Of a stretch of DNA of 64,000 nt, positions 1-64,000 are shown piece by piece (the stretch's first letter is position 1; the number at the start of each line of letters is the position of its first letter). The DNA is from Paraglaciecola marina (lineage in GTDB: Bacteria > Pseudomonadota > Gammaproteobacteria > Enterobacterales > Alteromonadaceae). Location of the stretch: NCBI RefSeq assembly GCF_004360155.1, contig NZ_ML178721.1, positions 1-64,000 on the forward strand, written 5' to 3'. The notes under the pieces are model-generated. The model was not told where the DNA came from. It saw only the letters and a list, made by a program, of their open reading frames with translations, and did not search any database. The position numbers and the translations under genes were made by a program.

Positions 1-92
1 GTATTAGTATCAATTTATTGTTATTATTTAGGTTGTTTTTTTGTTTAGCGTTTTTCAATTTCTAGCGCGAACTATTGTATTTAAGGATGGTT

Positions 93-650
93 ATGAATTG
101 TACTAGTTGTAAAAAAGGGTCTTTAGCCCCAAGCTTTATAGATGGTCGATTTCGAGCTCATACATGCTCAAATTGCGCTGGTAGCTGGGTGTTGATTGAA
201 GACTATGTCTCATGGAAGGAACGAAATCCTGATTATGCGTTTTCTGAAGATATAACGGTATATGAGTCAGAAATTTCAGATAGTAAAAATGCTTTATTAT
301 GTCCTGTTTCGGGTACCATAATGCGCAAGTTTAGGATTTCTGCAGAGAATGAACATAAACTTGATTATAGTTCGGTTGTTGGTGGTTTATGGTTAGATAA
401 AGGTGAATGGGAATTATTAAAAAGCGAGGGGCTAGCTGGATGTTTAAATGCAGTAGTGACTCAACATTGGCAAAAGAATATCCGCAATAATAATTCCAGA
501 CAAAATTTCTCTGATATCTATGAAGCCAAATTTGGTACTGAGAACTACCTTAAGATTAAAGAAATTCGCAACTGGTTGGTGTCCCAAGAACAAAAGTCTG
601 ACTTAAGAGCGTACCTACTTGCTGAAGACCCTTACTCTGTAGATAAGTAA
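93..650 (+). CDS. Zinc-ribbon (TFIIB-type zinc finger-like) protein
   Basis: The protein begins with a CxxC pair (MNCTSCKKG) followed about 20 residues later by a second pair (CSNCAGSW). This is the layout of the small TFIIB-type zinc-ribbon domains found in bacterial proteins of unknown function. Two further Cys/Trp-rich spots follow (LLCPVSG near residue 70, LWLDKGEWE near 100), so it may hold a second degenerate ribbon; the WLDKGE motif is typical of that family. There is no signal peptide or membrane segment, so it is probably cytosolic. The frame is open from a TTG at 75, but AAGGA at 83-87 sits correctly for the ATG at 93. It is monocistronic and ends at a strong terminator shared with the convergent gene. 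The biological role is unknown. Confidence 0.7.
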   Translation: MNCTSCKKGSLAPSFIDGRFRAHTCSNCAGSWVLIEDYVSWKERNPDYAFSEDITVYESEISDSKNALLCPVSGTIMRKFRISAENEHKLDYSSVVGGLWLDKGEWELLKSEGLAGCLNAVVTQHWQKNIRNNNSRQNFSDIYEAKFGTENYLKIKEIRNWLVSQEQKSDLRAYLLAEDPYSVDK

Positions 651-660
651 TTTGAATAAA

Positions 661-690
661 AAAATAGCGGCTAAGGCCGCTATTTTTTTA
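661..690. terminator. Bidirectional Rho-independent terminator
   Basis: An 11-bp GC-containing stem (AAAATAGCGGC / GCCGCTATTTT) with a 4-nt loop, flanked by an A-run on the left and a T-run on the right. It lies between two convergent genes and can stop transcription in both directions. Confidence 0.9.
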
Positions 691-714
691 AAGGTATTAA
701 TCTAATGGAATAGA

Positions 715-1665
715 TTAACCATCATTGGTGATTTTTTGTATTAGCGCAGCTTTGGTTTCATCAACCTGTGCTTCTAATACTTGGCAAGTACCTGCTGCGT
801 TATGGCCTCCACCGCCAAATTGTAAACATAATTCACCTACATTGGTTTTAGAGCTTCTATCAAGAATAGATTTGCCAATAGCAAACACAACGTTCTGGCG
901 TTGGAAACCCCAAATTTGGTGAATTGAAATATTACACTGTGGAAATAACGCATAAATCATAAAGCGATTTCCGGCATAAATAGTTTCTTCTTCTCTCAAG
1001 TCTAAAACAACAGCATTACCGAAAACAGTGGCACAACGCTTTATTTGATCGGTAAATAATTCAGAGTGCTCAGTGTAAAGAGCTATACGTTCTTGAACAT
1101 CTGGTAAAGCGATAATTTCATCTATTGTTTTAGTACCACAACAGTCAATTAATTCCATCATCAGTTGGTAGTTAGAAATTCTGAAGTTTCTAAAACGGCC
1201 TAGTCCTGTGCGGCTGTCCATTAAATAATTTAATAGTACCCACCCTTCAGGGTTCAGTATTTCATCTTTGCTAAATTGTGCTGAGTCGGCTTTATCTACC
1301 GCCGCAATCATATCATCCCAGGCTTCAGGAAATACGTCATGACCACCGTAATAATCGTAAACTACTCTCGCGGCAGATGGGGCGTTTGGATTAATAATAT
1401 GGTTACTTTTAGGATCGTTTCCACGTCTCGATATTTCGCTTAAGTGATGGTCAAAAGCCACATGACAGCCAGGCACGTAAGGTAAGTTGGTGGTGATATC
1501 ATTGGAAGTAATGTCGACTTTGCCATCCTGCATGTCTTTTGGATGCACAAATTTGATTTCATCAATTAGGTCTAATTTTTTTAATAAAACAGCACAGACT
1601 AAGCCATCGAAATCGCTCCGTGTTACAAGTCGAAATCTAGTTTCTAAAATGGGCATGGTTGACAA
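715..1665 (-). CDS. DHH-family phosphoesterase (exopolyphosphatase-related)
   Basis: A DHH/DHHA1-type phosphoesterase, related to exopolyphosphatase and NrnA-like enzymes that cleave phosphoester or phosphoanhydride bonds using Mn2+. The metal-binding signatures are visible in order: SDFDG near the N-terminus, AFDHH about 60 residues later, and the C-terminal GGGGHNAAG that marks the DHHA1 substrate-binding domain. The natural substrate cannot be read from sequence (polyphosphate, nanoRNA or pAp are candidates for the family). The open frame starts further upstream at 1767, but a clean AGGAGA (1672-1677) is spaced 7 nt from a TTG at 1665, while the ATG at 1656 is 16 nt away. I therefore favour the TTG start. 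Monocistronic. Confidence 0.8.
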   Translation of the reverse strand: MSTMPILETRFRLVTRSDFDGLVCAVLLKKLDLIDEIKFVHPKDMQDGKVDITSNDITTNLPYVPGCHVAFDHHLSEISRRGNDPKSNHIINPNAPSAARVVYDYYGGHDVFPEAWDDMIAAVDKADSAQFSKDEILNPEGWVLLNYLMDSRTGLGRFRNFRISNYQLMMELIDCCGTKTIDEIIALPDVQERIALYTEHSELFTDQIKRCATVFGNAVVLDLREEETIYAGNRFMIYALFPQCNISIHQIWGFQRQNVVFAIGKSILDRSSKTNVGELCLQFGGGGHNAAGTCQVLEAQVDETKAALIQKITNDG

Positions 1666-2003
1666 GTTACTTCTCCTAATGTGGTCGTTCATGTATTGGG
1701 TGTGTATATAAGATAGGATTAGAGTAGTACTAGTGAGGGACTTTGTAGGTATTTTGTTGAATACCATGGTATTGCTGCTTTAATATTTAAATTTTTTAAA
1801 ACAATGAGTTATGATATTTTTGAGTCGGGTATGATATACGTGAATATACTTATAATTATTGCTTTCTTTGCATTCTGAGTGGGTAGTTATCATTACGGAT
1901 TGGTATTAAATGCCTGTTCCGTCATAGGTAGCTCTCTTTTTGTAGAAAGCTTGGATTTTGAACTAGGCATTTAGGTTTATTTTTTAAACAGGTTCCATGT
2001 TGA
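1666..2003. other. Gene-free spacer
   Basis: AT-rich 338 bp between two minus-strand genes. I see no open frame with a ribosome-binding site and no convincing stem-loop. It presumably carries the promoter of the DHH gene. Confidence 0.5.
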
Positions 2004-3188
2004 CTAACATTTTTCAATCAACGCCGCGATACCTTGGCCACCACCAATACACATAGTGACCACCGCATACCGGCCATTAATGCGTTGTAACTCGTGGATA
2101 GCTTTAACAGTAATGAGCGCGCCAGTGGCACCAATAGGGTGACCTAATGAAATACCTGAGCCATTGGGGTTAACTTTTGCCATATCTAATTTGAGATCAC
2201 GACAAACTGCTAGTGCTTGTGCAGCAAAAGCTTCATTGACTTCCCATACGTCTATATCATCTTTATCAACCCCTGTTTTAGCTAACAACTTGTTAACTGC
2301 TGGCACAGGGCCAATGCCCATAATATCTGGTGCCACTCCAGCGAAGGCATAACCGACTAACTTTGCTACGGGTTGTAGATTGTGTTTTTTGGCATATCCA
2401 CTATCAGCCATGACTAACGCTGCGGCTGCATCATTGATGCCTGATGCATTGCCGGCTGTCACAGTGCCGTCTTTTTTAAATACGGTGCGAAGTTTTTCCA
2501 TATCACCAAGCGTACAATCAAACCTTACATGCTCGTCTGTCTTAAATTCTACTACGCCCTTCCGCGTTTTTATCTCAATTGGCACAATTTGTCCGTCAAA
2601 CCGATTGTCTTCGATGGCACGTTGGGCTCTATGATGAGAATTAACTGCCGCGATGTCTTGCTCTTCACGGCTTACCTGCCAACGCTGTGCAATATTTTCG
2701 GCGGTGACTCCCATATGTGTATCACCTATGGGGCAAGTCAGTGCGCCCACCATTGGGTCAACCATAGTGGTATCACCCATTTTAGAACCAAAGCGAGCAT
2801 TAGGCGCCCAATAAGGCACTCGTGACATGGACTCTGCGCCCCCAGCGACTGCGAGGTCGCAATCATCTAATAGCAATAATTGCGCGGCGGATACAATGGC
2901 TTGCAGACCTGAACCACATAAACGATTGACGGTGAGTGCTGGAGTTGACTCTGGTAGTCCACCTTTAAGAGCCGCCACACGACTCATGTACATGTCACGT
3001 CTGTCTGAATGGGTTACATTGCCGATGACACAATGACCAAAGTCTTCCACTTTTGCCTGGGAACGTTTGATCGCTTCAGCGACCACTGTGCCTGCTAAAT
3101 CTGTCGGGGCGACGTCTTTTAACCCACCACCAAAATCGGCAATTGCCGTTCTTACACTGCTTAAAAATACTACTTCTCTGTTACTCAT
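2004..3188 (-). CDS. atoB: Acetyl-CoA C-acetyltransferase (thiolase)
   Basis: A degradative-type thiolase of 394 residues, the usual family length. It carries the nucleophilic cysteine motif (NRLCGSGLQAI, near residue 90), the GHPIGATGA histidine motif near 350, and the C-terminal CIGGGQGIA cysteine motif near 380, so all catalytic residues are present. It would interconvert two acetyl-CoA and acetoacetyl-CoA, or thiolyse a related 3-ketoacyl-CoA. It is the last gene of a three-gene operon, 30 bp behind the CoA-transferase beta subunit. That order (scoA-scoB-thiolase) is the standard acetoacetate utilisation arrangement: the transferase makes acetoacetyl-CoA and this enzyme splits it. A 3-oxoadipyl-CoA thiolase is possible by homology but no other beta-ketoadipate genes are nearby. 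Confidence 0.88.
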   Translation of the reverse strand: MSNREVVFLSSVRTAIADFGGGLKDVAPTDLAGTVVAEAIKRSQAKVEDFGHCVIGNVTHSDRRDMYMSRVAALKGGLPESTPALTVNRLCGSGLQAIVSAAQLLLLDDCDLAVAGGAESMSRVPYWAPNARFGSKMGDTTMVDPMVGALTCPIGDTHMGVTAENIAQRWQVSREEQDIAAVNSHHRAQRAIEDNRFDGQIVPIEIKTRKGVVEFKTDEHVRFDCTLGDMEKLRTVFKKDGTVTAGNASGINDAAAALVMADSGYAKKHNLQPVAKLVGYAFAGVAPDIMGIGPVPAVNKLLAKTGVDKDDIDVWEVNEAFAAQALAVCRDLKLDMAKVNPNGSGISLGHPIGATGALITVKAIHELQRINGRYAVVTMCIGGGQGIAALIEKC

Positions 3189-3218
3189 ATTATCTATCCA
3201 AGTCTTGTTTTATAGTGA

Positions 3219-3875
3219 CTAAATATTCATTTCAGGTACATGTTCTGGCACCACTAATTCGCCATCTGTCAGCTTAATTATTTCTTCAACTGAGACCCCG
3301 GGGGCGCGTTCCAGTAAATGAAATTTTCCTTGTTTTATTTCAATAAAGGCTAAATCGGTTAATACTTTTTTAATGCAGCCTTGACCAGTGAGCGGCAAGG
3401 TACAGTTAGCTAGCAGTTTTGACTCACCATGTTTTGATGCGTGGGTCATAGTGACAATAATATTGTCAGCGCCTGCCACAAGATCCATGGCACCGCCCAT
3501 ACCTTTGACTAACTTGCCAGGGATCATATAGGACGCAATATTACCGTTCACATCTACCTCAAAAGCTCCCAGTACAGTTAAATCTACGTGCCCGCCGCGG
3601 ATCATGGCGAAGGACTCGGCACTATCAAACAACACCGCCCCTGTTGCCATAGTGACAGTTTGTTTGCCTGCATTAATTAAATCAGCATCAATTTCTTGTT
3701 CATTAGGAAAAGGTCCCATACCCAATAAGCCGTTTTCTGACTGCAACATAACGTCAATGCCTTGGGGTACATAGTTAGCTACAAGGGTGGGGATCCCAAT
3801 ACCTAGATTCACGTAATAACCATCTTGTAATTCTTGTGCGACACGCATCGCCAATTGTTCACGAGATAAAGCCAT
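3219..3875 (-). CDS. scoB: 3-oxoacid CoA-transferase, subunit B
   Basis: Beta subunit of a two-subunit (family I) CoA transferase. The 218-residue length fits the family, and the catalytic glutamate sits in the conserved SENGLLGMGP stretch near residue 48. A glycine-rich segment (GKLVKGMGGAMDLV) near 120 is also typical. With subunit A it moves CoA from succinyl-CoA (ScoAB) or acetyl-CoA (AtoDA) to acetoacetate or a similar 3-keto acid; sequence alone does not tell the donor. The start ATG is supported by AGGAGA 7 nt upstream. It lies 19 bp after subunit A and 30 bp before the thiolase, so the three are surely co-transcribed. PcaJ-type (3-oxoadipate) specificity is the main alternative. Confidence 0.88.
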   Translation of the reverse strand: MALSREQLAMRVAQELQDGYYVNLGIGIPTLVANYVPQGIDVMLQSENGLLGMGPFPNEQEIDADLINAGKQTVTMATGAVLFDSAESFAMIRGGHVDLTVLGAFEVDVNGNIASYMIPGKLVKGMGGAMDLVAGADNIIVTMTHASKHGESKLLANCTLPLTGQGCIKKVLTDLAFIEIKQGKFHLLERAPGVSVEEIIKLTDGELVVPEHVPEMNI

Positions 3876-3894
3876 AATGTTTCTCCTATTCTGG

Positions 3895-4596
3895 TTATGC
3901 TTGGCGCACTGTGCGTTGCTCTATTACTTTTTCGAACGACCCTTTAATCAATCGGTCAACATATATTCCAGGGGTATGGATTGCATCAGGATCTAGTTCT
4001 CCTGGCTGAACAATTTCCTCTACTTCAACTACCGTGATTTTCCCCGCTGTGGCTGCCATAGGATTAAAATTACGGGCGGTTTTTCTGTAAACCAAATTGC
4101 CGAATGTATCTGCTTTCCAAGCCTTCACTATGGCGAAATCGCCTTGGATAGCCTCTTCCATAATGTACTTACGACCATTGAACTCTCGCACTTCTTTGCC
4201 TTCGCCCACTGGCGTGCCATATCCAGTCGCAGTATAAAATGCAGGGATACCCGCACCGCCTGCACGCATTTTCTCTGCTAGTGTGCCTTGTGGAGTAAGT
4301 TCTACTTCCAACTCGCCTGAAAGAAGTTGTTTTTCGAATAAGGCATTTTCACCCACATAAGAAGAGACCATTTTTTTGATTTGTTTATCGATGAGTAATA
4401 AGCCTAAACCAAAGTTATCTACCCCACAGTTGTTGGATACTACGGTTAAGCCTTTGGTCTGTTTGTGTCTAATTTCTGCAATCAAACCTTCGGGAATACC
4501 ACATAAACCAAAACCGCCAGCAATCACGGTCATATCATCAGATAAGCCAGCCATTGCCTCCTGATAACTATTTACCACTTTGTTAAAACCTGACAT
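3895..4596 (-). CDS. scoA: 3-oxoacid CoA-transferase, subunit A
   Basis: Alpha subunit of the family I CoA transferase, 233 residues. The diagnostic glycine-rich segment [13 protein letters not shown] is near residue 30, and [17 protein letters not shown] follows near 55. It is the first gene of the scoA-scoB-atoB operon and is divergent from a LysR regulator across 128 bp that contain a 20-bp perfect inverted repeat. The operon therefore looks inducible. Its likely role here is to activate acetoacetate, including the acetoacetate produced by the BKACE enzyme encoded 6 kb away. Confidence 0.88.
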
Positions 4597-4663
4597 TAGA
4601 AAATTCTCTTATTGGATATTTTTACTAAGATTGATTGATTAATATTCATTTATCAAATATAAA

Positions 4664-4706
4664 TAAAATAACAATTAATAAATAAAATTTATTAATTGTT
4701 ATTTTA
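4664..4706. promoter_or_regulatory. Long perfect inverted repeat, candidate LysR operator
   Basis: Two 20-nt arms (4664-4683 and 4687-4706) are exact reverse complements around a 3-nt AAA spacer. The repeat contains ATTAAT...ATTAAT sub-boxes and T-N11-A-type pairs. It lies between the divergent scoA and lysR-type genes, ending 18 nt before the LysR start. It is AT-only except for one G/C pair per arm and lacks a following T-run, so an operator fits better than a terminator. Confidence 0.6.
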
Positions 4707-4724
4707 AACAAAGTAGAAACAAAT

Positions 4725-5624
4725 ATGATGAATAAAAGTATGACATTGAAGCAATTAAATGCTTTTTCTACGGTGGCCAGATTTGGCAGTTTTGCAGAAG
4801 CATGTGAGTACTTACATATTAGCCAGCCGGCTTTAAGTATAAGTATTAAGAATCTAGAAGATATTGTTGGTGGTAAATTATTTTATCGTACGACGCGGGC
4901 ATTAGTGCTCACCCCAGAGGGCAAGGTATTTTTAAATTCAGCAAGACGATTACTGTTAGATGCCGAGAGTTCGCTTGGTGAAATAAAAAATTTATTTGGT
5001 TTGAGCAGGGGTCTTCTAAATATTGCTGTTATGCCGTCTTTTGCTAGTGCAAATTTAGCTAAATACATTCAACATTTTAAGTCAGAGTGCCCCGCAGTAA
5101 ATATTAAAATTTTTGATGTTGTGGCCGAAGAAGCCATCGAAATGGTTAGGTTAGAGCGTGCAGAGTTGGCGATTACCTTTGAACCCAGTGAACTCGATGA
5201 CCTAAGTTTTGAACCTCTGTTTACCGATGAGTTTGTGGCAGCTTTGCCGACAGGCCATATTTTATTGGAGAATCAATACGTGAGTTGGGAACAACTTACC
5301 CGCTTCCCTTTTATTGCTTTGCAAAAGCCTTCTAACATTCGATACTTAATCGAGCAAAGTCTAGCAACTGTAGGCGGTAACATAAGTGTTGAAATTGAAG
5401 CTAATCAGTTATTGACTATAGTCACCTTAATAGCTAAAGGGTTGGGAGTAAGTGCAATGCCGCAAATCTATGCGAATAATATCGTTCAATCAGGCATAGA
5501 ATACAGGCCTTTAGTTATTCCTACTGTTACCAGAAATATAGGTATCATTACCAAAAAAAGAGCGCCTTTATCTAAAAGCGCAGAACAATTCATTAAAACG
5601 CTTTGCGGCGGGTTTGTCGATTGA
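4725..5624 (+). CDS. LysR-family transcriptional regulator
   Basis: A 299-residue LysR regulator. The N-terminal winged helix-turn-helix covers roughly residues 5-65 (TLKQLNAFSTVARFGSF, then LHISQPALSISIKNLED, then FYRTTRALVLTPEG). The rest is a periplasmic-binding-protein-like effector domain. It is divergent from scoA, the classic position for a LysR activator of the neighbouring operon, and the long palindrome between them is the obvious candidate site. The effector is unknown; acetoacetate or a related acid would make sense from context. ATGs at 4725, 4728 and 4740 all fit; the first is used. Confidence 0.88.
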   Translation: MMNKSMTLKQLNAFSTVARFGSFAEACEYLHISQPALSISIKNLEDIVGGKLFYRTTRALVLTPEGKVFLNSARRLLLDAESSLGEIKNLFGLSRGLLNIAVMPSFASANLAKYIQHFKSECPAVNIKIFDVVAEEAIEMVRLERAELAITFEPSELDDLSFEPLFTDEFVAALPTGHILLENQYVSWEQLTRFPFIALQKPSNIRYLIEQSLATVGGNISVEIEANQLLTIVTLIAKGLGVSAMPQIYANNIVQSGIEYRPLVIPTVTRNIGIITKKRAPLSKSAEQFIKTLCGGFVD

Positions 5625-5668
5625 TACTCGGGCGCTGGCAGCATATGTGGACAATCATTTTGTAAACT

Positions 5669-5708
5669 AAAAAGCGCTGACAACCAGTACAGATGTCAGC
5701 GCTTTTTT
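5669..5708. terminator. Bidirectional Rho-independent terminator
   Basis: A 13-14 bp stem (AAAAAGCGCTGACA / TGTCAGCGCTTTTT) with an 11-nt loop, with A-run and T-run on the two sides, between the convergent LysR and TonB-receptor genes. Confidence 0.92.
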
Positions 5709-5721
5709 AGAGAGGCCACAC

Positions 5722-8064
5722 TTAGTCGAAGAAGTTATAACTAAATTGTAGCTTGATCATACGCTGAGTATTGAGGGTTTCCGCTGTAATACCTTGGTCT
5801 CCTGTTGGCGCACCTAAAACAGCACCAATAGGCGCTGCAGGTGGCCCACTAAATTCACTCGCTCGTGCATTGGTAATATTCTGTACAATAAGCATCACTT
5901 TCCATGTTTCTTCTGCCGATGCTAAACCCAATGTTAAATCAGCTGTAGTTAAACTGTCTGATGGATAGGTTTCATTAATTTGGCTGACCATCTTACCGCG
6001 GTGACGAATATCACCACTTGATGTGAGGATCATCCCAGATGATATTTCCGTGTCATAAAAATATCCGATGTTACCCGTTAATTTTGGGGCTTGGGCTAGA
6101 TCACTTCCGTCATCAACATGTACTGTATCTGCGTAGGTAATGGCACCATTTATCCGCAGATCGGGCGTCAACTGGTACTTTCCATCTAATTCAAAACCTG
6201 TTGATTCCACATCCACATTTTGAGTCAGAAAACCTGCGCTTTCATCGGTAACAAGAAAAGAGGTTTCTTGGAAATTTTCAATCTCACTGTAAAATAACGC
6301 CGCATTCAGATTCATTCTGCTATCGAACAATACCATCTTACTGCCCATCTCGTAGGTCTGAGTTTCTTCAGATTTAACCTGTGCGCCTCCTTCAGATACA
6401 TGCAATGATGGATCGCCGCTTGTCACTTCAGCCGACTCCGCAAACCCCCCTGTTTTGCTACCTAAACCATAAGATGTGTAGAGCACAGTGTTACGACTTA
6501 GCTCATACTTTAAAGACATATTGCCGTTTAAAAAGCTATCTTCAAAGTATAACTCCGATTCAAAGGGAGGATTGATCACAGTATTCCATAAGGTGGCAAC
6601 AGATCCTTGAATACGATTAAAAATCACGTCTTTAGACTCATCGGTATAACGTAAACCAGCTGAAAATGTGATGGAATCAGTGATATACATATCAGATTGG
6701 GCAAAAGCAGAGAGAGTTTCTGTTTCCTGCTTAAAATCATTGCCAAAAGATCCATTAAAAATTTGCCCTACTGGGCCAACAGGGGGAAAATTTGGCGTAT
6801 TAAAAAACTGCTCTTCCAGTGAGTCCCAGTCACTATTAAAGTAAAATAAACCGAACATATAATCTAACTTTTCACCGCCATTTGACGCCAGTCTAAACTC
6901 TTGAGAAAACTGGTCGTAAGTCTCATTTCGTTCAAAGTAAGTGCTGTAATACTCAACTTCGCCAGTGGTGACGTAAGTCACTTCATCAATGGCATTGCCA
7001 AAATCAAAATCATCAAAGAAGCTGATATCATAGGTGGCGGAAGAGGTAACGGAAGTAAAGGTATGGTCGTCTAGGTCATATTCTATGGTCAAGTTAAATG
7101 AATCTACGTTCGTTTCGTGAAAACTCTCTTCATTAGGACATTCAATGCACAATGCCGTTTTTGTATCATCTAAATCTGCTTCACCAACAAGATCTAACAC
7201 GTCTTGACTTAAATACCCTCCGTTATCCACCCATTGATAACCATTACCAATACGTTCGCTAACTGAATGTTGGTAAATGCCAGTGACTGTGAGTGAATCA
7301 GTGGGAGTATACTGCGCCGTAACACGCACACCAATATCGTCATCTTCTGGTACATCTCGCCCTGTTGCTAAGTTGGTGACCCAACCTTGTTGTTGTACCA
7401 AATGGCCTGCCACTCGCACGTTGAAGTCATCTGAGACAGGAATATTGACCCCTCCGTCTAGACTCCAACCTCCATTTGCCACTTCGACACCGGCGGTAAT
7501 GTTGCCGTCAAAATCACCACTTGGCCTTTTCGACATGATACTGATGGCCCCTAAACTGGTATTTTTACCCAGCAAGGTACTTTGCGTCCCTTTGATTACC
7601 TCAATTCTCTCAACATCAAAAAATGCAGTGGAATACATTCGACCTTTACCTAAAAACATACCGTCCTGAAACAACGCAACAGACTGATCAAAAGATTGTG
7701 TTCTTGCCGGTGTACCTAAGCCTCTCAGGGTAAGCGCTAGCCCATCATCTGGCGCTCTTGAGAACACCATACCAGGTACTAGTGCTGCAATTTCAAATAA
7801 GTCGTCTATACCATATTCAGCAATCTCATCGCCAGAAACTGCGGTAACCGTAGCAGGTACTTCTTGCAAGGTTTGCAAGCGCTTCTGTGAGGTAACTTGG
7901 ATAACTTCTAGCGTGGCTGATTTAGCCTCTTTTACTGACGTATCTGCATTAACGCTATTTTGCGTGTCATTAATATCTTGGGCTGCATATATTAAATGTG
8001 AGTTAACACCCACGTAACCTAATAATATTCTACTGCAAATTGCATTGAGCTTGTTTCGTTTCAT
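5722..8064 (-). CDS. TonB-dependent outer-membrane receptor
   Basis: Outer-membrane active transporter of about 780 residues. A signal peptide (MKRNKLNAICSRILLGY... to YAAQ) is followed by a plug domain with LQEVPATVTAVSGDEI, LRGLGTPAR and VERIEVIKGTQSTLLGKN, then a long barrel rich in alternating aromatic strands ending in FSYNFFD. There is no STN domain, so it does not signal through a FecR-type partner. The frame opens at a GTG (8082), but GGAGAG lies 9 nt before the ATG at 8064. It is divergent from the hydrolase-BKACE-symporter operon, so it probably brings that pathway's substrate, or an oligomer or ester of it, across the outer membrane. The substrate is not readable from sequence; a siderophore is possible but nothing in the context supports one. 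Confidence 0.88.
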   Translation of the reverse strand: MKRNKLNAICSRILLGYVGVNSHLIYAAQDINDTQNSVNADTSVKEAKSATLEVIQVTSQKRLQTLQEVPATVTAVSGDEIAEYGIDDLFEIAALVPGMVFSRAPDDGLALTLRGLGTPARTQSFDQSVALFQDGMFLGKGRMYSTAFFDVERIEVIKGTQSTLLGKNTSLGAISIMSKRPSGDFDGNITAGVEVANGGWSLDGGVNIPVSDDFNVRVAGHLVQQQGWVTNLATGRDVPEDDDIGVRVTAQYTPTDSLTVTGIYQHSVSERIGNGYQWVDNGGYLSQDVLDLVGEADLDDTKTALCIECPNEESFHETNVDSFNLTIEYDLDDHTFTSVTSSATYDISFFDDFDFGNAIDEVTYVTTGEVEYYSTYFERNETYDQFSQEFRLASNGGEKLDYMFGLFYFNSDWDSLEEQFFNTPNFPPVGPVGQIFNGSFGNDFKQETETLSAFAQSDMYITDSITFSAGLRYTDESKDVIFNRIQGSVATLWNTVINPPFESELYFEDSFLNGNMSLKYELSRNTVLYTSYGLGSKTGGFAESAEVTSGDPSLHVSEGGAQVKSEETQTYEMGSKMVLFDSRMNLNAALFYSEIENFQETSFLVTDESAGFLTQNVDVESTGFELDGKYQLTPDLRINGAITYADTVHVDDGSDLAQAPKLTGNIGYFYDTEISSGMILTSSGDIRHRGKMVSQINETYPSDSLTTADLTLGLASAEETWKVMLIVQNITNARASEFSGPPAAPIGAVLGAPTGDQGITAETLNTQRMIKLQFSYNFFD

Positions 8065-8452
8065 TGTCTTGGTCTCTCCCACTTACGCCTTGTACGAAAT
8101 ATCGCAGCTGTGGCGCATGACATTTAGATATTTTTGATGATAAGTAAGGTTTATAAAATTCTGCAATTTAACCACTATGTGGGTTAGATGTATTGCTAGG
8201 TAGGTAACCTACACCCACATGTAATGAGTTGTCAAATATTTGTGAATAAAGTGTAAATTAATTTTATTCTATTTTTTATTTCCGATACTTAACATTGCGA
8301 CAATCCAAATAAAAATATAAGTCATTGTTTTTTATGGGCATATTAAATTTAAACATATTGAAACATAATATTTACATATGTTTGACATGTGCGGAAACTG
8401 CTGGTAGATTCACTAGGCGATACAGTTTAACCACAATACGGTCAGGTGAAAA
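8065..8452. promoter_or_regulatory. Divergent regulatory region with palindromes
   Basis: This 388-bp spacer separates the TonB-receptor gene (minus) from the catabolic operon (plus), so it must hold both promoters. A perfect 13-nt palindrome GTAGGTAACCTAC is at 8200-8212. A less regular dyad, TAACCAC...GTGGGTTA, is at about 8169-8186. These are candidates for the IclR regulator encoded at the far end of the operon. No open frame of note. Confidence 0.45.
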
Positions 8453-9325
8453 ATGAAAATTAATGATATTAAACGCGTTCATAAAATTCCTAAGCAAGAT
8501 ATGGATGCAATGATCCAAGAAGAAAATTTAAACAACGACACGGGTATGCAATTCTATGACTTAAGTCACGAATGGGGCTTAGGTCAACCTTGTTGGCCGT
8601 ACTTTGAAGACGTAAAAATTGAGCGTTTGCACGGTATGTCCAAGTCAGGTGTACTCACTCAGCGTATTACCACTGTCATGCATTCTGGTACCCATATTGA
8701 TGCCCCAGCTCACGTAGTTGAAGGCACTCCATTTATGGATCAAATGCCACTACCACGCTTTTTTGGTACGGGTGTTGTAGTGTCTATTCCTAAGAAAAAA
8801 TGGGAAGTGATCACGGCTGAAGATTTAGAAAATGCTCGCCCTAAAATTCGTGAAGGTGACATAGTGATCATCAATACTGGTTGGCATCATACTTATGCAG
8901 ACTCAGCTGAGTACTATCACTATGGTCCAGGTTTGTATAAAGAAGCTGGCGAATGGCTAGCCAAGAAAAAAGTAAAAATGGTCGGGATTGATGTGCAAGC
9001 ACTTGACCACCCTCTTGGTACTGCAATTGGTCCTCATGGTCCTGGCCCGCTTATTCCACATCTTGAAAAAGAGTACCAAGAACACACTGGGCGCACAGTG
9101 CTTGAAGATTTCCCAGATTGGGAGCCTTGCCATAACGCGTTGTTAAGCAACGGCATATGCGGAATAGAAAATGTTGGCGGTGAACTCGATAAAGTCACAG
9201 GTAAACGCTGCACGCTTGCAGCTTTCCCATGGCGCTGGAAAGGGGGAGACGGTTGTATTGTTCGTTTAGTGGCTATGGTCGATCCGTCAGGCGAATATCG
9301 AATTGGAAAAGGTGAAACTGAGTAA
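8453..9325 (+). CDS. Cyclase-family metal-dependent hydrolase
   Basis: Member of the 'cyclase' family (PF04199), which includes kynurenine formamidase and isatin hydrolase. These enzymes use Zn2+ or Mn2+ to hydrolyse cyclic amides, lactones or N-formyl groups. The metal-binding signature HSGTHIDAPAH is present near residue 80, and the 290-residue length is normal for the longer subgroup. No signal peptide, so it is cytosolic. It is the first gene of an operon with dehydrogenase, BKACE, cupin, SDR and symporter genes; in that setting it may open a cyclic substrate to give a hydroxy acid. No other kynurenine-pathway gene is present, so kynurenine formamidase is unlikely. A hairpin separates it from the next gene. 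Confidence 0.8.
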   Translation: MKINDIKRVHKIPKQDMDAMIQEENLNNDTGMQFYDLSHEWGLGQPCWPYFEDVKIERLHGMSKSGVLTQRITTVMHSGTHIDAPAHVVEGTPFMDQMPLPRFFGTGVVVSIPKKKWEVITAEDLENARPKIREGDIVIINTGWHHTYADSAEYYHYGPGLYKEAGEWLAKKKVKMVGIDVQALDHPLGTAIGPHGPGPLIPHLEKEYQEHTGRTVLEDFPDWEPCHNALLSNGICGIENVGGELDKVTGKRCTLAAFPWRWKGGDGCIVRLVAMVDPSGEYRIGKGETE

Positions 9326-9332
9326 TTAACCT

Positions 9333-9359
9333 GCCTCAGCGGACTCAAACTGCTGAGGC
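9333..9359 (+). other. Intra-operon hairpin
   Basis: Perfect 8-bp GC-rich stem (GCCTCAGC / GCTGAGGC) with an 11-nt loop, just after the hydrolase stop codon. No T-run follows, so it is more likely an mRNA-processing or partial-attenuation element than a terminator. Confidence 0.5.
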
Positions 9360-9406
9360 AATTATTCACCTTTAAACTATTCACTTTTATAAGCTGAGAT
9401 AGCCTT

Positions 9407-10333
9407 ATGTTCAAAAATTCAAACGTTACCGTTATTGGCGCAGGACTCATGGGTTGTGGTATTGCCCAAGTGTTTGCTGTCAAAAATATACAGGTGACCA
9501 TTTATGATTCTATTGCCGAAGCGCGCGGATCTGCAAAAGACAAAATAGCAGCTAATCTAACTAGTTTAAACATGTCGCATGCTTCGCTAGGGTTTATTCA
9601 GGTAACAGGTGATATGCAATCAGCCATATCCAATGCTGATTTTATTATTGAAGCCGCACCTGAAAAGCTGGCAATTAAACAAAAGATATTTGCAGATATT
9701 TTGCCTTTTGTTGAACCCACAACAATAGTTGCAAGCAATACATCAGTCATCCCTATTGTCGATATATTTTCTGGTCTAAATTATCAAGATCAAGTTGTTG
9801 GGACTCATTGGTGGAATCCCCCCTATTTGGTGCCTCTAGTTGAAGTAGTCCAGAGTGAACAAAGTAGTGAGCAGGCTGTTAATACAATGATGGAGCTGCT
9901 GACATATGTTGGAAAAACGCCTGTACACATTCAAAAAGATGTTCCGGGGTTTGTTGGTAACCGCATGCAACACGCACTTTGGCGAGAGGCCATTGCACTC
10001 ATCAATGACGGGGTATGTTCACCTGAAGGTATCGACCTAGTAGTGAAAAATAGTTTTGGCCTGCGACTCCCCGTATTAGGCCCCATTGAAAATGCCGACT
10101 TAGTCGGGTTAGACCTTACGCTAGACATTCACAATGTCATCCTTCCTAGCATTAACAACCAGCAATCACCTGCAGATGTACTTAAACATAAAGTAGCTGA
10201 TGGCAATTTGGGTATGAAATCTGGAAAAGGGTTTATTCAATGGTCAACGGAAAAAGCACAAGGTGTTAGAGATAATCTCAACCAATATTTGCTTAACGCA
10301 CAAAACAAAAGAGAGAAGCAAGATGAAACCTAA
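9407..10333 (+). CDS. 3-hydroxyacyl-CoA dehydrogenase-like NAD-dependent hydroxy acid dehydrogenase
   Basis: The N-terminus is a Rossmann fold (VIGAGLMGCGIAQVFA), and the centre has SNTSVIPI and GTHWWNPPYLVPLVEVV, the histidine motif of the 3-hydroxyacyl-CoA dehydrogenase family. The C-terminal domain (DVPGFVGNRMQHALWREAIALI and SGKGFIQW) completes a 308-residue single-function enzyme. Known relatives act on 3-hydroxybutyryl-CoA, but also on free acids such as L-carnitine and L-gulonate. The next gene encodes a BKACE, which needs a free beta-keto acid. Context therefore favours oxidation of a free 3-hydroxy acid over the CoA ester, as in the L-carnitine dehydrogenase/BKACE pairing. The coding region overlaps the BKACE gene by 11 nt. 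Confidence 0.82.
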   Translation: MFKNSNVTVIGAGLMGCGIAQVFAVKNIQVTIYDSIAEARGSAKDKIAANLTSLNMSHASLGFIQVTGDMQSAISNADFIIEAAPEKLAIKQKIFADILPFVEPTTIVASNTSVIPIVDIFSGLNYQDQVVGTHWWNPPYLVPLVEVVQSEQSSEQAVNTMMELLTYVGKTPVHIQKDVPGFVGNRMQHALWREAIALINDGVCSPEGIDLVVKNSFGLRLPVLGPIENADLVGLDLTLDIHNVILPSINNQQSPADVLKHKVADGNLGMKSGKGFIQWSTEKAQGVRDNLNQYLLNAQNKREKQDET

Positions 10334-11255
10334 TCGTAAAGTTATTATTACCTGTGCTATTACAGGTGCAATGCATACCCCAACTATGTCAGATGCATTA
10401 CCTATTACCCCTGAACAGATAGCCGATGAGTCGCTTAAAGCCGCTGAAGCGGGTGCTTCTATTATTCATTTACATGCAAGAGATCCAGAAAATGGTCAGC
10501 CCACTGGCGACCCAAAAGTTTATATGAAGTTTTTGCCGGCTATTAAAGAACGAACAGATGCCGTTATCAATCTCACCACGGGGGGCAGTCCGACCATGAC
10601 GGTTGAAGAGCGACTTTCTGCAGCCATGTTAGTTAAGCCAGAAATGTGTTCCTTGAATATGGGCAGTTTAAACTTTGCCATGTTCCCCCTAGCCGATCGT
10701 TACAAAACGTGGAAATACGATTGGGAAGAAGAGTATGTGCGCAGCAGTGATGACTTCATATTTCGTAATACCTTTAGAGATATTGAAAAAATCATGACAA
10801 TCATGGCAGAACACGGTACCAAGTTTGAACATGAATGTTATGACGTGGGCCACCTCTACAATCTTGCTCACTTCGCCGACAGAGGGCTAATCAAACCGCC
10901 ATTCTTCATTCAAACCATATTCGGTATTTTAGGTGGCATTGGCGCAGATGAAGAAAACCTGATGTTTATGCGAAGCACTGCAGACCGATTATTTGGTGAT
11001 GATTATCAGTGGTCAGTGTTGGCAGCCGGAAAAAGCCAAATGCCATTTTCAACGCAAGCGGCTTTGATGGGTGGAAACGTAAGAGTCGGACTAGAAGATA
11101 GTTTGTTTATTGGTCGTGGTGAAATGGCTACAAGCAATGCTCAACAAGTTGAAAAGATTAAGCGTGTGTTGGCTGAGTTTTCTTTAGACATTGCCACCCC
11201 AGAAGAAACTCGCCAGATCTTAGGTTTGAAAGGCAAAGACCAAGTCGGTTTTTAA
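10323..11255 (+). CDS. Beta-keto acid cleavage enzyme (BKACE, DUF849)
   Basis: BKACE family enzyme (310 residues). These Zn2+ enzymes condense a beta-keto acid with acetyl-CoA and release acetoacetate plus a new acyl-CoA; the founding member, Kce, acts in lysine fermentation. The start KVIITCAITGAMHTPTMS, the zinc-binding pair in SIIHLHARDPENG, and the late GGNVRVGLEDSLF motif with its metal-ligand glutamate are all present. The start ATG at 10323 has GAGAG upstream and overlaps the dehydrogenase. The preceding dehydrogenase can supply the beta-keto acid. The acetoacetate formed can be used by the scoAB-atoB operon at 2.0-4.6 kb. The specific substrate is unknown. Confidence 0.88.
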   Translation: MKPNRKVIITCAITGAMHTPTMSDALPITPEQIADESLKAAEAGASIIHLHARDPENGQPTGDPKVYMKFLPAIKERTDAVINLTTGGSPTMTVEERLSAAMLVKPEMCSLNMGSLNFAMFPLADRYKTWKYDWEEEYVRSSDDFIFRNTFRDIEKIMTIMAEHGTKFEHECYDVGHLYNLAHFADRGLIKPPFFIQTIFGILGGIGADEENLMFMRSTADRLFGDDYQWSVLAAGKSQMPFSTQAALMGGNVRVGLEDSLFIGRGEMATSNAQQVEKIKRVLAEFSLDIATPEETRQILGLKGKDQVGF

Positions 11256-11268
11256 CAAGGAGAATGTG

Positions 11269-11625
11269 ATGAAAATAGTTAACTTAACGACATTAAAGCC
11301 TTACAACCCACCTGCACATTTCAATATGGTTGCGTTAAAAATGCAAGGGCTTGAAGAAAGCGGCCTAAAGAAGTTTTGGCAAGGTCTCAGTTATTTTTTA
11401 CCTAAAGGCGGGGCAGAGATGCAGTATCAAAAAAATACCTTTGGTGCTGAATTTGAGAAATCTTACTACGTCATCGACGGCGAGTTGACTGTTACTGATG
11501 AAAAAAATCAGTCGTATATTCTCAGTGGCGGTGATTCTGTCGCCATCCATCCAGACGAAGGCCGTAAGTTGATGAACAATACCAATAGAACAGCCACAGT
11601 GTTAGTGACTGTCTCTACTTCATAA
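11269..11625 (+). CDS. Small single-domain cupin protein
   Basis: A 118-residue protein with one cupin barrel: GAEFEKSYYVIDGELTVTD and then LSGGDSVAIHPDEGRKLMNN form the two cupin boxes. The usual two-histidine ligand set of box 1 is replaced by E/K-type residues, so metal binding is doubtful. AAGGAGA lies just upstream. It sits 10-13 bp behind the BKACE gene inside the catabolic operon. It could be an accessory isomerase or decarboxylase, or a ligand-binding protein; a function cannot be assigned. Confidence 0.72.
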   Translation: MKIVNLTTLKPYNPPAHFNMVALKMQGLEESGLKKFWQGLSYFLPKGGAEMQYQKNTFGAEFEKSYYVIDGELTVTDEKNQSYILSGGDSVAIHPDEGRKLMNNTNRTATVLVTVSTS

Positions 11626-11649
11626 GCCATTAGTAATAAAGGATAAATC

Positions 11650-12465
11650 ATGTCAATGACTGAAACGTGGAGTGATGACTTCGCACAAAGTATGTTCAAC
11701 TTAAAAGACAAAGTTGCTGTTATCACTGGCGGTAACGGCACCTTAGGCGCAGCTTATGCTCGAGCCTTTGCTTTGCACGGCGCTAAAGTAGTGGTCACGG
11801 CGAGAAACATGCAAACACTACTAGAGACAGTTGAATCAGTAAAAGAAGTAGGGGGCGAATGCATCGCCATTCAATCTGATGTCACAAACTCTCAATCCAT
11901 TGCGGCATTGGTTACAGCCGTAGATCAACAATTTGGTCGCATTGATATATTAGTCAACAATGCAGGAATGGCATTTAGAGCGCCGGCAGAACAAATGCCA
12001 GCTGATAAGTTTGCTCAAATCATGAATGTTAATGTGACTGGCACTTTGATCCCTTGCCAAGCTTTTGGTCAATACTTTATGCAAAAAGGTCATGGAAAAA
12101 TCATCAATACTTCATCGGTTCGTGGGTTTTGCGGTCATCCTGATGGTTACACCGCCTATGCGGCTTCTAAAGCTGCCGTTGATAGCCTAACTAAACAACT
12201 TTCAACTGAATGGTCGATAAAAGGAGTGAAAGAAAACTTTGCGATCAACATCAATGCCATTGCTCCTACACTGATTAAATCGCCGCTCACACAAGAAATA
12301 TGTGAAGACCCTGTGCGGATTGCCCCATTTTTGGCAAGATTACCTATGGGGCGGGTGGCTGAAACTAAAGATATGGTGGGCTTAGTATTATTCTTGTCAG
12401 CACCGGCTTCAGACTTTATCAATGGTCAGGTTGTTTATGTCGATGGCGGATGCACCGCGGGGTAA
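11650..12465 (+). CDS. Short-chain dehydrogenase/reductase (SDR)
   Basis: Classical SDR of 271 residues. The cofactor motif GGNGTLG is near residue 28, NNAG near 98, and the catalytic Ser-Tyr-Lys set is in NTSSVRGFCGHPDGYTAYAASKAA (Ser and YxxxK as expected). The C-terminal FINGQVVYVDGGCTAG is typical of gluconate 5-dehydrogenase and other sugar-acid or polyol SDRs. It probably oxidises a hydroxyl of the operon's substrate with NAD(P)+. It is preceded by AAGGA and lies 24 bp after the cupin gene. Substrate not identifiable from sequence. Confidence 0.85.
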   Translation: MSMTETWSDDFAQSMFNLKDKVAVITGGNGTLGAAYARAFALHGAKVVVTARNMQTLLETVESVKEVGGECIAIQSDVTNSQSIAALVTAVDQQFGRIDILVNNAGMAFRAPAEQMPADKFAQIMNVNVTGTLIPCQAFGQYFMQKGHGKIINTSSVRGFCGHPDGYTAYAASKAAVDSLTKQLSTEWSIKGVKENFAININAIAPTLIKSPLTQEICEDPVRIAPFLARLPMGRVAETKDMVGLVLFLSAPASDFINGQVVYVDGGCTAG

Positions 12466-12525
12466 CCTGCGACAAGTAGAGCCTTCAATAATGATAATAA
12501 TTAGAAGTGACAACAGAGGTAGTAT

Positions 12526-13983
12526 ATGAACAGTATTCTAATCTTGGTACTGGTCTACAACATTATCGTCATTTGCGGTATTGGAAAATACTTAAGCTAC
12601 AAAGCTAAGCAACAGCAGCAAATAACAGATATGGCGTTAGGTGGACGAGATGCTGGCGTCGCGATGTTTTCCGTGACTATAGCTATTACATACCTAGGCT
12701 CAGCACATGTGTATGGCTTGATGGAGATGTCTTTTGCAATAGGAGCTGTGGCCCTCTGGTTTTGTTTCGCTCATACAATATTATTGTGTGTCATTTGCCT
12801 TGGAACTGGACCATGGATCCGCCGTGTGGGTTCGGCCACAATCCCAGAGTTAATTGGTAAATTGTACGGAAAAAAATTGCGTACCTATACGGCATGCGTG
12901 GGTGCCATGGTGGTATTTGGTTTAGTTACCTTAGAGACACAAACCCTTGGAATAGGCATATCTGCAATGTCTGGTTGGTCATTAGGATGGTCTGCTGTGT
13001 TAGGTGCTGCTATTGGCACCGCATATGTATGCATGGGAGGTATTAAACAGACCATGTGGGTAAACTTAGTCAACGCGGTGGTCATGTACACAGCTGTGAT
13101 TATTGCAGGTATTTACTTAGCATTTGTTTTACCAGATGGCTGGCAGGGGGTCACTCAACATTATGTAAATAGTGGGGAAGAATTTAAGTTGTCTATATTA
13201 GGCACGCCAGACTTATTAGTGGGCTTTGGCTTAGCGGCGATATTCTCGGTAGTGTTTTCACAATCAGTTAATCAACAGGGTATGCAGGCAGCAATGTCGG
13301 CAAAAAATGAGCAAACCATCAAAAAAGCCTTATGGATAGCGGCTCCAATCAATGGATTATTTGGTGTGTTCCCTGTTTTAGTTGGTCTAGCTGCCGCCAC
13401 TATTCCCGAATTTGCACAACTTGGTCCTAAACTAGCAGGCGCTAGATTAATAGTGGAGTTGCTTCCAACATGGTTAGTTGTCCTTTTACAAGCCGGCTTT
13501 TTAGGAGCCTTATTATCTACCTTTGCTATGTCCGCTTTGGCGCCTGCGACTATTTTTGCGAAAGATATTATTGGGGCTAATGTTGAGGGTGGGTTAAGCC
13601 CAGCGAAAGAGAAAGCTTTGATCCGCAGAACGATCATTGTTATAGGCGTATTGGCATCCCCCATGACATTTTATTTACAACCTAACGTGATTCCTGCCAT
13701 AACCTGGTTATTTGCTTGGCTAGTGCCATTCTTCTTCATTATTGTCTCTGGTTTGTTTTGGAAGAGAAATACAAAAATCGCAACACTAGTACTTCTAAGC
13801 TGTTGGCTGGTAAATCTATTTTGGTCATTTACCGATATAAAACACCATATTGGTTTGCCCATGTTGGAAAACGCTCATATTGTCGCTCTAATTGCGTTAA
13901 TTATTACTTTGGTCGGCAATCTTGTGATTCGTGAGTCTAAGAATGGTCTTTTTCATAGTGAAGAAGCCAAACTCACACCTTAA
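12526..13983 (+). CDS. Sodium:solute symporter (SSS family)
   Basis: Integral inner-membrane transporter of 485 residues with about 13 hydrophobic segments. Features of the SSS/SLC5 family include an N-terminal outward helix, the GGRDAGVAMFSVTIAITYLGSAH segment around residues 38-60 (usually involved in Na+ and substrate binding), and GGIKQTMWVNLVNAVVM near 165. It likely imports the operon's substrate across the inner membrane, working in series with the TonB receptor at 5.7-8.1 kb. AGAGGT precedes the ATG. Two tiny membrane-peptide genes follow directly. Confidence 0.88.
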   Translation: MNSILILVLVYNIIVICGIGKYLSYKAKQQQQITDMALGGRDAGVAMFSVTIAITYLGSAHVYGLMEMSFAIGAVALWFCFAHTILLCVICLGTGPWIRRVGSATIPELIGKLYGKKLRTYTACVGAMVVFGLVTLETQTLGIGISAMSGWSLGWSAVLGAAIGTAYVCMGGIKQTMWVNLVNAVVMYTAVIIAGIYLAFVLPDGWQGVTQHYVNSGEEFKLSILGTPDLLVGFGLAAIFSVVFSQSVNQQGMQAAMSAKNEQTIKKALWIAAPINGLFGVFPVLVGLAAATIPEFAQLGPKLAGARLIVELLPTWLVVLLQAGFLGALLSTFAMSALAPATIFAKDIIGANVEGGLSPAKEKALIRRTIIVIGVLASPMTFYLQPNVIPAITWLFAWLVPFFFIIVSGLFWKRNTKIATLVLLSCWLVNLFWSFTDIKHHIGLPMLENAHIVALIALIITLVGNLVIRESKNGLFHSEEAKLTP

Positions 13984-14009
13984 ATAATGTTAAAAAAAAG
14001 TAAACAAAT

Positions 14010-14117
14010 ATGAACTTAGCAATGGTATTATTTATCACTTCACTAACAATGATTGCCGTTATTGTAATCACCTTTACCCTTATCGCCAAGATTGTCGATA
14101 AATTTGGAGCAAAGTAA
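14010..14117 (+). CDS. 35-residue single-pass membrane peptide, likely symporter accessory subunit
   Basis: A 35-codon frame starting ATG at 14010 and ending TAA at 14117. It encodes a short N-terminus, one hydrophobic helix (about residues 4-27, TMIAVIVITFTLIA) and a charged tail KIVDKFGAK, which predicts the tail in the cytoplasm. It begins 27 bp after the symporter stop and overlaps the next small gene by one nucleotide (TAATG). The ribosome-binding site is only a purine-rich A-tract. Small accessory peptides next to SSS-type transporters are known, so a role in stability or activity of the symporter is plausible. I rely on position, topology and coupling rather than homology. Confidence 0.6.
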   Translation: MNLAMVLFITSLTMIAVIVITFTLIAKIVDKFGAK

Positions 14118-14224
14118 TGAACGTAGATCTAGCAACTGAACTGTGGATGGCTGGTATTATTTTATTTGGTGTTGGCTATTATTTCTTTTCGTTTTGGCAA
14201 GTGAGAAACAACGCAAAGGAATAG
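14117..14224 (+). CDS. Second 35-residue single-pass membrane peptide
   Basis: Another 35-codon frame, ATG at 14117 inside the TAATG overlap, stop TAG at 14224. It has a short polar start, one transmembrane helix of about 20 residues (WMAGIILFGVGYYFFSFW) and a basic tail QVRNNAKE. A GGAG at 14106-14109 is well placed for it. The exact match in length with its neighbour, the 1-nt overlap and the position behind the symporter gene suggest the two form a pair working with the transporter. They show no obvious sequence similarity to each other, so they are not a recent duplication. Confidence 0.62.
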   Translation: MNVDLATELWMAGIILFGVGYYFFSFWQVRNNAKE

Positions 14225-14236
14225 CTTGGGTAAAAG

Positions 14237-14266
14237 TGATTTAGCTGTTGTTACGCAGCTAAATCA
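14237..14266. terminator. Hairpin between convergent genes, probable terminator
   Basis: Perfect 11-bp stem TGATTTAGCTG / CAGCTAAATCA with an 8-nt loop, between the catabolic operon and the convergent IclR gene. The T-tract is weak in both directions, so efficiency is uncertain. Confidence 0.65.
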
Positions 14267-14284
14267 ATTGAGTTTAAACTAGGG

Positions 14285-15061
14285 TTATTGAAGTGTGGAG
14301 CCAAGAGCTTGTTCTATAATCTTTTTATACTCCATGAGTTTTTCCGCGATGACTTTTTTGTTTCGATTAAAACGAACTGAAGGAATAGGGATAGAAATAG
14401 CAATATTTCTACCGTAAGGATCTTCAATCGCTATACCCAATGCGCATACACCATCACAATGTTCTTCTTTATCAAAGGCAATGCCCTTTTTCCTGATTTT
14501 ACTAATCTCAATATAGAGCTTATCTAAGCTACTGATAGTGTGTTCGGTAAGAGAACTTAACGGCTTAGTTTGCAATAACTCGTCAATTTCGGCATCTGTC
14601 ATGTTTGCTAATATCGCTTTACCGTTGGCACAACTGTAAATAGGAAAGGCGTCCCCGACGGATGATACCGCTCGAAGTTTTTGGGTATTAGCCACAACCT
14701 GATCGATAAAAATCATCACGCTGCCATCTTGAACAGATAGATCCACTGTCTCTTCTATTTCAACGGATAGTCTTTTCATGTGGGGAAGGATAACGCGATC
14801 AATATCCGCTTTTGCAGCCGATCCAAGAGAAACAAGGCTTGGGCCTAAACGTACCCTTGCCCCAACGCTGGCTGAAATCAGAAAGCCTTCAGTACTTAAC
14901 GCTGCAACTATCCTTTGCACTGTGGAACGAGGTAAGTCAACTTCTTTGGCAATCGCACTTAGACTTAGACCTTCTGACTGTCCTTCTAAAGACTTTAGCA
15001 CTTTCGCTGCTCTAGAAATAACTTGAATACCTAGTTGGCGAGCTGTCCCTTTTTTTTCCAT
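14285..15061 (-). CDS. IclR-family transcriptional regulator
   Basis: IclR regulator of 258 residues. The N-terminal winged helix is clear (ISRAAKVLKSLEGQSEGLSLSAIAKEVDLPRSTVQRIVAALS, about residues 15-57), and a GAF-like effector domain follows with FDKEEHCDGVCALGIAI, the usual IclR signature, near residue 190. It faces the catabolic operon and is probably its regulator, acting at the divergent region 8065-8452. The regulated operon already has a LysR gene for its acetoacetate branch, so the two halves may answer to different inducers. Confidence 0.88.
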   Translation of the reverse strand: MEKKGTARQLGIQVISRAAKVLKSLEGQSEGLSLSAIAKEVDLPRSTVQRIVAALSTEGFLISASVGARVRLGPSLVSLGSAAKADIDRVILPHMKRLSVEIEETVDLSVQDGSVMIFIDQVVANTQKLRAVSSVGDAFPIYSCANGKAILANMTDAEIDELLQTKPLSSLTEHTISSLDKLYIEISKIRKKGIAFDKEEHCDGVCALGIAIEDPYGRNIAISIPIPSVRFNRNKKVIAEKLMEYKKIIEQALGSTLQ

Positions 15062-15197
15062 TAAGTCATCTTCTTATATGCTTATGCAGGTGTACTATTA
15101 TCCAATACACTTCAACCATATTCAATCGACATTTAAAACAGGCTCTGGCTTTGAAGTCCTTGTTTTTTACCTTGATAACAGTAGCGTGTTTTCAATT

Positions 15198-16157
15198 TTA
15201 TCGGTTTAGGGGCATGATTTCCATCATGCTATTCAGTTTAACTTTTTCTACGCTACTACTTTTTTCTTTGTGGGTTAATTGTTGGTGCCATAGGTTGTTG
15301 TCTTGCATTATATCTTGGTTTTCGTCTCCAAAATAAGGGTTTTCAATTTCAATTATACGCCTGGATCCTAAATTAGCTCTCTTAATGTCCTCAGCATAAT
15401 ATTTGTTTAATATTGCATGTAGTTCACCATTGGATACCATCTTTTGCAAACCCGTTTCAATACGCTTTGCTATTTCAGGAAAACTTTTCGAAACATATAC
15501 AAAGGTGGTCATAGGAATATGAAGGGCTAAGTTTGGTTCTACAATAATATTTTTTAACTGTGATTTTCGGTTATCTAATTCATCAAATACTTCGTAAATT
15601 GCTCGTGGGATATAATTAAAACGCTGTTTTTCTAACATTAAAAATAGCCCTTCAAAGGTGTGAGACACAGTCATATTAATATTAGCTTCATTAAAGACTT
15701 TAGTTGTTGCCCAATTTGTCTGTAATCCTGCTGTTAGGTTATTTAAGTCATCTAAGGTTTTTACATTTTCAAATTTTGATAAATCGGCTTTATTTATCAG
15801 GAGTAGTCGATAACTGAGCAGCCCTTTTCGTATTGGTATTTTTATGGGAATAGTGCTCTGGTCCCAAAGTTGGTTTCCTGGGGCTACATAGGTATTGATT
15901 AACTCCCCTGTTTTCATTGAAGCAAATGCTCTGCCTGGGGTCATATCCACATCAATTGTTTCAAATGTAAAAGGGCCGAACTCTGACCTAGTTATTTCAA
16001 GTGCTCGATATATAACTTCGTCTTTATGCTGAGTTCGTTTATCTGACTTTAACAGGGGCCTAAGAACTTTAATTTTATCAAGGCAATATGCATCATAAGA
16101 CAGTGATACTAATATCAATACTGCAAATATATATTTCATTAAAGCTGTTTGTTTCAT
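15198..16157 (-). CDS. Periplasmic solute-binding (family 3-like) protein
   Basis: A secreted protein of 319 residues with an N-terminal signal peptide (MKYIFAVLILVSLSYDAYC, the inner ATG at 16139 being a possible start). It has the general shape of extracellular solute-binding family 3 proteins: an N-terminal lobe with the strand IKVLRPLLK, a central lobe, and the end LQKMVSNGELHAILNKYYAED. No permease or ATPase genes are nearby, so it is more likely an orphan sensor or scavenger than an ABC-transporter component. The last 50 residues (from about 265) form a polar tail beyond the usual fold. A second protein of this kind occurs at 57.3 kb. Confidence 0.6.
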   Translation of the reverse strand: MKQTALMKYIFAVLILVSLSYDAYCLDKIKVLRPLLKSDKRTQHKDEVIYRALEITRSEFGPFTFETIDVDMTPGRAFASMKTGELINTYVAPGNQLWDQSTIPIKIPIRKGLLSYRLLLINKADLSKFENVKTLDDLNNLTAGLQTNWATTKVFNEANINMTVSHTFEGLFLMLEKQRFNYIPRAIYEVFDELDNRKSQLKNIIVEPNLALHIPMTTFVYVSKSFPEIAKRIETGLQKMVSNGELHAILNKYYAEDIKRANLGSRRIIEIENPYFGDENQDIMQDNNLWHQQLTHKEKSSSVEKVKLNSMMEIMPLNR

Positions 16158-16218
16158 TGTCTAGGTTGCCATTGGTTTAGTTATAGAAACTACGCTGTAG
16201 CTAGATTTATAGCTTGTA

Positions 16219-17079
16219 TCAATAAGTTTGTATGCCAAATCTAAGTAAATGGCGGGGTAACACTTCGTCAAGATTTAGAATATCTTGGCCTGTTAGCTCT
16301 ATGAGTTTGAATTTGTTTTCTTTATATATAGCGAGCTTTTTGTCTTTCTTTGCTTGTAACTTTATATCTAGATTATTACGCCAGTATTCAATGTACACTT
16401 TTCCTGTTGGAATATAAAAAGTACAATAAACTTCTTCTTCAATAGGTAGCTTGCGATTATAAGCATGAGTAATCTCTGCCAGATAAAGCCAGTTATCTAT
16501 CAACATTTCTGATTCAGAGTTTACCCAATGACCATCTACAGAACAGAACTTAGTGGGTGTTTCTTGACCGTTATCATTCAAATTAGCTAGGCTTTTTGAC
16601 ATAGCTTGAATTGCGCCTAACAGTATTGGTGAATTTATTAGCGTCTCGGGCCATTTCACATAGGGGATACCGGTACGCGAGTCTTCATTTTGAAGGGCCC
16701 CTTGATGGAGGCCATGTTCAGTTGCGAGCCAACCTTTTAAATTTTTGTTCAGCCACCCTAGTTCTGAGAAAATATGATTTAGCTTTTTCGCAGTTAAGCC
16801 TAATGTCCCAGCCATTTTACTGGAGGTTATCATTGCTATTGGAGTATCTGGTGTTTGATGGGGGGGCAGTTTACTTAGATCAAAATTCTCAGGCCATTCG
16901 ATATAGTTACCAAGCTTGGCTGAGGTTTTGATTTTACCTCCGGCAAGTTTACCTTTGGCTGTGAGTTGCCATTTATCAGACTCGCGAAGAATATAGTTAA
17001 CCTCAAGGAGTTTGGAAAACAATACTTTGGGCTCTAAGTTTTGTCGTTTGGCTAGTGCCGTGGTTGAAAAGTACTTAAT
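16219..17079 (-). CDS. Two-part protein: winged-helix-like N-terminus, nuclease-like C-terminus; no canonical start
   Basis: The usual ORF limit is a TTG at 17022, but the same frame continues upstream and encodes KYFSTTALAKRQNLEPKVL, a helix-turn-helix-like segment that joins smoothly to FSKLLEVNYIL. The only start-like codons upstream are ATT (17079, before KYFSTT) and ATT (17100); a TAG lies at about 17112. A second repeat of similar type is near residues 95-130 of the long form. The C-terminal part (SESEMLIDNWLYLAEI, then FYIPTGKVYIEYW, then KLIEL) looks like a PD-(D/E)xK nuclease-type fold with E, I/V-E-x-W and K elements, but the expected Asp before FYIP is a Thr. Either an ATT start is used or the gene has lost its start codon. 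Function unknown. Confidence 0.5.
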   Translation of the reverse strand: MKYFSTTALAKRQNLEPKVLFSKLLEVNYILRESDKWQLTAKGKLAGGKIKTSAKLGNYIEWPENFDLSKLPPHQTPDTPIAMITSSKMAGTLGLTAKKLNHIFSELGWLNKNLKGWLATEHGLHQGALQNEDSRTGIPYVKWPETLINSPILLGAIQAMSKSLANLNDNGQETPTKFCSVDGHWVNSESEMLIDNWLYLAEITHAYNRKLPIEEEVYCTFYIPTGKVYIEYWRNNLDIKLQAKKDKKLAIYKENKFKLIELTGQDILNLDEVLPRHLLRFGIQTY

Positions 17080-17164
17080 ACCTTGCCCCTTTGGAAAAAT
17101 GTCATGTAACTATAATTAAAAATTACTTTTAAAAACTTATGGGTTATTAAAACGTAAAAGCCTA

Positions 17165-17197
17165 TAAAAAAATACCCCATCATTTCTGATAGGGTAT
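17165..17197 (-). terminator. Rho-independent terminator of the haloperoxidase gene
   Basis: Read on the minus strand, an 11-bp stem (ATACCCTATCA / TGATGGGGTAT, one G-T pair) closed by a GAAA tetraloop is followed by seven T residues. It lies 58 bp after the giant gene's stop codon. Confidence 0.88.
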
Positions 17198-17254
17198 GAG
17201 ATTTATAAAAAAGGTAGAAGTATGTTTCTACCTAAAGTTACTTTCAGAAAACAA

Positions 17255-20200
17255 TTATGGGTATTGTCCTTCTTCTATTAGCAACAAGCTATTTGCACCT
17301 ATGCCAAACAATTTATCCACTGTTCCACTAGGCCATTTAACTGTTATTTGCTCAGCAGATGTGAGATCTCCTAAACCAAATGTTGCTTCTAGTTCCTCTG
17401 CAGAGGCAAAGCTTAAACCGGCTCTAAGGTAACGAACCATAGTTTTGCCGTCGGCCACTACCTCAACTCTAGCGCCTACACCATAACTATTGCTGGTAGT
17501 ACCTTGTAATTGAACTTTAATGAAGTTACCTACAGGTCCGTCATTACGGAATACTTGTACGCCAGTATCTTCATGGGCTATAAACCAGTCCATGTCACCG
17601 TCTTCATCAAAGTCAAACCAAATTGTACCTTTTGATTTGCCATCACTAGCCACTCCTGCCGCCTCTGTAACTTCGATAAACTCTAGCTCCCCAGTACCAT
17701 CAGAAATATTTTGATAGAGTACATTTGCTTGGCTAGGAGATGTCGCAAAGCCACCTGCCACTATACTTAAGTCTTCGTCTCCATCGTTATCAAAGTCAAC
17801 AAAGCTCGCACCCCACTCGGTAACATCTCGATTTAGAATACCGGCTGCTTGGCCTATACGACTAAAGGTACCGTCACAGTTGTTTGCATGAAGGTATGAC
17901 TCTGCGGCATCGCTTGTCATTTGACTATTGGCGTTATTGGTAACTAACACATCAAGACATCCGTCTCCATTTGGATCTCCCACCGCTATACCCATACCAT
18001 GCTGGGCGGTATCATCTAAGCCAGCCGCAGCTGTGGCATCTTCCATATTGCCAGCTCCTAGGTTTCGGTAAAACTCATCTGGACTAAAGTCTACAACTAC
18101 CCAAAGGTCTTGAGTTAGATTCTCATCAAAATCAACCCATGCAGCCGAGAATGTAGGTCTAGACGGAGCGCCATGTATACCAAGAGATGGAGCAACATCA
18201 ACGAAGTTACCATTACCGTCATTTTGGTACAGAATAGACAAAGGATCTGTGCCGTAACGTACTGATACAAACAAGTCTAAGTCGTTATCACCGTCATAAT
18301 CATTCCAAGTCGCGCCTGTGGCTCCAGTAGCTGTATTTACGCCGGCGATAGCACCCACTTCTTCGAATGTGCCATCTCCGAGGTTGTGATACAACTCACC
18401 TCCTGCGGTTAATTGATTGTCATTGGCAATATATAAATCCAGTAGTCCATCATTATCATAATCACCCCAAACCACTGCACTATTCCTAGTTTTACCACTC
18501 ACACCAACGCCTGCGGCGATACTGACATCGCTGAATGTACCATCACAGTTATTTTTGAGCAGTTTAGCCGCTTGGTTTCGAGTACTGACAGCTAAATCAA
18601 CACAGCCGTCATTGTCGTAATCTCCAGCGGCTAACCCAACTGCATCTGGAATCACATTAAGACCGGTTGCGTCGGTAACATCAGTAAACTCTGGTGTTAA
18701 GTTAACGCCCACATGTACTATGATAGTTTGACGCCCTGGCACACCGGCGCTATCTAATACTTCCGCTGTAACAATATGAGAGCCAGTAGATAAAGAATCT
18801 GTATTCACAGTACTACCATTACCTATTATGCCATCAATACTTGAGCGCCAAGTAATTCCGCTAGATAAATCACCGTCTTGAATGTCGCTGGCTAAAGCAT
18901 CAAACAAAATTGATTGGCCATCTTCAGTTCTTAATTCATCTACAGGAGAGCTTATGACAACTGATGGTGCTGTGTTGCCACTAGGATCCGAGAATAACAC
19001 TACCAGTTGTGGGTGATTATCGGCATTCGCATCTTCACCTGAATAGAATGCTAAAGAGTCTTCAACATTGTCATCATTATCATCTAAGCTACAGGCTACC
19101 CTCATTTGTACATTTTCAGCCGATTCGATGGCAGCTAAACTCTCTTCACTAAGGCTTGTGCTTGACCAGTTTTCAGGGTCGAGAGTGGCATCAAATGTAG
19201 CTGCATTTTCTACTGTTGCAGTGGCTTGAAAATCACTGGATTCAAGGGCTAAATTACCGCTAAAACCAGAGGTATGTATATCTATCAAACATGGACCTAA
19301 GACTTGAGTAGGATCCACACCTGAAACACCACCTTGTTTTAAATTCAATGTAGCCGCACTTAACACACTGCCATCTGGTATATCTAATGCAAATGAAGTG
19401 AATAACTTGATTTGACTATCATTTCTAAAGTCACCAAATCGTAACGCCCCACCTCCTGCAAAAGTAGATAACACAGACCCGCCTTGGTTAGTATTTTCGT
19501 TAGACTCTATTACAAATCCATCAAACTCGGCTGTTGAGGTAAAGGTTGCCTCACTAGGTGTTAATTGGCCGTAAATAGTTACAAAAGTAGATGCCGAAGT
19601 TTCATTACTTTCACTGTCTGTTATTGAAGCTGATATAGTATGTTCACCTGGTGATAGTGTTGAAACTACTAAAGTATCGCCAGAGCCGATCTCACCATCA
19701 ACGTCAGAGCTCCACACTACCGCAGTAGAAATATCACCATCTTCAAAATCATCAGCTTGAGCTGATAAGAACAAATCGACACCTTGGTCAACACGTGTGT
19801 CGTAGCTAGGCGCTAAAATAGTTAAAGTAGGAGCTTGGCTGCCTATAGATATTTCAAAATAAATGACTTTTATTTGACCATCGCTGTCTGTGACTGTGGC
19901 AGATATAACGTGTACACCGTCTGAAAGACTGTCAGTGGATATTGAGCTGCCTGTCCCTAGCTCACCATCTACTGAAGATGCCCATACAATCATTTCTGAA
20001 ATATCAAGGCCATCAGAATCAAAAGCAGTAGCAGATAACTCAACTAATTCTCCTGGTTCGAATACCTCACCATCTACAGATGTAACCATAGTTACAGTAG
20101 GTAAAATACCTAGTTCACCAGAGAATATCGATACAGCATGGTTGAATGCATCTGGACCTATTTCGGCTCCCATGAAACGCCCCGGAATATCATCTGCTGT

Positions 20201-22642
20201 TGGATGAATACCGCCGTATATTCTGGATAAACTGGTTTCATCGGAAGCGTCAGCATAGGTTGCCCATTGCAAAACGATATCAACACTAGGGCCATCCTCA
20301 AATACTAAAAACTCATCTTTCGGTGCTTCAAACGTTCCCATACCGCCAGGAAAAAATTCGTCACCAGTGATTAAAGTCATGACTTCTGCAGCTGCTCGGC
20401 TGAAAGTACTATGACCAGACACGTATCCAGCAAAAGGAGGAGTTACAAAAGTTGGTCGCTGATATGGCCACCAATTTTCACATAATATCCAACCTACGCC
20501 GGCAGTATCGTTTTCTGTATCTAAGATATAGTCTGGACCCCGCCAAGCCATAACAGCGATTTTTCCAATATTTTCGCCATTATCACCTGCCAAATGCTCA
20601 TGAATACCTCCAGGTGCGGCAGTTGTACTTGTTACTAATTCATATTTTCCTGATTCAAGAGCTAGGCCGTTTGCATTATAGTTAGAACCACTCGGATCTG
20701 ACGATTGCCCCAGATCACACATGTGGCGTATAGCTGATACTGGTCTGATGTAATCGTACCAGCCTTTAACTCCCCAAGCTGAGATTGCAGCATCATGCAT
20801 TGCTCCGCCTAATACTAAATAGGCTTTTACATCAAACTCTAATGGGTCGAGTAACTCACCTACACCATTAAATCGAGTTTCAAAAAGATCATGGTCCATT
20901 ACATAGTTTGCTATGCCAAACCAATGGCCTGGAGGAGTTTCTGAATCTGGACCGTCAGCCCAAAATTCTGCTAAAACTCGATAATAATCTCCAGCTGGAA
21001 CAATTTCTTGCTCATAGGGCAAACCTGTTGCTGGATTCAAATCGTGGCCATTACCAGCGTTTGTACCAATTGGATTATTACCATTAGATGCAGGACTTAT
21101 ATCAATCATTACGCCATCGGCTGGGTCAAGGAATCCACTCCATTCAACGACTTGCTGAAATCCTTCTCTATAATCATCTGTTCCTAATGCTGGTGGGGCC
21201 CCTGGATCGTGGTAAACCCAATAATCAAAACCGTCACGGTTATAGATGGTAAGGTCTTCTTCTGTTAAGGCAAAAGGAGTGACTTGGCCCCATTCTGGGC
21301 TTAGGAACTCTGATGCGCCACCGGGTATTGGGTTGCCACTCTGATCAATAAAAAATTCCAGTGACAATGGCTGCCACCTATTTGGATCGATTAAGTCTGG
21401 GTTGCCTGGCAGATCAGGTAATAAAGGAGGATTTACCGCTTCATAATAGAGATTACTAAAACTTCCTAGTTCATTGGAACCATCTGTTAAACCAAATTCT
21501 AAAACAGTAAACGCTATTCGGTTACCTAGTGCAGCAGGAGAGTCTCCTTCGGTGGATGTAAATTCTTTATCAAAACCAAGTTCATCCATCTTTTCATCAA
21601 AGTCAGCTAAGCTGGTTTCAGCACCTGGAGATGTTGAAAAGCGCCAACTTAATATACGATAGGCTGCGTAACTAATAGCTTCAAAGCGTGCAGCAGACAC
21701 ATCTTCTACAGGCTCCATTTTTTCATGGTGTAATACCTGCCCTGCTTCAGGGTCATAGGCCGCCCATGCATCATACATGGCCGCTGAAGTGTGAAAAAGG
21801 TTACGAGCATGAACGGTTGGGCGAGCGAAATCATGGCGAATTGCTTCCAATAGCTCCTCGTTCCATTGCCTAGCAGCTGAATGCTCGGCTGGTGTGTTTA
21901 CTTCTGAATAATTTATGACTAATTCGGGACTAAATTGAGCTAGTTCACCAGAGCTAAAAGTTGCGGTGTCTTGGCTGGAGTCGCCATTATCGTCTACGAC
22001 ACAGTAAGCTCTAATCTGGGTTATACCCGCAGTATCTATAGCGTTTAAACCGTTAGAATTTAATTGTGCTTCTGACCATTCTCCAGGGGTTATGACATTC
22101 GTTAAGGTTCCTGCAGACATAGCCGTAGCTGTGGCATTAAAGTCTGAGGATTCTAAAGCCGAATTACCACTAAATGCTCCACTATTGACATCAATTAAAC
22201 ATGGTCCCAATGTCTCAAATACGTTTTGCCCAATGGCTCTTCCAAACCTTAGTCGCAAAGTCGCAGAGTCAATTGTTGAGTCTTGAGGAATAGAAGATGT
22301 GTCAAAAGATACAATCGTTTTTACTTGTCTATTATCTGGAAAGTCTCCAATAACTAGAGCTGAAGTTCCAGTTTGATTGGATTTGTTAAACCCGCCATTA
22401 CCATTTAAAGCTGGACTTTCAGCTACAATCCCATCCATAGATGCGATTGATGGAAGAACAACTTCTATTGATTGAGCGTGTGAGATTGTACTAAAGCTGA
22501 AAAATATTGAACTAAATACTGCAAGAACAGAATGTTTATTTTTTATAACTGTTTTATGTAAGTTCTTTCGCTTGCTAATAATCGGTATAGTGCGCAATGC
22601 GCTACCCCGAATACTAGTCTTTACTCCATTAAATACCTTCAT
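17255..22642 (-). CDS. Giant secreted vanadium haloperoxidase-type/FG-GAP/ASPIC modular protein
   Basis: About 1,800 residues; residue numbers here count from an upstream TTG at 22699. A long-n-region signal peptide ends at SHAQ (about 76). A DNRLRE-like module spans about 78-265. A vanadium-dependent haloperoxidase/PAP2 domain follows (about 270-860) with the vanadate-binding set: K-x6-RP (KGWYDYIRP, ~643), SGHSTFSRA (~760) and R-x5-H (RIYGGIH, ~825). Then come two Ig-like repeats (~865-1045), a second DNRLRE-like module (~1046-1236), a third Ig-like repeat (~1243-1332), about seven FG-GAP/VCBS-type repeats with DxDxDG loops (for example DYDNDGLLD, ~1336-1700), and an ASPIC/UnbV C-terminus (VKWPSGTVDKL). 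The start ATG at 22642 has AAGGT upstream; that AAGGT belongs to a 15-nt tandem duplication that also creates an earlier in-frame ATG at 22657. Probably exported and surface-associated; halide oxidation or phosphatase activity is inferred from motifs only. Confidence 0.85.
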   Translation of the reverse strand: MKVFNGVKTSIRGSALRTIPIISKRKNLHKTVIKNKHSVLAVFSSIFFSFSTISHAQSIEVVLPSIASMDGIVAESPALNGNGGFNKSNQTGTSALVIGDFPDNRQVKTIVSFDTSSIPQDSTIDSATLRLRFGRAIGQNVFETLGPCLIDVNSGAFSGNSALESSDFNATATAMSAGTLTNVITPGEWSEAQLNSNGLNAIDTAGITQIRAYCVVDDNGDSSQDTATFSSGELAQFSPELVINYSEVNTPAEHSAARQWNEELLEAIRHDFARPTVHARNLFHTSAAMYDAWAAYDPEAGQVLHHEKMEPVEDVSAARFEAISYAAYRILSWRFSTSPGAETSLADFDEKMDELGFDKEFTSTEGDSPAALGNRIAFTVLEFGLTDGSNELGSFSNLYYEAVNPPLLPDLPGNPDLIDPNRWQPLSLEFFIDQSGNPIPGGASEFLSPEWGQVTPFALTEEDLTIYNRDGFDYWVYHDPGAPPALGTDDYREGFQQVVEWSGFLDPADGVMIDISPASNGNNPIGTNAGNGHDLNPATGLPYEQEIVPAGDYYRVLAEFWADGPDSETPPGHWFGIANYVMDHDLFETRFNGVGELLDPLEFDVKAYLVLGGAMHDAAISAWGVKGWYDYIRPVSAIRHMCDLGQSSDPSGSNYNANGLALESGKYELVTSTTAAPGGIHEHLAGDNGENIGKIAVMAWRGPDYILDTENDTAGVGWILCENWWPYQRPTFVTPPFAGYVSGHSTFSRAAAEVMTLITGDEFFPGGMGTFEAPKDEFLVFEDGPSVDIVLQWATYADASDETSLSRIYGGIHPTADDIPGRFMGAEIGPDAFNHAVSIFSGELGILPTVTMVTSVDGEVFEPGELVELSATAFDSDGLDISEMIVWASSVDGELGTGSSISTDSLSDGVHVISATVTDSDGQIKVIYFEISIGSQAPTLTILAPSYDTRVDQGVDLFLSAQADDFEDGDISTAVVWSSDVDGEIGSGDTLVVSTLSPGEHTISASITDSESNETSASTFVTIYGQLTPSEATFTSTAEFDGFVIESNENTNQGGSVLSTFAGGGALRFGDFRNDSQIKLFTSFALDIPDGSVLSAATLNLKQGGVSGVDPTQVLGPCLIDIHTSGFSGNLALESSDFQATATVENAATFDATLDPENWSSTSLSEESLAAIESAENVQMRVACSLDDNDDNVEDSLAFYSGEDANADNHPQLVVLFSDPSGNTAPSVVISSPVDELRTEDGQSILFDALASDIQDGDLSSGITWRSSIDGIIGNGSTVNTDSLSTGSHIVTAEVLDSAGVPGRQTIIVHVGVNLTPEFTDVTDATGLNVIPDAVGLAAGDYDNDGCVDLAVSTRNQAAKLLKNNCDGTFSDVSIAAGVGVSGKTRNSAVVWGDYDNDGLLDLYIANDNQLTAGGELYHNLGDGTFEEVGAIAGVNTATGATGATWNDYDGDNDLDLFVSVRYGTDPLSILYQNDGNGNFVDVAPSLGIHGAPSRPTFSAAWVDFDENLTQDLWVVVDFSPDEFYRNLGAGNMEDATAAAGLDDTAQHGMGIAVGDPNGDGCLDVLVTNNANSQMTSDAAESYLHANNCDGTFSRIGQAAGILNRDVTEWGASFVDFDNDGDEDLSIVAGGFATSPSQANVLYQNISDGTGELEFIEVTEAAGVASDGKSKGTIWFDFDEDGDMDWFIAHEDTGVQVFRNDGPVGNFIKVQLQGTTSNSYGVGARVEVVADGKTMVRYLRAGLSFASAEELEATFGLGDLTSAEQITVKWPSGTVDKLFGIGANSLLLIEEGQYP

Positions 22643-23010
22643 GTTGAATACCTTCATTTTAGGATAGCTTAATAACAAAACGTCTATTTTGTTTAACACA
22701 CAAATTTTTTAATTTGTACTGCTTATTTTTTACTCACCCAACATAAATAGTCAATAGCTTTACTTAGATTTTACACAGAATGCACATGTTGGTTGTTTTT
22801 ATTACCTGAATCTAAAATATCTACAGTGATTTGTGGATAGTATTTCTGTGAATAATAATTAATTGACGAGCAAATGAAGAGAATTCAAATGGTTTCGATG
22901 TGTGAAGTTGCAGTTTTTAAATTTGTAGGGCGAAATAAATGTGTTATGAAACGAATTAAATAGGAAAGGGATGTTAAATATTCAAGGAAATTTCTGAACT
23001 ACGTAAGAAA
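22643..23010. other. Gene-free spacer
   Basis: 368 bp between the giant gene and the tRNA. AT-rich; presumably holds the promoter of the giant gene. I see no open frame with a ribosome-binding site and no strong hairpin. Confidence 0.5.
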
Positions 23011-23087
23011 TGGTGGCCCTTCCCTGACTCGAACAGGGGACCTGACGATTATGAGTCGTATGCTCTAACCAACTGAGCTAAAGGGCC
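23011..23087 (-). tRNA. tRNA-Ile with CAU anticodon (lysidine-type), not Met
   Basis: A complete 77-nt cloverleaf with encoded CCA on the minus strand. The acceptor arms GGCCCTT / AAGGGCC pair fully, the D-arm is AGCTCAGTTGGTTAGAGC, the T-arm contains GTTCGAGTC, and the anticodon is CAT. The acceptor stem and the anticodon arm CGACTCATAATCG match the E. coli ileX/ileY type tRNA-Ile2, whose C34 is changed to lysidine by TilS to read AUA. Elongator tRNA-Met has a different acceptor stem in E. coli. Confidence 0.8.
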
Positions 23088-23472
23088 ACATCTAAGATAT
23101 TGATTTTGAAAACCAAGGGCTAATCAAAATCGAGGCGCAGTATAAGCAGTTTTTTAGGGATTGTCATCTTACTTGTTATATAAAAGAGTTTGGTTGCTGG
23201 ATTTTTCATCAGCTTGGCCTAATGAAGCTATTTTTACTGTTTCAGATTTGCTTAAATCGAGAATTTATCCAATATTTATTTAGATTACGTTTTTTTGAGT
23301 ATTTAAACTGTATTAAACTTTAGTATTAAAACATTAGTTTAATGAGCAAACCTAAATAATAAAACAGCTGCCGTAAAATTTTGTTCCCCTTTAACTAACA
23401 GGTGCAAGGCCAAATAAACTTTGGTATCTTCTTTATACTAAATGCACTTCACGCATTGAATTGGAGATTAAA
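23088..23472. other. Gene-free spacer
   Basis: 385 bp of AT-rich DNA between the tRNA and the next plus-strand gene. It holds the tRNA promoter (minus strand) and the promoter of the 109-residue gene. Nothing else stands out. Confidence 0.45.
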
Positions 23473-23802
23473 GTGACAGAAAAACCCTATTTAGTAAGTG
23501 GTCGCAATACCATTATTCATAAAGTAAGAAAGTTAGATTTGCTGATTGTAAATGGTGACGATCATCCACCAGTATTGGTGAGCCATAAAGGCATTAAAGA
23601 ATATACCGGAGAAATCCCTGAAAACAAACGGGATGCAAAAGCTTTAGATCTAGAAAAAGTTGATATCAGTAGTATTGACGTTTTTGGTGAAGAAAAGATT
23701 TTGGTATTCATCCAAACTATTAACGGTAAAGAGTATAAAGTTGATTATAGTAAATATGGCACTCCCTTATTTATAAAGATTCATCAAGAGAATGCATTTT
23801 AA
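23473..23802 (+). CDS. Hypothetical protein, 109 residues
   Basis: I do not recognise this small protein. It is predicted to be cytosolic, rich in charged residues and beta-strand-like stretches (LDLLIVNGDDHPPVLVSHKG, then ILVFIQTINGKEYKVDYSKYG), with no cysteines or membrane segments. The longest frame starts with TTG at 23461, but GGAGA at 23463-23467 is correctly spaced for the GTG at 23473. It stands alone, followed closely by its own terminator, so it is likely a real expressed gene. Confidence 0.65.
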   Translation: MTEKPYLVSGRNTIIHKVRKLDLLIVNGDDHPPVLVSHKGIKEYTGEIPENKRDAKALDLEKVDISSIDVFGEEKILVFIQTINGKEYKVDYSKYGTPLFIKIHQENAF

Positions 23803-23822
23803 ATCAACCTCTAAACCCAATT

Positions 23823-23845
23823 AAAGCCCTGTTTACAGGGCTTTT
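23823..23845 (+). terminator. Rho-independent terminator
   Basis: Stem AAAGCCCTG / CAGGGCTTT with a 4-nt loop and a short T-run, 20 bp after the stop codon of the 109-residue gene. Confidence 0.88.
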
Positions 23846-24026
23846 AGTTTAATTAAATACCTGAATACATTCGGTGATAAAGCCTCTCGTTAGAGAGTTA
23901 ACAATTCACGCGTGCAAATGTTGCAGTTGATTGCTAGCTAGTAACTAAATGTTTCTCGATAACTTTTTAGTGAAGTTTATCTTATGTACAAGGTATTTCG
24001 TCACATTTTCGTTTTTTCGTAATATA

Positions 24027-24150
24027 ACGCTTCTACACTTGAAGTGTCGGAGTAGTGACCGATGAATACATGATTAATTAGGGGAACCTTTAACATGTAT
24101 TGTTCCTTGGATTGAAAAGGGCTGTTGCCGTATGGCTCAGCCCTTTTTTA
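24027..24150 (+). ncRNA. Candidate structured small RNA
   Basis: A strong terminator (stem AAAAGGGCTG / CAGCCCTTTT at 24115-24147, then Ts) lies in a gene-free stretch nearly 300 bp after the previous terminator, so something must be transcribed into it. Upstream are a TAATAT -10-like box (24020-24025), a hairpin ACACTT-G-AAGTGT at 24035-24047, and a second hairpin GGAAC...GTTCC at 24082-24105. No open frame with a ribosome-binding site fills the space. Three GGA triplets are present but too few to call it a CsrB-type RNA. Boundaries are approximate. Confidence 0.5.
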
Positions 24151-24261
24151 CATCGTCTATTTTACAACTTTCCTAGTTTAATTTAGTGCTGAATAATAGT
24201 TGAACTCAATAAAATATAAGCTGTCTTTATTTTGTACTTTATTAAAAATTAAGGAAAATTA

Positions 24262-25245
24262 GTGAATCAATTATCAGCAATTGTGTTGTGTCTATCTCTG
24301 AGTTTTTCAGCCGCAGGCTCAGCAAAGCAAGCGACTGCCGTTGAGCAAGCCACTGCAGTGTTAAAATCTGGAGATACAGAGTTAGCCATTGAGTTGCTTA
24401 AAAAACAAGAGAACGACCCTCAAGCTATGTTGCAACTAGCAAAAATTTATATTGCGTCTGACCTAGATGAAGCCGAAGACTGGATTGAGAAGGCAGCAGA
24501 AAAGCAAACTGATAACGCTGAAATTCATTATTGGCGTGGCAGAATTATGGGTAGCCAAGCACAAAATTCAGTTTTTTCTGCCTTAAGTTATGCAGGTAAA
24601 TCACTGGATAGTTTTACGCTTGCAGTTGAGTTGAAGCCTGATTCTGTGCTTTATAGAAACGCCCTAATGCAATTTCATCTTCAAGCGCCAGGGATCGCCG
24701 GTGGCGATGTCGAAATAGCAAAACAACAAGTTTTACGCATAACAGAGTTAGATGTTAAGGCTGGTTTAAAAGCAGAAATTGATTATGCATTTGCTGAAGA
24801 TGATGAGTTAGCTGCGCAACAGTTACTTAATGATGCGATGCTAGCCTATGAAGATATTCCTGATTTCTATTTTGATGCGGGAATGATCCAGCAACGTCAG
24901 GAAAACTATTCAAAAGCCTTTGAATATTTTACCCAAGCTATAAGTAAAAAAGCTGAAGATGAAAGGAGTGTGAAAGCAAAATACTCTGCATTTTACCAAC
25001 TTGGTAAAACATCTGTATTAAGTGAACAAAATATTGAGACAGGAATAAGTGCCCTTCAAGAATATGTTGCAAACTATCCAGATTTAGAAGGTTTAGCCCC
25101 TATACCCTGGGCTCAATTTCGTTTGGCTAACTTATTAGCCTTAAATGGTCAAAAGCCAGAAGCCAAAAACCTTTATCAAGAATTACTAGAGTCAAGTCTC
25201 CAAGATGTTGCTAAGGGAGCTAAAAAGGCCCTCAAAAAGATGTAA
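24262..25245 (+). CDS. Secreted TPR-repeat protein
   Basis: 327 residues with a signal peptide (MNQLSAIVLCLSLSFSAAGSAKQ) and tetratricopeptide-type helical repeats through the length: ATAVLKSGDTELAIELLKKQ, then AMLQLAKIYIASDLDEAEDWIEKA, then FYFDAGMIQQRQENYSKAFEYFTQAIS, then FRLANLLALNGQKPEAKNLYQELL. It is probably periplasmic and mediates protein contacts; no enzyme domain is visible. The GTG start at 24262 has AAGGA upstream. It has its own terminator and stands alone between the small RNA candidate and gshB. Confidence 0.78.
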   Translation: MNQLSAIVLCLSLSFSAAGSAKQATAVEQATAVLKSGDTELAIELLKKQENDPQAMLQLAKIYIASDLDEAEDWIEKAAEKQTDNAEIHYWRGRIMGSQAQNSVFSALSYAGKSLDSFTLAVELKPDSVLYRNALMQFHLQAPGIAGGDVEIAKQQVLRITELDVKAGLKAEIDYAFAEDDELAAQQLLNDAMLAYEDIPDFYFDAGMIQQRQENYSKAFEYFTQAISKKAEDERSVKAKYSAFYQLGKTSVLSEQNIETGISALQEYVANYPDLEGLAPIPWAQFRLANLLALNGQKPEAKNLYQELLESSLQDVAKGAKKALKKM

Positions 25246-25274
25246 GCATACTCCTGATTAAGCTATCACTTCTT

Positions 25275-25300
25275 ACCACGCTGGTCTTCAGCGTGGTTTT
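25275..25300 (+). terminator. Rho-independent terminator
   Basis: Stem ACCACGCTG / CAGCGTGGT with a 5-nt loop and a T-run, 30 bp after the TPR-protein stop codon. Confidence 0.88.
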
Positions 25301-25404
25301 ACTAAACAATCTTCCTTGAATTTTGCAATAATACCCTCAACATAAGGTTCATCTATTGTAAGGCGAATAATTACATTGCCTTTCTGCTTTCTTAAGGAAC
25401 GATA

Positions 25405-26373
25405 TTGACCATTAAACTCGGTATAGTGATGGATGCCATCACCTCAATTAACATCAAAAAAGATACTAGTTTCGCCATGTTATTGGATGCTCAAGAACGT
25501 GACTATGAGTTGTTCTACATGGAAATGGCTGACTTATATTTGCAAAATGGCAAACCCATGGCACGTATGCAAAGATTGTCTGTTCAAGAAGATGCCGATA
25601 ATTGGTTTGCTTTAGAGCAAGAACAGTATCTAGGGTTAGCTGAACTAGACGTGATTTTGATGCGTAAAGATCCCCCTGTAGATAACGAATTTATTTACGC
25701 TACACATATGTTTGAATTGGCTGAACAAAGTGGTACTTTGATTGTGAATAAAGCACAAAGTCTACGTGATTTTAACGAAAAGTTATTTACGTCTTGGTTC
25801 CCAGATTTAGTCGCCGATACTCTTGTTACTCGTGATTCAAAGTTAATTAGAGAGTTTCATAAAACTCATCAAGACATTATCTGCAAGCCCTTAGACGGCA
25901 TGGGTGGCACCTCGATTTTCAGAGTTAAAGAAGACGGTAATAATCTAGGCGTTATTATTGAAACTTTAACAGAACTGGGTTCTCGCTATGCTATGTTTCA
26001 AAAGTTCTTACCTGAAATTAAAGACGGCGATAAACGTATCTTAATTGTAGATGGGCAAGTGGTGCCTTATGCTTTGGCCCGTTTACCCACTAAAGGTGAA
26101 AACCGAGGTAATTTAGCTGCTGGTGGTACAGGTCGTCCGCAACCATTATCTGAATCAGATTTGAAAATTGCTGAAACTATTGCACCTCTATTGGTTGAAA
26201 AGGGACTCATTTTTGTAGGACTTGATGTTATCGGTGATAGAGTAACTGAAATTAATGTGACTAGCCCTACTTGTGTTCGAGAAATTGAAGCGGCCTATGA
26301 TGTCAATATCACTGGTATGTTGTTTGATGCTATAGAAAAACGTGTAGCGGCTATTCGTGGCAATACGGCCTAA
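25405..26373 (+). CDS. gshB: Glutathione synthetase
   Basis: ATP-grasp enzyme of 322 residues that joins glycine to gamma-glutamylcysteine, the last step of glutathione synthesis. The N-terminus (IKLGIVMDAITSINIKKDTSFAMLLDAQ) is closely like E. coli GshB, and the ATP-grasp core is visible (KPLDGMGGTSIFR near 155; GLDVIGDRVTEINVTSPT near 275). The start codon is TTG at 25405: AAGGAAC is just upstream and the first residues align with GshB. It heads the gshB-yqgE-ruvX operon, a conserved order in Gammaproteobacteria. Confidence 0.95.
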   Translation: MTIKLGIVMDAITSINIKKDTSFAMLLDAQERDYELFYMEMADLYLQNGKPMARMQRLSVQEDADNWFALEQEQYLGLAELDVILMRKDPPVDNEFIYATHMFELAEQSGTLIVNKAQSLRDFNEKLFTSWFPDLVADTLVTRDSKLIREFHKTHQDIICKPLDGMGGTSIFRVKEDGNNLGVIIETLTELGSRYAMFQKFLPEIKDGDKRILIVDGQVVPYALARLPTKGENRGNLAAGGTGRPQPLSESDLKIAETIAPLLVEKGLIFVGLDVIGDRVTEINVTSPTCVREIEAAYDVNITGMLFDAIEKRVAAIRGNTA

Positions 26374-26388
26374 GAGGTTTAAGACTTA

Positions 26389-26946
26389 ATGCAAAGTTTG
26401 CAAAATTATCTGCTAATTGCCACACCTACCATGGAAGACCCTTATTTCTCACGTACTGTGACTTACATATGCGAACACAATAAAAATGGGGCCATGGGAT
26501 TAGTCATAAATCAACCTGTTGGTATGAAGTTAAAAGAGCTTATTAATCAGGTGGATGAAGAGGCTGAAGTACTCGACGCAAAAGCAGATGAAATTGTTTT
26601 GGCAGGTGGCCCCGTAAGTCAGGACCGTGGGTTTATTTTGCATACCTCACAACCCGGCTGGAGTTCAAGTTTAACTATGACTTCAGATATCATGGTGACT
26701 ACGTCTAAAGACATAATTTCTTCGTTAGGTAATGAACAAGCTCCCGATAAATCTTTAGTGATTTTGGGGTATGCAGGCTGGTCTGCTGGCCAATTAGAAG
26801 AAGAAATTCAAACCAATTCTTGGTTAATGGTAGAGGCAGATGTAGAACTACTTTTTGATGTGCCTATTCATAAAAAGTGGGAAACAGCCGTACATCGCCT
26901 AGGAGTTGATGTATGGCAGCTTGGACCAGATGTAGGCCACGCATAA
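26389..26946 (+). CDS. yqgE: YqgE/AlgH family protein (UPF0301)
   Basis: 185 residues, starting MQSLQNYLLIATPTMEDPYFSRTVTYICEHN, the highly conserved head of the YqgE/AlgH family. GAMGLVINQPVG, LAGGPVSQDRGFILH and GYAGWSAGQLEEEI are further family motifs. The molecular role is not established, although the family was linked to alginate regulation in Pseudomonas. It lies 15 bp after gshB and directly abuts ruvX. Confidence 0.93.
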   Translation: MQSLQNYLLIATPTMEDPYFSRTVTYICEHNKNGAMGLVINQPVGMKLKELINQVDEEAEVLDAKADEIVLAGGPVSQDRGFILHTSQPGWSSSLTMTSDIMVTTSKDIISSLGNEQAPDKSLVILGYAGWSAGQLEEEIQTNSWLMVEADVELLFDVPIHKKWETAVHRLGVDVWQLGPDVGHA

Positions 26947-27375
26947 GTGAATAAGCAAGGACAACGCACAGTACTGGCCTTTGACTTTGGTACTAAAAGT
27001 ATAGGTGTTGCCGTGGGGCAAGAGATCACAGGCACGGCTTCCCCTTTAGACGCCTTGAAAGCAGTTGATGGTATTCCAAATTGGGATCTACTCGCTAAGG
27101 TTTTTGAGGAATGGTCGCCACAATTAGCTGTTGTGGGGTTGCCGTTAAATATGGATGGCTCGAATCAACAAGTAACGTTTGCAGCTAAAAAGTTTGCCAA
27201 CCGCTTAAACGCTAAGTATAGGGTTAAAGTGGAAACTTGTGATGAGCGCTTAACAACCGTAGATGCTAAAGCACGTTTATTTGAGCTGGGTGGATATAAA
27301 AAATTAGATAAACAAAAAGTAGATAGTGTGTCTGCTTGTTTGATTTTTGAAAGTTGGGTGGAGTCACAGTATTAA
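26947..27375 (+). CDS. ruvX: Holliday-junction resolvase-like / pre-16S rRNA nuclease (YqgF)
   Basis: YqgF/RuvX family, 142 residues, RNase H-like fold. The catalytic [12 protein letters not shown] is at the N-terminus, [11 protein letters not shown] near 60, ETCDERLTT near 97 and [14 protein letters not shown] at the end, so the acidic residues are intact. The family matures the 5' end of 16S rRNA in E. coli. The GTG start follows the yqgE stop immediately, implying translational coupling. Last gene of the operon, followed by a bidirectional terminator. Confidence 0.94.
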
Positions 27376-27416
27376 ACGCCCGATAAAAGGACGGTATAAG
27401 GACGGTATAAGAGAAG

Positions 27417-27444
27417 ACTAAGCCCTCAGATTTAAGGGCTTAGT
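27417..27444. terminator. Bidirectional terminator between ruvX and dapD
   Basis: Perfect 10-bp stem ACTAAGCCCT / AGGGCTTAGT with an 8-nt loop between convergent genes. An 11-nt tandem repeat (AGGACGGTATA twice, about 27388-27409) lies just before it. Confidence 0.85.
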
Positions 27445-27454
27445 TACATCAAAA

Positions 27455-28351
27455 TTAGTCGTTACTATGTAGGCTAGCGTTTAAACCGCCCCATTTAGAT
27501 GAGTCAGCGACTACGGCTTCAACTACACCTGTTTGACTATTACGGCGGAATAACAAACCGTTCATGCCTGATAATTGGCGCGCTGCCACTACTTCACCAT
27601 CAGGTGTAGTCACTTTAGTTCCGGCAGTTACATATAAGCCTGCTTCTACGATGCAGTCGTCACCTAAAGAGATACCAATACCGGCGTTTGCACCAACCAT
27701 ACTGCTTTTGCCGATAGAGTTAATGGTTTTACCACCACCAGACAAAGTACCCATAGTTGAGGCTCCACCGCCAATGTCTGAGCCGTCTCCTACCACAACA
27801 CCCTGTGATATACGGCCTTCAACCATAGAACTGCCTAATGTACCGGCATTGAAGTTTACAAAACCTTCATGCATCACAGTACTACCAGAAGCTAAATGTG
27901 CGCCCATACGAACTCTGTCTGCATCGCCAATACGTACACCTTCAGGGATAACGTAATCGGTCATTCTTGGGAACTTGTCGATAGAAGTCACTGCTAAGTG
28001 ATGTTCTTCTTCAGCAATAAGCTCGCGTAAAACTTCAACTTTTGCAGGTAATACCGGGCCAGCTGAGGTCCAGGCTACATTTGTTAATAAACCAAAAACA
28101 CCTTCAAGGTTAATTTGGTTAGGTTGTACTGCACATTCTGATAAAAGGTGTAAACGTAGATATGCGTCTTCTGCTGACTCTGGTTTTGCGTCTATATCGA
28201 TGGTGATTTCAACATATTCGCCCTTGATTAACCCAACTTTGCTGGCTAAACAGTTACGTGAGATATACTTATTGCTACGAGGAAACCATACATCTAAGGT
28301 TTTACCACTTTCTACATCGAGGTATCGATGACCATTGCGAGTGATTGTCAT
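27455..28351 (-). CDS. dapD: Tetrahydrodipicolinate N-succinyltransferase
   Basis: Enzyme of the succinylase branch of lysine/diaminopimelate synthesis, transferring succinyl from succinyl-CoA to tetrahydrodipicolinate. The C-terminal left-handed beta-helix hexapeptide region is clear (MGAHLASGSTVMHEGFVNFN, then SMVEGRISQGVVVGDGSDIGG, then GANAGIGISLGDDCIVEAG), and GGASTMGTLSGGGK is a signature of the Pseudomonas-type DapD subgroup rather than the E. coli type. At 298 residues it is a little shorter than the roughly 340 of Pseudomonas DapD, mainly at the N-terminus. Monocistronic. Confidence 0.88.
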   Translation of the reverse strand: MTITRNGHRYLDVESGKTLDVWFPRSNKYISRNCLASKVGLIKGEYVEITIDIDAKPESAEDAYLRLHLLSECAVQPNQINLEGVFGLLTNVAWTSAGPVLPAKVEVLRELIAEEEHHLAVTSIDKFPRMTDYVIPEGVRIGDADRVRMGAHLASGSTVMHEGFVNFNAGTLGSSMVEGRISQGVVVGDGSDIGGGASTMGTLSGGGKTINSIGKSSMVGANAGIGISLGDDCIVEAGLYVTAGTKVTTPDGEVVAARQLSGMNGLLFRRNSQTGVVEAVVADSSKWGGLNASLHSND

Positions 28352-28448
28352 ACTATTGTCCTAAAAGGGATTTAATTATTGGGTAATTATCCCTTTTATT
28401 GGAGCAAATCGCAGCTACTTTTATTTATAGGTTATGCCAATTGCTACA

Positions 28449-29609
28449 TTAAGTCTGATTATGCTCATTTGACCAAGTCGCAAAAATGTCTGACTTTAAA
28501 AAAGCTTGGTGATTTTCTAATGAGGAAATTAATTCTGAATTAATTATATAGTCAAACTTGGCTATCAGTACGTCGATAACTTCAGTTGCTAAATCGTGAT
28601 CCTCACTAAAAAATGCAACTTGTAATAGAACAAAGTAAGCTTCTTCATCTAGTGGATTCGATAATATTGCTGCCCTCGCATGTTTAGCCGCAAGGGTATG
28701 ATTGTTATCATAACCATATAGAATCGCCAGTTCACTTTGCATTTTACTGTCCATCAAAGCGAATGGCTGGATTGAATTAACCGCGTTTATAGCGGCTTTA
28801 AAATTTTTGTTCTGAAAATAGTGGCCTTCAAACATCAGTGATGTTTTACCACGTTTCTCAAAGTTTCCGATAATAGACTCAATCAGTTGTGTGTAGTTTT
28901 CATTTGCTGCAAATTGGCCTATCGAACGCAATACAAAGTCATCTAATGCGCCTTTGGGAGATATAGTATCTTCAGATCTTTCATAGATTTTGACTATCTC
29001 TCGTATATCTTGTGATTGAACGGCTACCAACAAATCATCAACCAATTGTTTGTTATCTCCAGCACTATTTTCACTCATGAGTGAAGTAAAACTGATTAGG
29101 AAATTGAGCCCCGATAATTCATACGATACTGGGTGAAAGTCAAATATTTGGAAGGTGTTGGGGTTAAGCCAGATGGTAAAGTAGTTGTACCCTTCTGAGG
29201 TTTCTAAGCGATAATAACTGGCGACCTGTCCTTGTGAGAAGGTTTCTGAATATAGGTATTCCCAATTAAACTCCTCCGTAAATAAAGTAACTGATTCAAT
29301 AATTTTATTTTTAAACTGTGATGCGGTTTTATGCACTTGTTTTGAAGTGAGGAATAGCTGGGGAGCGCGTTTAGTTAACTTTTCTGTTATTAGACTAGTG
29401 CTTATCTGGTTTTCAAAAAATACAAGGTCGGCATTATTTAATGCCGTTTCTAATTGGGTATTGAATGTAAAAAGAGTGCTGGCATTTAGCTCTAATGGTT
29501 TTAATTCGATTTTTGGTGTTGGCACTTCAACGTTAGTAGATTGACAGCCGCTGATGACAATTATTAGTAGTATTGCCCAATATCCACTAAGTATTTTTCT
29601 GAGCTGCAT
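28449..29609 (-). CDS. Putative TPR-like lipoprotein
   Basis: 386 residues. A signal sequence with a lipobox (LLIIVISGCQ) predicts lipidation at the cysteine near residue 22. The C-terminal half is helical and repeat-like (ANENYTQLIESIIGNFEKRG, then ALMDSKMQSELAILYGYDNNH, then AAKHARAAILSNPLDEEAYFV), suggesting degenerate TPRs. It follows the DUF3857/transglutaminase gene by one base pair and is the last gene of a three-gene operon, so it probably works with that protein in the periplasm. Function not known. Confidence 0.65.
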   Translation of the reverse strand: MQLRKILSGYWAILLIIVISGCQSTNVEVPTPKIELKPLELNASTLFTFNTQLETALNNADLVFFENQISTSLITEKLTKRAPQLFLTSKQVHKTASQFKNKIIESVTLFTEEFNWEYLYSETFSQGQVASYYRLETSEGYNYFTIWLNPNTFQIFDFHPVSYELSGLNFLISFTSLMSENSAGDNKQLVDDLLVAVQSQDIREIVKIYERSEDTISPKGALDDFVLRSIGQFAANENYTQLIESIIGNFEKRGKTSLMFEGHYFQNKNFKAAINAVNSIQPFALMDSKMQSELAILYGYDNNHTLAAKHARAAILSNPLDEEAYFVLLQVAFFSEDHDLATEVIDVLIAKFDYIINSELISSLENHQAFLKSDIFATWSNEHNQT

Positions 29610-29610
29610 A

Positions 29611-31674
29611 TTAACGTCCTGTGTTTGAAATAAGGGTAAGTTGTTTTGAGTTTAATGTAGTGAGAAGCTTGTTTAATTCTGGTCTACCATATTCTTCGGT
29701 AACGTTAGTAATGCTGTTGCTATAGGCCATACGGTTTTGGATTTTGTCTAATAAAGCAATGTGCTCTGAAATGTGATTTACAGGGACACTATTATTTTTT
29801 GTAATATATTGGTTTCTAAATCTAAAACGACGCCTATCATATGATAAATCTGAAATAAATTTGATGTATTGGTCTTCTAAAACCAGATGTTCTGTCTCAG
29901 ATGTAAAATCAATATGTTCAGGAAGTTGTAAAATCACATCATGGTCAACTGATACATGTTCAGCTATAGCAAGGGGGTGGTCTCGCTTTATTGAGTTAGG
30001 TTTTTCAACATATTGACCTGCATAATTCCCTATTAATTGAAATTCTGCACTATTATTCTCATTTAAAAACCAAAAGTCAGGAACTAAGTAATGTTCAGTG
30101 ATGGTTACAATATTACTTGTAGTATTGTCGTCAATTGTTAATGGCTCTAGTACTTCTATGTTTGGAAAACGTTTTGCATAGTAGTTCATATACTGCTTAC
30201 TTAGTTTTTCTTTTCCCTGTGATTTAACTCTATATCGAATATATTCTGCCTCTTGAAAACTAAACTTGGTTTGTATCTTCCATTGAACCGGTGACATGTA
30301 ATCAGCACTCAGAATAAGTTCTTTAATACCAATATGGGATAGAAAGTTTTGGGAAGGTGTTGCATCAATAAGCCCTGAAGACTCAGGGCTCACAATTAAT
30401 GCCAGACCATAATCGGTTTGATGTTTTGATTGATAAGTTTTTCCTTGATGGGTGATAGTAGGGTCTACCCAATAACGCTGACCATTGGCGGAAAACTCTA
30501 CAATGGCATGGTCAAAGAAACTATGGCTAGGTAAATAATTATTTAATGACTCTTTAAAGCTTGTTGAAACTAAAGCAGGGTGGGCGTCAATTCCTAATTG
30601 AGTCAGTAAAAAAGCCAGTAAATAGGATTTGTCTTTACAGTCACCGGTTCTATTTTCAAATGTGTCTGATGGGCGATGAGGGCGATGGGAGTTTTCACCT
30701 AGTTCTAACCCTAAGTATCTAATTTGGTCTTGTGTAAAGTTTATTGCCTGACTGATCGCAGTGTCTTGATCTAGGCTTTTTAATTCTTGGATAAAAGCAT
30801 CAAGTTCTTTTGACGGAATATAATCAGTGGTAAATAAGTCATTTGCCCAAGTGGCTACATCACGCCAGTCATTGTATTCGCTAAACTGCACAAAAGGGTA
30901 GGGATTATAAGAAGTGGGCATATTGTCTTCTTCAAATAAAACAGGGGCATCAGTGAGAGTCAGTGAATAACTTAGTAAATCTCCTGATACGTTGGTATTT
31001 ATTTGGGCATTTGAATTAAACACTTTATGATTCAATGGTCTGTCTTTAGGCATTTTTGCGATAACATTCACCTTATCTACCGGTATAGTCCAACCTAGAT
31101 AAGTACTATAAGTAAGGCGGCTCCCAAATACTGGATTTGAACCAATAACTGTATAGCTATAGTCAATAATATCTCCCACTCGAGTGCCTTTCAGTAGCAA
31201 TAACGCATCAACTAAGCCCGAATAAATGTTCTTATCTTGACTTTCTTCAGCATTAATTATTTCAATATCATCGATATCAAAATTGTTGACTACTTTACCA
31301 TTTCGATGAACGCTAACATCATGTACTACTAGGGTTTCATATGCAGGATTAAAGCGAACTCGGATATCAGAATTTGATTCTACTCCGGTAATATCTGTGA
31401 GCGAATACACATAACGTGAGTAGGCTTGCTTGCCCTTTACTCCTGATATTTGATTGTCTACTAAATGATAATGGGTTGGACTATTGAGCGATGCCAATTC
31501 ACCTACTTGATAGGCTTGCAATGCTACCCATGGAGCGGGGGCTGCCTTGGATACTTTGGCTGAGTGCAAATTGACATTAGTTGCACCTATGCTAGGAAGG
31601 CATATTCCTAATAGGGTTAGCCCCCAGAGTAATAGTTTAGCTGTTTGACGAATTGGCATCCTAAATTGAAACAT
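29611..31674 (-). CDS. DUF3857 and transglutaminase-like domain protein
   Basis: 687-residue secreted protein. A signal peptide ends near SIGATN. The DUF3857 domain follows (SRYVYSLTDITGVESNSDIRVRFNPAYETLVVHDVSVHRNG, about 85-215). A transglutaminase-like papain fold follows, with the catalytic triad region GDCKDKSYLL (Cys, ~345), SFFDHAIVEF (His, ~387) and WVDPT (Asp, ~400). The triad looks intact, so a peptidase or amidase-type activity is possible, though many family members are uncharacterised. It sits between an N-terminal-side partner (273 residues) and a lipoprotein in one operon, all apparently envelope proteins. Confidence 0.85.
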   Translation of the reverse strand: MFQFRMPIRQTAKLLLWGLTLLGICLPSIGATNVNLHSAKVSKAAPAPWVALQAYQVGELASLNSPTHYHLVDNQISGVKGKQAYSRYVYSLTDITGVESNSDIRVRFNPAYETLVVHDVSVHRNGKVVNNFDIDDIEIINAEESQDKNIYSGLVDALLLLKGTRVGDIIDYSYTVIGSNPVFGSRLTYSTYLGWTIPVDKVNVIAKMPKDRPLNHKVFNSNAQINTNVSGDLLSYSLTLTDAPVLFEEDNMPTSYNPYPFVQFSEYNDWRDVATWANDLFTTDYIPSKELDAFIQELKSLDQDTAISQAINFTQDQIRYLGLELGENSHRPHRPSDTFENRTGDCKDKSYLLAFLLTQLGIDAHPALVSTSFKESLNNYLPSHSFFDHAIVEFSANGQRYWVDPTITHQGKTYQSKHQTDYGLALIVSPESSGLIDATPSQNFLSHIGIKELILSADYMSPVQWKIQTKFSFQEAEYIRYRVKSQGKEKLSKQYMNYYAKRFPNIEVLEPLTIDDNTTSNIVTITEHYLVPDFWFLNENNSAEFQLIGNYAGQYVEKPNSIKRDHPLAIAEHVSVDHDVILQLPEHIDFTSETEHLVLEDQYIKFISDLSYDRRRFRFRNQYITKNNSVPVNHISEHIALLDKIQNRMAYSNSITNVTEEYGRPELNKLLTTLNSKQLTLISNTGR

Positions 31675-31718
31675 CTTCTTTCCTGAATGATTTTATAGTT
31701 TGTGACTAGAGTTAATTT

Positions 31719-32540
31719 TTATAACGTTAACAGTGGAGGGGTGATACTTTTGGGCTTGGTGGTGGCTATTACCTCAGCAATTACAAAATTATACAATTCT
31801 AGTTCAACTCCTCTGCCGTTCATATTTGCCCCACTTTTATCAAAAAAGCAAAAGCTCAATACTTGGGTGAAATTGTTTTGTTGCCATAGGTAACAACGGT
31901 CAAAACCAGTATGCAGAAGGGCATATTCATTATCGTCTGATACAAATTTTGCACTTTTAGAGATGTTTTTATTTTCTAAATATTCAAGAGCTAGTGGGTG
32001 TATCGAGTTCTCTTCTCGCAGCTCATCAATAAACTGCTCTAAGGAGATATTCCCCTTTTGTTGCTTACTGATTGCGTAGGCTTGCGCTATCGAAAACGGA
32101 GCACCATATTTTTGAATGGCTGCTTGCAGTGTTTGCTCTTTTACTGGGGTAATATCAAAATAACTATCTTTTAGTAAATATTTGATATTAATACGATTTA
32201 CAAAGCCACTATCTTTGTTGAAGTAAAGAGAGAGCAGTTGATTAAGGCGAGTTCCCAAGTACGCTTGGTCAAAGCTAAATTGAATTTTATCGCTACGATA
32301 GCCACCTCGAATCCTACCTAAGTCGCCCCCTTGGGAGTCTAGATTAATGGCTTGTGATAGTACATTATCTCCAATTTTCACCCCTTTAATATCAAACAGT
32401 TTAGAGCTGTTTATAGCAGCTTTTGGCAGGGTAGCTGCCTTATCAAAACGTTTTAAACCACTTAATGTTTCGAATGGGTGAGGTGTCGCTTGGGCTACTA
32501 TCGTCAATAATGCGGAAATTAGTATGAGTATTCTTAACAA
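31719..32540 (-). CDS. Secreted hypothetical protein
   Basis: 273 residues with a signal peptide (MLRILILISALLTIVAQATP). I do not recognise a known family. The body alternates beta-like and polar stretches (DIKGVKIGDNVLSQAINLDS, then IQFSFDQAYLGTRLNQLLSLYFNKDSG). A pair of cysteines near the C-terminal end (DRCYLWQQ and SFCFFDKSG) could form a disulfide. First gene of the operon with the DUF3857/transglutaminase and lipoprotein genes; the gap to the next is 44 bp. Confidence 0.6.
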   Translation of the reverse strand: MLRILILISALLTIVAQATPHPFETLSGLKRFDKAATLPKAAINSSKLFDIKGVKIGDNVLSQAINLDSQGGDLGRIRGGYRSDKIQFSFDQAYLGTRLNQLLSLYFNKDSGFVNRINIKYLLKDSYFDITPVKEQTLQAAIQKYGAPFSIAQAYAISKQQKGNISLEQFIDELREENSIHPLALEYLENKNISKSAKFVSDDNEYALLHTGFDRCYLWQQNNFTQVLSFCFFDKSGANMNGRGVELELYNFVIAEVIATTKPKSITPPLLTL

Positions 32541-32672
32541 GGTTTTGGACCTTTAATCTGCAATTTAAACTAGAGTAACATTAAAATTGACGAAGTTTGA
32601 ATACTGGATATTGTGATTCAAGGAAATGCTGCATTCGCTAACAGACTAGAGATTGTCTGCTAGCGGATAGGT

Positions 32673-33539
32673 TTAGTCTATTTCTATATCTAGCATCTTT
32701 GACACAGTTGCAGTTCCACCTGCTGTCACCTTAGTAATTGTGTTATTTTTTAATGTAAGCATTACCTCAATACAACTCGGAGATGCTGGTTGCATAGCGT
32801 AACCCTGTTCTATAACGAAGGTGTCTTTGTGAATCTCCATCTCATCATATAGGTAACAAGCTAAAGGACCAGCGGCCATGCCCGTGGCCGACTCTTCATC
32901 TATGCCATAGTAAGGCGCAAACATTCGGCTTGATGCGTCTCTATTTCCTTGGTTAGTTTCGGTCGTAAAAACATAAAATCCAATTAAATTATATTTTTTT
33001 GAGAGCTTAGCTATCAGTGTTTGGTTTGGTTTTATAGCGGTTAAATCACCTTTACTTTTCACCCCAACAATGAGAAAGCTGTTACCTGTATTTGCAATCA
33101 TTGGAGCTTTTAAGAGCTGATTTTGAGTGATCCCAAGGGCTTTTAAAATATCATCGCGATCAGAGTCAACATTTTGATAAGTTGGGGCAAGTTGCTCCAT
33201 ATAAGCCAAATCACCTTTAATTTCGATATCTCTATTACCTTCAATGGTTTCTTTTGACGTTTTTGGATTAGTGATTAAATTGAGCTGAGACAAATAGCTA
33301 AACGTTGCTATGGTTGCATGGCCACAGTGAGCTATTTGTTTTTCAGGTGTAAAAAAGTCAAGTTTGAAATCAGCGCTGCTAGATGCCGAAACAAAAGCGG
33401 TTTCTGATAAGCCGACTTGTTGTGCGATAGTGAGCTTTTGTGCTGTGCTTAAGGTGTCTGCATTGAGAACTACACCCGCTGGATTACCGCCTGTAGTGCC
33501 ATCAATAAAGGAATTGAGTATTGCTACGTTTATATTCAT
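32673..33539 (-). CDS. PhzF-family isomerase-like protein
   Basis: 288 residues of the PhzF/diaminopimelate-epimerase-fold family. Features include AILNSFIDGTTGGNPAGVVL at the N-terminus, QVGLSETAFVS near 44 with the family's catalytic glutamate, FFTPEKQIAHCGHAT near 70 and SRMFAPYYGIDEESATGMAAGPLACYL near 215. The family contains the phenazine enzyme PhzF, but most members have unknown isomerase-type substrates; no other phenazine gene is here. It is the only gene downstream of a MerR regulator and has a MerR-type promoter directly upstream, so it is presumably induced by the regulator's signal. Confidence 0.85.
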   Translation of the reverse strand: MNINVAILNSFIDGTTGGNPAGVVLNADTLSTAQKLTIAQQVGLSETAFVSASSSADFKLDFFTPEKQIAHCGHATIATFSYLSQLNLITNPKTSKETIEGNRDIEIKGDLAYMEQLAPTYQNVDSDRDDILKALGITQNQLLKAPMIANTGNSFLIVGVKSKGDLTAIKPNQTLIAKLSKKYNLIGFYVFTTETNQGNRDASSRMFAPYYGIDEESATGMAAGPLACYLYDEMEIHKDTFVIEQGYAMQPASPSCIEVMLTLKNNTITKVTAGGTATVSKMLDIEID

Positions 33540-33567
33540 GTTTGTTCTCCAAGTGAATTGAGAACTA

Positions 33568-33599
33568 ATGCTAACTACCTAGACCATACTCTAGGTCAA
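33568..33599 (-). promoter_or_regulatory. MerR-type promoter/operator of the phzF-like gene
   Basis: On the minus strand, a -35 box TTGACC (33594-33599) and a -10-like TAGCAT (33568-33573) are separated by 20 bp, the overlong spacing used by MerR-family activators. The spacer carries a perfect dyad ACCTAGA / TCTAGGT with a 6-nt centre (33577-33596). The -35 overlaps the stop codon of the merR-like gene. Confidence 0.8.
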
Positions 33600-33937
33600 G
33601 ACTTTTTTAACCGGGCTACTTTCTCACTGGTGACATCAATATAATGTTGCAGATCTGCTTGCTGTTGATATAGCTTGTTTAGATGATCCTCTAAAATGTT
33701 TAGGCTTGCGAGGTTGTTATCGCTATAAAAGGCGTGAGCATAATTTTCGATTCGGCTTAATGGCATGCCAGAGTTTTTCATACAGGCTATCCAATTTAAA
33801 AGTTCCACATCTTTAGAGTTATATACTCTATGACCGCTATCATCTTTTTTTGCCCGATGAATAAGGCCTTTTTTTTCATAAAATCGAATAGTGTGAATGC
33901 CTAAGCCTGTGGCCTTGCTGATTGCCCCAATTTTCAT
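33596..33937 (-). CDS. MerR-family transcriptional regulator
   Basis: Short MerR regulator of 113 residues: N-terminal HTH (MKIGAISKATGLGIHTIRFYEKKGLIHRAKKD...GHRVYNSKDVELL) and a dimerisation coiled coil (NILEDHLNKLYQQQADLQHYIDVTSEKVARLKK). There is only one cysteine (in WIACMKNSG), so a metal- or iron-sulfur-sensing cluster of the classic type is unlikely. It lies 56 bp upstream of the PhzF-family gene in the same direction, with a MerR operator in between. It most likely controls that gene and perhaps its own promoter, where CTCTAA...TTAGAG forms another dyad at about 33948-33967. Confidence 0.9.
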   Translation of the reverse strand: MKIGAISKATGLGIHTIRFYEKKGLIHRAKKDDSGHRVYNSKDVELLNWIACMKNSGMPLSRIENYAHAFYSDNNLASLNILEDHLNKLYQQQADLQHYIDVTSEKVARLKKS

Positions 33938-34175
33938 ACTGTTTGACTCTAAAAGTTAGCTTAGAGCTAGCTTATCAGGCAATGGCGTTGTATGCAGCTT
34001 GGGGGAATTGAATGTTGCGAATTTTATATTAAAAACAGTAAGATGGTGTTTTTAAACAATCTTTAGCATGGTGATGGGACTTGTATTAATCCCTTACAGT
34101 TTTGTCATATACCTGTCAGCGGAATTTGCTAAATTGATGATTATTATAATTGTACACATGGAGTAGCAGAGTCAG

Positions 34176-35699
34176 ATGTCTAAATTTACATTGCCCTCAA
34201 TAGTTTTCGTCACGTTACTTTGGACCTTTGCTTGGCCGAGCTACGCCAAATATACCGAGCTTTTTAAGCAGCAAGTTATTCCATTAGATATTACGGTAAC
34301 TCAGCCCGTCTTAGCCGCTGATGTATTGAACGATGAGGGTGTTGAGTTAATTGTAGTGGGTGTAGATGAGCTACAGCAACGTACTTTGTTGATCTTAAAA
34401 TTAGACCCAGAGACGCACCAATATCTTACACATGAAAGCGTCACTATCGACCCCAAAGTATTCGCTTATGATGTGGGCGACCCTGATCATACCGGTTTGC
34501 AAAGTATTTATTTTTTATCTAAACATCTAGTCACTAGATATATTCCCGCGCATATGTCACATCCCTCAAGGATACTTGAAGAAGAGCAAGTGTCTTCTTT
34601 GTATTTAGTTAATATTGCTGATGTTTTTATACACCAAAACTTTATTCAGGATATTAATGATGATGGCTTAAACGACATAGTTTTACAGAGCTTTGAATCC
34701 CTTAATTTATGGTTGTCGGATTGTTGCGGCTTAAGGCACCCCCAGAAACTGCCTATTGATTCAAGAATAGAAATGGAAGAAGGCAGAGTTTCATTTTATG
34801 AAAATAAGCTGTTTTTTGAAGATATGAACTTTGACGCTAAAACAGATCTGATTATAGTTGAACAAGGAAACCTTAAGGTATTTCAGCAACAGCCAGACAT
34901 GCAGTTTTCAGTGAAGCCAATATTAATACCCTTGGCACAAACCATACATGGTTTGAACTGGTGGGATATGAAAGGCCCCAATGGCAGAGATCTCAATCAA
35001 AGCAATTTAGAACATCGTACTGTTAAAGAGGTTACTGATCTTAATGGTGATGGCATTCCTGATCTAGCAGTACAATTTACCCAGAGTTCAGGTGTATTAG
35101 ACAAAAATATCGAGTTTGAATTTTACTTTGGGCAGAAACAACAAAAACTTCAGTACTCAGAAGAGGCTGAGACTAGTGTTGAGTGGGATGAAACATTATC
35201 TGGTTTAGCATTTGTTGACTTAGAAGGTGATGGTATTCAAGAGGTATTTGTATCTTCCTTTGATATTGGTATTTCTCAAATCATAGGTGCGCTCTTGTCT
35301 GGGGGAATCGATCAAGATGTTTTGTTGTTTGCCATGGGTGAAAATGGCGAATATAGCGAAAAACCACTTGTCAGCCAAGAAGTTGAAATGACCTTTAGTT
35401 TATCTCAAGGTGCCACTGGCGAGCCCCTTATCAAAGTGGTTGATATAAATGGAGATAATGTCAAAGATTTACTTTTTTCCGATGGCGACTCAGCTATTCG
35501 AGTACTCTTTGCTACTCCAGATGGTAAAAAACCGTATGCTAGGCGCTCTTTAAGACAAAAAATGATCATGCCACAAAATGCGTCATCAATAGATTCTGTA
35601 GATTTAAATAAAGATGGTAAGTCAGATTTAGTAATTCACTATGGGCAACTCGATGCTGAAGAGCTCCATAAACAAATAGTGGTGTTGTTGGCTAAATAA
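34176..35699 (+). CDS. Secreted FG-GAP/VCBS-repeat protein
   Basis: 507 residues with a signal peptide (MSKFTLPSIVFVTLLWTFAWPSYAK). It contains five to six beta-propeller-like calcium-binding loops of the FG-GAP type: DINDDGLNDIVL, NFDAKTDLIIVE, DLNGDGIPDLAVQF, DLEGDGIQEVFVSS, DINGDNVKDLLFSD and DLNKDGKSDLVIHY. No catalytic domain is seen, so it is probably a periplasmic or surface binding propeller. Divergent from the merR-like gene; no clear partner. Confidence 0.78.
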   Translation: MSKFTLPSIVFVTLLWTFAWPSYAKYTELFKQQVIPLDITVTQPVLAADVLNDEGVELIVVGVDELQQRTLLILKLDPETHQYLTHESVTIDPKVFAYDVGDPDHTGLQSIYFLSKHLVTRYIPAHMSHPSRILEEEQVSSLYLVNIADVFIHQNFIQDINDDGLNDIVLQSFESLNLWLSDCCGLRHPQKLPIDSRIEMEEGRVSFYENKLFFEDMNFDAKTDLIIVEQGNLKVFQQQPDMQFSVKPILIPLAQTIHGLNWWDMKGPNGRDLNQSNLEHRTVKEVTDLNGDGIPDLAVQFTQSSGVLDKNIEFEFYFGQKQQKLQYSEEAETSVEWDETLSGLAFVDLEGDGIQEVFVSSFDIGISQIIGALLSGGIDQDVLLFAMGENGEYSEKPLVSQEVEMTFSLSQGATGEPLIKVVDINGDNVKDLLFSDGDSAIRVLFATPDGKKPYARRSLRQKMIMPQNASSIDSVDLNKDGKSDLVIHYGQLDAEELHKQIVVLLAK

Positions 35700-35737
35700 C
35701 GTTTAATTTCAGGCGGGAATTTAGCCATTAACTAGGG

Positions 35738-36490
35738 TTATAAACCACCTGCTAAATCTAAAAAATTACCCGTTGCAAAAGAAGACTTGTCTGATGCTAG
35801 CCAATAAATTGCTTCGGCAACTTCATCGGGCTGGCCGCCCCGTTTCATGGGAATGGCATTTTTTAAACGTTCTATTCTTTTAGGCTCGCCACCATCACTA
35901 TGCATATCGGTGTAAATAAGGCCCGGTCGTACGCAGTTTACCCGAATTCCTTCTGCAGCCACTTCTAATGAAAGCCCTTTTGTTAACGTATCAATTGCTC
36001 CTTTAGATGCTGCGTAATCAATATATTCATTGGGAGAGCCAGTTCTGGCTGCTGCCGATGATACGTTCACAATAACCCCGCCATCGCCACTAAGAGCGGT
36101 AGACATTCTTTTTACTGCTTCGCGGCAGCATAAAAAATATCCTGTGATGTTGGTTGTCAGCACCTCATTGATACGGGCAGCTGTCATGTTTTCTAGGCGA
36201 GATTGTGTTTTTAACATTGCAGCATTATTGACTAAAACCGAAACCTTACCTAAAGCCTTATCTACTGATTCGAACATATTTACTACGTCTTTCTCACAAG
36301 AGACATCGGCCTGCACTATGATACATTTTCCGCCATCAGAGGTGATTGCCTGAGCTACGTCTTCAGCCGCGTTTTTGTTAGATTTATAGTTAATGCATAC
36401 AGCATAACCTTGCTTGGCAAATAACTTAGCCGTTGCTGCGCCTATTCCACGGCTAGCTCCAGTAATGACAGCTACTTTTTGTATTGTCAT
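35738..36490 (-). CDS. Short-chain dehydrogenase/reductase (SDR)
   Basis: Classical SDR of about 250 residues: TGASRGIGAATAKLF cofactor motif, NNAAML, and the catalytic VSSAAARTGSPNEYIDYAASKGAIDTL (Ser, Tyr, Lys). The CINYKSNKNAAEDV segment after strand beta2 suggests NADP preference. The frame opens at GTG 36505, but the ATG at 36490 directly follows the stop of the upstream nitrate-sensor gene (TAATATG), so that start with translational coupling is preferred. It is probably co-transcribed with the NIT/ANTAR gene. Substrate unknown. Confidence 0.85.
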   Translation of the reverse strand: MTIQKVAVITGASRGIGAATAKLFAKQGYAVCINYKSNKNAAEDVAQAITSDGGKCIIVQADVSCEKDVVNMFESVDKALGKVSVLVNNAAMLKTQSRLENMTAARINEVLTTNITGYFLCCREAVKRMSTALSGDGGVIVNVSSAAARTGSPNEYIDYAASKGAIDTLTKGLSLEVAAEGIRVNCVRPGLIYTDMHSDGGEPKRIERLKNAIPMKRGGQPDEVAEAIYWLASDKSSFATGNFLDLAGGL

Positions 36491-36491
36491 A

Positions 36492-37820
36492 TTATTTTGA
36501 ACCACTGGCTTTAATAACTAACCTTGCCATTTCAGCAAGGCTAACTTTTTGATCCATTGCCTGTTTTTGTAATGCTCTATGGGCTTGAGATTCGTTGTAT
36601 TTTAGTTGTTGCATAAGTAATAGCTTGGCTCGGTTAATGGTTTTTTGTTCTGCAATGGCTTGTTTGGCGAGCTCAAGTTCGCTTGTCATCTTTTTAATAT
36701 TTTCTGATTGCTCACGAAGTAAGTCGTACAAAGAATTATCTGCTAGATCATTTAACTGGGAGTTATAGGCCTTAGGGATATTCTCAGCAGATACATCGAG
36801 TACCATATCTAAGGTGAGCTCAGTAGAAAGGGGAGATGTGGCTGCTAATTTATTAACCCGTTTTTTATGCTCCGATAACTCTTTATCTGCTTGCTCAACG
36901 CGCTGTTGCGCCACTTCTAGTAGTCTAGAGGTAAGCTGCTCTTCAATGGCTCGCATGGCATCAATTCGATGGGTGGTGAGTTCGTACCATACTTCGCTAA
37001 TTTCTGAAGAAATGGCAGAGCCATCAGCAAGCTGCTGCATCATAGTACGCATTTGTTGCAACTGCTTGTTTGTGTCTTTGCCTTGTAATGAATGCCACAT
37101 GGTATTTTCTTGATTCGAAGCAAATTCTTCAAAGGTTGTAAAACTGTCGGTTTGCGCTTGTTGCAGTTGACTTAAACTCTCGCATAAAGACTGGTCAAAC
37201 ATGCTTTTTGAAAACCCTAAAGCGCCAGTAGCTCGCTCTTGTCCTGCGTATTCTTTACCTTGAATAAAGTTAAACAAGGCCACTAATATCTTGGCAATAC
37301 TTGGATCGCTGCCCACATCCGCCGCTTCAAATACGACCGACAACAAGCCTTTAATAAGTTGGTTATAAGCTTGCATTGACTGTAGCGCAGTCAGCTCTTG
37401 CTTTTGTACCTTGTACCTAAGGGTAGAAATATAATCTAATCCTTGTAGGGCTAAGGTAATAGTGTTCAACAAACGCATGTTGTTAGATATGTCATCGGAG
37501 TGCAAATACTTAGCTTTTAATTGGCTTCGCAATAGCTCTTCTGCTTGAATTCCCCTATCAATTTGATCTTTATGCTCTTGTTCAAACCTTCTATTTGCAC
37601 TGCTTAAAAAGATATTACTGATCCCTCTTTCTTTTTGCAGCTGATGGATGAGCTCAGAAACCGTTGTCACCACTTGGCAATTAGAGGCGACTAATTGCAG
37701 GGCATTAATTTCAGCTCGCTTGGTGGCTAATAAAAATCGTTTAGTGACGTCGCTATGGGCGCTCATTATCTGCTTCAAATAAATTAGAGTATGGGGAAAG
37801 CTTAAAGGATTATCATTCAT
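36492..37820 (-). CDS. Nitrate/nitrite-sensing (NIT) and ANTAR domain protein, NasR-like
   Basis: 442 residues. The N-terminal and central helical region (QLVASNCQVVTTVSELIHQLQKERGISNIFLSS, about 40-75, and onward) matches the NIT domain, which binds nitrate or nitrite in NasR. The last 60 residues (ELAKQAIAEQKTINRAKLLLMQQLKYNESQAHRALQKQAMD...LAEMARLVI) are an ANTAR RNA-binding domain. The combination is that of NasR, an antiterminator that acts on a leader RNA. No nitrate or nitrite reductase or transporter is in this window, so its target RNA is not local or is unusual. It overlaps or abuts the SDR gene. Confidence 0.82.
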   Translation of the reverse strand: MNDNPLSFPHTLIYLKQIMSAHSDVTKRFLLATKRAEINALQLVASNCQVVTTVSELIHQLQKERGISNIFLSSANRRFEQEHKDQIDRGIQAEELLRSQLKAKYLHSDDISNNMRLLNTITLALQGLDYISTLRYKVQKQELTALQSMQAYNQLIKGLLSVVFEAADVGSDPSIAKILVALFNFIQGKEYAGQERATGALGFSKSMFDQSLCESLSQLQQAQTDSFTTFEEFASNQENTMWHSLQGKDTNKQLQQMRTMMQQLADGSAISSEISEVWYELTTHRIDAMRAIEEQLTSRLLEVAQQRVEQADKELSEHKKRVNKLAATSPLSTELTLDMVLDVSAENIPKAYNSQLNDLADNSLYDLLREQSENIKKMTSELELAKQAIAEQKTINRAKLLLMQQLKYNESQAHRALQKQAMDQKVSLAEMARLVIKASGSK

Positions 37821-37849
37821 TAACCAATAAGCTTTATTGTCGATTTATG

Positions 37850-39706
37850 TTACTGCGGTTTTTCAGTTTTATTCGTTAGGGTATGGGTATTTAAGTCGAT
37901 AATAAAATTAGCACTGGGCTCGCTTTGTAACATTAGGGCGAGGGTAGATAGGAGTTTCTGAAGCTGTGTAAACAATTGGTTGTCTGCTACTTCGCAGTGT
38001 TCATAGGCTTGATTTAAATACAGGTAAAACCTCTTCTTGTTGGCGTTAATGGCTGCAATATGATCCGCATTTTTAATTCGGTAGAAATCATAAATTAAAG
38101 TTAAGGCATTGTTTGCTGCTATCGACTTGTAAGCCTGGTTTGCTAAGTTGTCCAAAGGGGCGCAGCTGTTAAGGGCTAAAAGAGTTGATAACGAATTGTT
38201 TTCTAAAAAAGATACTAAGTCTTGCGGCCACTCTTTGGGCAAATACCTATTAGTAATGACCCCTTGTAAATGTTTGTCTGTAAACTCTGCATATGAACTT
38301 ACAGCCAGTATGTCTTGATCCCAGTTGGGGAGTTTATGGCTGTGATTAAAGTGCCATTCGGTTTGGTAGTGAGTGAAAAGCGTATCAAATTCAGGCACTT
38401 TACTAACTGAAATAGTTTCTATTTCCGCAATGTTTGCTGCAGATAATGTGAGTAATTTATAAGCGGGTTGATATGCCGCTAAGCTAGGAACTTGAATATT
38501 ATATAAGGTGCTGCCAGAGTCTGATTTTGCCGAGCCTGTATCATTTATATGCATGTGCCCTGCAAAGTGTAATTGTAGTCCTGTGTTAGCTAACAGGTTT
38601 TCTGTTTGCCCAGTGGGTAACCTTTTCATTTGAAAGGTGTTTTTACCGAATAGAGCGCGCATTCTGTCAGATGCGCCATCATAGAAATCTGTCATTGGAA
38701 AATGACTAAAGGCCACTAACTGCTTGTTAGATTGTTTTGCGCGAGTAACCACAGACTCAATCCAATCTAATACCGGCTTTTTATATCTAAACATTGCATT
38801 GTAGCCAGCATTGCTTGAGCCTTGAAACTTGTGACTATCGTTATCATCAATGACATATACGTTTGCGTCTATGGCTAACACCCATAAGCCATCAATGGGC
38901 TCTACTAGGTAACTTGCATCTGGCATTTTGTAACATAGCTTGGGTTGGCCATCTGAGCACCAATCCAAATAACGCTTTTGCATAGAATGATCTACAGCTA
39001 GGTTGTCATTGGATTGGGTAAAAGGCGTTTCATAATACAGGTAGTCTGCTTTTGGCATAAAACCATGGTGGGCTAAAGACTCCATTATTTCCTGATAACC
39101 CCAGTGCTGAATGTCTTTTGAACAATAAACTTGCTTTTGATTATCAGACTGGGTTTTACACTTGCTATGATTGAGGCTGTAAATTCCAGCTTCTTCGCCG
39201 TTTTGCAGCAAAAAATCACTTTTTCCACCAGGCACACTAAATGGTCTAACTGGATCATGGTTACCTGTAATGACAAAAAACTGTATGTCATGGTCTCTGC
39301 TGTATCTATCTAAGATGGCTTTGACAGCCTGTACATTGATTGGTTGACCATCGTCTGTAAAGTCGCCAGGTAACGCCACTAATTTTATGTTTCTAGCGAC
39401 AATATCGTCTAGTGCTGCGGTTAGAACAAAATAGTTTTCATTAAAAAGGCGAGTTGATTTTAACTGGGAAGACATACTCCGCATTATCAGTGTCTTTTTG
39501 TCTTTGTCTTTAGGAAATAAGTCGTGGTCTTGATCAGAGGAGAGTTCTATATCTGCATAAATATCATGGAGGTGAATATCTGCCAAAAATGCAATCTTGA
39601 TACTTTGTTTTGGGGGCGTAGCCCCGTATGTCGTTATTGATATCACAAAGCAAAACTGAATCACTAATAGGTTTATGACTTTTTTTAGCATTCTCATATT
39701 TATCAT
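37850..39706 (-). CDS. Secreted calcineurin-like metallophosphoesterase
   Basis: About 618 residues, signal peptide (LLVIQFCFVISITTYGA). The binuclear-metal motifs of the calcineurin-like family appear in order: FLADIHLHD, LPGDFTDDG, ITGNHDP, FSHFPMTDF and FAGHMHIND. The C-terminal 200 residues are helical and unassigned. It is probably periplasmic or surface-exposed and hydrolyses phosphoesters. It is divergent from a PI-PLC-like secreted enzyme across a 99-bp repeat element. Several in-frame ATGs are possible (39706, 39697, 39691); 39706 is chosen with low certainty. Confidence 0.8.
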   Translation of the reverse strand: MINMRMLKKVINLLVIQFCFVISITTYGATPPKQSIKIAFLADIHLHDIYADIELSSDQDHDLFPKDKDKKTLIMRSMSSQLKSTRLFNENYFVLTAALDDIVARNIKLVALPGDFTDDGQPINVQAVKAILDRYSRDHDIQFFVITGNHDPVRPFSVPGGKSDFLLQNGEEAGIYSLNHSKCKTQSDNQKQVYCSKDIQHWGYQEIMESLAHHGFMPKADYLYYETPFTQSNDNLAVDHSMQKRYLDWCSDGQPKLCYKMPDASYLVEPIDGLWVLAIDANVYVIDDNDSHKFQGSSNAGYNAMFRYKKPVLDWIESVVTRAKQSNKQLVAFSHFPMTDFYDGASDRMRALFGKNTFQMKRLPTGQTENLLANTGLQLHFAGHMHINDTGSAKSDSGSTLYNIQVPSLAAYQPAYKLLTLSAANIAEIETISVSKVPEFDTLFTHYQTEWHFNHSHKLPNWDQDILAVSSYAEFTDKHLQGVITNRYLPKEWPQDLVSFLENNSLSTLLALNSCAPLDNLANQAYKSIAANNALTLIYDFYRIKNADHIAAINANKKRFYLYLNQAYEHCEVADNQLFTQLQKLLSTLALMLQSEPSANFIIDLNTHTLTNKTEKPQ

Positions 39707-39757
39707 AGGGTTTTTAAGGCAGCATTTTTGACTGATCATAGTAAGACTGAGTCACAA

Positions 39758-39862
39758 CCTAAAAGGGGACAAATTATTGTAAAATAGTTTTAAAAACAGT
39801 GTTTTATGTGACACTTTTATGAAGATTGCTAGCTAGCAGAAAATGCTCTGTCCCCTTTTTAG
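39758..39862. repeat. Small inverted-repeat element (REP/MITE-like)
   Basis: Terminal inverted repeats AAAAGGGGACA (39761-39771) and TGTCCCCTTTT (39849-39859) bound about 99 bp; the match extends to CCT...AGG with one extra T. An internal GCTAGCTAGC palindrome is present. A second copy of the left end is at 48091-48104. No coding capacity. Confidence 0.55.
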
Positions 39863-39886
39863 GGGATTACTACTCAATAGGGTCAG

Positions 39887-41008
39887 TTGATACAGACAGA
39901 GCAATTTACTGTGAGTAATTTAAGTAAAATAACTAAGGTATTGAGTTTTTTGGGGTTGCTTGGAAGCTTGCCGCTTTTGGCAGAACCCTTCAATCAGTTC
40001 CAAGTAATTGGATCACATAATAGCTACAAACAAGTGATGCCAATTTCCGCCTTAACTTATGTCATGTCTCATGATCCAAAGTTAGCTAAGGCGATTGATT
40101 ATTCTCATCCTCCGTTAAATGAGCAATTAAAATTAGGCATTCGACACTTTGAAATTGACCTGCTACTTGACCCTACCAGTGGCATGTATGCTCATCCTAA
40201 ACTGGAAGAAATCCTTGAGCAGACTGTATTAAATACATCAGAGCGAGAGTTACTCAAGCAATCAGGTTTGAAGGTTTTACATATTCCTGATGTTGATGTT
40301 AAGTCTCATTGTAACTTGTTTAAACAGTGCCTAACTCAACTTTTAAGTTGGTCTGAGGCCCACCCCAATCATTTTCCATTCATCATTTTAATTAATGTTA
40401 AAGAAAGTTCTGTTGGTTTTATCAAAGGACAGCAGCCTTTCACGTTTCACTCCAAAGACTATGCCCAGATAGACAATGAAATTAGGCAAGTTGTGCCAAA
40501 AGAAAAACTGTTTACCCCAGACAAGCTGCGGGGCAATTATTCCACCTTAGAAAAAGCAGTGCTGACGCAAGGATGGCCAGAGCTAGCAGAGCTAAGAGGT
40601 AAGTTCTTATTCTTATTTGATGGTAACCCTAGACAAAACAGTTTGTATGCAGCTGAGCATGCTTCTTTAAGGGGCCGAGCCATGTTTGCATCTTTTGCCC
40701 CAGGCCAAGCAGAGTCAGCCTTTTTAATCATAAATGATCCTATTAAAAAATTTGCAGAAATCCACTCGGCTGTGAAGCAGGGCTACATGGTCAGAACCCG
40801 CTCAGACGCTAATTTGAGTGCGACTAATCTTCAGCGTGCTAGCCGCAAAGAAGCTGCATTTAATAGTGGCGCGCAGGTAATTTCTAGTGATTTTTATCAA
40901 GGTTCAACTCAGGCCCAAGAGGCGGGTTATTCCGTTGTTTTTAACACTAACCATTTCATTCGTCCTAACCCTATTTTTCATGTCTTTTCATCAAGGCTTA
41001 ACAATTAA
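39887..41008 (+). CDS. Secreted phosphatidylinositol-specific phospholipase C-like protein (PI-PLC-C1 type)
   Basis: About 373 residues with a signal peptide (KVLSFLGLLGSLPLLAEP). The catalytic half matches the Ca2+-dependent PI-PLC-C1-type family: GSHNSYKQVMP (first catalytic His), LGIRHFEIDLLLDP (second His and metal-binding Glu/Asp), HPNHFPFIILINVKE and GKFLFLFDGNPR. It would cleave a phosphodiester in a phospholipid or inositol phosphodiester. It lies just upstream of a TonB-receptor gene with a 15-nt gap (possible co-transcription) and divergent from a metallophosphoesterase. The start is uncertain: TTG at 39887, or GTG at 39911 beginning MSNLSKITK. Confidence 0.78.
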   Translation: MIQTEQFTVSNLSKITKVLSFLGLLGSLPLLAEPFNQFQVIGSHNSYKQVMPISALTYVMSHDPKLAKAIDYSHPPLNEQLKLGIRHFEIDLLLDPTSGMYAHPKLEEILEQTVLNTSERELLKQSGLKVLHIPDVDVKSHCNLFKQCLTQLLSWSEAHPNHFPFIILINVKESSVGFIKGQQPFTFHSKDYAQIDNEIRQVVPKEKLFTPDKLRGNYSTLEKAVLTQGWPELAELRGKFLFLFDGNPRQNSLYAAEHASLRGRAMFASFAPGQAESAFLIINDPIKKFAEIHSAVKQGYMVRTRSDANLSATNLQRASRKEAAFNSGAQVISSDFYQGSTQAQEAGYSVVFNTNHFIRPNPIFHVFSSRLNN

Positions 41009-41035
41009 AATTTAAATACACTTTTGGAGTTTCAC

Positions 41036-43783
41036 ATGCAAAAACGTTTTATTAAACAACCTCTAGTATTAGCGGTAATAGCCGGACTAAGTTCAGTGTC
41101 TGCTGCATCATTGGCGCAAAGTAATCAAGACGCTGGCAATCAAGATATTGAAAAAATTGAAGTAAATGGCTTTCGAGGAAGCTTACTTAAAGCGCGAGAT
41201 TTAAAGCGTGAAGCCCTAGGCTCTCAAGATTCTATCGTGGCTGAAGATATAGCTGACTTCCCGGATCTTAACCTTGCTGATGCGCTACAGCGTATTCCTG
41301 GTATTGCTATTACTAGAGAAGGGGGCGAAGGTCGCCAAATATCTCTACGTGGTTTAGGGCCAGACTTTACCCAAGTGCAACTTAACGGCATGGAAGCATT
41401 AGGTACCTCGTCTTCTGCTATGGATAGCCGAGGCTCTATTAGCCGCTCTCGTGCGTTTGATTTTAATATTTTTGCTTCAGAGTTATTCAATCGAGTAGAC
41501 GTGAGTAAGTCCTTTTCTGCCAATATGGATGAAGGTGGCATAGGCGGTACGGTTAACTTAGTAACAGCTAAACCTTTTGACTACGATGGCTTTAAAGGTG
41601 CAGTGAGTGGGCAAATAGGAAAAAACACTTTGGCTGATGGAACTAGTCCTCGTATTGCCGGATTAATTTCGAATACCTGGGGAGACTTTGGCGCTTTGGC
41701 TTCAGTAGCTTATAGTAAACGTAATACTAGTGAACAGGGCTTTGATACCTATCGCTGGCGTTTGAGAAACTCACAAGGCTCAGACATTTCTGCATTATCA
41801 GAAGCAGACCAAGCAGCGGTTAATTCTGGCGAGCTACGTTTTTCTCGTGGTAGCCGTTATTCAACCTTTGAGAATGAGCAAACCCGAGTCGGGGCGACAG
41901 TGGCATTACAATACCGCCCAAGTGATAGCTTTAAACTAGGCTTTGATGGCCTGTATGGTGTTTTAGATAATGCTCGGGATGAGTTTCACTTGCAAAGCCG
42001 AGGCTCAAGTTCTACTGCTTTAGGTTGTACTGGCCCAACCTACGTTAATATTCAAGACGTCGCTAATGAGGCAATCTGTTCAAGTCTATTAGACATTGAA
42101 TACAATGGGGGTAACGAAGTGATTTATTCTCATTTCGATAATGCCGCTCTTCACTCAGAAAGCCGTCAGCAATACGCCGATACTACATTTACACAAATGG
42201 TTTTAAACAGTGAGTGGAATGTTAACCAAGACTTTACCCTTACCGCTTTATTAGGCACTTCAAGCAGCGAATTTGAAACCGGTAGCACTAAGGTTTATTT
42301 AGAGTCTTTTGGTGAGCAAACCATTGATTACAGACAAGACCGTTTTTATGGTGTGAACACTTATGGTTATGATGTGACAGATGTAAACGAATACCGCTAC
42401 CATGAAGTCGACTTAGAAGAAGACCAAATCGAGAACTCCTTTGATATCGCTAAAATAGATGGTGTTTATGTATTTGACAATGCAGGGGCTATTTCGGCGG
42501 GCTTATCATTAAAAACCTTTGAAAATGAAGCATGGGAAAACAGCCAAGGTAATCTATTGCGCACCGAATGGGAACAAGGTGACGTTAGCGATATTGTTGA
42601 CCCTAGCCTTACTTACACTTATACCGGTCATAAAGAGCAAGAGTGGCTAGCGGTTGATGTAAATGGTGTGCTAAACGCGTTTGGTATTGATAATAACCTA
42701 GCCAAGGCTGAGTATTCAGATAAAGTCACTGAAGATACCCTAGGTGCGTATCTACAATATGAGTTTGAAGCTGACTTTGCTGGTGGCTTTTTACGAGGCA
42801 ACCTTGGCGCTCGCTATTATGATACACAGATTAGTTCTTTTGGTGTGGTAAATGGAGAGTTAGCTGAGGTGACTCAAGATTATTCAGGTGTATTGCCTAC
42901 AGTTAATTTGGCGTGGGACGCAACGGATAACTTAGTGGTAAGAGCAAGCCTGGGTAAGAACATTACACGTCCTTCTTTAAGTGCTTTGAACGCTGCTGGA
43001 ACTGTAGAGAATGATCCAAACTCTACCAATGGATTAAGTATTTCTGCTGGTAATCCTAATTTAGAGCCGTTTGAGTCAAACAATTTTGAGATGGCTCTCG
43101 AATATTATTTTGATGAAGTAGGTTATGTTTCTTTTGCTTATTTTAATAAGTCTATCGATAACTTTATTGTCACTGACACCACAGAGGTGGCCTATGGCGA
43201 TACCGGTTATGCATTGTCGTTTTTAGGAGAGGTAGATGAGCTTGGTAACCCTCAGTCAGCCGACACTATCTTTACTGTTATTCAACCTATCAATACCGAT
43301 AAAAGTGACATAGTGGGATACGAATTAGCGTTTCAGCGTGATTTTGACTTTTTACCTGCTCCTTTTAATCATCTAGGGATGATTGCCAATTACACCTATG
43401 CAGATGGTGAAGCATTATACCGAAACGTAGGCAACACGGGCGTTGATGAATACAAGTCTTTCCCTGGTTTGTCTGAGCATTCTGGTAATTTCACCATTTA
43501 TTACGAGCAAGATACTTGGGGCGCACGTGTTTCTGCAGCACATCGTAGTGACTATATCTCGAATGTATCTTCAAACAGTGATGAAGATGAAAGAGGGTTC
43601 CATGCTACCACTTATGTAGACTTCTCTGCTTTTTACAATGTATCTGAGCAGGTTAAAGTGACCATAGAAGGAACCAACTTAACGGATGTACGTGAAGAGC
43701 AATACAGTGATAGTGCAGATAGACTCTATAACACCACTAAAAATGGTCGTACGTTTTATGTGGGGGCTACTTACAGCTTTTAA
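41036..43783 (+). CDS. TonB-dependent outer-membrane receptor without STN domain
   Basis: About 915 residues. A signal peptide (MQKRFIKQPLVLAVIAGLSSVSAASLAQ) precedes a plug domain with NLADALQRIPGIAITREGGEGRQISLRGLGPDFTQVQLNG and a 22-strand-type barrel ending TFYVGATYSF. The ATG at 41036 has GGAG upstream (frame opens at TTG 41024). It is a clear paralogue of the receptor at 44-47 kb: the plug, the SFDFN/AFDFN-E-LFN segment and the C-terminal EEQYSDSADR-YN stretch match. Unlike it, this protein lacks the N-terminal signalling domain. It is downstream of the PI-PLC-like gene and likely imports a product of that pathway. Confidence 0.9.
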   Translation: MQKRFIKQPLVLAVIAGLSSVSAASLAQSNQDAGNQDIEKIEVNGFRGSLLKARDLKREALGSQDSIVAEDIADFPDLNLADALQRIPGIAITREGGEGRQISLRGLGPDFTQVQLNGMEALGTSSSAMDSRGSISRSRAFDFNIFASELFNRVDVSKSFSANMDEGGIGGTVNLVTAKPFDYDGFKGAVSGQIGKNTLADGTSPRIAGLISNTWGDFGALASVAYSKRNTSEQGFDTYRWRLRNSQGSDISALSEADQAAVNSGELRFSRGSRYSTFENEQTRVGATVALQYRPSDSFKLGFDGLYGVLDNARDEFHLQSRGSSSTALGCTGPTYVNIQDVANEAICSSLLDIEYNGGNEVIYSHFDNAALHSESRQQYADTTFTQMVLNSEWNVNQDFTLTALLGTSSSEFETGSTKVYLESFGEQTIDYRQDRFYGVNTYGYDVTDVNEYRYHEVDLEEDQIENSFDIAKIDGVYVFDNAGAISAGLSLKTFENEAWENSQGNLLRTEWEQGDVSDIVDPSLTYTYTGHKEQEWLAVDVNGVLNAFGIDNNLAKAEYSDKVTEDTLGAYLQYEFEADFAGGFLRGNLGARYYDTQISSFGVVNGELAEVTQDYSGVLPTVNLAWDATDNLVVRASLGKNITRPSLSALNAAGTVENDPNSTNGLSISAGNPNLEPFESNNFEMALEYYFDEVGYVSFAYFNKSIDNFIVTDTTEVAYGDTGYALSFLGEVDELGNPQSADTIFTVIQPINTDKSDIVGYELAFQRDFDFLPAPFNHLGMIANYTYADGEALYRNVGNTGVDEYKSFPGLSEHSGNFTIYYEQDTWGARVSAAHRSDYISNVSSNSDEDERGFHATTYVDFSAFYNVSEQVKVTIEGTNLTDVREEQYSDSADRLYNTTKNGRTFYVGATYSF

Positions 43784-43831
43784 TGTATTAATAGTACAAG
43801 CACCCGTCTAAATATTTACTGACGGTTTAGA

Positions 43832-43856
43832 AGCCAGCATTTATGCTGGCTTTTTT
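43832..43856. terminator. Rho-independent terminator
   Basis: Stem AGCCAGCAT / ATGCTGGCT with a short loop followed by a T-run, 48 bp after the receptor stop codon. It faces a convergent receptor gene. Confidence 0.9.
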
Positions 43857-44023
43857 ATGTCTCACCACAAAAACAATCAGTATTTTCAAAGGTAGATGGC
43901 CTAAGTAAGGGCTAACTATCACATATTCTTATGGTAGAAAAAAACACATAAAATTAACCTCTAGGAATGTTACGAATGTGTGTTGTTGTTTTAAAGAGTT
44001 AAGGGCTAACCAATGAGAGGGGG

Positions 44024-47000
44024 CTAGTACTGATAAGTTAATCCCAAATAATAGGTTCGGCCACTAGTAACTGAATTATACGCCCTGTCTGCAGAGTCAC
44101 TGTATTGCTCTTCCCTTTGGTTACTTAGGTTTTGAGCTTGTATTTTGAACTGCCACTGAGGACTTAGTTGATAAGCTAAGCTCGCATCGATATAAACTGT
44201 AGCGTGAAAACCTGTTTCATCTTCTTCGTTTAAGGTTTGGCTGTTGACTTGATGAATGTATTTGTCGCGATAGGTTGCAGATATGCGGGTACTGAGTAGG
44301 TCTGTTTCGTAATATAGTGTCACAGAAGCCGTTTGTTTTGATAAATAAGGGAAGGCTTTTCTGAAGAGCTTTTCACCTGTTAGTTCGTTGTAGTAATTCA
44401 TGCTGCCATTGGTAAAAGTATACTGCCCAATCATTCCTATGTTTTTCCATGGTGCTGGCAAATGAGACCATTCGTAAGCTAGCATAGTTTCAATACCGCT
44501 AAGTGAAGCGGATTCATGGTTATCTTTGGTGACTAACTTAACTAGAGAGTCTGAGCTTAAATTGGTTGTTGGCAAAATATTAGCTAGCCCAGTATCTGCA
44601 AATCTTATTGTTTCAGATTTTGTAGCGATAAAATCAGAAATTCGTTTATAAAATGCAGAGAACGAAAACAAGATATTATCTTGAATATAGCCTTCTAGAG
44701 CGAGATCGAGATTATTTGAAATATAAGGTGCCAGAGAGTCATTCAAGCCGAGAAGAGTATTACTATCTTCTAAGTAAGTAGGTGCACTGGACAAGTCATT
44801 TAATGATGGTCGAGCTGTGTTGCGGGATACACCGGCGCGTATTAACCAATCGGGTTCAAACTCCCAAGATAAGTTAATGCTAGGTAGTAGGGTCTGGTGG
44901 GTTTTCGCTGAGGAGAAATCACCCGTTGTTAGATGGTAGTTAACCTTTACCTTTTCTTGTTGCAACCTCAGGCCAAATTTGGCATCTAGTTCTGTGTTTC
45001 CCCATGACATTAACACAAAAGCAGATTTTTTGGTTTCAGTTGTTTCATTCTGTAATTGTGTGATCTCTAGGGAGTTATTTGTTAAATGAAAGGGATCAAT
45101 ACCAAAGTACTCAATGGCTGTATTGGTTTGTAACCTTAACCAATCGACCTTGGGATGGGCATAAAGGGGAGTGACTAAATGTTGAGGAAGTGTATTGTCC
45201 CGACTTATGGCACCATGTTCGTCTGGCTCGCCCGGCGCCACTCCATTGGCAAATGCAGCCCAATTATCTTTTAACAGATTGTCTTGATATAAACTGGTAC
45301 TGGCATTGCTAAATTGGGTGTATTCACCGCCCCATTTAGCAGAAAATCCAGACTTTAACTGGTGTTCAAAGGATATCTCGGCATGTTGATAGCGGGTATG
45401 GGCAGAATATTCCTCTAAATCAATTTCTTGCATTTGCCACATATCTGCACCTAACAAGTCATTATCATAGTGTATATCAGCAAAGAAACGGTCAGCTCTG
45501 TAGTCGACACTAAGGTTACTTTGGCCTTTAGTGTAAATTTTGTTACTGAGTGGAATGTCAAAGTTTGAGTCTTCTATGCCTGCAACCAAAGCGACACTTA
45601 AATTGTCATTGATTGCAGTTTTGGCATTGAGTACAACTTGATTGTAATCCGTTTGTGTTTGCTGTGCGCGACTTTCGGTGGCTACCCTTGCGTTTTCATA
45701 TAGGCCATAGACTAGCTCTTGATTGGAGTTTATTTCTACATCTAACACTTTTGTCTGGTCAACAATAATGGGTGTTGATTGGTCACCCCTTGGGTATAGG
45801 TGATACTCTGTTCTATCTGAATCGAGAAGAGCATGTAGTACATCAAATGTGATTGATGTTTTGGGATCTTGGTATTGTAAGGCGAGGCTAACACCTAAGC
45901 GACTTTGTGCACTTCGCCATACTGAATAGCGGTTGCCCTTTGGCATGATAACATCGCCACTTTGTAAGCTTGCTTGCAAGGCTTCGGGTAATAAAGTTAA
46001 AGAGCTCTGTGGCAGGGCTGTGTGGCGCCACCTAAAGGTGTTAGCGCCGCGCTCTTCTGCTTCTCTTGTTCCATAGGAGGCCGATAACAGGTAGCCCCAA
46101 TTTCCCCAAGTATTAGATATCAATCCTGTGAAACGTTTAGCTAATTCTTCACTGTATTGGTTGTAGCCAATTTGCGGAGAAAAAATTAAGTTGAAGCCTG
46201 GTTGATCAAACGGCTTACTGGTTTGCAGGGCTACCGTACCCGCTAGTCCTCCCGATACTTGCTCCACTGAATATGCCTTGAGTACTTGAGCTTGATTAAA
46301 TAATTCGGAAGAAAACACGTTGAAATCAAATGAACGGTCACGTTGTTTTTGCTCTCTACTATCCATAGGAGAGTCGTTATTGGCCAGCACAGGCATGTTA
46401 TTTAAGGTCACTTGGGTAAAATCCGGCAGTGTGCCGCGCAAGGATAATTGTCTCCCTTCCCCCGCTTCTCTGGTTATGGTTACCCCAGGAATGCCTTGTA
46501 GCGATTCTGCAATATTGATATCTGAATAATTGCCCATGTCTTCAGCGGCAATGGCATCTGATATTTCTGTGGTTGTGTATTTTATGTCTCTGGCCCGTTT
46601 TAAGGTCCCGCGGATACCAGTGACTGTAATCTTGTCTATGGCGGGGAGTTCTTGGGTTGCTTCAAGTACAGGCCGTGGAACTATCATGACACCAAATTCA
46701 GATATTTCGTAAGTGATGGGTGTTTCTTGGAATATAGAATCTAAAGCTGCATCTAGCGGATATTCACCTTGAATATTTATTACCAGTTGTGAATCAGCAA
46801 GATCTGAATTGACCGCAAATGGAATATTAAAGACTACTGAAAATTCCTTAACGACTTCAGCTAGTGGTTTATTTTTAATATTTAAATAGTGGCTTTTTAA
46901 CACTTGCTCTGCAAAGCTAGTGGGACTTAGAAATAGCCCTAAGATCCCTAGTAGTAAGTAGACATATGGGGGCAGGATAACGTGTAAACACGGTAAGTAA

Positions 47001-47044
47001 GGTGGCTTTAGGCTAACTTTCAATGGTTTAGGCCCATAACCCAC
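44024..47044 (-). CDS. FecA-type TonB-dependent receptor with STN signalling domain
   Basis: About 1,000 residues. After a hydrophobic signal sequence (LLLGILGLFLSPTSFAEQ), an STN (secretin/TonB short N-terminal) domain spans about residues 48-118 (KPLAEVVKEFSVVFNIPFAV, then LVINIQGEYPLDAALDSIF). The plug follows (EDMGNYSDINIAESLQGIPGVTITREAGEGRQLSLRG) and then the barrel, ending TYYLGLTYQY. The STN domain, together with the neighbouring fecR and fecI-like genes in the same orientation, makes this a cell-surface signalling receptor: ligand binding outside would activate the sigma factor. The start codon is unclear; the longest frame begins GTG at 47044 and a TTG at 47023 is an alternative. 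Confidence 0.9.
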   Translation of the reverse strand: MGYGPKPLKVSLKPPYLPCLHVILPPYVYLLLGILGLFLSPTSFAEQVLKSHYLNIKNKPLAEVVKEFSVVFNIPFAVNSDLADSQLVINIQGEYPLDAALDSIFQETPITYEISEFGVMIVPRPVLEATQELPAIDKITVTGIRGTLKRARDIKYTTTEISDAIAAEDMGNYSDINIAESLQGIPGVTITREAGEGRQLSLRGTLPDFTQVTLNNMPVLANNDSPMDSREQKQRDRSFDFNVFSSELFNQAQVLKAYSVEQVSGGLAGTVALQTSKPFDQPGFNLIFSPQIGYNQYSEELAKRFTGLISNTWGNWGYLLSASYGTREAEERGANTFRWRHTALPQSSLTLLPEALQASLQSGDVIMPKGNRYSVWRSAQSRLGVSLALQYQDPKTSITFDVLHALLDSDRTEYHLYPRGDQSTPIIVDQTKVLDVEINSNQELVYGLYENARVATESRAQQTQTDYNQVVLNAKTAINDNLSVALVAGIEDSNFDIPLSNKIYTKGQSNLSVDYRADRFFADIHYDNDLLGADMWQMQEIDLEEYSAHTRYQHAEISFEHQLKSGFSAKWGGEYTQFSNASTSLYQDNLLKDNWAAFANGVAPGEPDEHGAISRDNTLPQHLVTPLYAHPKVDWLRLQTNTAIEYFGIDPFHLTNNSLEITQLQNETTETKKSAFVLMSWGNTELDAKFGLRLQQEKVKVNYHLTTGDFSSAKTHQTLLPSINLSWEFEPDWLIRAGVSRNTARPSLNDLSSAPTYLEDSNTLLGLNDSLAPYISNNLDLALEGYIQDNILFSFSAFYKRISDFIATKSETIRFADTGLANILPTTNLSSDSLVKLVTKDNHESASLSGIETMLAYEWSHLPAPWKNIGMIGQYTFTNGSMNYYNELTGEKLFRKAFPYLSKQTASVTLYYETDLLSTRISATYRDKYIHQVNSQTLNEEDETGFHATVYIDASLAYQLSPQWQFKIQAQNLSNQREEQYSDSADRAYNSVTSGRTYYLGLTYQY

Positions 47045-47071
47045 TCATGGGAAGTTAAAATGCTTGTCTGG

Positions 47072-48034
47072 TTATTTCTTTGAGCGAAGTACAATACGTT
47101 GTGCTTCATTGTGTAGCTCTAGTTGATTGGTTTTTGAAATAAGCATGAGTGACTCTTCGGGTCGGTCTAGGGCAAAGCGACCATTAATACGCAAACTTGT
47201 TATTGGCTCTTCTAGAATAATTTCTTTTTCTAGATAGGCCTGCAGCTGTGTTGCTACATCTGTAATTGCAGCATCAGTTACTTCTAGCCAGCCGGTACGC
47301 CATAGAGGGAGCATCTGATGGTTTTTATCTGTATAGCTGATTATCTGGCCTGATTCGACTCTTATACCTTGGCCTTTGGTTAAGGTGATTTCTTTATCCG
47401 CTTTTACTTTTACGACCCCCTCGTAAACACTAATGCTGGTGTAGTTGGGAGTACGTTCCACATCAAATGAGGTACCTAACACGGTTATTTCAGAATCACC
47501 GGCATCAATCACGAAAGGTCTATTTTTGTCTGGCGCTATATCAAAAAATACTTGTCCTTGGGTAAGTGCTGCAAAGCGTTGTTCTTTGGTTTGAGAAACA
47601 CTTAATACGCTATTGGCGTTAAGGTGCACATGGCTACCATCTTCAAGCAAGCTTGATGTACGTTTTGCAATGGGGGCTGTGATTTCTACATGGTAGTTAG
47701 GCGTGCTAAGGGCCGCAGTTTGAATTGGCTTAATTGGTACAAGGTTATTGAGAAAAATCATGTAACTAAGCCCGAAAATTAGGGCTACAGAGGCTGCAAT
47801 GGCTAGTGTTATCTTAGATTTTGGCTTGCTATTTATTGGTATAACCCGAGGACTTGATGGTTGACGTAAAGCTTCAGCTAGAGCCTCTGAGTTGAGTAAC
47901 TTCTGCATTTTATCATAGGCAGCTGCATGTTCTGGGGTTTGTAGCCAGGCTTTTAACTCCGTCTGCTGGGTAGTTGTTAATTCTGTTTCTTGGTCAAGCC
48001 ACTGTGCCGCTTGTTCCAGTATTTCGGGTCTCAT
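47072..48034 (-). CDS. FecR-type anti-sigma/sigma regulator
   Basis: 320 residues. The N-terminal cytoplasmic part (EQAAQWLDQETELTTTQQTELKAWLQTPEHAAAY) is the DUF4880-like FecR head that contacts the sigma factor. One transmembrane helix lies at about 73-92 (KITLAIAASVALIFGLSYMIF). The periplasmic FecR domain follows (SSLLEDGSHVHLNANSVLSV, then VLGTSFDVERTPNYTSISVYEGVVKV), with a C-terminal domain that would contact the STN domain of the receptor. It lies between the sigma gene and the receptor gene, in the standard fecI-fecR-receptor order. Confidence 0.9.
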   Translation of the reverse strand: MRPEILEQAAQWLDQETELTTTQQTELKAWLQTPEHAAAYDKMQKLLNSEALAEALRQPSSPRVIPINSKPKSKITLAIAASVALIFGLSYMIFLNNLVPIKPIQTAALSTPNYHVEITAPIAKRTSSLLEDGSHVHLNANSVLSVSQTKEQRFAALTQGQVFFDIAPDKNRPFVIDAGDSEITVLGTSFDVERTPNYTSISVYEGVVKVKADKEITLTKGQGIRVESGQIISYTDKNHQMLPLWRTGWLEVTDAAITDVATQLQAYLEKEIILEEPITSLRINGRFALDRPEESLMLISKTNQLELHNEAQRIVLRSKK

Positions 48035-48090
48035 TACTACTTCTCTACTAGGGAGCTAAAGCTTATATAATTAAAACGTGTATTTAACAT

Positions 48091-48104
48091 AAAAGGGGAC
48101 AAAT
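48091..48104 (+). repeat. Second copy of the AAAAGGGGACAAAT repeat end
   Basis: 14 identical bases to the left end of the element at 39761. It lies in the fecI-fecR spacer without a matching right end nearby. Confidence 0.5.
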
Positions 48105-48110
48105 ATTTCA

Positions 48111-48602
48111 CTAAAAATTCCAGTCATGCTTTTCTGCGCAACTTGTTAATTCAACCATGGCGCGATTAATATGCTTTTTAACAGCTTCAACTGATATCCC
48201 TAATTCTTCTGCTATATCGTCTCGGCTTTTGCCCTCGATACGGCGCATTTCGAATACTTTTCTTCTCAGCTCCGGCATATTTCCAAGCACATTACGTAAA
48301 ATACGGATTTTTTCTTGCTGTAAATATACTTCTTCGATACCTGCGCTTTTGTCTTCTAGAGTGTCCAGTTGGATATCTGTCTCTGCTTTTGGTTTTGACT
48401 TCCAGTGATCAAACAGCACTGTTTTAGATACAGTTAGCATGTAAGCAAGTGGATTTTGGAGATTATCAATTTCTCTGCTACGAAACGTTCTAAGCATAGT
48501 TTCTTGGACCACATCATCAGTCAGATCATTATTCTTAGTGCGGGTTTGCACAAATGACCTAAGTTTTGGAATAGATGCAAAAAATGGATCTTTTGGGTTC
48601 AT
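48111..48602 (-). CDS. ECF sigma factor, FecI-like
   Basis: 163 residues, the usual ECF length. Region 2 (NDLTDDVVQETMLRTFRSREIDNLQNPLAYMLTVSKTVLFDHW) and region 4 (RRKVFEMRRIEGKSRDDIAEELGISVEAVKKHINRAMVEL) are clear. With the FecR gene downstream it forms a surface-signalling module that should drive the STN receptor gene. Targets are not identifiable beyond that. Confidence 0.92.
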   Translation of the reverse strand: MNPKDPFFASIPKLRSFVQTRTKNNDLTDDVVQETMLRTFRSREIDNLQNPLAYMLTVSKTVLFDHWKSKPKAETDIQLDTLEDKSAGIEEVYLQQEKIRILRNVLGNMPELRRKVFEMRRIEGKSRDDIAEELGISVEAVKKHINRAMVELTSCAEKHDWNF

Positions 48603-48861
48603 TTTGTTTTTCGACTATTAGATATCATGTGCTGAACTATTACATAGCCACTTTGTCTGCATTGTGTTGGCTACTGTATTGCAATTATGTGTCAATTATA
48701 TGAAGGCAGTTGGGTTTGCTTGGCTGTAATGATTTGTTAATGGATAAACTGTTTCATTGGTGTAATTTTGTTATCATACAAATCAAAGGCTTTGGGCCTA
48801 AGCCCAAAAATTACGTATAAATATTGTTGCAGCGACAGGTGTCGCTTAATTATAGGACCAG

Positions 48862-49716
48862 ATGAAAATACCTAAAAGACTACAACCTTTGGTTGCTGAT
48901 GGCTTAATTGATGAAGTTTTATATCAATTGATGAGTGGCAAAGAAGCAACTGTATATGCAGTGCGTTGTGGTAAAGAAGTGCGGTGTGCCAAGGTCTATA
49001 AAGAAGCAATGAAGCGTAGCTTTAAAAAAGCAGCTCAGTATCAAGAAGGCAGAAAAGTACGTAATACTCGCCGAGCTCGGGCCATGGAGAAAGGCTCTAA
49101 GTTTGGCCGTAAGCAACAAGAAGAAGCCTGGCAAAATACCGAAGTTGATGCGCTTTTTAAATTGGCAAAAGCAGATGTAAGAGTACCCGAGCCATATGGC
49201 TGTTATGACGGGGTACTCTTGATGGAGCTGGTGACCGATGATGAAGGCGAAGTCGCGCCAAGATTAAACGATGTCTCTATGGATGCCGAGCAAGCCATCG
49301 AAGATCATGCGCTTATGATGGTCTACGTCATGAGAATGTTATGCGCTGGTTTAGTTCATGGCGATTTGTCAGAATTTAATGTGTTGGTAGATGATTACGG
49401 CCCCGTGATTATTGACCTGCCACAAGTAGTAGATGCTGCCGCAAATAATAATGCCTTTAGTATGTTGCAACGTGATGTTCGTAATATGAATGAATATTAC
49501 GGCCAATATGCCCCTGAATTAATTAACACCCGTTACGCCGATGAAATGTGGGCCTTATTTGAAGCGGGAGAGCTTACCCCTGAAACTCAACTAACTGGAC
49601 ACTTTGAAGACTCTGGTGAAGACGCTAATGTGGACTCAGTACTTGAAGAAATCAAAGCCGCTTTTGCTGAAGAGCAAGAGCGCATAGAACGTATTAAAGA
49701 AGCAAACGAAGTTTAG
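48862..49716 (+). CDS. RIO1-like serine protein kinase
   Basis: 284-residue atypical kinase. KEATVYAVRCGKEVRCAKVYKE holds the P-loop-like region and the nucleotide-binding lysine, LVHGDLSEFNVLV (near residue 170) is the catalytic loop with Asp and Asn, and VIIDLPQVV is the metal-binding motif. Long charged segments (RRARAMEKGSKFGRKQ) are near 70-95 and a glutamate-rich tail ends the protein. Bacterial RIO kinases of this kind are widespread, but their substrates are poorly known. A 16-nt perfect palindrome AGCGACAGGTGTCGCT lies in the 5' leader (48831-48846). Monocistronic. Confidence 0.85.
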   Translation: MKIPKRLQPLVADGLIDEVLYQLMSGKEATVYAVRCGKEVRCAKVYKEAMKRSFKKAAQYQEGRKVRNTRRARAMEKGSKFGRKQQEEAWQNTEVDALFKLAKADVRVPEPYGCYDGVLLMELVTDDEGEVAPRLNDVSMDAEQAIEDHALMMVYVMRMLCAGLVHGDLSEFNVLVDDYGPVIIDLPQVVDAAANNNAFSMLQRDVRNMNEYYGQYAPELINTRYADEMWALFEAGELTPETQLTGHFEDSGEDANVDSVLEEIKAAFAEEQERIERIKEANEV

Positions 49717-49771
49717 TACACTTACTTATTTTGCTATCCAGCGATTCCATAATTCTCTATTTGTAAATCTA

Positions 49772-49806
49772 ACCTGTCGTTTGAGTATCTTAGCGACAAG
49801 TTTTTT
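49772..49806 (+). terminator. Probable Rho-independent terminator
   Basis: Stem around TGTCG / CGACA (49775-49798 region) followed by six Ts at 49801-49806, about 55 bp after the RIO kinase stop. Confidence 0.65.
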
Positions 49807-50027
49807 ATGTTGTAACCAGTTACTTGCTTTAACAGGCTTCCCTTCAAAACCTTTTTATTTTTAAGTGTCAACACAGTCCAAATTACAAATTTATTAAATT
49901 GGTAATATAGGTTTTGTCTTTTTTGCTAGCGTCTCTATAACCAAAAGGTTATTTGTAGTTTTAAAGCTGACGACTGATTTAATGTTTTATGCTCTTGTTT
50001 TTATTAAGTATTTATTGTTTCTTTAAA

Positions 50028-50040
50028 TTGGTATTACCAA
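50028..50040. promoter_or_regulatory. GntR/FadR-type operator candidate
   Basis: Palindrome TTGGTATTACCAA in the 479-bp spacer (49717-50195) before the alginate-lyase-like gene. TGGT-N-ACCA is the usual core for FadR-subfamily GntR regulators, which control sugar-acid and alginate genes. Related half-sites TTGGTAAT occur at about 49909 and 50085. The rest of the spacer shows no gene. Confidence 0.6.
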
Positions 50041-50195
50041 CTTGTATTGAATATGTTTGAAAAATGTAACTTATTTGTGTGTTTTTGGTAATGTCTTTTG
50101 TTATGGTACTGGCCACTGATATCTGAATAGCGATTATCTGCAGTATTTTTGGGTCTCAGAACTGACGCTTTAAACAGCAAATAAAGGAATAAATC

Positions 50196-53100
50196 ATGAA
50201 ACAGAAAATTTTAGCTTTAGCTATTGTCTCGGCACTTTCTGCTTGCGGCAGTAGTAATGATGATGACTCTACAGATAACACCAGTGCCTCTTTTTCTGGG
50301 GACTTGAATGGCGCATTAACATCCGCAGATACCAGTACTTCTGGTACCTTGTCTGTATCAGACCCTGATGATGGTGAAGATTCAGCCCTTGCTCAAACTG
50401 ATACAGCTACTTCATATGGAACCTTTACTATAAGTGTGGATGGTCAATGGTCTTACACCCTAGATGCCACTAATGCAGATGTGCTAGCCCTAGTTGGCAC
50501 TGCTAGTTCCTTATCTGACGCTATTACCGTTACCTCGGTAGATGGCACCACAACAAGTATTTCTATTACTATTTCTGGGGTAGCTGGTACGAATACACCC
50601 GCAGTGTTTTCTGGTGATAGCACTGGCAGCCTTAGCGCTGACGGAACCACAGCCACAGGAACCCTAGTAGTAACCGACCCAGACTCTGGCGAAGATGCAA
50701 CAGTGGCACAAACCGCCGCGACTATATCTTTTGGTAGTTTTACAATAGATACTGATGGGCAGTGGACCTACACAGTGGATAACACCAACGCCCTCATAAT
50801 TGCTTTAGGCGCCAACGACAGTGTTGATGATACGGTAACGGTAACCTCTGTTGACGGTACGGCCATCACCTTGACCATTACCATTAATGGTGTAAATGAA
50901 GACCCTACATTTGGAACCGGCAGCGGTGTAGATAGCTCTGCTATAAGCAACGATTTAGACACAGCTGTAACGGGCACCTTGAGTATTACTGACCTTGATA
51001 CAGGTGAAGATGTTTTTGTGGCGCAAAGCTCAGTGGCTACCAGTTATGGTACGTTTTCTATTGCTACCGATGGCATGTGGACCTACACCTTAGACACCAC
51101 CAATACCACAGTTTTAGGTTTGGCTTCTGAATCCGACAGCATAGTAGATGAAGTAACAGTAAGCTCAGCTGATGGCAGCGATGCCACTATATCGATTACC
51201 ATTTCTGGTGTTAGCACTGCAACTGCTGGGTTAACCAAAGGAAGTATTGGTGACAACGACAGCGTTCCAACAGTTAATTGTACTGTCACCGTTAGCTCTA
51301 CTAGTGAGTTAGAAGATGCCGTTAGTTATGATATGACACCTGGCGAAACTGTGTGTTTAGCTTCTGGCACCTACGGTGATTTTGAACTGAGCTTTGGTGG
51401 CGCAGGCACAGAAGCCTTGCCAATTACTGTGGCTGCCGCAGTGCCTGGTGACGTTATCATTAATGGTGAGTCTTCAATTGGAATGACTGGCTCGTATGTG
51501 GTTTTCCAAGGCTTTGTGTTTAAAGATGGCAACATGGATAGCAGTTTGTTGCAAACGCGCGCCAACAGTAATACAGCGTGTAACAATTGCCGTATTACTG
51601 AAAACACCTTTGTGAATATGGATGCTGGCCAAGACAACAGCACCAAATGGTTCCAAATCTATGGCAGTGGTAACCGTTTTGATCATAACTGGGTATCAGG
51701 CAAAGAAACCCGCGGAGCACTCTTTATTGTAGAGCGAGGTGATGAGCCTGGCACAGAAGACAGAACGCAAATTGACCACAACTATTTTGCAGACCGCCCA
51801 CCTTTTGGCGGCGTAGCTTATGCTGATAATAGCGATAACGAGTATGAAGGTATTCGAATTGGCACCAGCTCTACCCATACTAGTGATTCATTTGCGGTGG
51901 TTGAACACAACTATTTTGAACGTATAGATGGCGAAGCTGAGGTTATCTCTGTGAAAGCAGGTGGCGTAACCGTTGCACACAACACTATTCGTAACAGTCG
52001 CGGCTCAATCGTTAGTCGCCACGGTGAAGGTACCACTATCGATAATAATTATATTATTGGTGATGGAAACCCATTCGCTGGTGGCGTAAGAATCGTCGAC
52101 GCTAACCACAGTGTAACCAATAACTATATTCAAGGTGCCCGTAATCCAAGTTCAGGCTTTTATGGTGGTATTTTGATAAGTGCATCAGATGGCTCAACCT
52201 CAAATGGTTATCAAGATGTCGAAAATGTATTAGTTGCCAACAACACTGTGGTAGACAGTGTGAATAGTATTAACCTGTTTGCTGGCAATGAAGATGACAA
52301 TCCCGAAGAGGTGTATTTTGTCAATAACGTGGTGGCTGACGCCATTGGCCCAGTATTTAGAAACTCTGACGAAATGCCTAACAACTCGGTATTTGCTGGT
52401 AACTACATTTATGGCCAGAGCCTAGCCGATGACGAAACTTTAGTCAGCGTTGACGGATTTACCTTTGCTGACCCAATGTTAAGCGCAGACAGTGATGGTT
52501 TGTATCGCCCAACGGAAAATAGTGCTGACTTGTCTGCCGATTTAACAGCAGATACTGGCGGGTTTTTACTACCTACAAAAGATATGGACGGACAGACTCG
52601 TTCTGACAGTACCGTATCTGGCGCTGATGAAATACTAACAGAAGTGCTAGCTGCAACAGATATGAGGGGCTTGTTAACGCCTGATTTAGTTGGGCCGCTA
52701 AGTTATACCGCGCCAGTAGGTACGCCTTATATTGCTCAGGTAACCATTAGTAATGATGACTTTGATTCTCAAAACTTTAATGGTTGGACTAATACAGGCG
52801 CAGAAATAACCACAGAAACTGACGAAGTGTTCTCTAGGGGAAGCAGTGTCAAATTTGACAGTGCCACAGACTCACTATCACAAACCCTCACAGTGGCAGA
52901 AAACACTAATTATACCTTGTCTGCTTATATTTCTGGCCCAGGTAAACTGAGTGCTGATGTGGGTGGTGTCATGTATTCGGCTGAATCAAATTCTGATAGT
53001 TATAACTTCACTACCGTTAGTTTTAACTCAGGTACGGCTACCAGTGTGGATATTTCTGCTTCAATTGATGACTCAGTGTTATTGAGCACTGATATTGAAA

Positions 53101-53657
53101 ACGATAACTTCGATGATGACCAAGATGGCTGGGTGGTGAATGAAGGCACAGGTATCGGACAGGTGCAAGATTCAGATAATTCAGCATCGGGTAACGATGG
53201 CTCTATCAAGTTCAAATACAATGATGATGATAGTGGTACCCCCTATGACCCGTATATTGCTCAGACTATTGCAGTTGAACCTAATACTGAGTACACCCTA
53301 ACTATGTATATCTTACTTAAAAGTAGTGATGAGCAAGATGCGACAGTGTTGTTTGGTGCCCATACTGGTGATGCGGTCGTGGATGGTGATTTTGATAGCG
53401 GTGATGTGATTGCTTCTAAGGATTCTGTTTATAGCGACCTATCATCAGAAGATGAGGGCGATGATGACTTCAGACCTGATACCCTAACCTTTAATTCAGG
53501 GGCTAACACTAGCATTACTATCTTTGCAAAATATCAATCTACCCTAGGTGACGATATCCGCATAGATGACTTTAGTTTAACCTCACAAGGGACACCAGAA
53601 GACGGTTCAGAAGTTTATGTTGATAGCTTTAGATTAGTATCACACCCATCTTTGTAA
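50196..53657 (+). CDS. Modular PL6 alginate-lyase-like lipoprotein with VCBS repeats
   Basis: 1,153 residues. A lipobox (SALSACGSS, Cys17) indicates outer-membrane anchoring. Three VCBS-type repeats of about 100 residues span roughly 28-338 (each with SGTL-DPD-GEDA, SYGTFTI--DG-W-YTLD). A parallel beta-helix of the PL6/chondroitinase B family covers about 362-800 (ITENTFVNM, NYFADRPPFGG, VVEHNYFERIDGEAEVISVKAGG, IVSRHGEGTTIDNNYI). The candidate catalytic Lys587 and Arg608 are 21 residues apart, as the K250/R271 pair is in chondroitinase B. Two beta-rich, carbohydrate-binding-like modules follow (about 850-960 and 970-1150). AAGGA precedes the ATG. The likely substrate is alginate or a similar uronate; other alginate genes are not in the window. 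Confidence 0.88.
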   Translation: MKQKILALAIVSALSACGSSNDDDSTDNTSASFSGDLNGALTSADTSTSGTLSVSDPDDGEDSALAQTDTATSYGTFTISVDGQWSYTLDATNADVLALVGTASSLSDAITVTSVDGTTTSISITISGVAGTNTPAVFSGDSTGSLSADGTTATGTLVVTDPDSGEDATVAQTAATISFGSFTIDTDGQWTYTVDNTNALIIALGANDSVDDTVTVTSVDGTAITLTITINGVNEDPTFGTGSGVDSSAISNDLDTAVTGTLSITDLDTGEDVFVAQSSVATSYGTFSIATDGMWTYTLDTTNTTVLGLASESDSIVDEVTVSSADGSDATISITISGVSTATAGLTKGSIGDNDSVPTVNCTVTVSSTSELEDAVSYDMTPGETVCLASGTYGDFELSFGGAGTEALPITVAAAVPGDVIINGESSIGMTGSYVVFQGFVFKDGNMDSSLLQTRANSNTACNNCRITENTFVNMDAGQDNSTKWFQIYGSGNRFDHNWVSGKETRGALFIVERGDEPGTEDRTQIDHNYFADRPPFGGVAYADNSDNEYEGIRIGTSSTHTSDSFAVVEHNYFERIDGEAEVISVKAGGVTVAHNTIRNSRGSIVSRHGEGTTIDNNYIIGDGNPFAGGVRIVDANHSVTNNYIQGARNPSSGFYGGILISASDGSTSNGYQDVENVLVANNTVVDSVNSINLFAGNEDDNPEEVYFVNNVVADAIGPVFRNSDEMPNNSVFAGNYIYGQSLADDETLVSVDGFTFADPMLSADSDGLYRPTENSADLSADLTADTGGFLLPTKDMDGQTRSDSTVSGADEILTEVLAATDMRGLLTPDLVGPLSYTAPVGTPYIAQVTISNDDFDSQNFNGWTNTGAEITTETDEVFSRGSSVKFDSATDSLSQTLTVAENTNYTLSAYISGPGKLSADVGGVMYSAESNSDSYNFTTVSFNSGTATSVDISASIDDSVLLSTDIENDNFDDDQDGWVVNEGTGIGQVQDSDNSASGNDGSIKFKYNDDDSGTPYDPYIAQTIAVEPNTEYTLTMYILLKSSDEQDATVLFGAHTGDAVVDGDFDSGDVIASKDSVYSDLSSEDEGDDDFRPDTLTFNSGANTSITIFAKYQSTLGDDIRIDDFSLTSQGTPEDGSEVYVDSFRLVSHPSL

Positions 53658-53671
53658 AAGCCCTATAAAAT

Positions 53672-53740
53672 AAGGCAAGGTGGAGCAGATTAAGGCAGTG
53701 TAAGTGACTGCTTTTAACTGCTCTTCTTTGCCTTTTTTGT
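53672..53740 (+). terminator. Long bulged terminator
   Basis: Nested stem built from AGGCAA / TTGCCT, GAGCAG / CTGCTC and GGCAGT / ACTGCT around the loop GTAAGTG, then a T-run, 15 bp after the lyase stop codon. Confidence 0.75.
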
Positions 53741-53910
53741 TTTTAAACCCTTGATAATAAACCAATAGAACAAACTGTTTTTCTGCACACCCGGTTTCAA
53801 TGGGCTTACTCTCTATGAGCAAATATCTACACTAATACTAGGCTCTGCTATGAGCGAATTGCAGACATATTGAAAATTGTCTGATAGTCTGGATTAAGGT
53901 CAGTTTTCGA

Positions 53911-53921
53911 CCCAAAGCGGA
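53911..53921 (-). repeat. TCCGCTTTGGG dispersed repeat, copy 1
   Basis: 11-nt motif on the minus strand (CCCAAAGCGGA on plus); identical cores are at 54848-54858 and 58253-58263. Confidence 0.5.
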
Positions 53922-54141
53922 CTAAAAGTTCACTCTAGCCCTTTATTCCTGATTTACTGGACTTGTTTAAGTAATCTAATGGCCGAGCATTCTCTAGGCA
54001 GTAATTTTAAAGTTTTAAAATCATTACTTTTCCGTGCTATTACGGTTGCTGCATCTGTGGCGACAATGACTTGTGTGAATCGACTTACTTACTTGCTTTA
54101 TCTAATTTACATCCTCTGTGAATATCTTATATTTTCATTAT

Positions 54142-54741
54142 TTATGCTGATAGGCCTTTATTGATAGCGGCAGCAATTCCCACAAGAATAAAAGGCAAAT
54201 TATAAATACTGACTAATTCAAAGAAACCTCTAGATTTAACTCTGACGCTGCAAATTAAAAACAGCAATGTCCCAAAATAAGCTAAGAATAGATAACCTTT
54301 AACTGCACCAATATCGAAAACATGGCCTGTTATATAACCTATAACATATGCGAATAAAACCGCCATACAAATAAGTAAAAGTGAGCCTGACAAAGGGAAT
54401 TGTTTAGTTTTGTTGAGAATAAATTCAACAAAACTGTTAGCTTCAATTTTAGAAAGATTAACGGCTCTAAAAGCAATAACCAATAATATAGATGAAGTGA
54501 TTTCAAAGACGGAAATATTTATATTAAGGGTGTCAAATAAACTACAAATTGGTTCTATGAAATAGCTGTCATAAAACTCAACCCCCGTTCTAATGAAGCC
54601 CCTCCATTTGATTATTGATTCAGCAAGTGTGGCAATTGAAGTTGCTGATAAAAATGAAGACAGAAACAGAAACCACTTTTCGCCTGTAGTTGCTTTTGTC
54701 CAAAGGTTCTTTGTTTCCTTTCCATCTCCAAATAAACTCAT
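54142..54741 (-). CDS. Orphan multi-pass membrane protein
   Basis: 199 residues with four to five predicted hydrophobic segments (WFLFLSSFLSATSIATLA; VFEITSSILLVIAFRAV; GSLLLICMAVLFAYVIGYI; GYLFLAYFGTLLFLIC; IYNLPFILVGIAAAI). I recognise no family. It lies inside a stretch of repeats and non-coding DNA next to an integrative-element remnant, so it may be accessory. The ATG at 54741 has no strong ribosome-binding site. Confidence 0.5.
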   Translation of the reverse strand: MSLFGDGKETKNLWTKATTGEKWFLFLSSFLSATSIATLAESIIKWRGFIRTGVEFYDSYFIEPICSLFDTLNINISVFEITSSILLVIAFRAVNLSKIEANSFVEFILNKTKQFPLSGSLLLICMAVLFAYVIGYITGHVFDIGAVKGYLFLAYFGTLLFLICSVRVKSRGFFELVSIYNLPFILVGIAAAINKGLSA

Positions 54742-54847
54742 GATTGTCCTTAATTTATTCCGTTTTAAGAAATATAAGGGTCAGTGTAAAATTAAGCAAG
54801 TCGAAATCAAGGGGGTAGATCACCCGATTTATTTGGATATGTTTATA

Positions 54848-54858
54848 TCCGCTTTGGG
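54848..54858 (+). repeat. TCCGCTTTGGG dispersed repeat, copy 2
   Basis: Same core as copies at 53911 and 58253; with copy 3 the identity extends to TCCGCTTTGGGCG. A second inverted-looking GCGGACGTTC follows near 54912. Confidence 0.5.
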
Positions 54859-55067
54859 CGAAAGCAGACATAGTAGCAAACATAGCCGAACGGCTGCTTT
54901 GCCCAAGATAGCGGACGTTCAAAAAATGGATATTTAGGCACTTTCTTGCCTTTAAGTAATATTGGTCAAATCCAAAAATTGCCTAAAAACTGACCTAAGC
55001 AGTATCAATTTTTAATTTCTCTGAAAATCCCTCACATTAGCGGGAAATTTATTATTTAAATTGACTA

Positions 55068-55095
55068 CGACCCCTTTATTCCGACCCCTTTATTC
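55068..55095 (+). repeat. 14-bp tandem repeat CGACCCCTTTATTC
   Basis: Two adjacent exact copies. The wording CCCCTTTATT resembles intergenic REP-like strings that occur in Alteromonadales and Shewanella-type genomes. Confidence 0.6.
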
Positions 55096-55415
55096 TTTTT
55101 TATTTGTCCGCGATTGTCGAACGTGTCGGATACTGAATTTTTTTCAGTGCAAAAGTAAATATTTTAGCCTTCTTTGTATCAAATATGATACCCAATAAGC
55201 AACAAAACTTATTCTTTAAAAACATAATCTTACCTTTTCAATAACACAGAACAGACATTAGCAGGGATATCACATGTGATACTTTTTCTCTTTAAAATCA
55301 AATGGTTACAAAAAATTAAACTTTGCAAGACGAGGTGAGAAATAGTATATTCTCACTGGCGTTTGAGATACTTCTTACGACAAAACTTACTTACAAACAA
55401 ACGAGGCTATACATA

Positions 55416-55625
55416 ATGGATATTAAACCCCAAAACGAAATAATTAAGCTCAATGATGTCATGAAATTGATCCCATACAGCCGCACTTCAATCTACCGAT
55501 TAATGACCGAAGGGGTTTTCCCCAAGTCAGTCAATCTTGGAAGTCGCTCTGTTTTTTGGATTAAGTCAGATATTGAGGATTATATTCAAACGAGTATTGA
55601 TAACAGCAAAAAGGAAGCAGCATGA
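55416..55625 (+). CDS. alpA: AlpA-family phage/integrative-element regulator
   Basis: 69 residues from the ATG at 55416 (the frame opens at 55323 without a good start). KLNDVMKLIPYSRTSIYRLMTEGVFPKSVNLGSRSVFWIKSDIEDYI is the AlpA-type winged HTH that switches on excision or transposon genes in P4-like satellites and other islands. It is followed by a hairpin and then genes typical of such elements, but no integrase is seen in this window. Confidence 0.85.
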   Translation: MDIKPQNEIIKLNDVMKLIPYSRTSIYRLMTEGVFPKSVNLGSRSVFWIKSDIEDYIQTSIDNSKKEAA

Positions 55626-55642
55626 AAGTAAAACGGCAAAAA

Positions 55643-55675
55643 GCTGGTGTCTATCTTGCCGGACTGAACACCAGC
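55643..55675 (+). other. Hairpin between alpA and the next gene
   Basis: 8-bp stem GCTGGTGT / ACACCAGC with a 17-nt loop and a T-rich tail. Structures of this kind follow alpA-type genes in P4-like elements and may act as an attenuator. A 33-codon frame from the ATG at 55622 (overlapping the alpA stop) reads through it. Confidence 0.55.
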
Positions 55676-55712
55676 CTTTTATTTGAAAACCCCACTAAAA
55701 AGAGAATTCAGA

Positions 55713-56075
55713 ATGAATATTAACACAAAAATCTGTAGTGCAAACCCACTGGACAAATTAATCAATTCTTGTGGTACGCATAAAGATTGGATAAAAGTAA
55801 TTTTAGCCAACCCGTGCATTTTAACAGATGAGCTTAGTAAGCATGGATTAACAAGTAATAATGCACACAATATTACGCAAAACATAAACCCAATACTTTT
55901 TAAGCTCGGATACTGGATTGCTGTCCATGATGTATCTTCGCCAAGTAAATCTTGGGCATGGAAGTTAGTTACCATTAATCAAGCGTTAAAGCTTCCAATA
56001 CATATTCGCACTAGAGTGAGACTGGAAGAATTAATTCTAGAGAGTTATCCAAGGGAGTCTGCAAACGATGAATGA
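55713..56075 (+). CDS. Hypothetical element-borne protein
   Basis: About 120 residues from ATG 55713 with AGAG upstream (the longest frame starts at 55683). I do not recognise the family. It has cysteines near the start (KICSANPLDKL, NSCGTH) and a C-terminal charged tail. It lies between alpA and the broken primase gene, and its stop overlaps the primase start by 8 nt, so it belongs to the same element. Confidence 0.55.
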   Translation: MNINTKICSANPLDKLINSCGTHKDWIKVILANPCILTDELSKHGLTSNNAHNITQNINPILFKLGYWIAVHDVSSPSKSWAWKLVTINQALKLPIHIRTRVRLEELILESYPRESANDE

Positions 56076-56317
56076 TAAATTGTTAGCAGCAATGACGGAG
56101 GCTGGCGTAATGCCAGCTTTACCGTTAATAATTGATTCATTTGGTGAGACACAGCGCTTTCAAGTAGCTTCCGATAAAAGCGGTAGCTTAAATGGCTGGA
56201 TAATCTCGTACTCAAATAATTTGGACGATGGCGTATTTGTTTTTGGTTCTTGGTTCTTGGAAAGATGGCATTAAGCATACATTTAGCCAACAAGGTTTTT
56301 CAGCTAAAAACCGCTAA
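56068..56317 (+). pseudogene. Broken N-terminus of a phage/plasmid toprim-type primase
   Basis: The reading frame begins MNDKLLAAMTEAGVMPALPLIIDSFG and has the NGWIISYSNN-DDGVFVFGSW motif of N-terminal domains of element-encoded DNA primases. At 56245-56258, GGTTCTT is present twice in tandem. The extra 7 bp shift the frame, which ends at TGG-CAT-TAA (56274). Removing one copy restores VFGSWKDGIKHTFSQQGFSA, as expected for the family, but that frame also stops at 56317. The gene is therefore a truncated remnant whose remaining parts are gone. Confidence 0.75.
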
Positions 56318-56320
56318 CTG

Positions 56321-56359
56321 GACACCCATCGTAATTTTTTTGAAATTAGAGTGGGTGTC
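56321..56359. repeat. Inverted repeat GACACCCA / TGGGTGTC
   Basis: Two 8-nt arms (56321-56328 and 56352-56359) around a T-rich 23-nt centre, directly after the primase remnant. It could be a terminator-like hairpin or the end of the lost element; I cannot decide. Confidence 0.45.
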
Positions 56360-56436
56360 TATACAATTTGTTTTTATCATAAATCTTAAGGTGGGGTTTT
56401 CTACACTCTCGCTATGAGTAGTAAAATGGGGAGCAT

Positions 56437-56784
56437 ATGAAAACCTATAAAGGATCTTGTCACTGCAATGCCGTCCAATTCGAAATCGATAGTGACTTTC
56501 CCGAATTAACTACATGTGACTGTTCAATCTGCGTAAAGAAAAATGCGCTTATGGTTAAAGTTCATGAAAATTTCATGAGAATTGTTTCTGGTGAAGAAAA
56601 TCTAAGCACTTATCAGTTTCATACAAATACAGCTGAGCACTATTTTTGTAAAACGTGTGGTATTTATCCATTCCACAGAAAACGAGTTACACCTGACTAT
56701 TTTGGTGTAAATGTGTTCTGCCTTGAAGGTTTTAAGTCTGAAGGTATACCGGTTAGGGCTACTGTTGGCGCTGGAATGAAATAA
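56437..56784 (+). CDS. GFA-family (CENP-V/GFA) zinc protein
   Basis: 115 residues with the two zinc sites of the family: GSCHCNAVQFEID and CDCSIC near the N-terminus, and FCKTCGIYPFHRK near residue 72. The family includes glutathione-dependent formaldehyde-activating enzyme, but most members have unknown substrates. GGGGAG is placed well for the ATG at 56437. Monocistronic, just outside the element remnant. Confidence 0.85.
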   Translation: MKTYKGSCHCNAVQFEIDSDFPELTTCDCSICVKKNALMVKVHENFMRIVSGEENLSTYQFHTNTAEHYFCKTCGIYPFHRKRVTPDYFGVNVFCLEGFKSEGIPVRATVGAGMK

Positions 56785-57278
56785 TGAGCGTAAAAACTCA
56801 TAACAATCTAATTAATCCGACCTTAAATCGCTACAACCTTTTCGTCGGCTTATTGGGAAAACTTGCAAGGTTAGATTCGCTGAAGCATTCATAACATGTG
56901 TGAGTATCGAGTTGAAATATTTCGATCTTGACTTAGAAGTGAAGACTTTGATTTGTTTTTATATTCATAATAAGCTGAATTTAACTTGCACTATGCAGGT
57001 TGAGATCTAGTAGACTATTTGAATATTGTGTTCGTTGCCTTTTGAACTATTTTTCTTGGGATTGGTCTCTTAGTTATTGAGCCATTAACTAATGGAATTA
57101 CTTCAAAATAAAGCTAGAGCCTCGGTTTCAATTTATCTCAATCTCAGTATATATAGAGTGGTTTACAGGAGTTGTTCCACGTATAAGTGATTAAAGCTGT
57201 TAAGCGTGCATTGGTTTTTATCTGAGGCACTAAGCAGGGCCGCTTTATCGTAACGACATCCTCAATCAGGTAAACATC
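56785..57278. other. Gene-free spacer
   Basis: 494 bp with no credible open frame, and no terminator that I can recognise. Confidence 0.5.
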
Positions 57279-57995
57279 ATGATTACTTTTAAGGTGTTAT
57301 TGTTTTTAAGCTTTATGGGCTTTGCATTAAATTGCAAAGCCCAGTCAAACCTTGCGCAACTCCAAAAAGGTGAGGCAAAAACCATTCTTTTACCTGGAAA
57401 AAGTAGCGGAGCTACCAACCCACTAACAAAGTATCTTCGCGATGTATTAGATAAGTCTTACGAAAACTTAGGGTTTCAAGTTGAACATTATGGTTACCCT
57501 ATGGCTCGAAGCATAGTTGAAGCCAATGCTGGCCGTCTTGATGGTGTGCTGATAAGAACTGATACCGTTACTAATGAATATCCTAATTTACTTAAAGTGC
57601 CTTATGCGCTGGCTGAATTTGAGATAATGCTGGTAACCGATCCAGCTAGGTGTCATCCATGTGATGTGGAAAATCTGGATATTGTGGCAACGGTACGAGG
57701 CTTTAAAGCCTTTGATTATTATTTGGCTAAAAACCCATTTACGCCCCATGTAACCCAAGTTTTGAATATGAAGCACCTACTAGAGATGCTTTCATCAGGC
57801 AGAGTAAATGGCATTGTATTGCCTTATCATAAAGATGTTGGTATCGAGTTGAATGATAAGTGGGCTACTAAGGTGATAGATGTTTACCCAAGCTATCACT
57901 TTGTTCATAAAAAGCATGCTAAGTTAATTCCTATTCTACTTGAGCAGTTCAAAATGTTAGAAAAAGAATTTAAGCACCCACAAGCAAGTAATTGA
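57279..57995 (+). CDS. Periplasmic solute-binding-like protein
   Basis: 238 residues with a signal peptide (MITFKVLLFLSFMGFALNCKAQ). The two-lobed periplasmic-binding fold is suggested by YPMARSIVEANAGRLDGVLIRTD and the later LLEMLSSGRVNGIVLPYHKDVG. The length matches small transporter-substrate-binding domain proteins in Alteromonadales. No permease genes are adjacent. Similar in type to the protein at 15.2-16.2 kb but clearly diverged. Confidence 0.65.
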   Translation: MITFKVLLFLSFMGFALNCKAQSNLAQLQKGEAKTILLPGKSSGATNPLTKYLRDVLDKSYENLGFQVEHYGYPMARSIVEANAGRLDGVLIRTDTVTNEYPNLLKVPYALAEFEIMLVTDPARCHPCDVENLDIVATVRGFKAFDYYLAKNPFTPHVTQVLNMKHLLEMLSSGRVNGIVLPYHKDVGIELNDKWATKVIDVYPSYHFVHKKHAKLIPILLEQFKMLEKEFKHPQASN

Positions 57996-58349
57996 AATGG
58001 CGACGCTTGCTGTAAAGATTATAACACCTAGACCTTTACCCTAATTTAACTCACCAAAGCCTGCATTTTTTTCTTTTAGTAAACATCTTTATGATGCAAA
58101 TCTTGTTCTTGCAATTGTTGATAAAGCCTATCATCGAATATGTGCCGCAGCGCTTCATCAACTCCTTTCGCTATTGAGAACCTGTGGGGGCAGGTTCGCT
58201 AAAACGTATCATTTGTTACTAAGTTTACCGTTCAACCTGTTAAGTTATTTAGTCCGCTTTGGGCGTATAGTTGAATTGATAATTTAAGATGCGCAATGAC
58301 CGCTATTGGCACATCTAAGGCTGTTTGATGCTGTTCTATTTGATGAGCG
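57996..58349. other. Gene-free spacer with repeat copy 3
   Basis: 354 bp between convergent genes. It contains the third TCCGCTTTGGG copy (58253-58263). No credible gene. Confidence 0.5.
58253..58263 (+). repeat. TCCGCTTTGGG dispersed repeat, copy 3
   Basis: Identical to the core at 54848 and, in reverse orientation, 53911; the extended TCCGCTTTGGGCG matches copy 2. Confidence 0.5.
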
Positions 58350-59501
58350 TTATTCAATAAACATTAGTGCATTTTTTTGGTCAATTTTAAAATCAAACTC
58401 CCGTAGAAAATTCATTCCTAGTAAACCGTCTGCATTGCTGATCCCTTCCATTGGCAATACTACTACGGGTAAGTTTTTGACTGTGACATGTTGTAGTGTC
58501 AATTCTCGAAATTCATAGATGCTTGCCATAACACTGCCGCCTGCGGTGCCAATAGTAAAGCGCCCTAGGTGATTGACTTTATAGCGATTGCTTAGCCTGT
58601 CAAAGTACTGCTCAGAAATAGCCGTGATAGAAGCTCCTGTGTCTATCAACAAGTTCACTGGGTTACCACTTAATACGCCACTAACTAGGTATTGGTCTCT
58701 GACTTGTTTAAGGGGGATTGAACGGGCAATGACTTCATTTTCTTGGGGTTGTGTTTGCTCTTCTGGTGTTGTGTGCTGTTCTGCAGGCAGTTGTGCTAAC
58801 ACTATTTGTCTGACTTTTTGTGCGTCTGGGTCGTAATAGTCTAATGCCCCTAAGACGTTTTCCATTAACCCTGCTTGCAGTTGCTGGGCATAGGCTGTGG
58901 CTAACGACAAAATATACAATCTGCTGGTGGGTTCGAGTTGCAACAATGGCTCCACAAACATGGCCAAAATATCCCAAGAGTAATTGCGTTCTAACTGAGT
59001 AATAGTAGTTTCGGTGAGCTTGCTAATTTGTTGTTCTACTTCGGTTTGCTGTGCTGCCGTCATGGGGCTGCGCTGCAAGTCGTAATAATGGCTAATGGCG
59101 TCGCTGAGTAACTCGGTTTCAACTTTCATTTTGGCTTCTATAAGTAAAAATGCCATATCTTGCGGGTGTTGTTTTAAGTAGTTTTGTAGAAAAGGAATAA
59201 GCGCCGCAAACTCTCTATTCTGTAACCATTCATTGGCTTGCTCTAGTAATAGCTCTCTGTTTGTAGTTTGGCCAGCGGTGGCCTGGTCATTTTCTTGGTT
59301 GTTAAAAAGCTTCGTAGAATGGCTTTGACCTGCATCTGACTGCCTAATGATTGGCTGAGTGATGGTTTGTTGTTTAGTGTTTTTTGTTGAATTGAGGGTA
59401 GAACTTAAGGTTTTTTCTGTCGTAATAGAAAAGAATAGGTATACGTTTAAGCTAATAGATAGGGTTAGCAACAAGACTAGCATTGTGTGCCACCTATTCA
59501 C
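58350..59501 (-). CDS. Retropepsin-like aspartic protease with TPR-type N-terminus
   Basis: 383 residues. A hydrophobic N-terminus (LVLLLTLSISLNVYLFFSI) anchors it in the inner membrane. The middle has helical repeats (LLEQANEWLQNREFAALIPFLQNYLKQHPQDMAFLLIEAKM). The C-terminus (about 265-383) is a clan AA retropepsin-like domain: VNLLIDTGASITAISE holds the single DTG catalytic motif, and DGLLGMNFLREFDFKID is the typical ILG(M)xxL ending. It should act as a homodimer. The GTG start overlaps the thioesterase stop by one base (TAGTG), so it is co-transcribed. Confidence 0.85.
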   Translation of the reverse strand: MNRWHTMLVLLLTLSISLNVYLFFSITTEKTLSSTLNSTKNTKQQTITQPIIRQSDAGQSHSTKLFNNQENDQATAGQTTNRELLLEQANEWLQNREFAALIPFLQNYLKQHPQDMAFLLIEAKMKVETELLSDAISHYYDLQRSPMTAAQQTEVEQQISKLTETTITQLERNYSWDILAMFVEPLLQLEPTSRLYILSLATAYAQQLQAGLMENVLGALDYYDPDAQKVRQIVLAQLPAEQHTTPEEQTQPQENEVIARSIPLKQVRDQYLVSGVLSGNPVNLLIDTGASITAISEQYFDRLSNRYKVNHLGRFTIGTAGGSVMASIYEFRELTLQHVTVKNLPVVVLPMEGISNADGLLGMNFLREFDFKIDQKNALMFIE

Positions 59502-59950
59502 TACTTAGGCTCCGGTGTAACAGAGATGCAAGCAGGGCCATAAACAGATGAAAATGCTTTAGGCATTCTTTTTGGCAAGCCTGTAGATAATTCAATGCAT
59601 ACAAAATCGGTTTTGGCTGTGAGTAAAGTAGCCTTGTCGCGACGTCTTATAAATTGAAATTGCCTTGACAACTTTATCTTACTATCACAAGACACTATCC
59701 AAGTTGCGCAGTCTATGGCATCTCCTTCATGGGCTGCGGCCAAATAGTTTATCTCGTGCCGACTTATGGCCATGCCCCTATCAATTTCTTGATATTGCTC
59801 AATTGTTAAACCTAGATGGTTAGAATGGGCCCAAGAGGTGACCTCTAGTTGCTTTACATAGGCCACATTATTGACATGATGATAGTGATCAATGTGCTCT
59901 GGGGCAATTTTCCAAGTGTGCAAAAATGGGTTAGGGAGCAGCCAGTTCAT
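59501..59950 (-). CDS. 4HBT-family acyl-CoA thioesterase
   Basis: 149 residues with a single hot-dog fold. The conserved HIDHYHHVNNVAYVKQLE (family form: D-x-G-HVNN-x-YL-x-Y-E) and the KTDFVCIELSTGLPKRMP segment place it with YbgC/FadM-like acyl-CoA thioesterases, although the catalytic Asp of YbgC is not clear here. It lies between the CBM9-like and retropepsin genes in one operon. Confidence 0.8.
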   Translation of the reverse strand: MNWLLPNPFLHTWKIAPEHIDHYHHVNNVAYVKQLEVTSWAHSNHLGLTIEQYQEIDRGMAISRHEINYLAAAHEGDAIDCATWIVSCDSKIKLSRQFQFIRRRDKATLLTAKTDFVCIELSTGLPKRMPKAFSSVYGPACISVTPEPK

Positions 59951-59955
59951 CGGAG

Positions 59956-60678
59956 TTATTGGTTTTTTAGCGTATATTGGCCAAATACCCCAGCGTCTAT
60001 CCAGCCTCGGTTTTTGTCACCATTTACAGGTTTAATATCGTGAGAGCCGACAAAATGCTCTCTGATATCGCTACCATCGTTATCGCAATAGGCCAGCATA
60101 AATCCTAGTTTTTGCCCTGCTTTTAAAGGCATAGGTGGCAATGGCTTGGCATCTGTAAAGTCATTGGAATAAAGCCTAATCGCTACTTCCCAAATAATAT
60201 GGTTAGGCTCGGTGCTACTTCGTTTCCACTGGCTAACAAGGTGATCATTAAAATCTCGAGGACTTTTGTCTTCAGCAATATCAATGGCTTGGTTGTCTAG
60301 GGCAATATGATAGGCCATAGCCGTATGATTAAACTGGTGATTACCTCCAGATGCGTCACTATCAATAAATATTTCAAGGGCATCATCATCCCAGTAACGC
60401 TCTAACGGGTCAGCAATTTTATCAATAAGTATGTCGTCAACAATCTCAGCTTGAACGTATAAAAATTGGTTATCCCATAACACTTTGTAGCGGCCAGAGA
60501 AGTCGGCTGCGCTAGGCTGTTCGCCTTGAATAAGGTAAGGAATATCATGCCAATCAGCTTGGTCCCATGTTGATTCTGCTATGCCGTCTATTTTGATTGT
60601 TGTCGGCGTAAATGCTATTTCATTTGCCACTATGGGTGTACTAATTAGGCTAGCCAATAGTATATATTTACTGATCAA
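59956..60678 (-). CDS. Secreted CBM9-like carbohydrate-binding protein
   Basis: 240 residues with a signal peptide (MISKYILLASLISTPIVANE). It resembles family 9 carbohydrate-binding modules, as seen in many marine bacterial secreted proteins: TIKIDGIAESTWDQADWHDI, then SGRYKVLWDNQFLYVQAEIVDDIL, then WDDDALEIFIDSDASGGNH, then GFMLAYCDNDG. There is no catalytic domain. The only possible start is the TTG at 60678, with GGAAG upstream. Operon with thioesterase and retropepsin. Confidence 0.82.
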   Translation of the reverse strand: MISKYILLASLISTPIVANEIAFTPTTIKIDGIAESTWDQADWHDIPYLIQGEQPSAADFSGRYKVLWDNQFLYVQAEIVDDILIDKIADPLERYWDDDALEIFIDSDASGGNHQFNHTAMAYHIALDNQAIDIAEDKSPRDFNDHLVSQWKRSSTEPNHIIWEVAIRLYSNDFTDAKPLPPMPLKAGQKLGFMLAYCDNDGSDIREHFVGSHDIKPVNGDKNRGWIDAGVFGQYTLKNQ

Positions 60679-60845
60679 TTTCTATCTTCCTGATGATTGC
60701 TTTAATTGGGTAATAGCTTGGCGTAATCAGTCGTTGAAAACAATAGTAAAGTTGTACAGGCCCATTACACTTTTTTGGCATTTACGGGTAAAATGCCGGC
60801 CCTATGATGCAGAACGCCCCCACACAGAAATATATATCCCAAACT

Positions 60846-61406
60846 ATGCCTGATTTTAAGGATGGTCAAGCTAGGTGCCATAGTTACCTAGACTTGATTG
60901 AGCTTTTTGATAAGACTTTTGCTGAAAGTGAAAGAACCCTGCTGGTTAAAGGGGAAGATGAGCCTATTTATATCCCAGCGAAAAGCGCTGATGCCAAACA
61001 TCAAATCGTCTTCGCTCATGGTTATTTTGCAAGCGCACTTCATGAAATAGCCCATTGGTGCATAGCAGGCAAGGCTCGGCGTTTGTTAGAAGACTATGGC
61101 TATTGGTATTGCCCCGATGGTCGTAACGAAGATGAGCAAGCTGAGTTTGAAAAGGTTGAAGTTAAACCCCAAGCCATTGAGTGGGCGTTTTCAATCGCTG
61201 CAGGTAAGACATTTAGAGTCAGCACAGACAATTTAAATGGTGCGCCAGTTGACTCAGAGGCGTTTCAGACCGCAGTAAAACAGCAATTACAGCAATATAT
61301 TCAGCAAGGATTTCCGCCACGAGCACAACAGTTTATCGAGGTTCTACAAACATTTTATGGTATGCCAGATATCAAGGCGCAGGAGGTGATTGATGTCATC
61401 AATTAA
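60846..61406 (+). CDS. epmC: Elongation factor P hydroxylase
   Basis: About 186 residues, close to E. coli EpmC (YfcM): RTLLVKGEDEPIYIPAKS, IVFAHGYFASALHEIAHWCIAGKARRLL with the HExxH metal-binding motif, and YGYWYCPDGRN are characteristic. It hydroxylates the beta-lysylated lysine of EF-P. An upstream ATG at 60804 is in frame; 60846 gives the family length. It overlaps the following NAD-kinase-family gene start by 14 nt. Confidence 0.93.
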   Translation: MPDFKDGQARCHSYLDLIELFDKTFAESERTLLVKGEDEPIYIPAKSADAKHQIVFAHGYFASALHEIAHWCIAGKARRLLEDYGYWYCPDGRNEDEQAEFEKVEVKPQAIEWAFSIAAGKTFRVSTDNLNGAPVDSEAFQTAVKQQLQQYIQQGFPPRAQQFIEVLQTFYGMPDIKAQEVIDVIN

Positions 61407-62565
61407 TGTTGAAACTCAGTTTAAACTAGGCCTATTGATCAACCCTTTTGCAGGGATAGGTGGTTCGGTTGCTTTAAAAGGCAGTGATGGAAAAGAGGTC
61501 CGGGAGCGTGCTTTAGCCTTAGGGGCAGAGAAAAAAGCCATGTTCAAAACTCGTTTGGCCCTTGAGTGTTTGTTACCCATTAAAGAAAAAGTGCAGTTAT
61601 ATGTGGCCAACGGTGAAATGGGCGAACAATTAGTCAAAGATATGGGGTTTAGCTATCAAGTGGTATACCACCCAAAACAGATACAAACAGAAGGTGAAGA
61701 TACCGAAGCCACCGCTTCCGCGTTGATTAATCATAAGGTTGATCTAATTCTATTTGCTGGTGGTGATGGTACTGCACGTAATTTATGTTCTGTGGTGGGG
61801 AATAAAATACCTGTGTTAGGGGTGCCAGCTGGTTGCAAAATTCACTCTGCCGTATATGCAGTTACCCCACAAGCAGCGGGTAGAGTATTAAAGCAAGTGG
61901 TTGCTGGTGACCTAGTAAGTGTAAGTGACTCAGAAGTGATGGACATCGACGAAGAGCTCTTTCGAAAAGGCAGGGTAAACGCCCGTCAATATGGCGAGAT
62001 GTTAGTGCCCACTGAACTGCGTTATATCCAAGCGGTCAAAATGGGCGGTAAAGAGTCTGATGAATTAGTACTTGCAGATATTGCTGCACATTTAATTGAA
62101 GTCATGGATGACCATCCAGAGCACCTGTTTGTAATGGGGTCAGGCTCGACAGTTGACGCCATTATGGAAGAACTGAATTTAGACAACACTCTATTGGGGG
62201 TTGATCTTGTGCAAAATCAAAAGCTGCTTGCAAAAGACCTGACTGCACAACAATTGTTAAATTTAACCGCAAACAAACCCTGTAAATTAGTGATTACCTT
62301 AATTGGCGGCCAAGGACATATTATTGGGCGGGGTAATCAGCAACTTAGTGCTGATTTTTTACGCACGCTAGGCAAAGAAAATATAATTTTAGTGGCTAGT
62401 AAAGGTAAGTTGAATAACCTGTCGGGTCGTCCATTAATTGTGGATTCGGGTGAGCCAAGTTTAGATGAGCAACTGGCGGGGTTAATACCCATAGTGACTG
62501 GGTATCATGATCAAGTGCTATATCCTGTGGCTAATTTTAAAGATGAAAATGAGGAACACGTGTGA
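61393..62565 (+). CDS. ATP-NAD kinase-family protein
   Basis: 390 residues. GLLINPFAGIGGSVALKGSDG is the conserved N-terminal motif of this subgroup, and LILFAGGDGTARN (near residue 115) is the NAD-kinase GGDG ATP-binding loop. GVPAGCKIHSAVYAVTP follows. The subgroup lies outside the main NadK lineage and its physiological substrate is not fully settled. AGGAGG (61380-61386) is well placed for the ATG at 61393; the gene overlaps epmC and its stop overlaps the yfcL start. Confidence 0.88.
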   Translation: MSSINVETQFKLGLLINPFAGIGGSVALKGSDGKEVRERALALGAEKKAMFKTRLALECLLPIKEKVQLYVANGEMGEQLVKDMGFSYQVVYHPKQIQTEGEDTEATASALINHKVDLILFAGGDGTARNLCSVVGNKIPVLGVPAGCKIHSAVYAVTPQAAGRVLKQVVAGDLVSVSDSEVMDIDEELFRKGRVNARQYGEMLVPTELRYIQAVKMGGKESDELVLADIAAHLIEVMDDHPEHLFVMGSGSTVDAIMEELNLDNTLLGVDLVQNQKLLAKDLTAQQLLNLTANKPCKLVITLIGGQGHIIGRGNQQLSADFLRTLGKENIILVASKGKLNNLSGRPLIVDSGEPSLDEQLAGLIPIVTGYHDQVLYPVANFKDENEEHV

Positions 62566-62855
62566 CCCAAGCGATAACAAATTTCAGTACGGATTTACCA
62601 GAATTTACCCAGCAAGTTGAACATTATTTAGATAATGTTGTACAACATGGCACAGACGAACAGCTTTTTACTGCCAGCTATCTGCAAGGGCATTTTGCCG
62701 TTGTTGCGGGCCAAAGCTCACTTGAGGGGTTTGAAACCATAGCGCAATTTAAAGAATTGATGGAGCAAAGCTTAAATAAAGCGTTTGCTGCCAACGAGCT
62801 TGAAGCGAATGATCAAAAGCAAGTGTGGTCACTTTGGAATACTTTTTTGCAATAA
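62562..62855 (+). CDS. yfcL: YfcL family protein
   Basis: 97 residues. QVEHYLDNVVQHGTDEQLFTASYLQGHFAVVAG and the end FAANELEANDQKQVWSLWNTFLQ match E. coli YfcL, which lies near epmC and mnmC there as well. Function unknown. The GTG start at 62562 overlaps the preceding TGA stop (GTGTGA), so translation is coupled. Its stop is only 2 bp from the mnmC stop on the other strand. Confidence 0.88.
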   Translation: MTQAITNFSTDLPEFTQQVEHYLDNVVQHGTDEQLFTASYLQGHFAVVAGQSSLEGFETIAQFKELMEQSLNKAFAANELEANDQKQVWSLWNTFLQ

Positions 62856-62857
62856 AG

Positions 62858-64000
62858 TTAATTTTGCCTACGTATTAAATTTCTGATTAAAAAGCGGTTG
62901 GGGTTAAGGGCATCGAGTAAATGGTTTGCTAATGGTAGTGGCTCGCCTAACATCTGACTCACTAATAACTCTGCACATAAAGGTGCGGTGGTTAACCCTC
63001 TTGAACCTAAGCCGCACAACATAAAACTATTGGGAATATCTACGGGTTCAGGGTAGCGAGCCACAGGTAATGCTTTGTACAAATTTGTATATTGCTTAGT
63101 TTGTTCGGTGATATCTGGCACCGCTCCCACCATAGGTAGGTGGTCTGGGCTACTACACCTTATGCCAGCTCTGCCACCTTGAGTCTCAGACAAAGCCTTT
63201 GCCCACTGACAGTCTTGCAGGGCTTTTTGCTGCTTTTCAATATTCTGTTGTTGCTCTGAGAATCTATAGTCACAGTTTGTATCATCTTTTACATAGGTTG
63301 AACCTATGGTGTTGATGTTATTGAGGCTGGGTGTCATGTAACCTTTATGGCACAGCACAGTGTTAAGGTTAGCTAGTTCATTTTTACTTTCTAAATACTC
63401 AACTTGGCCTCTCACTAACCTAAAGGGCAATGCATTCAGCGGGGCTAATTGACTGCTATCACTGCCCGTAGCGTAAATAATAATATCAGTATGGCTCAGG
63501 CTGCCATCTAGCCAGTTAAGTTGCCATTTACTTCCATGCCGTGCGACCGACACAAGCTGATGATGGGTTTTCACCTCTGCTTTTGATTGTTTTACTAAGG
63601 CTGTTATCAGCTCAGGTAAGTGTATCCAGCCACCTTGCTCAATAAATAGTCCAGAGTAGGGTAGTGGTACGTTGGCTAGGTTACTGGCGTCTTGTGAGTC
63701 AACCCAACGTACCAGTGATTCTGGCCATGTTTTATTGTCTGCTAGCTTTTGGTAACGTTGTTTCACTTTATCATTAAAGGCTAATTGTAAGGTGCCGCAC
63801 CATTGATGGGTAAAGTTACCCCCTGACTGTAATACAGTTTTATATAGGCGGCTTGCATAGGTAAAAGCCGTTGCATGTATTTGGCTAGGGTGTCCTGCTG
63901 TAGCGTTTAGTTGGGGGTAAAACCCGCCTTGGCTATTGCCCGAGGCCCCTTGTGCTAATTCGTTATCTTTACAAAATATATTCGCTTTTATCCCTCTTTT
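62858..64000 (-). CDS. mnmC: MnmC tRNA-modification enzyme, C-terminal part (cut by window edge)
   Basis: 380 codons of the C-terminal FAD-dependent domain are visible; the gene continues beyond the window. The frame runs from the GTG at 63766 straight to the edge, adding 78 codons that include QGASGNSQGGFYPQLNA, the typical MnmC signature. Later markers are HCGLGSRGLTTAPLCAELL-like sequence (CGLGSRGLTTAPLCAELLVSQM) near the end. MnmC converts cmnm5(s2)U34 of tRNA through nm5 to mnm5. The N-terminal methyltransferase domain is outside the window, so its presence cannot be judged. The stop is 2 bp from the yfcL stop, convergent. Confidence 0.93.
   Translation of the reverse strand, partial: KRGIKANIFCKDNELAQGASGNSQGGFYPQLNATAGHPSQIHATAFTYASRLYKTVLQSGGNFTHQWCGTLQLAFNDKVKQRYQKLADNKTWPESLVRWVDSQDASNLANVPLPYSGLFIEQGGWIHLPELITALVKQSKAEVKTHHQLVSVARHGSKWQLNWLDGSLSHTDIIIYATGSDSSQLAPLNALPFRLVRGQVEYLESKNELANLNTVLCHKGYMTPSLNNINTIGSTYVKDDTNCDYRFSEQQQNIEKQQKALQDCQWAKALSETQGGRAGIRCSSPDHLPMVGAVPDITEQTKQYTNLYKALPVARYPEPVDIPNSFMLCGLGSRGLTTAPLCAELLVSQMLGEPLPLANHLLDALNPNRFLIRNLIRRQN

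Follow-up and report, generated by a model that had tools for sequence, protein, structure and literature searches.

Within a 64,000-bp window of the Paraglaciecola marina genome (positions 1 to 64,000 of contig NZ_ML178721.1), we found one gene that encodes a vanadium haloperoxidase (VHPO) core mounted among accessory modules and followed by an FG-GAP propeller and an ASPIC/UnbV domain. Relatives of this core are linked to the same FG-GAP-UnbV unit in several phyla and within the genus, above background. Because the two are repeatedly fused or neighboring, they probably work together. On balance, we favor the view that the window protein is a secreted, polysaccharide-anchored, vanadate-dependent haloperoxidase with a CRTAC1-like partner module. 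The enzyme class is already known; the mounting of the modules and the recurrent pairing are new, and the pairing is the most useful result.

A reading of this DNA made from sequence alone had claimed that a VHPO-type domain, FG-GAP repeats, and an ASPIC/UnbV end share one protein, and this was confirmed in a single open frame. That reading ended the gene at 22642, which is an in-frame ATG (residue 20), as is 22657, but the open frame extends to a GTG at 22699. From the N to the C terminus, the protein comprises a signal-peptide-like segment, a CBM96/DNRLRE-like module, the VHPO core, two Ig-like repeats, a second CBM96/DNRLRE-like module, a third Ig-like repeat, seven FG-GAP blades, and ASPIC/UnbV, with the following coordinates:

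17255..22699, minus strand: whole VHPO gene, a single 1814-codon frame with a GTG start, 1814 aa
22478..22552, minus strand: probable signal peptide, about residues 50-74 (by eye: basic, hydrophobic, then AQS)
21908..22477, minus strand: first CBM96/DNRLRE-like module, residues 75-264 (scores below cut-off plus likeness to copy 2)
20114..21907, minus strand: VHPO core, residues 265-862 (Pfam, PDB sequence search, AlphaFold2, Foldseek)
20741..20767, minus strand: K645-x6-R652-P653 vanadate motif (motif in translation)
20411..20419, minus strand: S761-G762-H763 motif (motif in translation)
20192..20224, minus strand: R826-x5-H832 (-x3-D836) motif (motif in translation)
19844..20113, minus strand: Ig-like repeat 1, residues 863-952 (Big_7/PKD match and repeat alignment)
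19550..19843, minus strand: Ig-like repeat 2 (repeat alignment)
18980..19552, minus strand: second CBM96/DNRLRE-like module, residues 1050-1240 (41% identity to copy 1)
18710..18976, minus strand: Ig-like repeat 3 (repeat alignment; model confidence low)
17495..18709, minus strand: FG-GAP beta-propeller with seven motifs, residues 1331-1735 (Pfam, motifs, model, Foldseek match to CRTAC1)
17258..17494, minus strand: ASPIC/UnbV domain, residues 1736-1814 (Pfam; the sole UnbV match found in the Paraglaciecola marina genome)

Pfam matches in the core region were to DUF6851 (1.8e-15) and VCPO_2nd (4.5e-07), and the PAP2 acid phosphatase score of 13.7 bits fell below the curated cut-off of 27.2. We modeled the core with AlphaFold2 from an 80-row alignment (the window, L003, and 78 of the 80 best-kept loci), obtaining a pLDDT of 89.8 and a pTM of 0.92. 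Foldseek ranks 1 to 17 for this model were occupied by XhnO11, NapH3, NapH1, ZgVIPO, and CiVCPO (E values of 3e-22 to 2e-10). Together, the model confidence and these matches support a VHPO fold of helical bundles, in line with what the sequence-only reading had proposed checking by comparison with chloroperoxidase and bromoperoxidase. The vanadate-binding set that it listed (K-x6-RP, SGH, R-x5-H) is complete, and its motif regions line up with the corresponding stretches of solved VHPOs, in agreement with the fold match. Judged by fold and alignment, the motif residues may converge on one pocket; a structure without such convergence was the refuting outcome named in that reading. Across an alignment of 124 cores that includes the one in the window, eleven residues never differ (W642, K645, R652, P754, F756, S761, G762, H763, R826, H832, and D836), and P653 (123/124), P755 (118), and Y759 (117) are nearly so. 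We take K645, R652, S761, G762, R826, and H832 to be the probable vanadate ligands and H763 the probable acid-base residue, by their roles in known VHPOs. W642 and F756 presumably sit where the chloroperoxidase CiVCPO has W350 and F397, and W642, P754, and F756 are, by the same numbering, presumably as in haloperoxidases.

The core fold resembles those of the bacterial VHPOs and homologs NapH1 (3w35/3w36), XhnO11 (9l8x), NapH3 (8cxl), and ZgVIPO (4cit/4usz), with TM scores by target of 0.73-0.79 and aligned K-x6-RP and R-x5-H regions, but identity in the fold alignments is only 17-20%. A PPF-x2-Y-x-SGH stretch is shared with ZgVIPO, whereas the nearest PDB sequences, XhnO11, NapH3, and 9ptr, have no SGH histidine in the aligned stretch. 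By family profile, the nearest PDB sequence matched at an E value of 4e-14. The fold match to CiVCPO of Curvularia inaequalis (1vnc, 1idu) had E values of 8e-12 to 2e-10, and by residue numbering its W, PPF, and SGH seem to correspond to those of the window core, although CiVCPO is fungal and shares 13-14% identity. We know of no accessory modules in CiVCPO, and the solved bacterial VHPOs differ from the window protein in being small, stand-alone enzymes (resolved chains of 410-472 residues) that lack its modules. Another bacterial VHPO, and a possible relative, is RhobaVHPO of Rhodopirellula baltica (Q7UVW2), which is reported to use chloride, to prefer bromide, and to cluster apart from known chloroperoxidases (PMC12871659).

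Each class of accessory module named in the sequence-only reading was recovered. The two DNRLRE-like modules share 41% identity over 188 aa (E value of 1e-38). The first scored 29.5 bits against DNRLRE (curated cut-off of 34) and 20.8 bits against CBM96 (E value of 3.7e-4; curated cut-off of 26), and the second had no Pfam match of its own; because the scores lie below the cut-offs, we name both only CBM96/DNRLRE-like. Of the Ig-like repeats, numbers 2 and 3 each share 36% identity with number 1, and Pfam Big_7 matched in this region at 1e-05. FG-GAP_3 matched in 8 stretches (3.8e-33, 114.3 bits), and the roughly seven repeats previously counted correspond to seven calcium-type motifs of the DxDxDG kind at residues 1360, 1413, 1467, 1523, 1575, 1635, and 1696. 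With UnbV_ASPIC at the C terminus (7e-15, 55.1 bits), the protein ends as the human protein CRTAC1 does, in an FG-GAP propeller followed by ASPIC/UnbV, both above their cut-offs. The model of residues 1050-1814 (pLDDT of 78.4, pTM of 0.69) had high confidence in the FG-GAP and UnbV parts, middling confidence in the CBM96-like module, and low confidence in the third Ig-like repeat. Its top Foldseek match was murine CRTAC1 (9etn; E value of 1.2e-28, TM of 0.74 by target), and a sequence search matched residues 1526-1794 to the same entry at 2.3e-16. CRTAC1 has an EGF-like domain; Pfam gave none in the window protein, where the propeller is instead attached to an enzyme. By eye, we recognized one more FG-GAP-like repeat protein (507 aa) at 34176-35699 (plus strand) of the window; it lacks UnbV, since the only UnbV match of the genome sits in the VHPO gene.

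The search for the same architecture in other bacteria, also proposed in the sequence-only reading, yielded four further genomes among the matches listed (L004-L007, with the labels Alteromonas, Alteromonadaceae, or Gammaproteobacteria and a DNA similarity of 81-90%). They keep the whole architecture at 63% identity to the window protein over 1745 aligned aa. With segment borders obtained by shifting those of the window by a constant amount, dN/dS among the four stayed under 0.09 in all seven segments for every computable pair (some pairs were saturated), so this architecture is under purifying selection. An assembly artifact or read-through was rejected as the source of the 1814-aa frame, because the same protein occurs in four genomes and each of its segments is conserved in this way. 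When 19 window genes were compared with L004-L007 for a shared gene position, the VHPO gene was recovered and, apart from it, just one LysR-like match at 36%. Around gshB in six same-genus regions, none of the 11 window genes left of a conserved 113-aa gene was present, and two of these genomes carry VHPO elsewhere.

The core family itself is broad. A scan of named genomes gave at least 574 confirmed relatives, the best 80 of which are 57-77% identical to the window core and come from Pseudomonadota, Bacteroidota, Planctomycetota, Nitrospirota, Gemmatimonadota, Myxococcota, and other groups, mostly as metagenome-assembled genomes. Even draws of genomes contained the core in 2 of 295 within the order, one being the window's own (single-sequence query), and in 1 of 398 within the phylum, again the window's own. 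Draws centered on a genome picked as a carrier gave 22 of 395 in Bacteroidota and 11 of 294 in Planctomycetota, and in the window's genus the core was present in 8 of 22 genomes (10 genes). A plasmid search returned one distant VHPO-like core (CP049029.1:276111-277598), with 31.5% identity and an annotation as a calcium-binding protein. Other modules also accompany these cores, including Cu-binding_MopE repeats at L019, L037, L046, and L079 (three of which also have a Por_Secre_tail sorting domain), DUF4215 at L028, and an FGE-sulfatase domain in one frame with the core at L042:2-3451.

We examined the flanks of 81 loci (L003-L083, that is, L003 plus the best 80 of the at least 574 relatives) and found FG-GAP matches in 21 and UnbV matches in 15, some of them kilobases distant. 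C-terminal FG-GAP-UnbV fusions occurred at four loci (L004-L007). The core bore an N-terminal FG-GAP fusion at six loci, with UnbV at L025, L060, L074, L075, and L081 and FG-GAP only at L080 (by Pfam for five of the six). An adjoining FG-GAP gene within about 300 bp was present at seven, with UnbV at L003, L011, L052, L064, and L072 and FG-GAP only at L068 and L082. No FG-GAP partner was detected in the flanks of 60 of the 81 loci, flanks that were unequal and in some cases very short; most other members of the core family thus lack an FG-GAP-UnbV partner in the flanks examined. When 378 neighbor genes were clustered, the largest cross-locus cluster was FG-GAP/UnbV (6 loci). At L052:6012-10133, the FG-GAP-UnbV and VHPO frames share one reading frame with one stop codon between them, and at L199:9479-13294, two tandem FG-GAP-UnbV genes lie directly upstream of a VHPO gene.

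In the Bacteroidota draw, FG-GAP was fused or within 1.5 kb in 9 of 27 VHPO genes, or 7 of 25 without the two of the center genome; one of the seven, L124, is doubtful because its FG-GAP and VHPO frames overlap and the former is not called as a gene (region L202). The Planctomycetota draw gave a link in 1 of 12 genes. Six of the 10 VHPO genes of the genus are linked, in three arrangements: the C-terminal fusion in the window, an N-terminal fusion of 1766 aa at L189, and neighboring genes at L188, L194, and L196, with one gene between at L195. The other four (L190-L193) showed no FG-GAP partner in the regions fetched. The sequence-only reading, whose VHPO fold and polymer targeting gain support here, had missed this recurrent link and the other arrangements that it takes in many phyla.

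The density of UnbV, 391 matches in 261.3 Mb over 50 genomes of linked and unlinked loci, was 1.5 per Mb. Separate UnbV genes within about 300 bp of VHPO numbered 5 against 0.18 expected for these 50 (Poisson P of 1.4e-6, kinship ignored). The 50 genomes were chosen from 61 after the links had been seen, with linked loci kept apart from L004, L005, and L007. The figure for all 81 loci at the same density (5 seen, 0.29 expected; Poisson P of 1.5e-5, kinship ignored) is therefore fairer. Among the 25 Bacteroidota genes, UnbV lay within 1.5 kb of 5 (one of them a fusion) against 0.19 expected at the density borrowed from the 50 genomes, and the 4 neighbor genes alone gave a P of 4.4e-5 (kinship ignored).

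A single-origin fusion of VHPO with FG-GAP-UnbV was rejected, as linked cores are dispersed over the core tree and linked modules are interleaved with unlinked ones on the module tree. Both trees were quick, with long branches and some partial modules. The core tree required 9 changes of link state in its 80-row form (15 linked) and 17 in a 124-row form built without a mixture model (28 linked), in which L068 and L124 were scored unlinked and L005, L007, L108, L110, L132, L133, and L197-L203 were left out as near copies or repeats. The 40-row FG-GAP-UnbV module tree required 10 changes, at least 5 of them forced by starred branches, after removal of L005 and L007 (near copies), L110 (the same gene as L081), and L119, L085_3422, and L098_1556 (short or overlapping frames). 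Linked modules were still somewhat clustered on it, only 15 to 24 of 500 shuffles being as low. FG-GAP-UnbV modules thus seem, from these trees, to have been recruited more than once. The window clade falls in a half of the core tree made up of Planctomycetota, Gammaproteobacteria, and a few others, and the other copies from the genus fall in a mostly Bacteroidota half. This placement suggests that the family entered the genus more than once, and every lineage of the genus on the tree includes at least one copy with the partner.

Some copies in the genus lie in glycan-related settings. The GH149 1,3-beta-glucan phosphorylase gene at L190 scored 1745.9 bits against an NCBIfam cut-off of 1150, and by similarity to it GH149 is also near L191, L192, and L194, making 4 of 10 copies; GH16, GH17, GH3, or sugar transporter genes accompany GH149 there, and GH3 is near L188. 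Across 22 genomes of the genus, 6 carried both VHPO and GH149, 2 only VHPO, 1 only GH149, and 13 neither (Fisher P of 0.0023, kinship ignored). L190-L194 form one tight clade on the core tree, so the tie to GH149 may be one event, its four copies grouping there with a fifth. None of eleven glycan and halogenase query genes adjoins the window VHPO gene, the GH149 of the window's genome is on another contig, and around the 81 loci (L003 plus the best 80 of at least 574) the same queries gave any match at only 2. A beta-glucan context is therefore not general for VHPO. The targeting to a polymer suggested in the sequence-only reading gains from the CBM96/DNRLRE-like modules (below cut-off), from three CBM_4_9 modules in the N-terminally fused L189 homolog, and from the beta-1,3-glucan genes beside some genus copies, but not from any such gene beside the window copy itself.

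The core might instead be an acid phosphatase or another non-redox enzyme of the superfamily, holding phosphate rather than vanadate and cleaving phosphate or sulfate esters on polymers or catalyzing some other reaction. The K-x6-RP, SGH, R-x5-H-x3-D pattern is common to vanadate and phosphate sites, with D836 invariant, and NapH3, which is near in fold, has a PDB title naming an alpha-hydroxyketone rearrangement. However, the first acid phosphatase appeared at Foldseek rank 29, at E values of 0.1 and weaker compared with 3e-22 for the best VHPO, the residues at the presumed CiVCPO W350 and F397 positions are invariant in the 124 cores, and the aligned NapH3 segment reads SGF where the core family has SGH, making this alternative quite unlikely. 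Somewhat doubtful too is a reading of FG-GAP-UnbV as a generic surface adhesion module, randomly swapped among secreted proteins and with no special tie to VHPO. VHPO cores do bear other modules (Cu-binding_MopE, DUF4215), UnbV reaches 29 matches in some of the 50 genomes, and the linked modules form no group of their own. Against this, separate neighboring genes, and not only fusions, exceed background, and we found a VHPO core in 0 of 20 hand-picked regions (mostly 15-19 kb, 16 genomes) around unlinked UnbV genes. Five genomes (those of the window, L011, L025, L072, and L075) yielded just one UnbV match, the one linked to VHPO; two others (L009 and L082) also yielded just one, located apart from the VHPO gene.

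A role in defense or detoxification is possible, although we would not bet on it: the enzyme would consume algal hydrogen peroxide and halides, or make hypohalite against competing bacteria, with the modules merely keeping it near the cell. Trp_halogenase genes near 3 of the 10 genus copies (three at L188, others at L195 and L196) are in keeping with this, as is the vanadium iodoperoxidase of Zobellia galactanivorans, whose level is reported to rise on the brown alga Ascophyllum nodosum (PMC9296495). The carbohydrate-binding-like modules and the glucan loci of relatives favor a polymer over a free role, although defense on a surface would fit them as well.

In the polysaccharide-anchored haloperoxidase that we favor, the signal peptide would export the protein, the two CBM96/DNRLRE-like modules would hold it on an algal or microbial matrix polysaccharide, and the Ig-like domains would act as spacers. 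The core would bind vanadate through the six presumed ligands, with H763 as the acid-base residue, and would generate hypohalite, or halogenate bound material, from hydrogen peroxide and a halide (bromide, chloride, or iodide). The propeller, probably calcium stabilized and carrying an ASPIC/UnbV cap, would be the partner module of VHPO, C-terminally fused here and N-terminally fused or encoded next door elsewhere. Most likely, it would present a ligand or cover the mouth of the active site. Loops at the VHPO active-site entrance, often at subunit interfaces, are reported to tune these enzymes (PMC11871015).

More speculatively, VHPO and FG-GAP/ASPIC-UnbV could form a widespread two-component extracellular halogenation system, in which the propeller, as a dedicated partner, would bring a polymer or protein substrate to the vanadate site. 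The components would have been fused independently in either order, and in the window lineage the system would be tied to polysaccharide capture, with genes resembling flavin halogenases next to some copies. Were this true, an enzyme partner would offer a way to test what CRTAC1/ASPIC-UnbV proteins do in bacteria. VHPOs produce organohalogens and serve as biocatalysts, and to our knowledge no role has been established for the ASPIC/UnbV family, to which the pairing gives a concrete enzyme partner. The occurrence of the core family in many phyla, with varied modules and repeated CRTAC1-like pairing, suggests halogen chemistry aimed at surfaces or polymers. The literature searched, from which subscription papers were mostly absent, contained no vanadium-dependent haloperoxidase paired with FG-GAP and none from Alteromonadaceae (weak evidence of absence in both cases), nor any assay of a protein recognized as belonging to this VHPO family.

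On the window itself, a CoA-linked catabolic cluster was recognized by eye at 2004-13983 (thiolase, CoA transferase, LysR, TonB receptor, cyclase, and dehydrogenases). Pfam confirmed an SSF symporter (12526-13983) and an IclR regulator (14285-15061).
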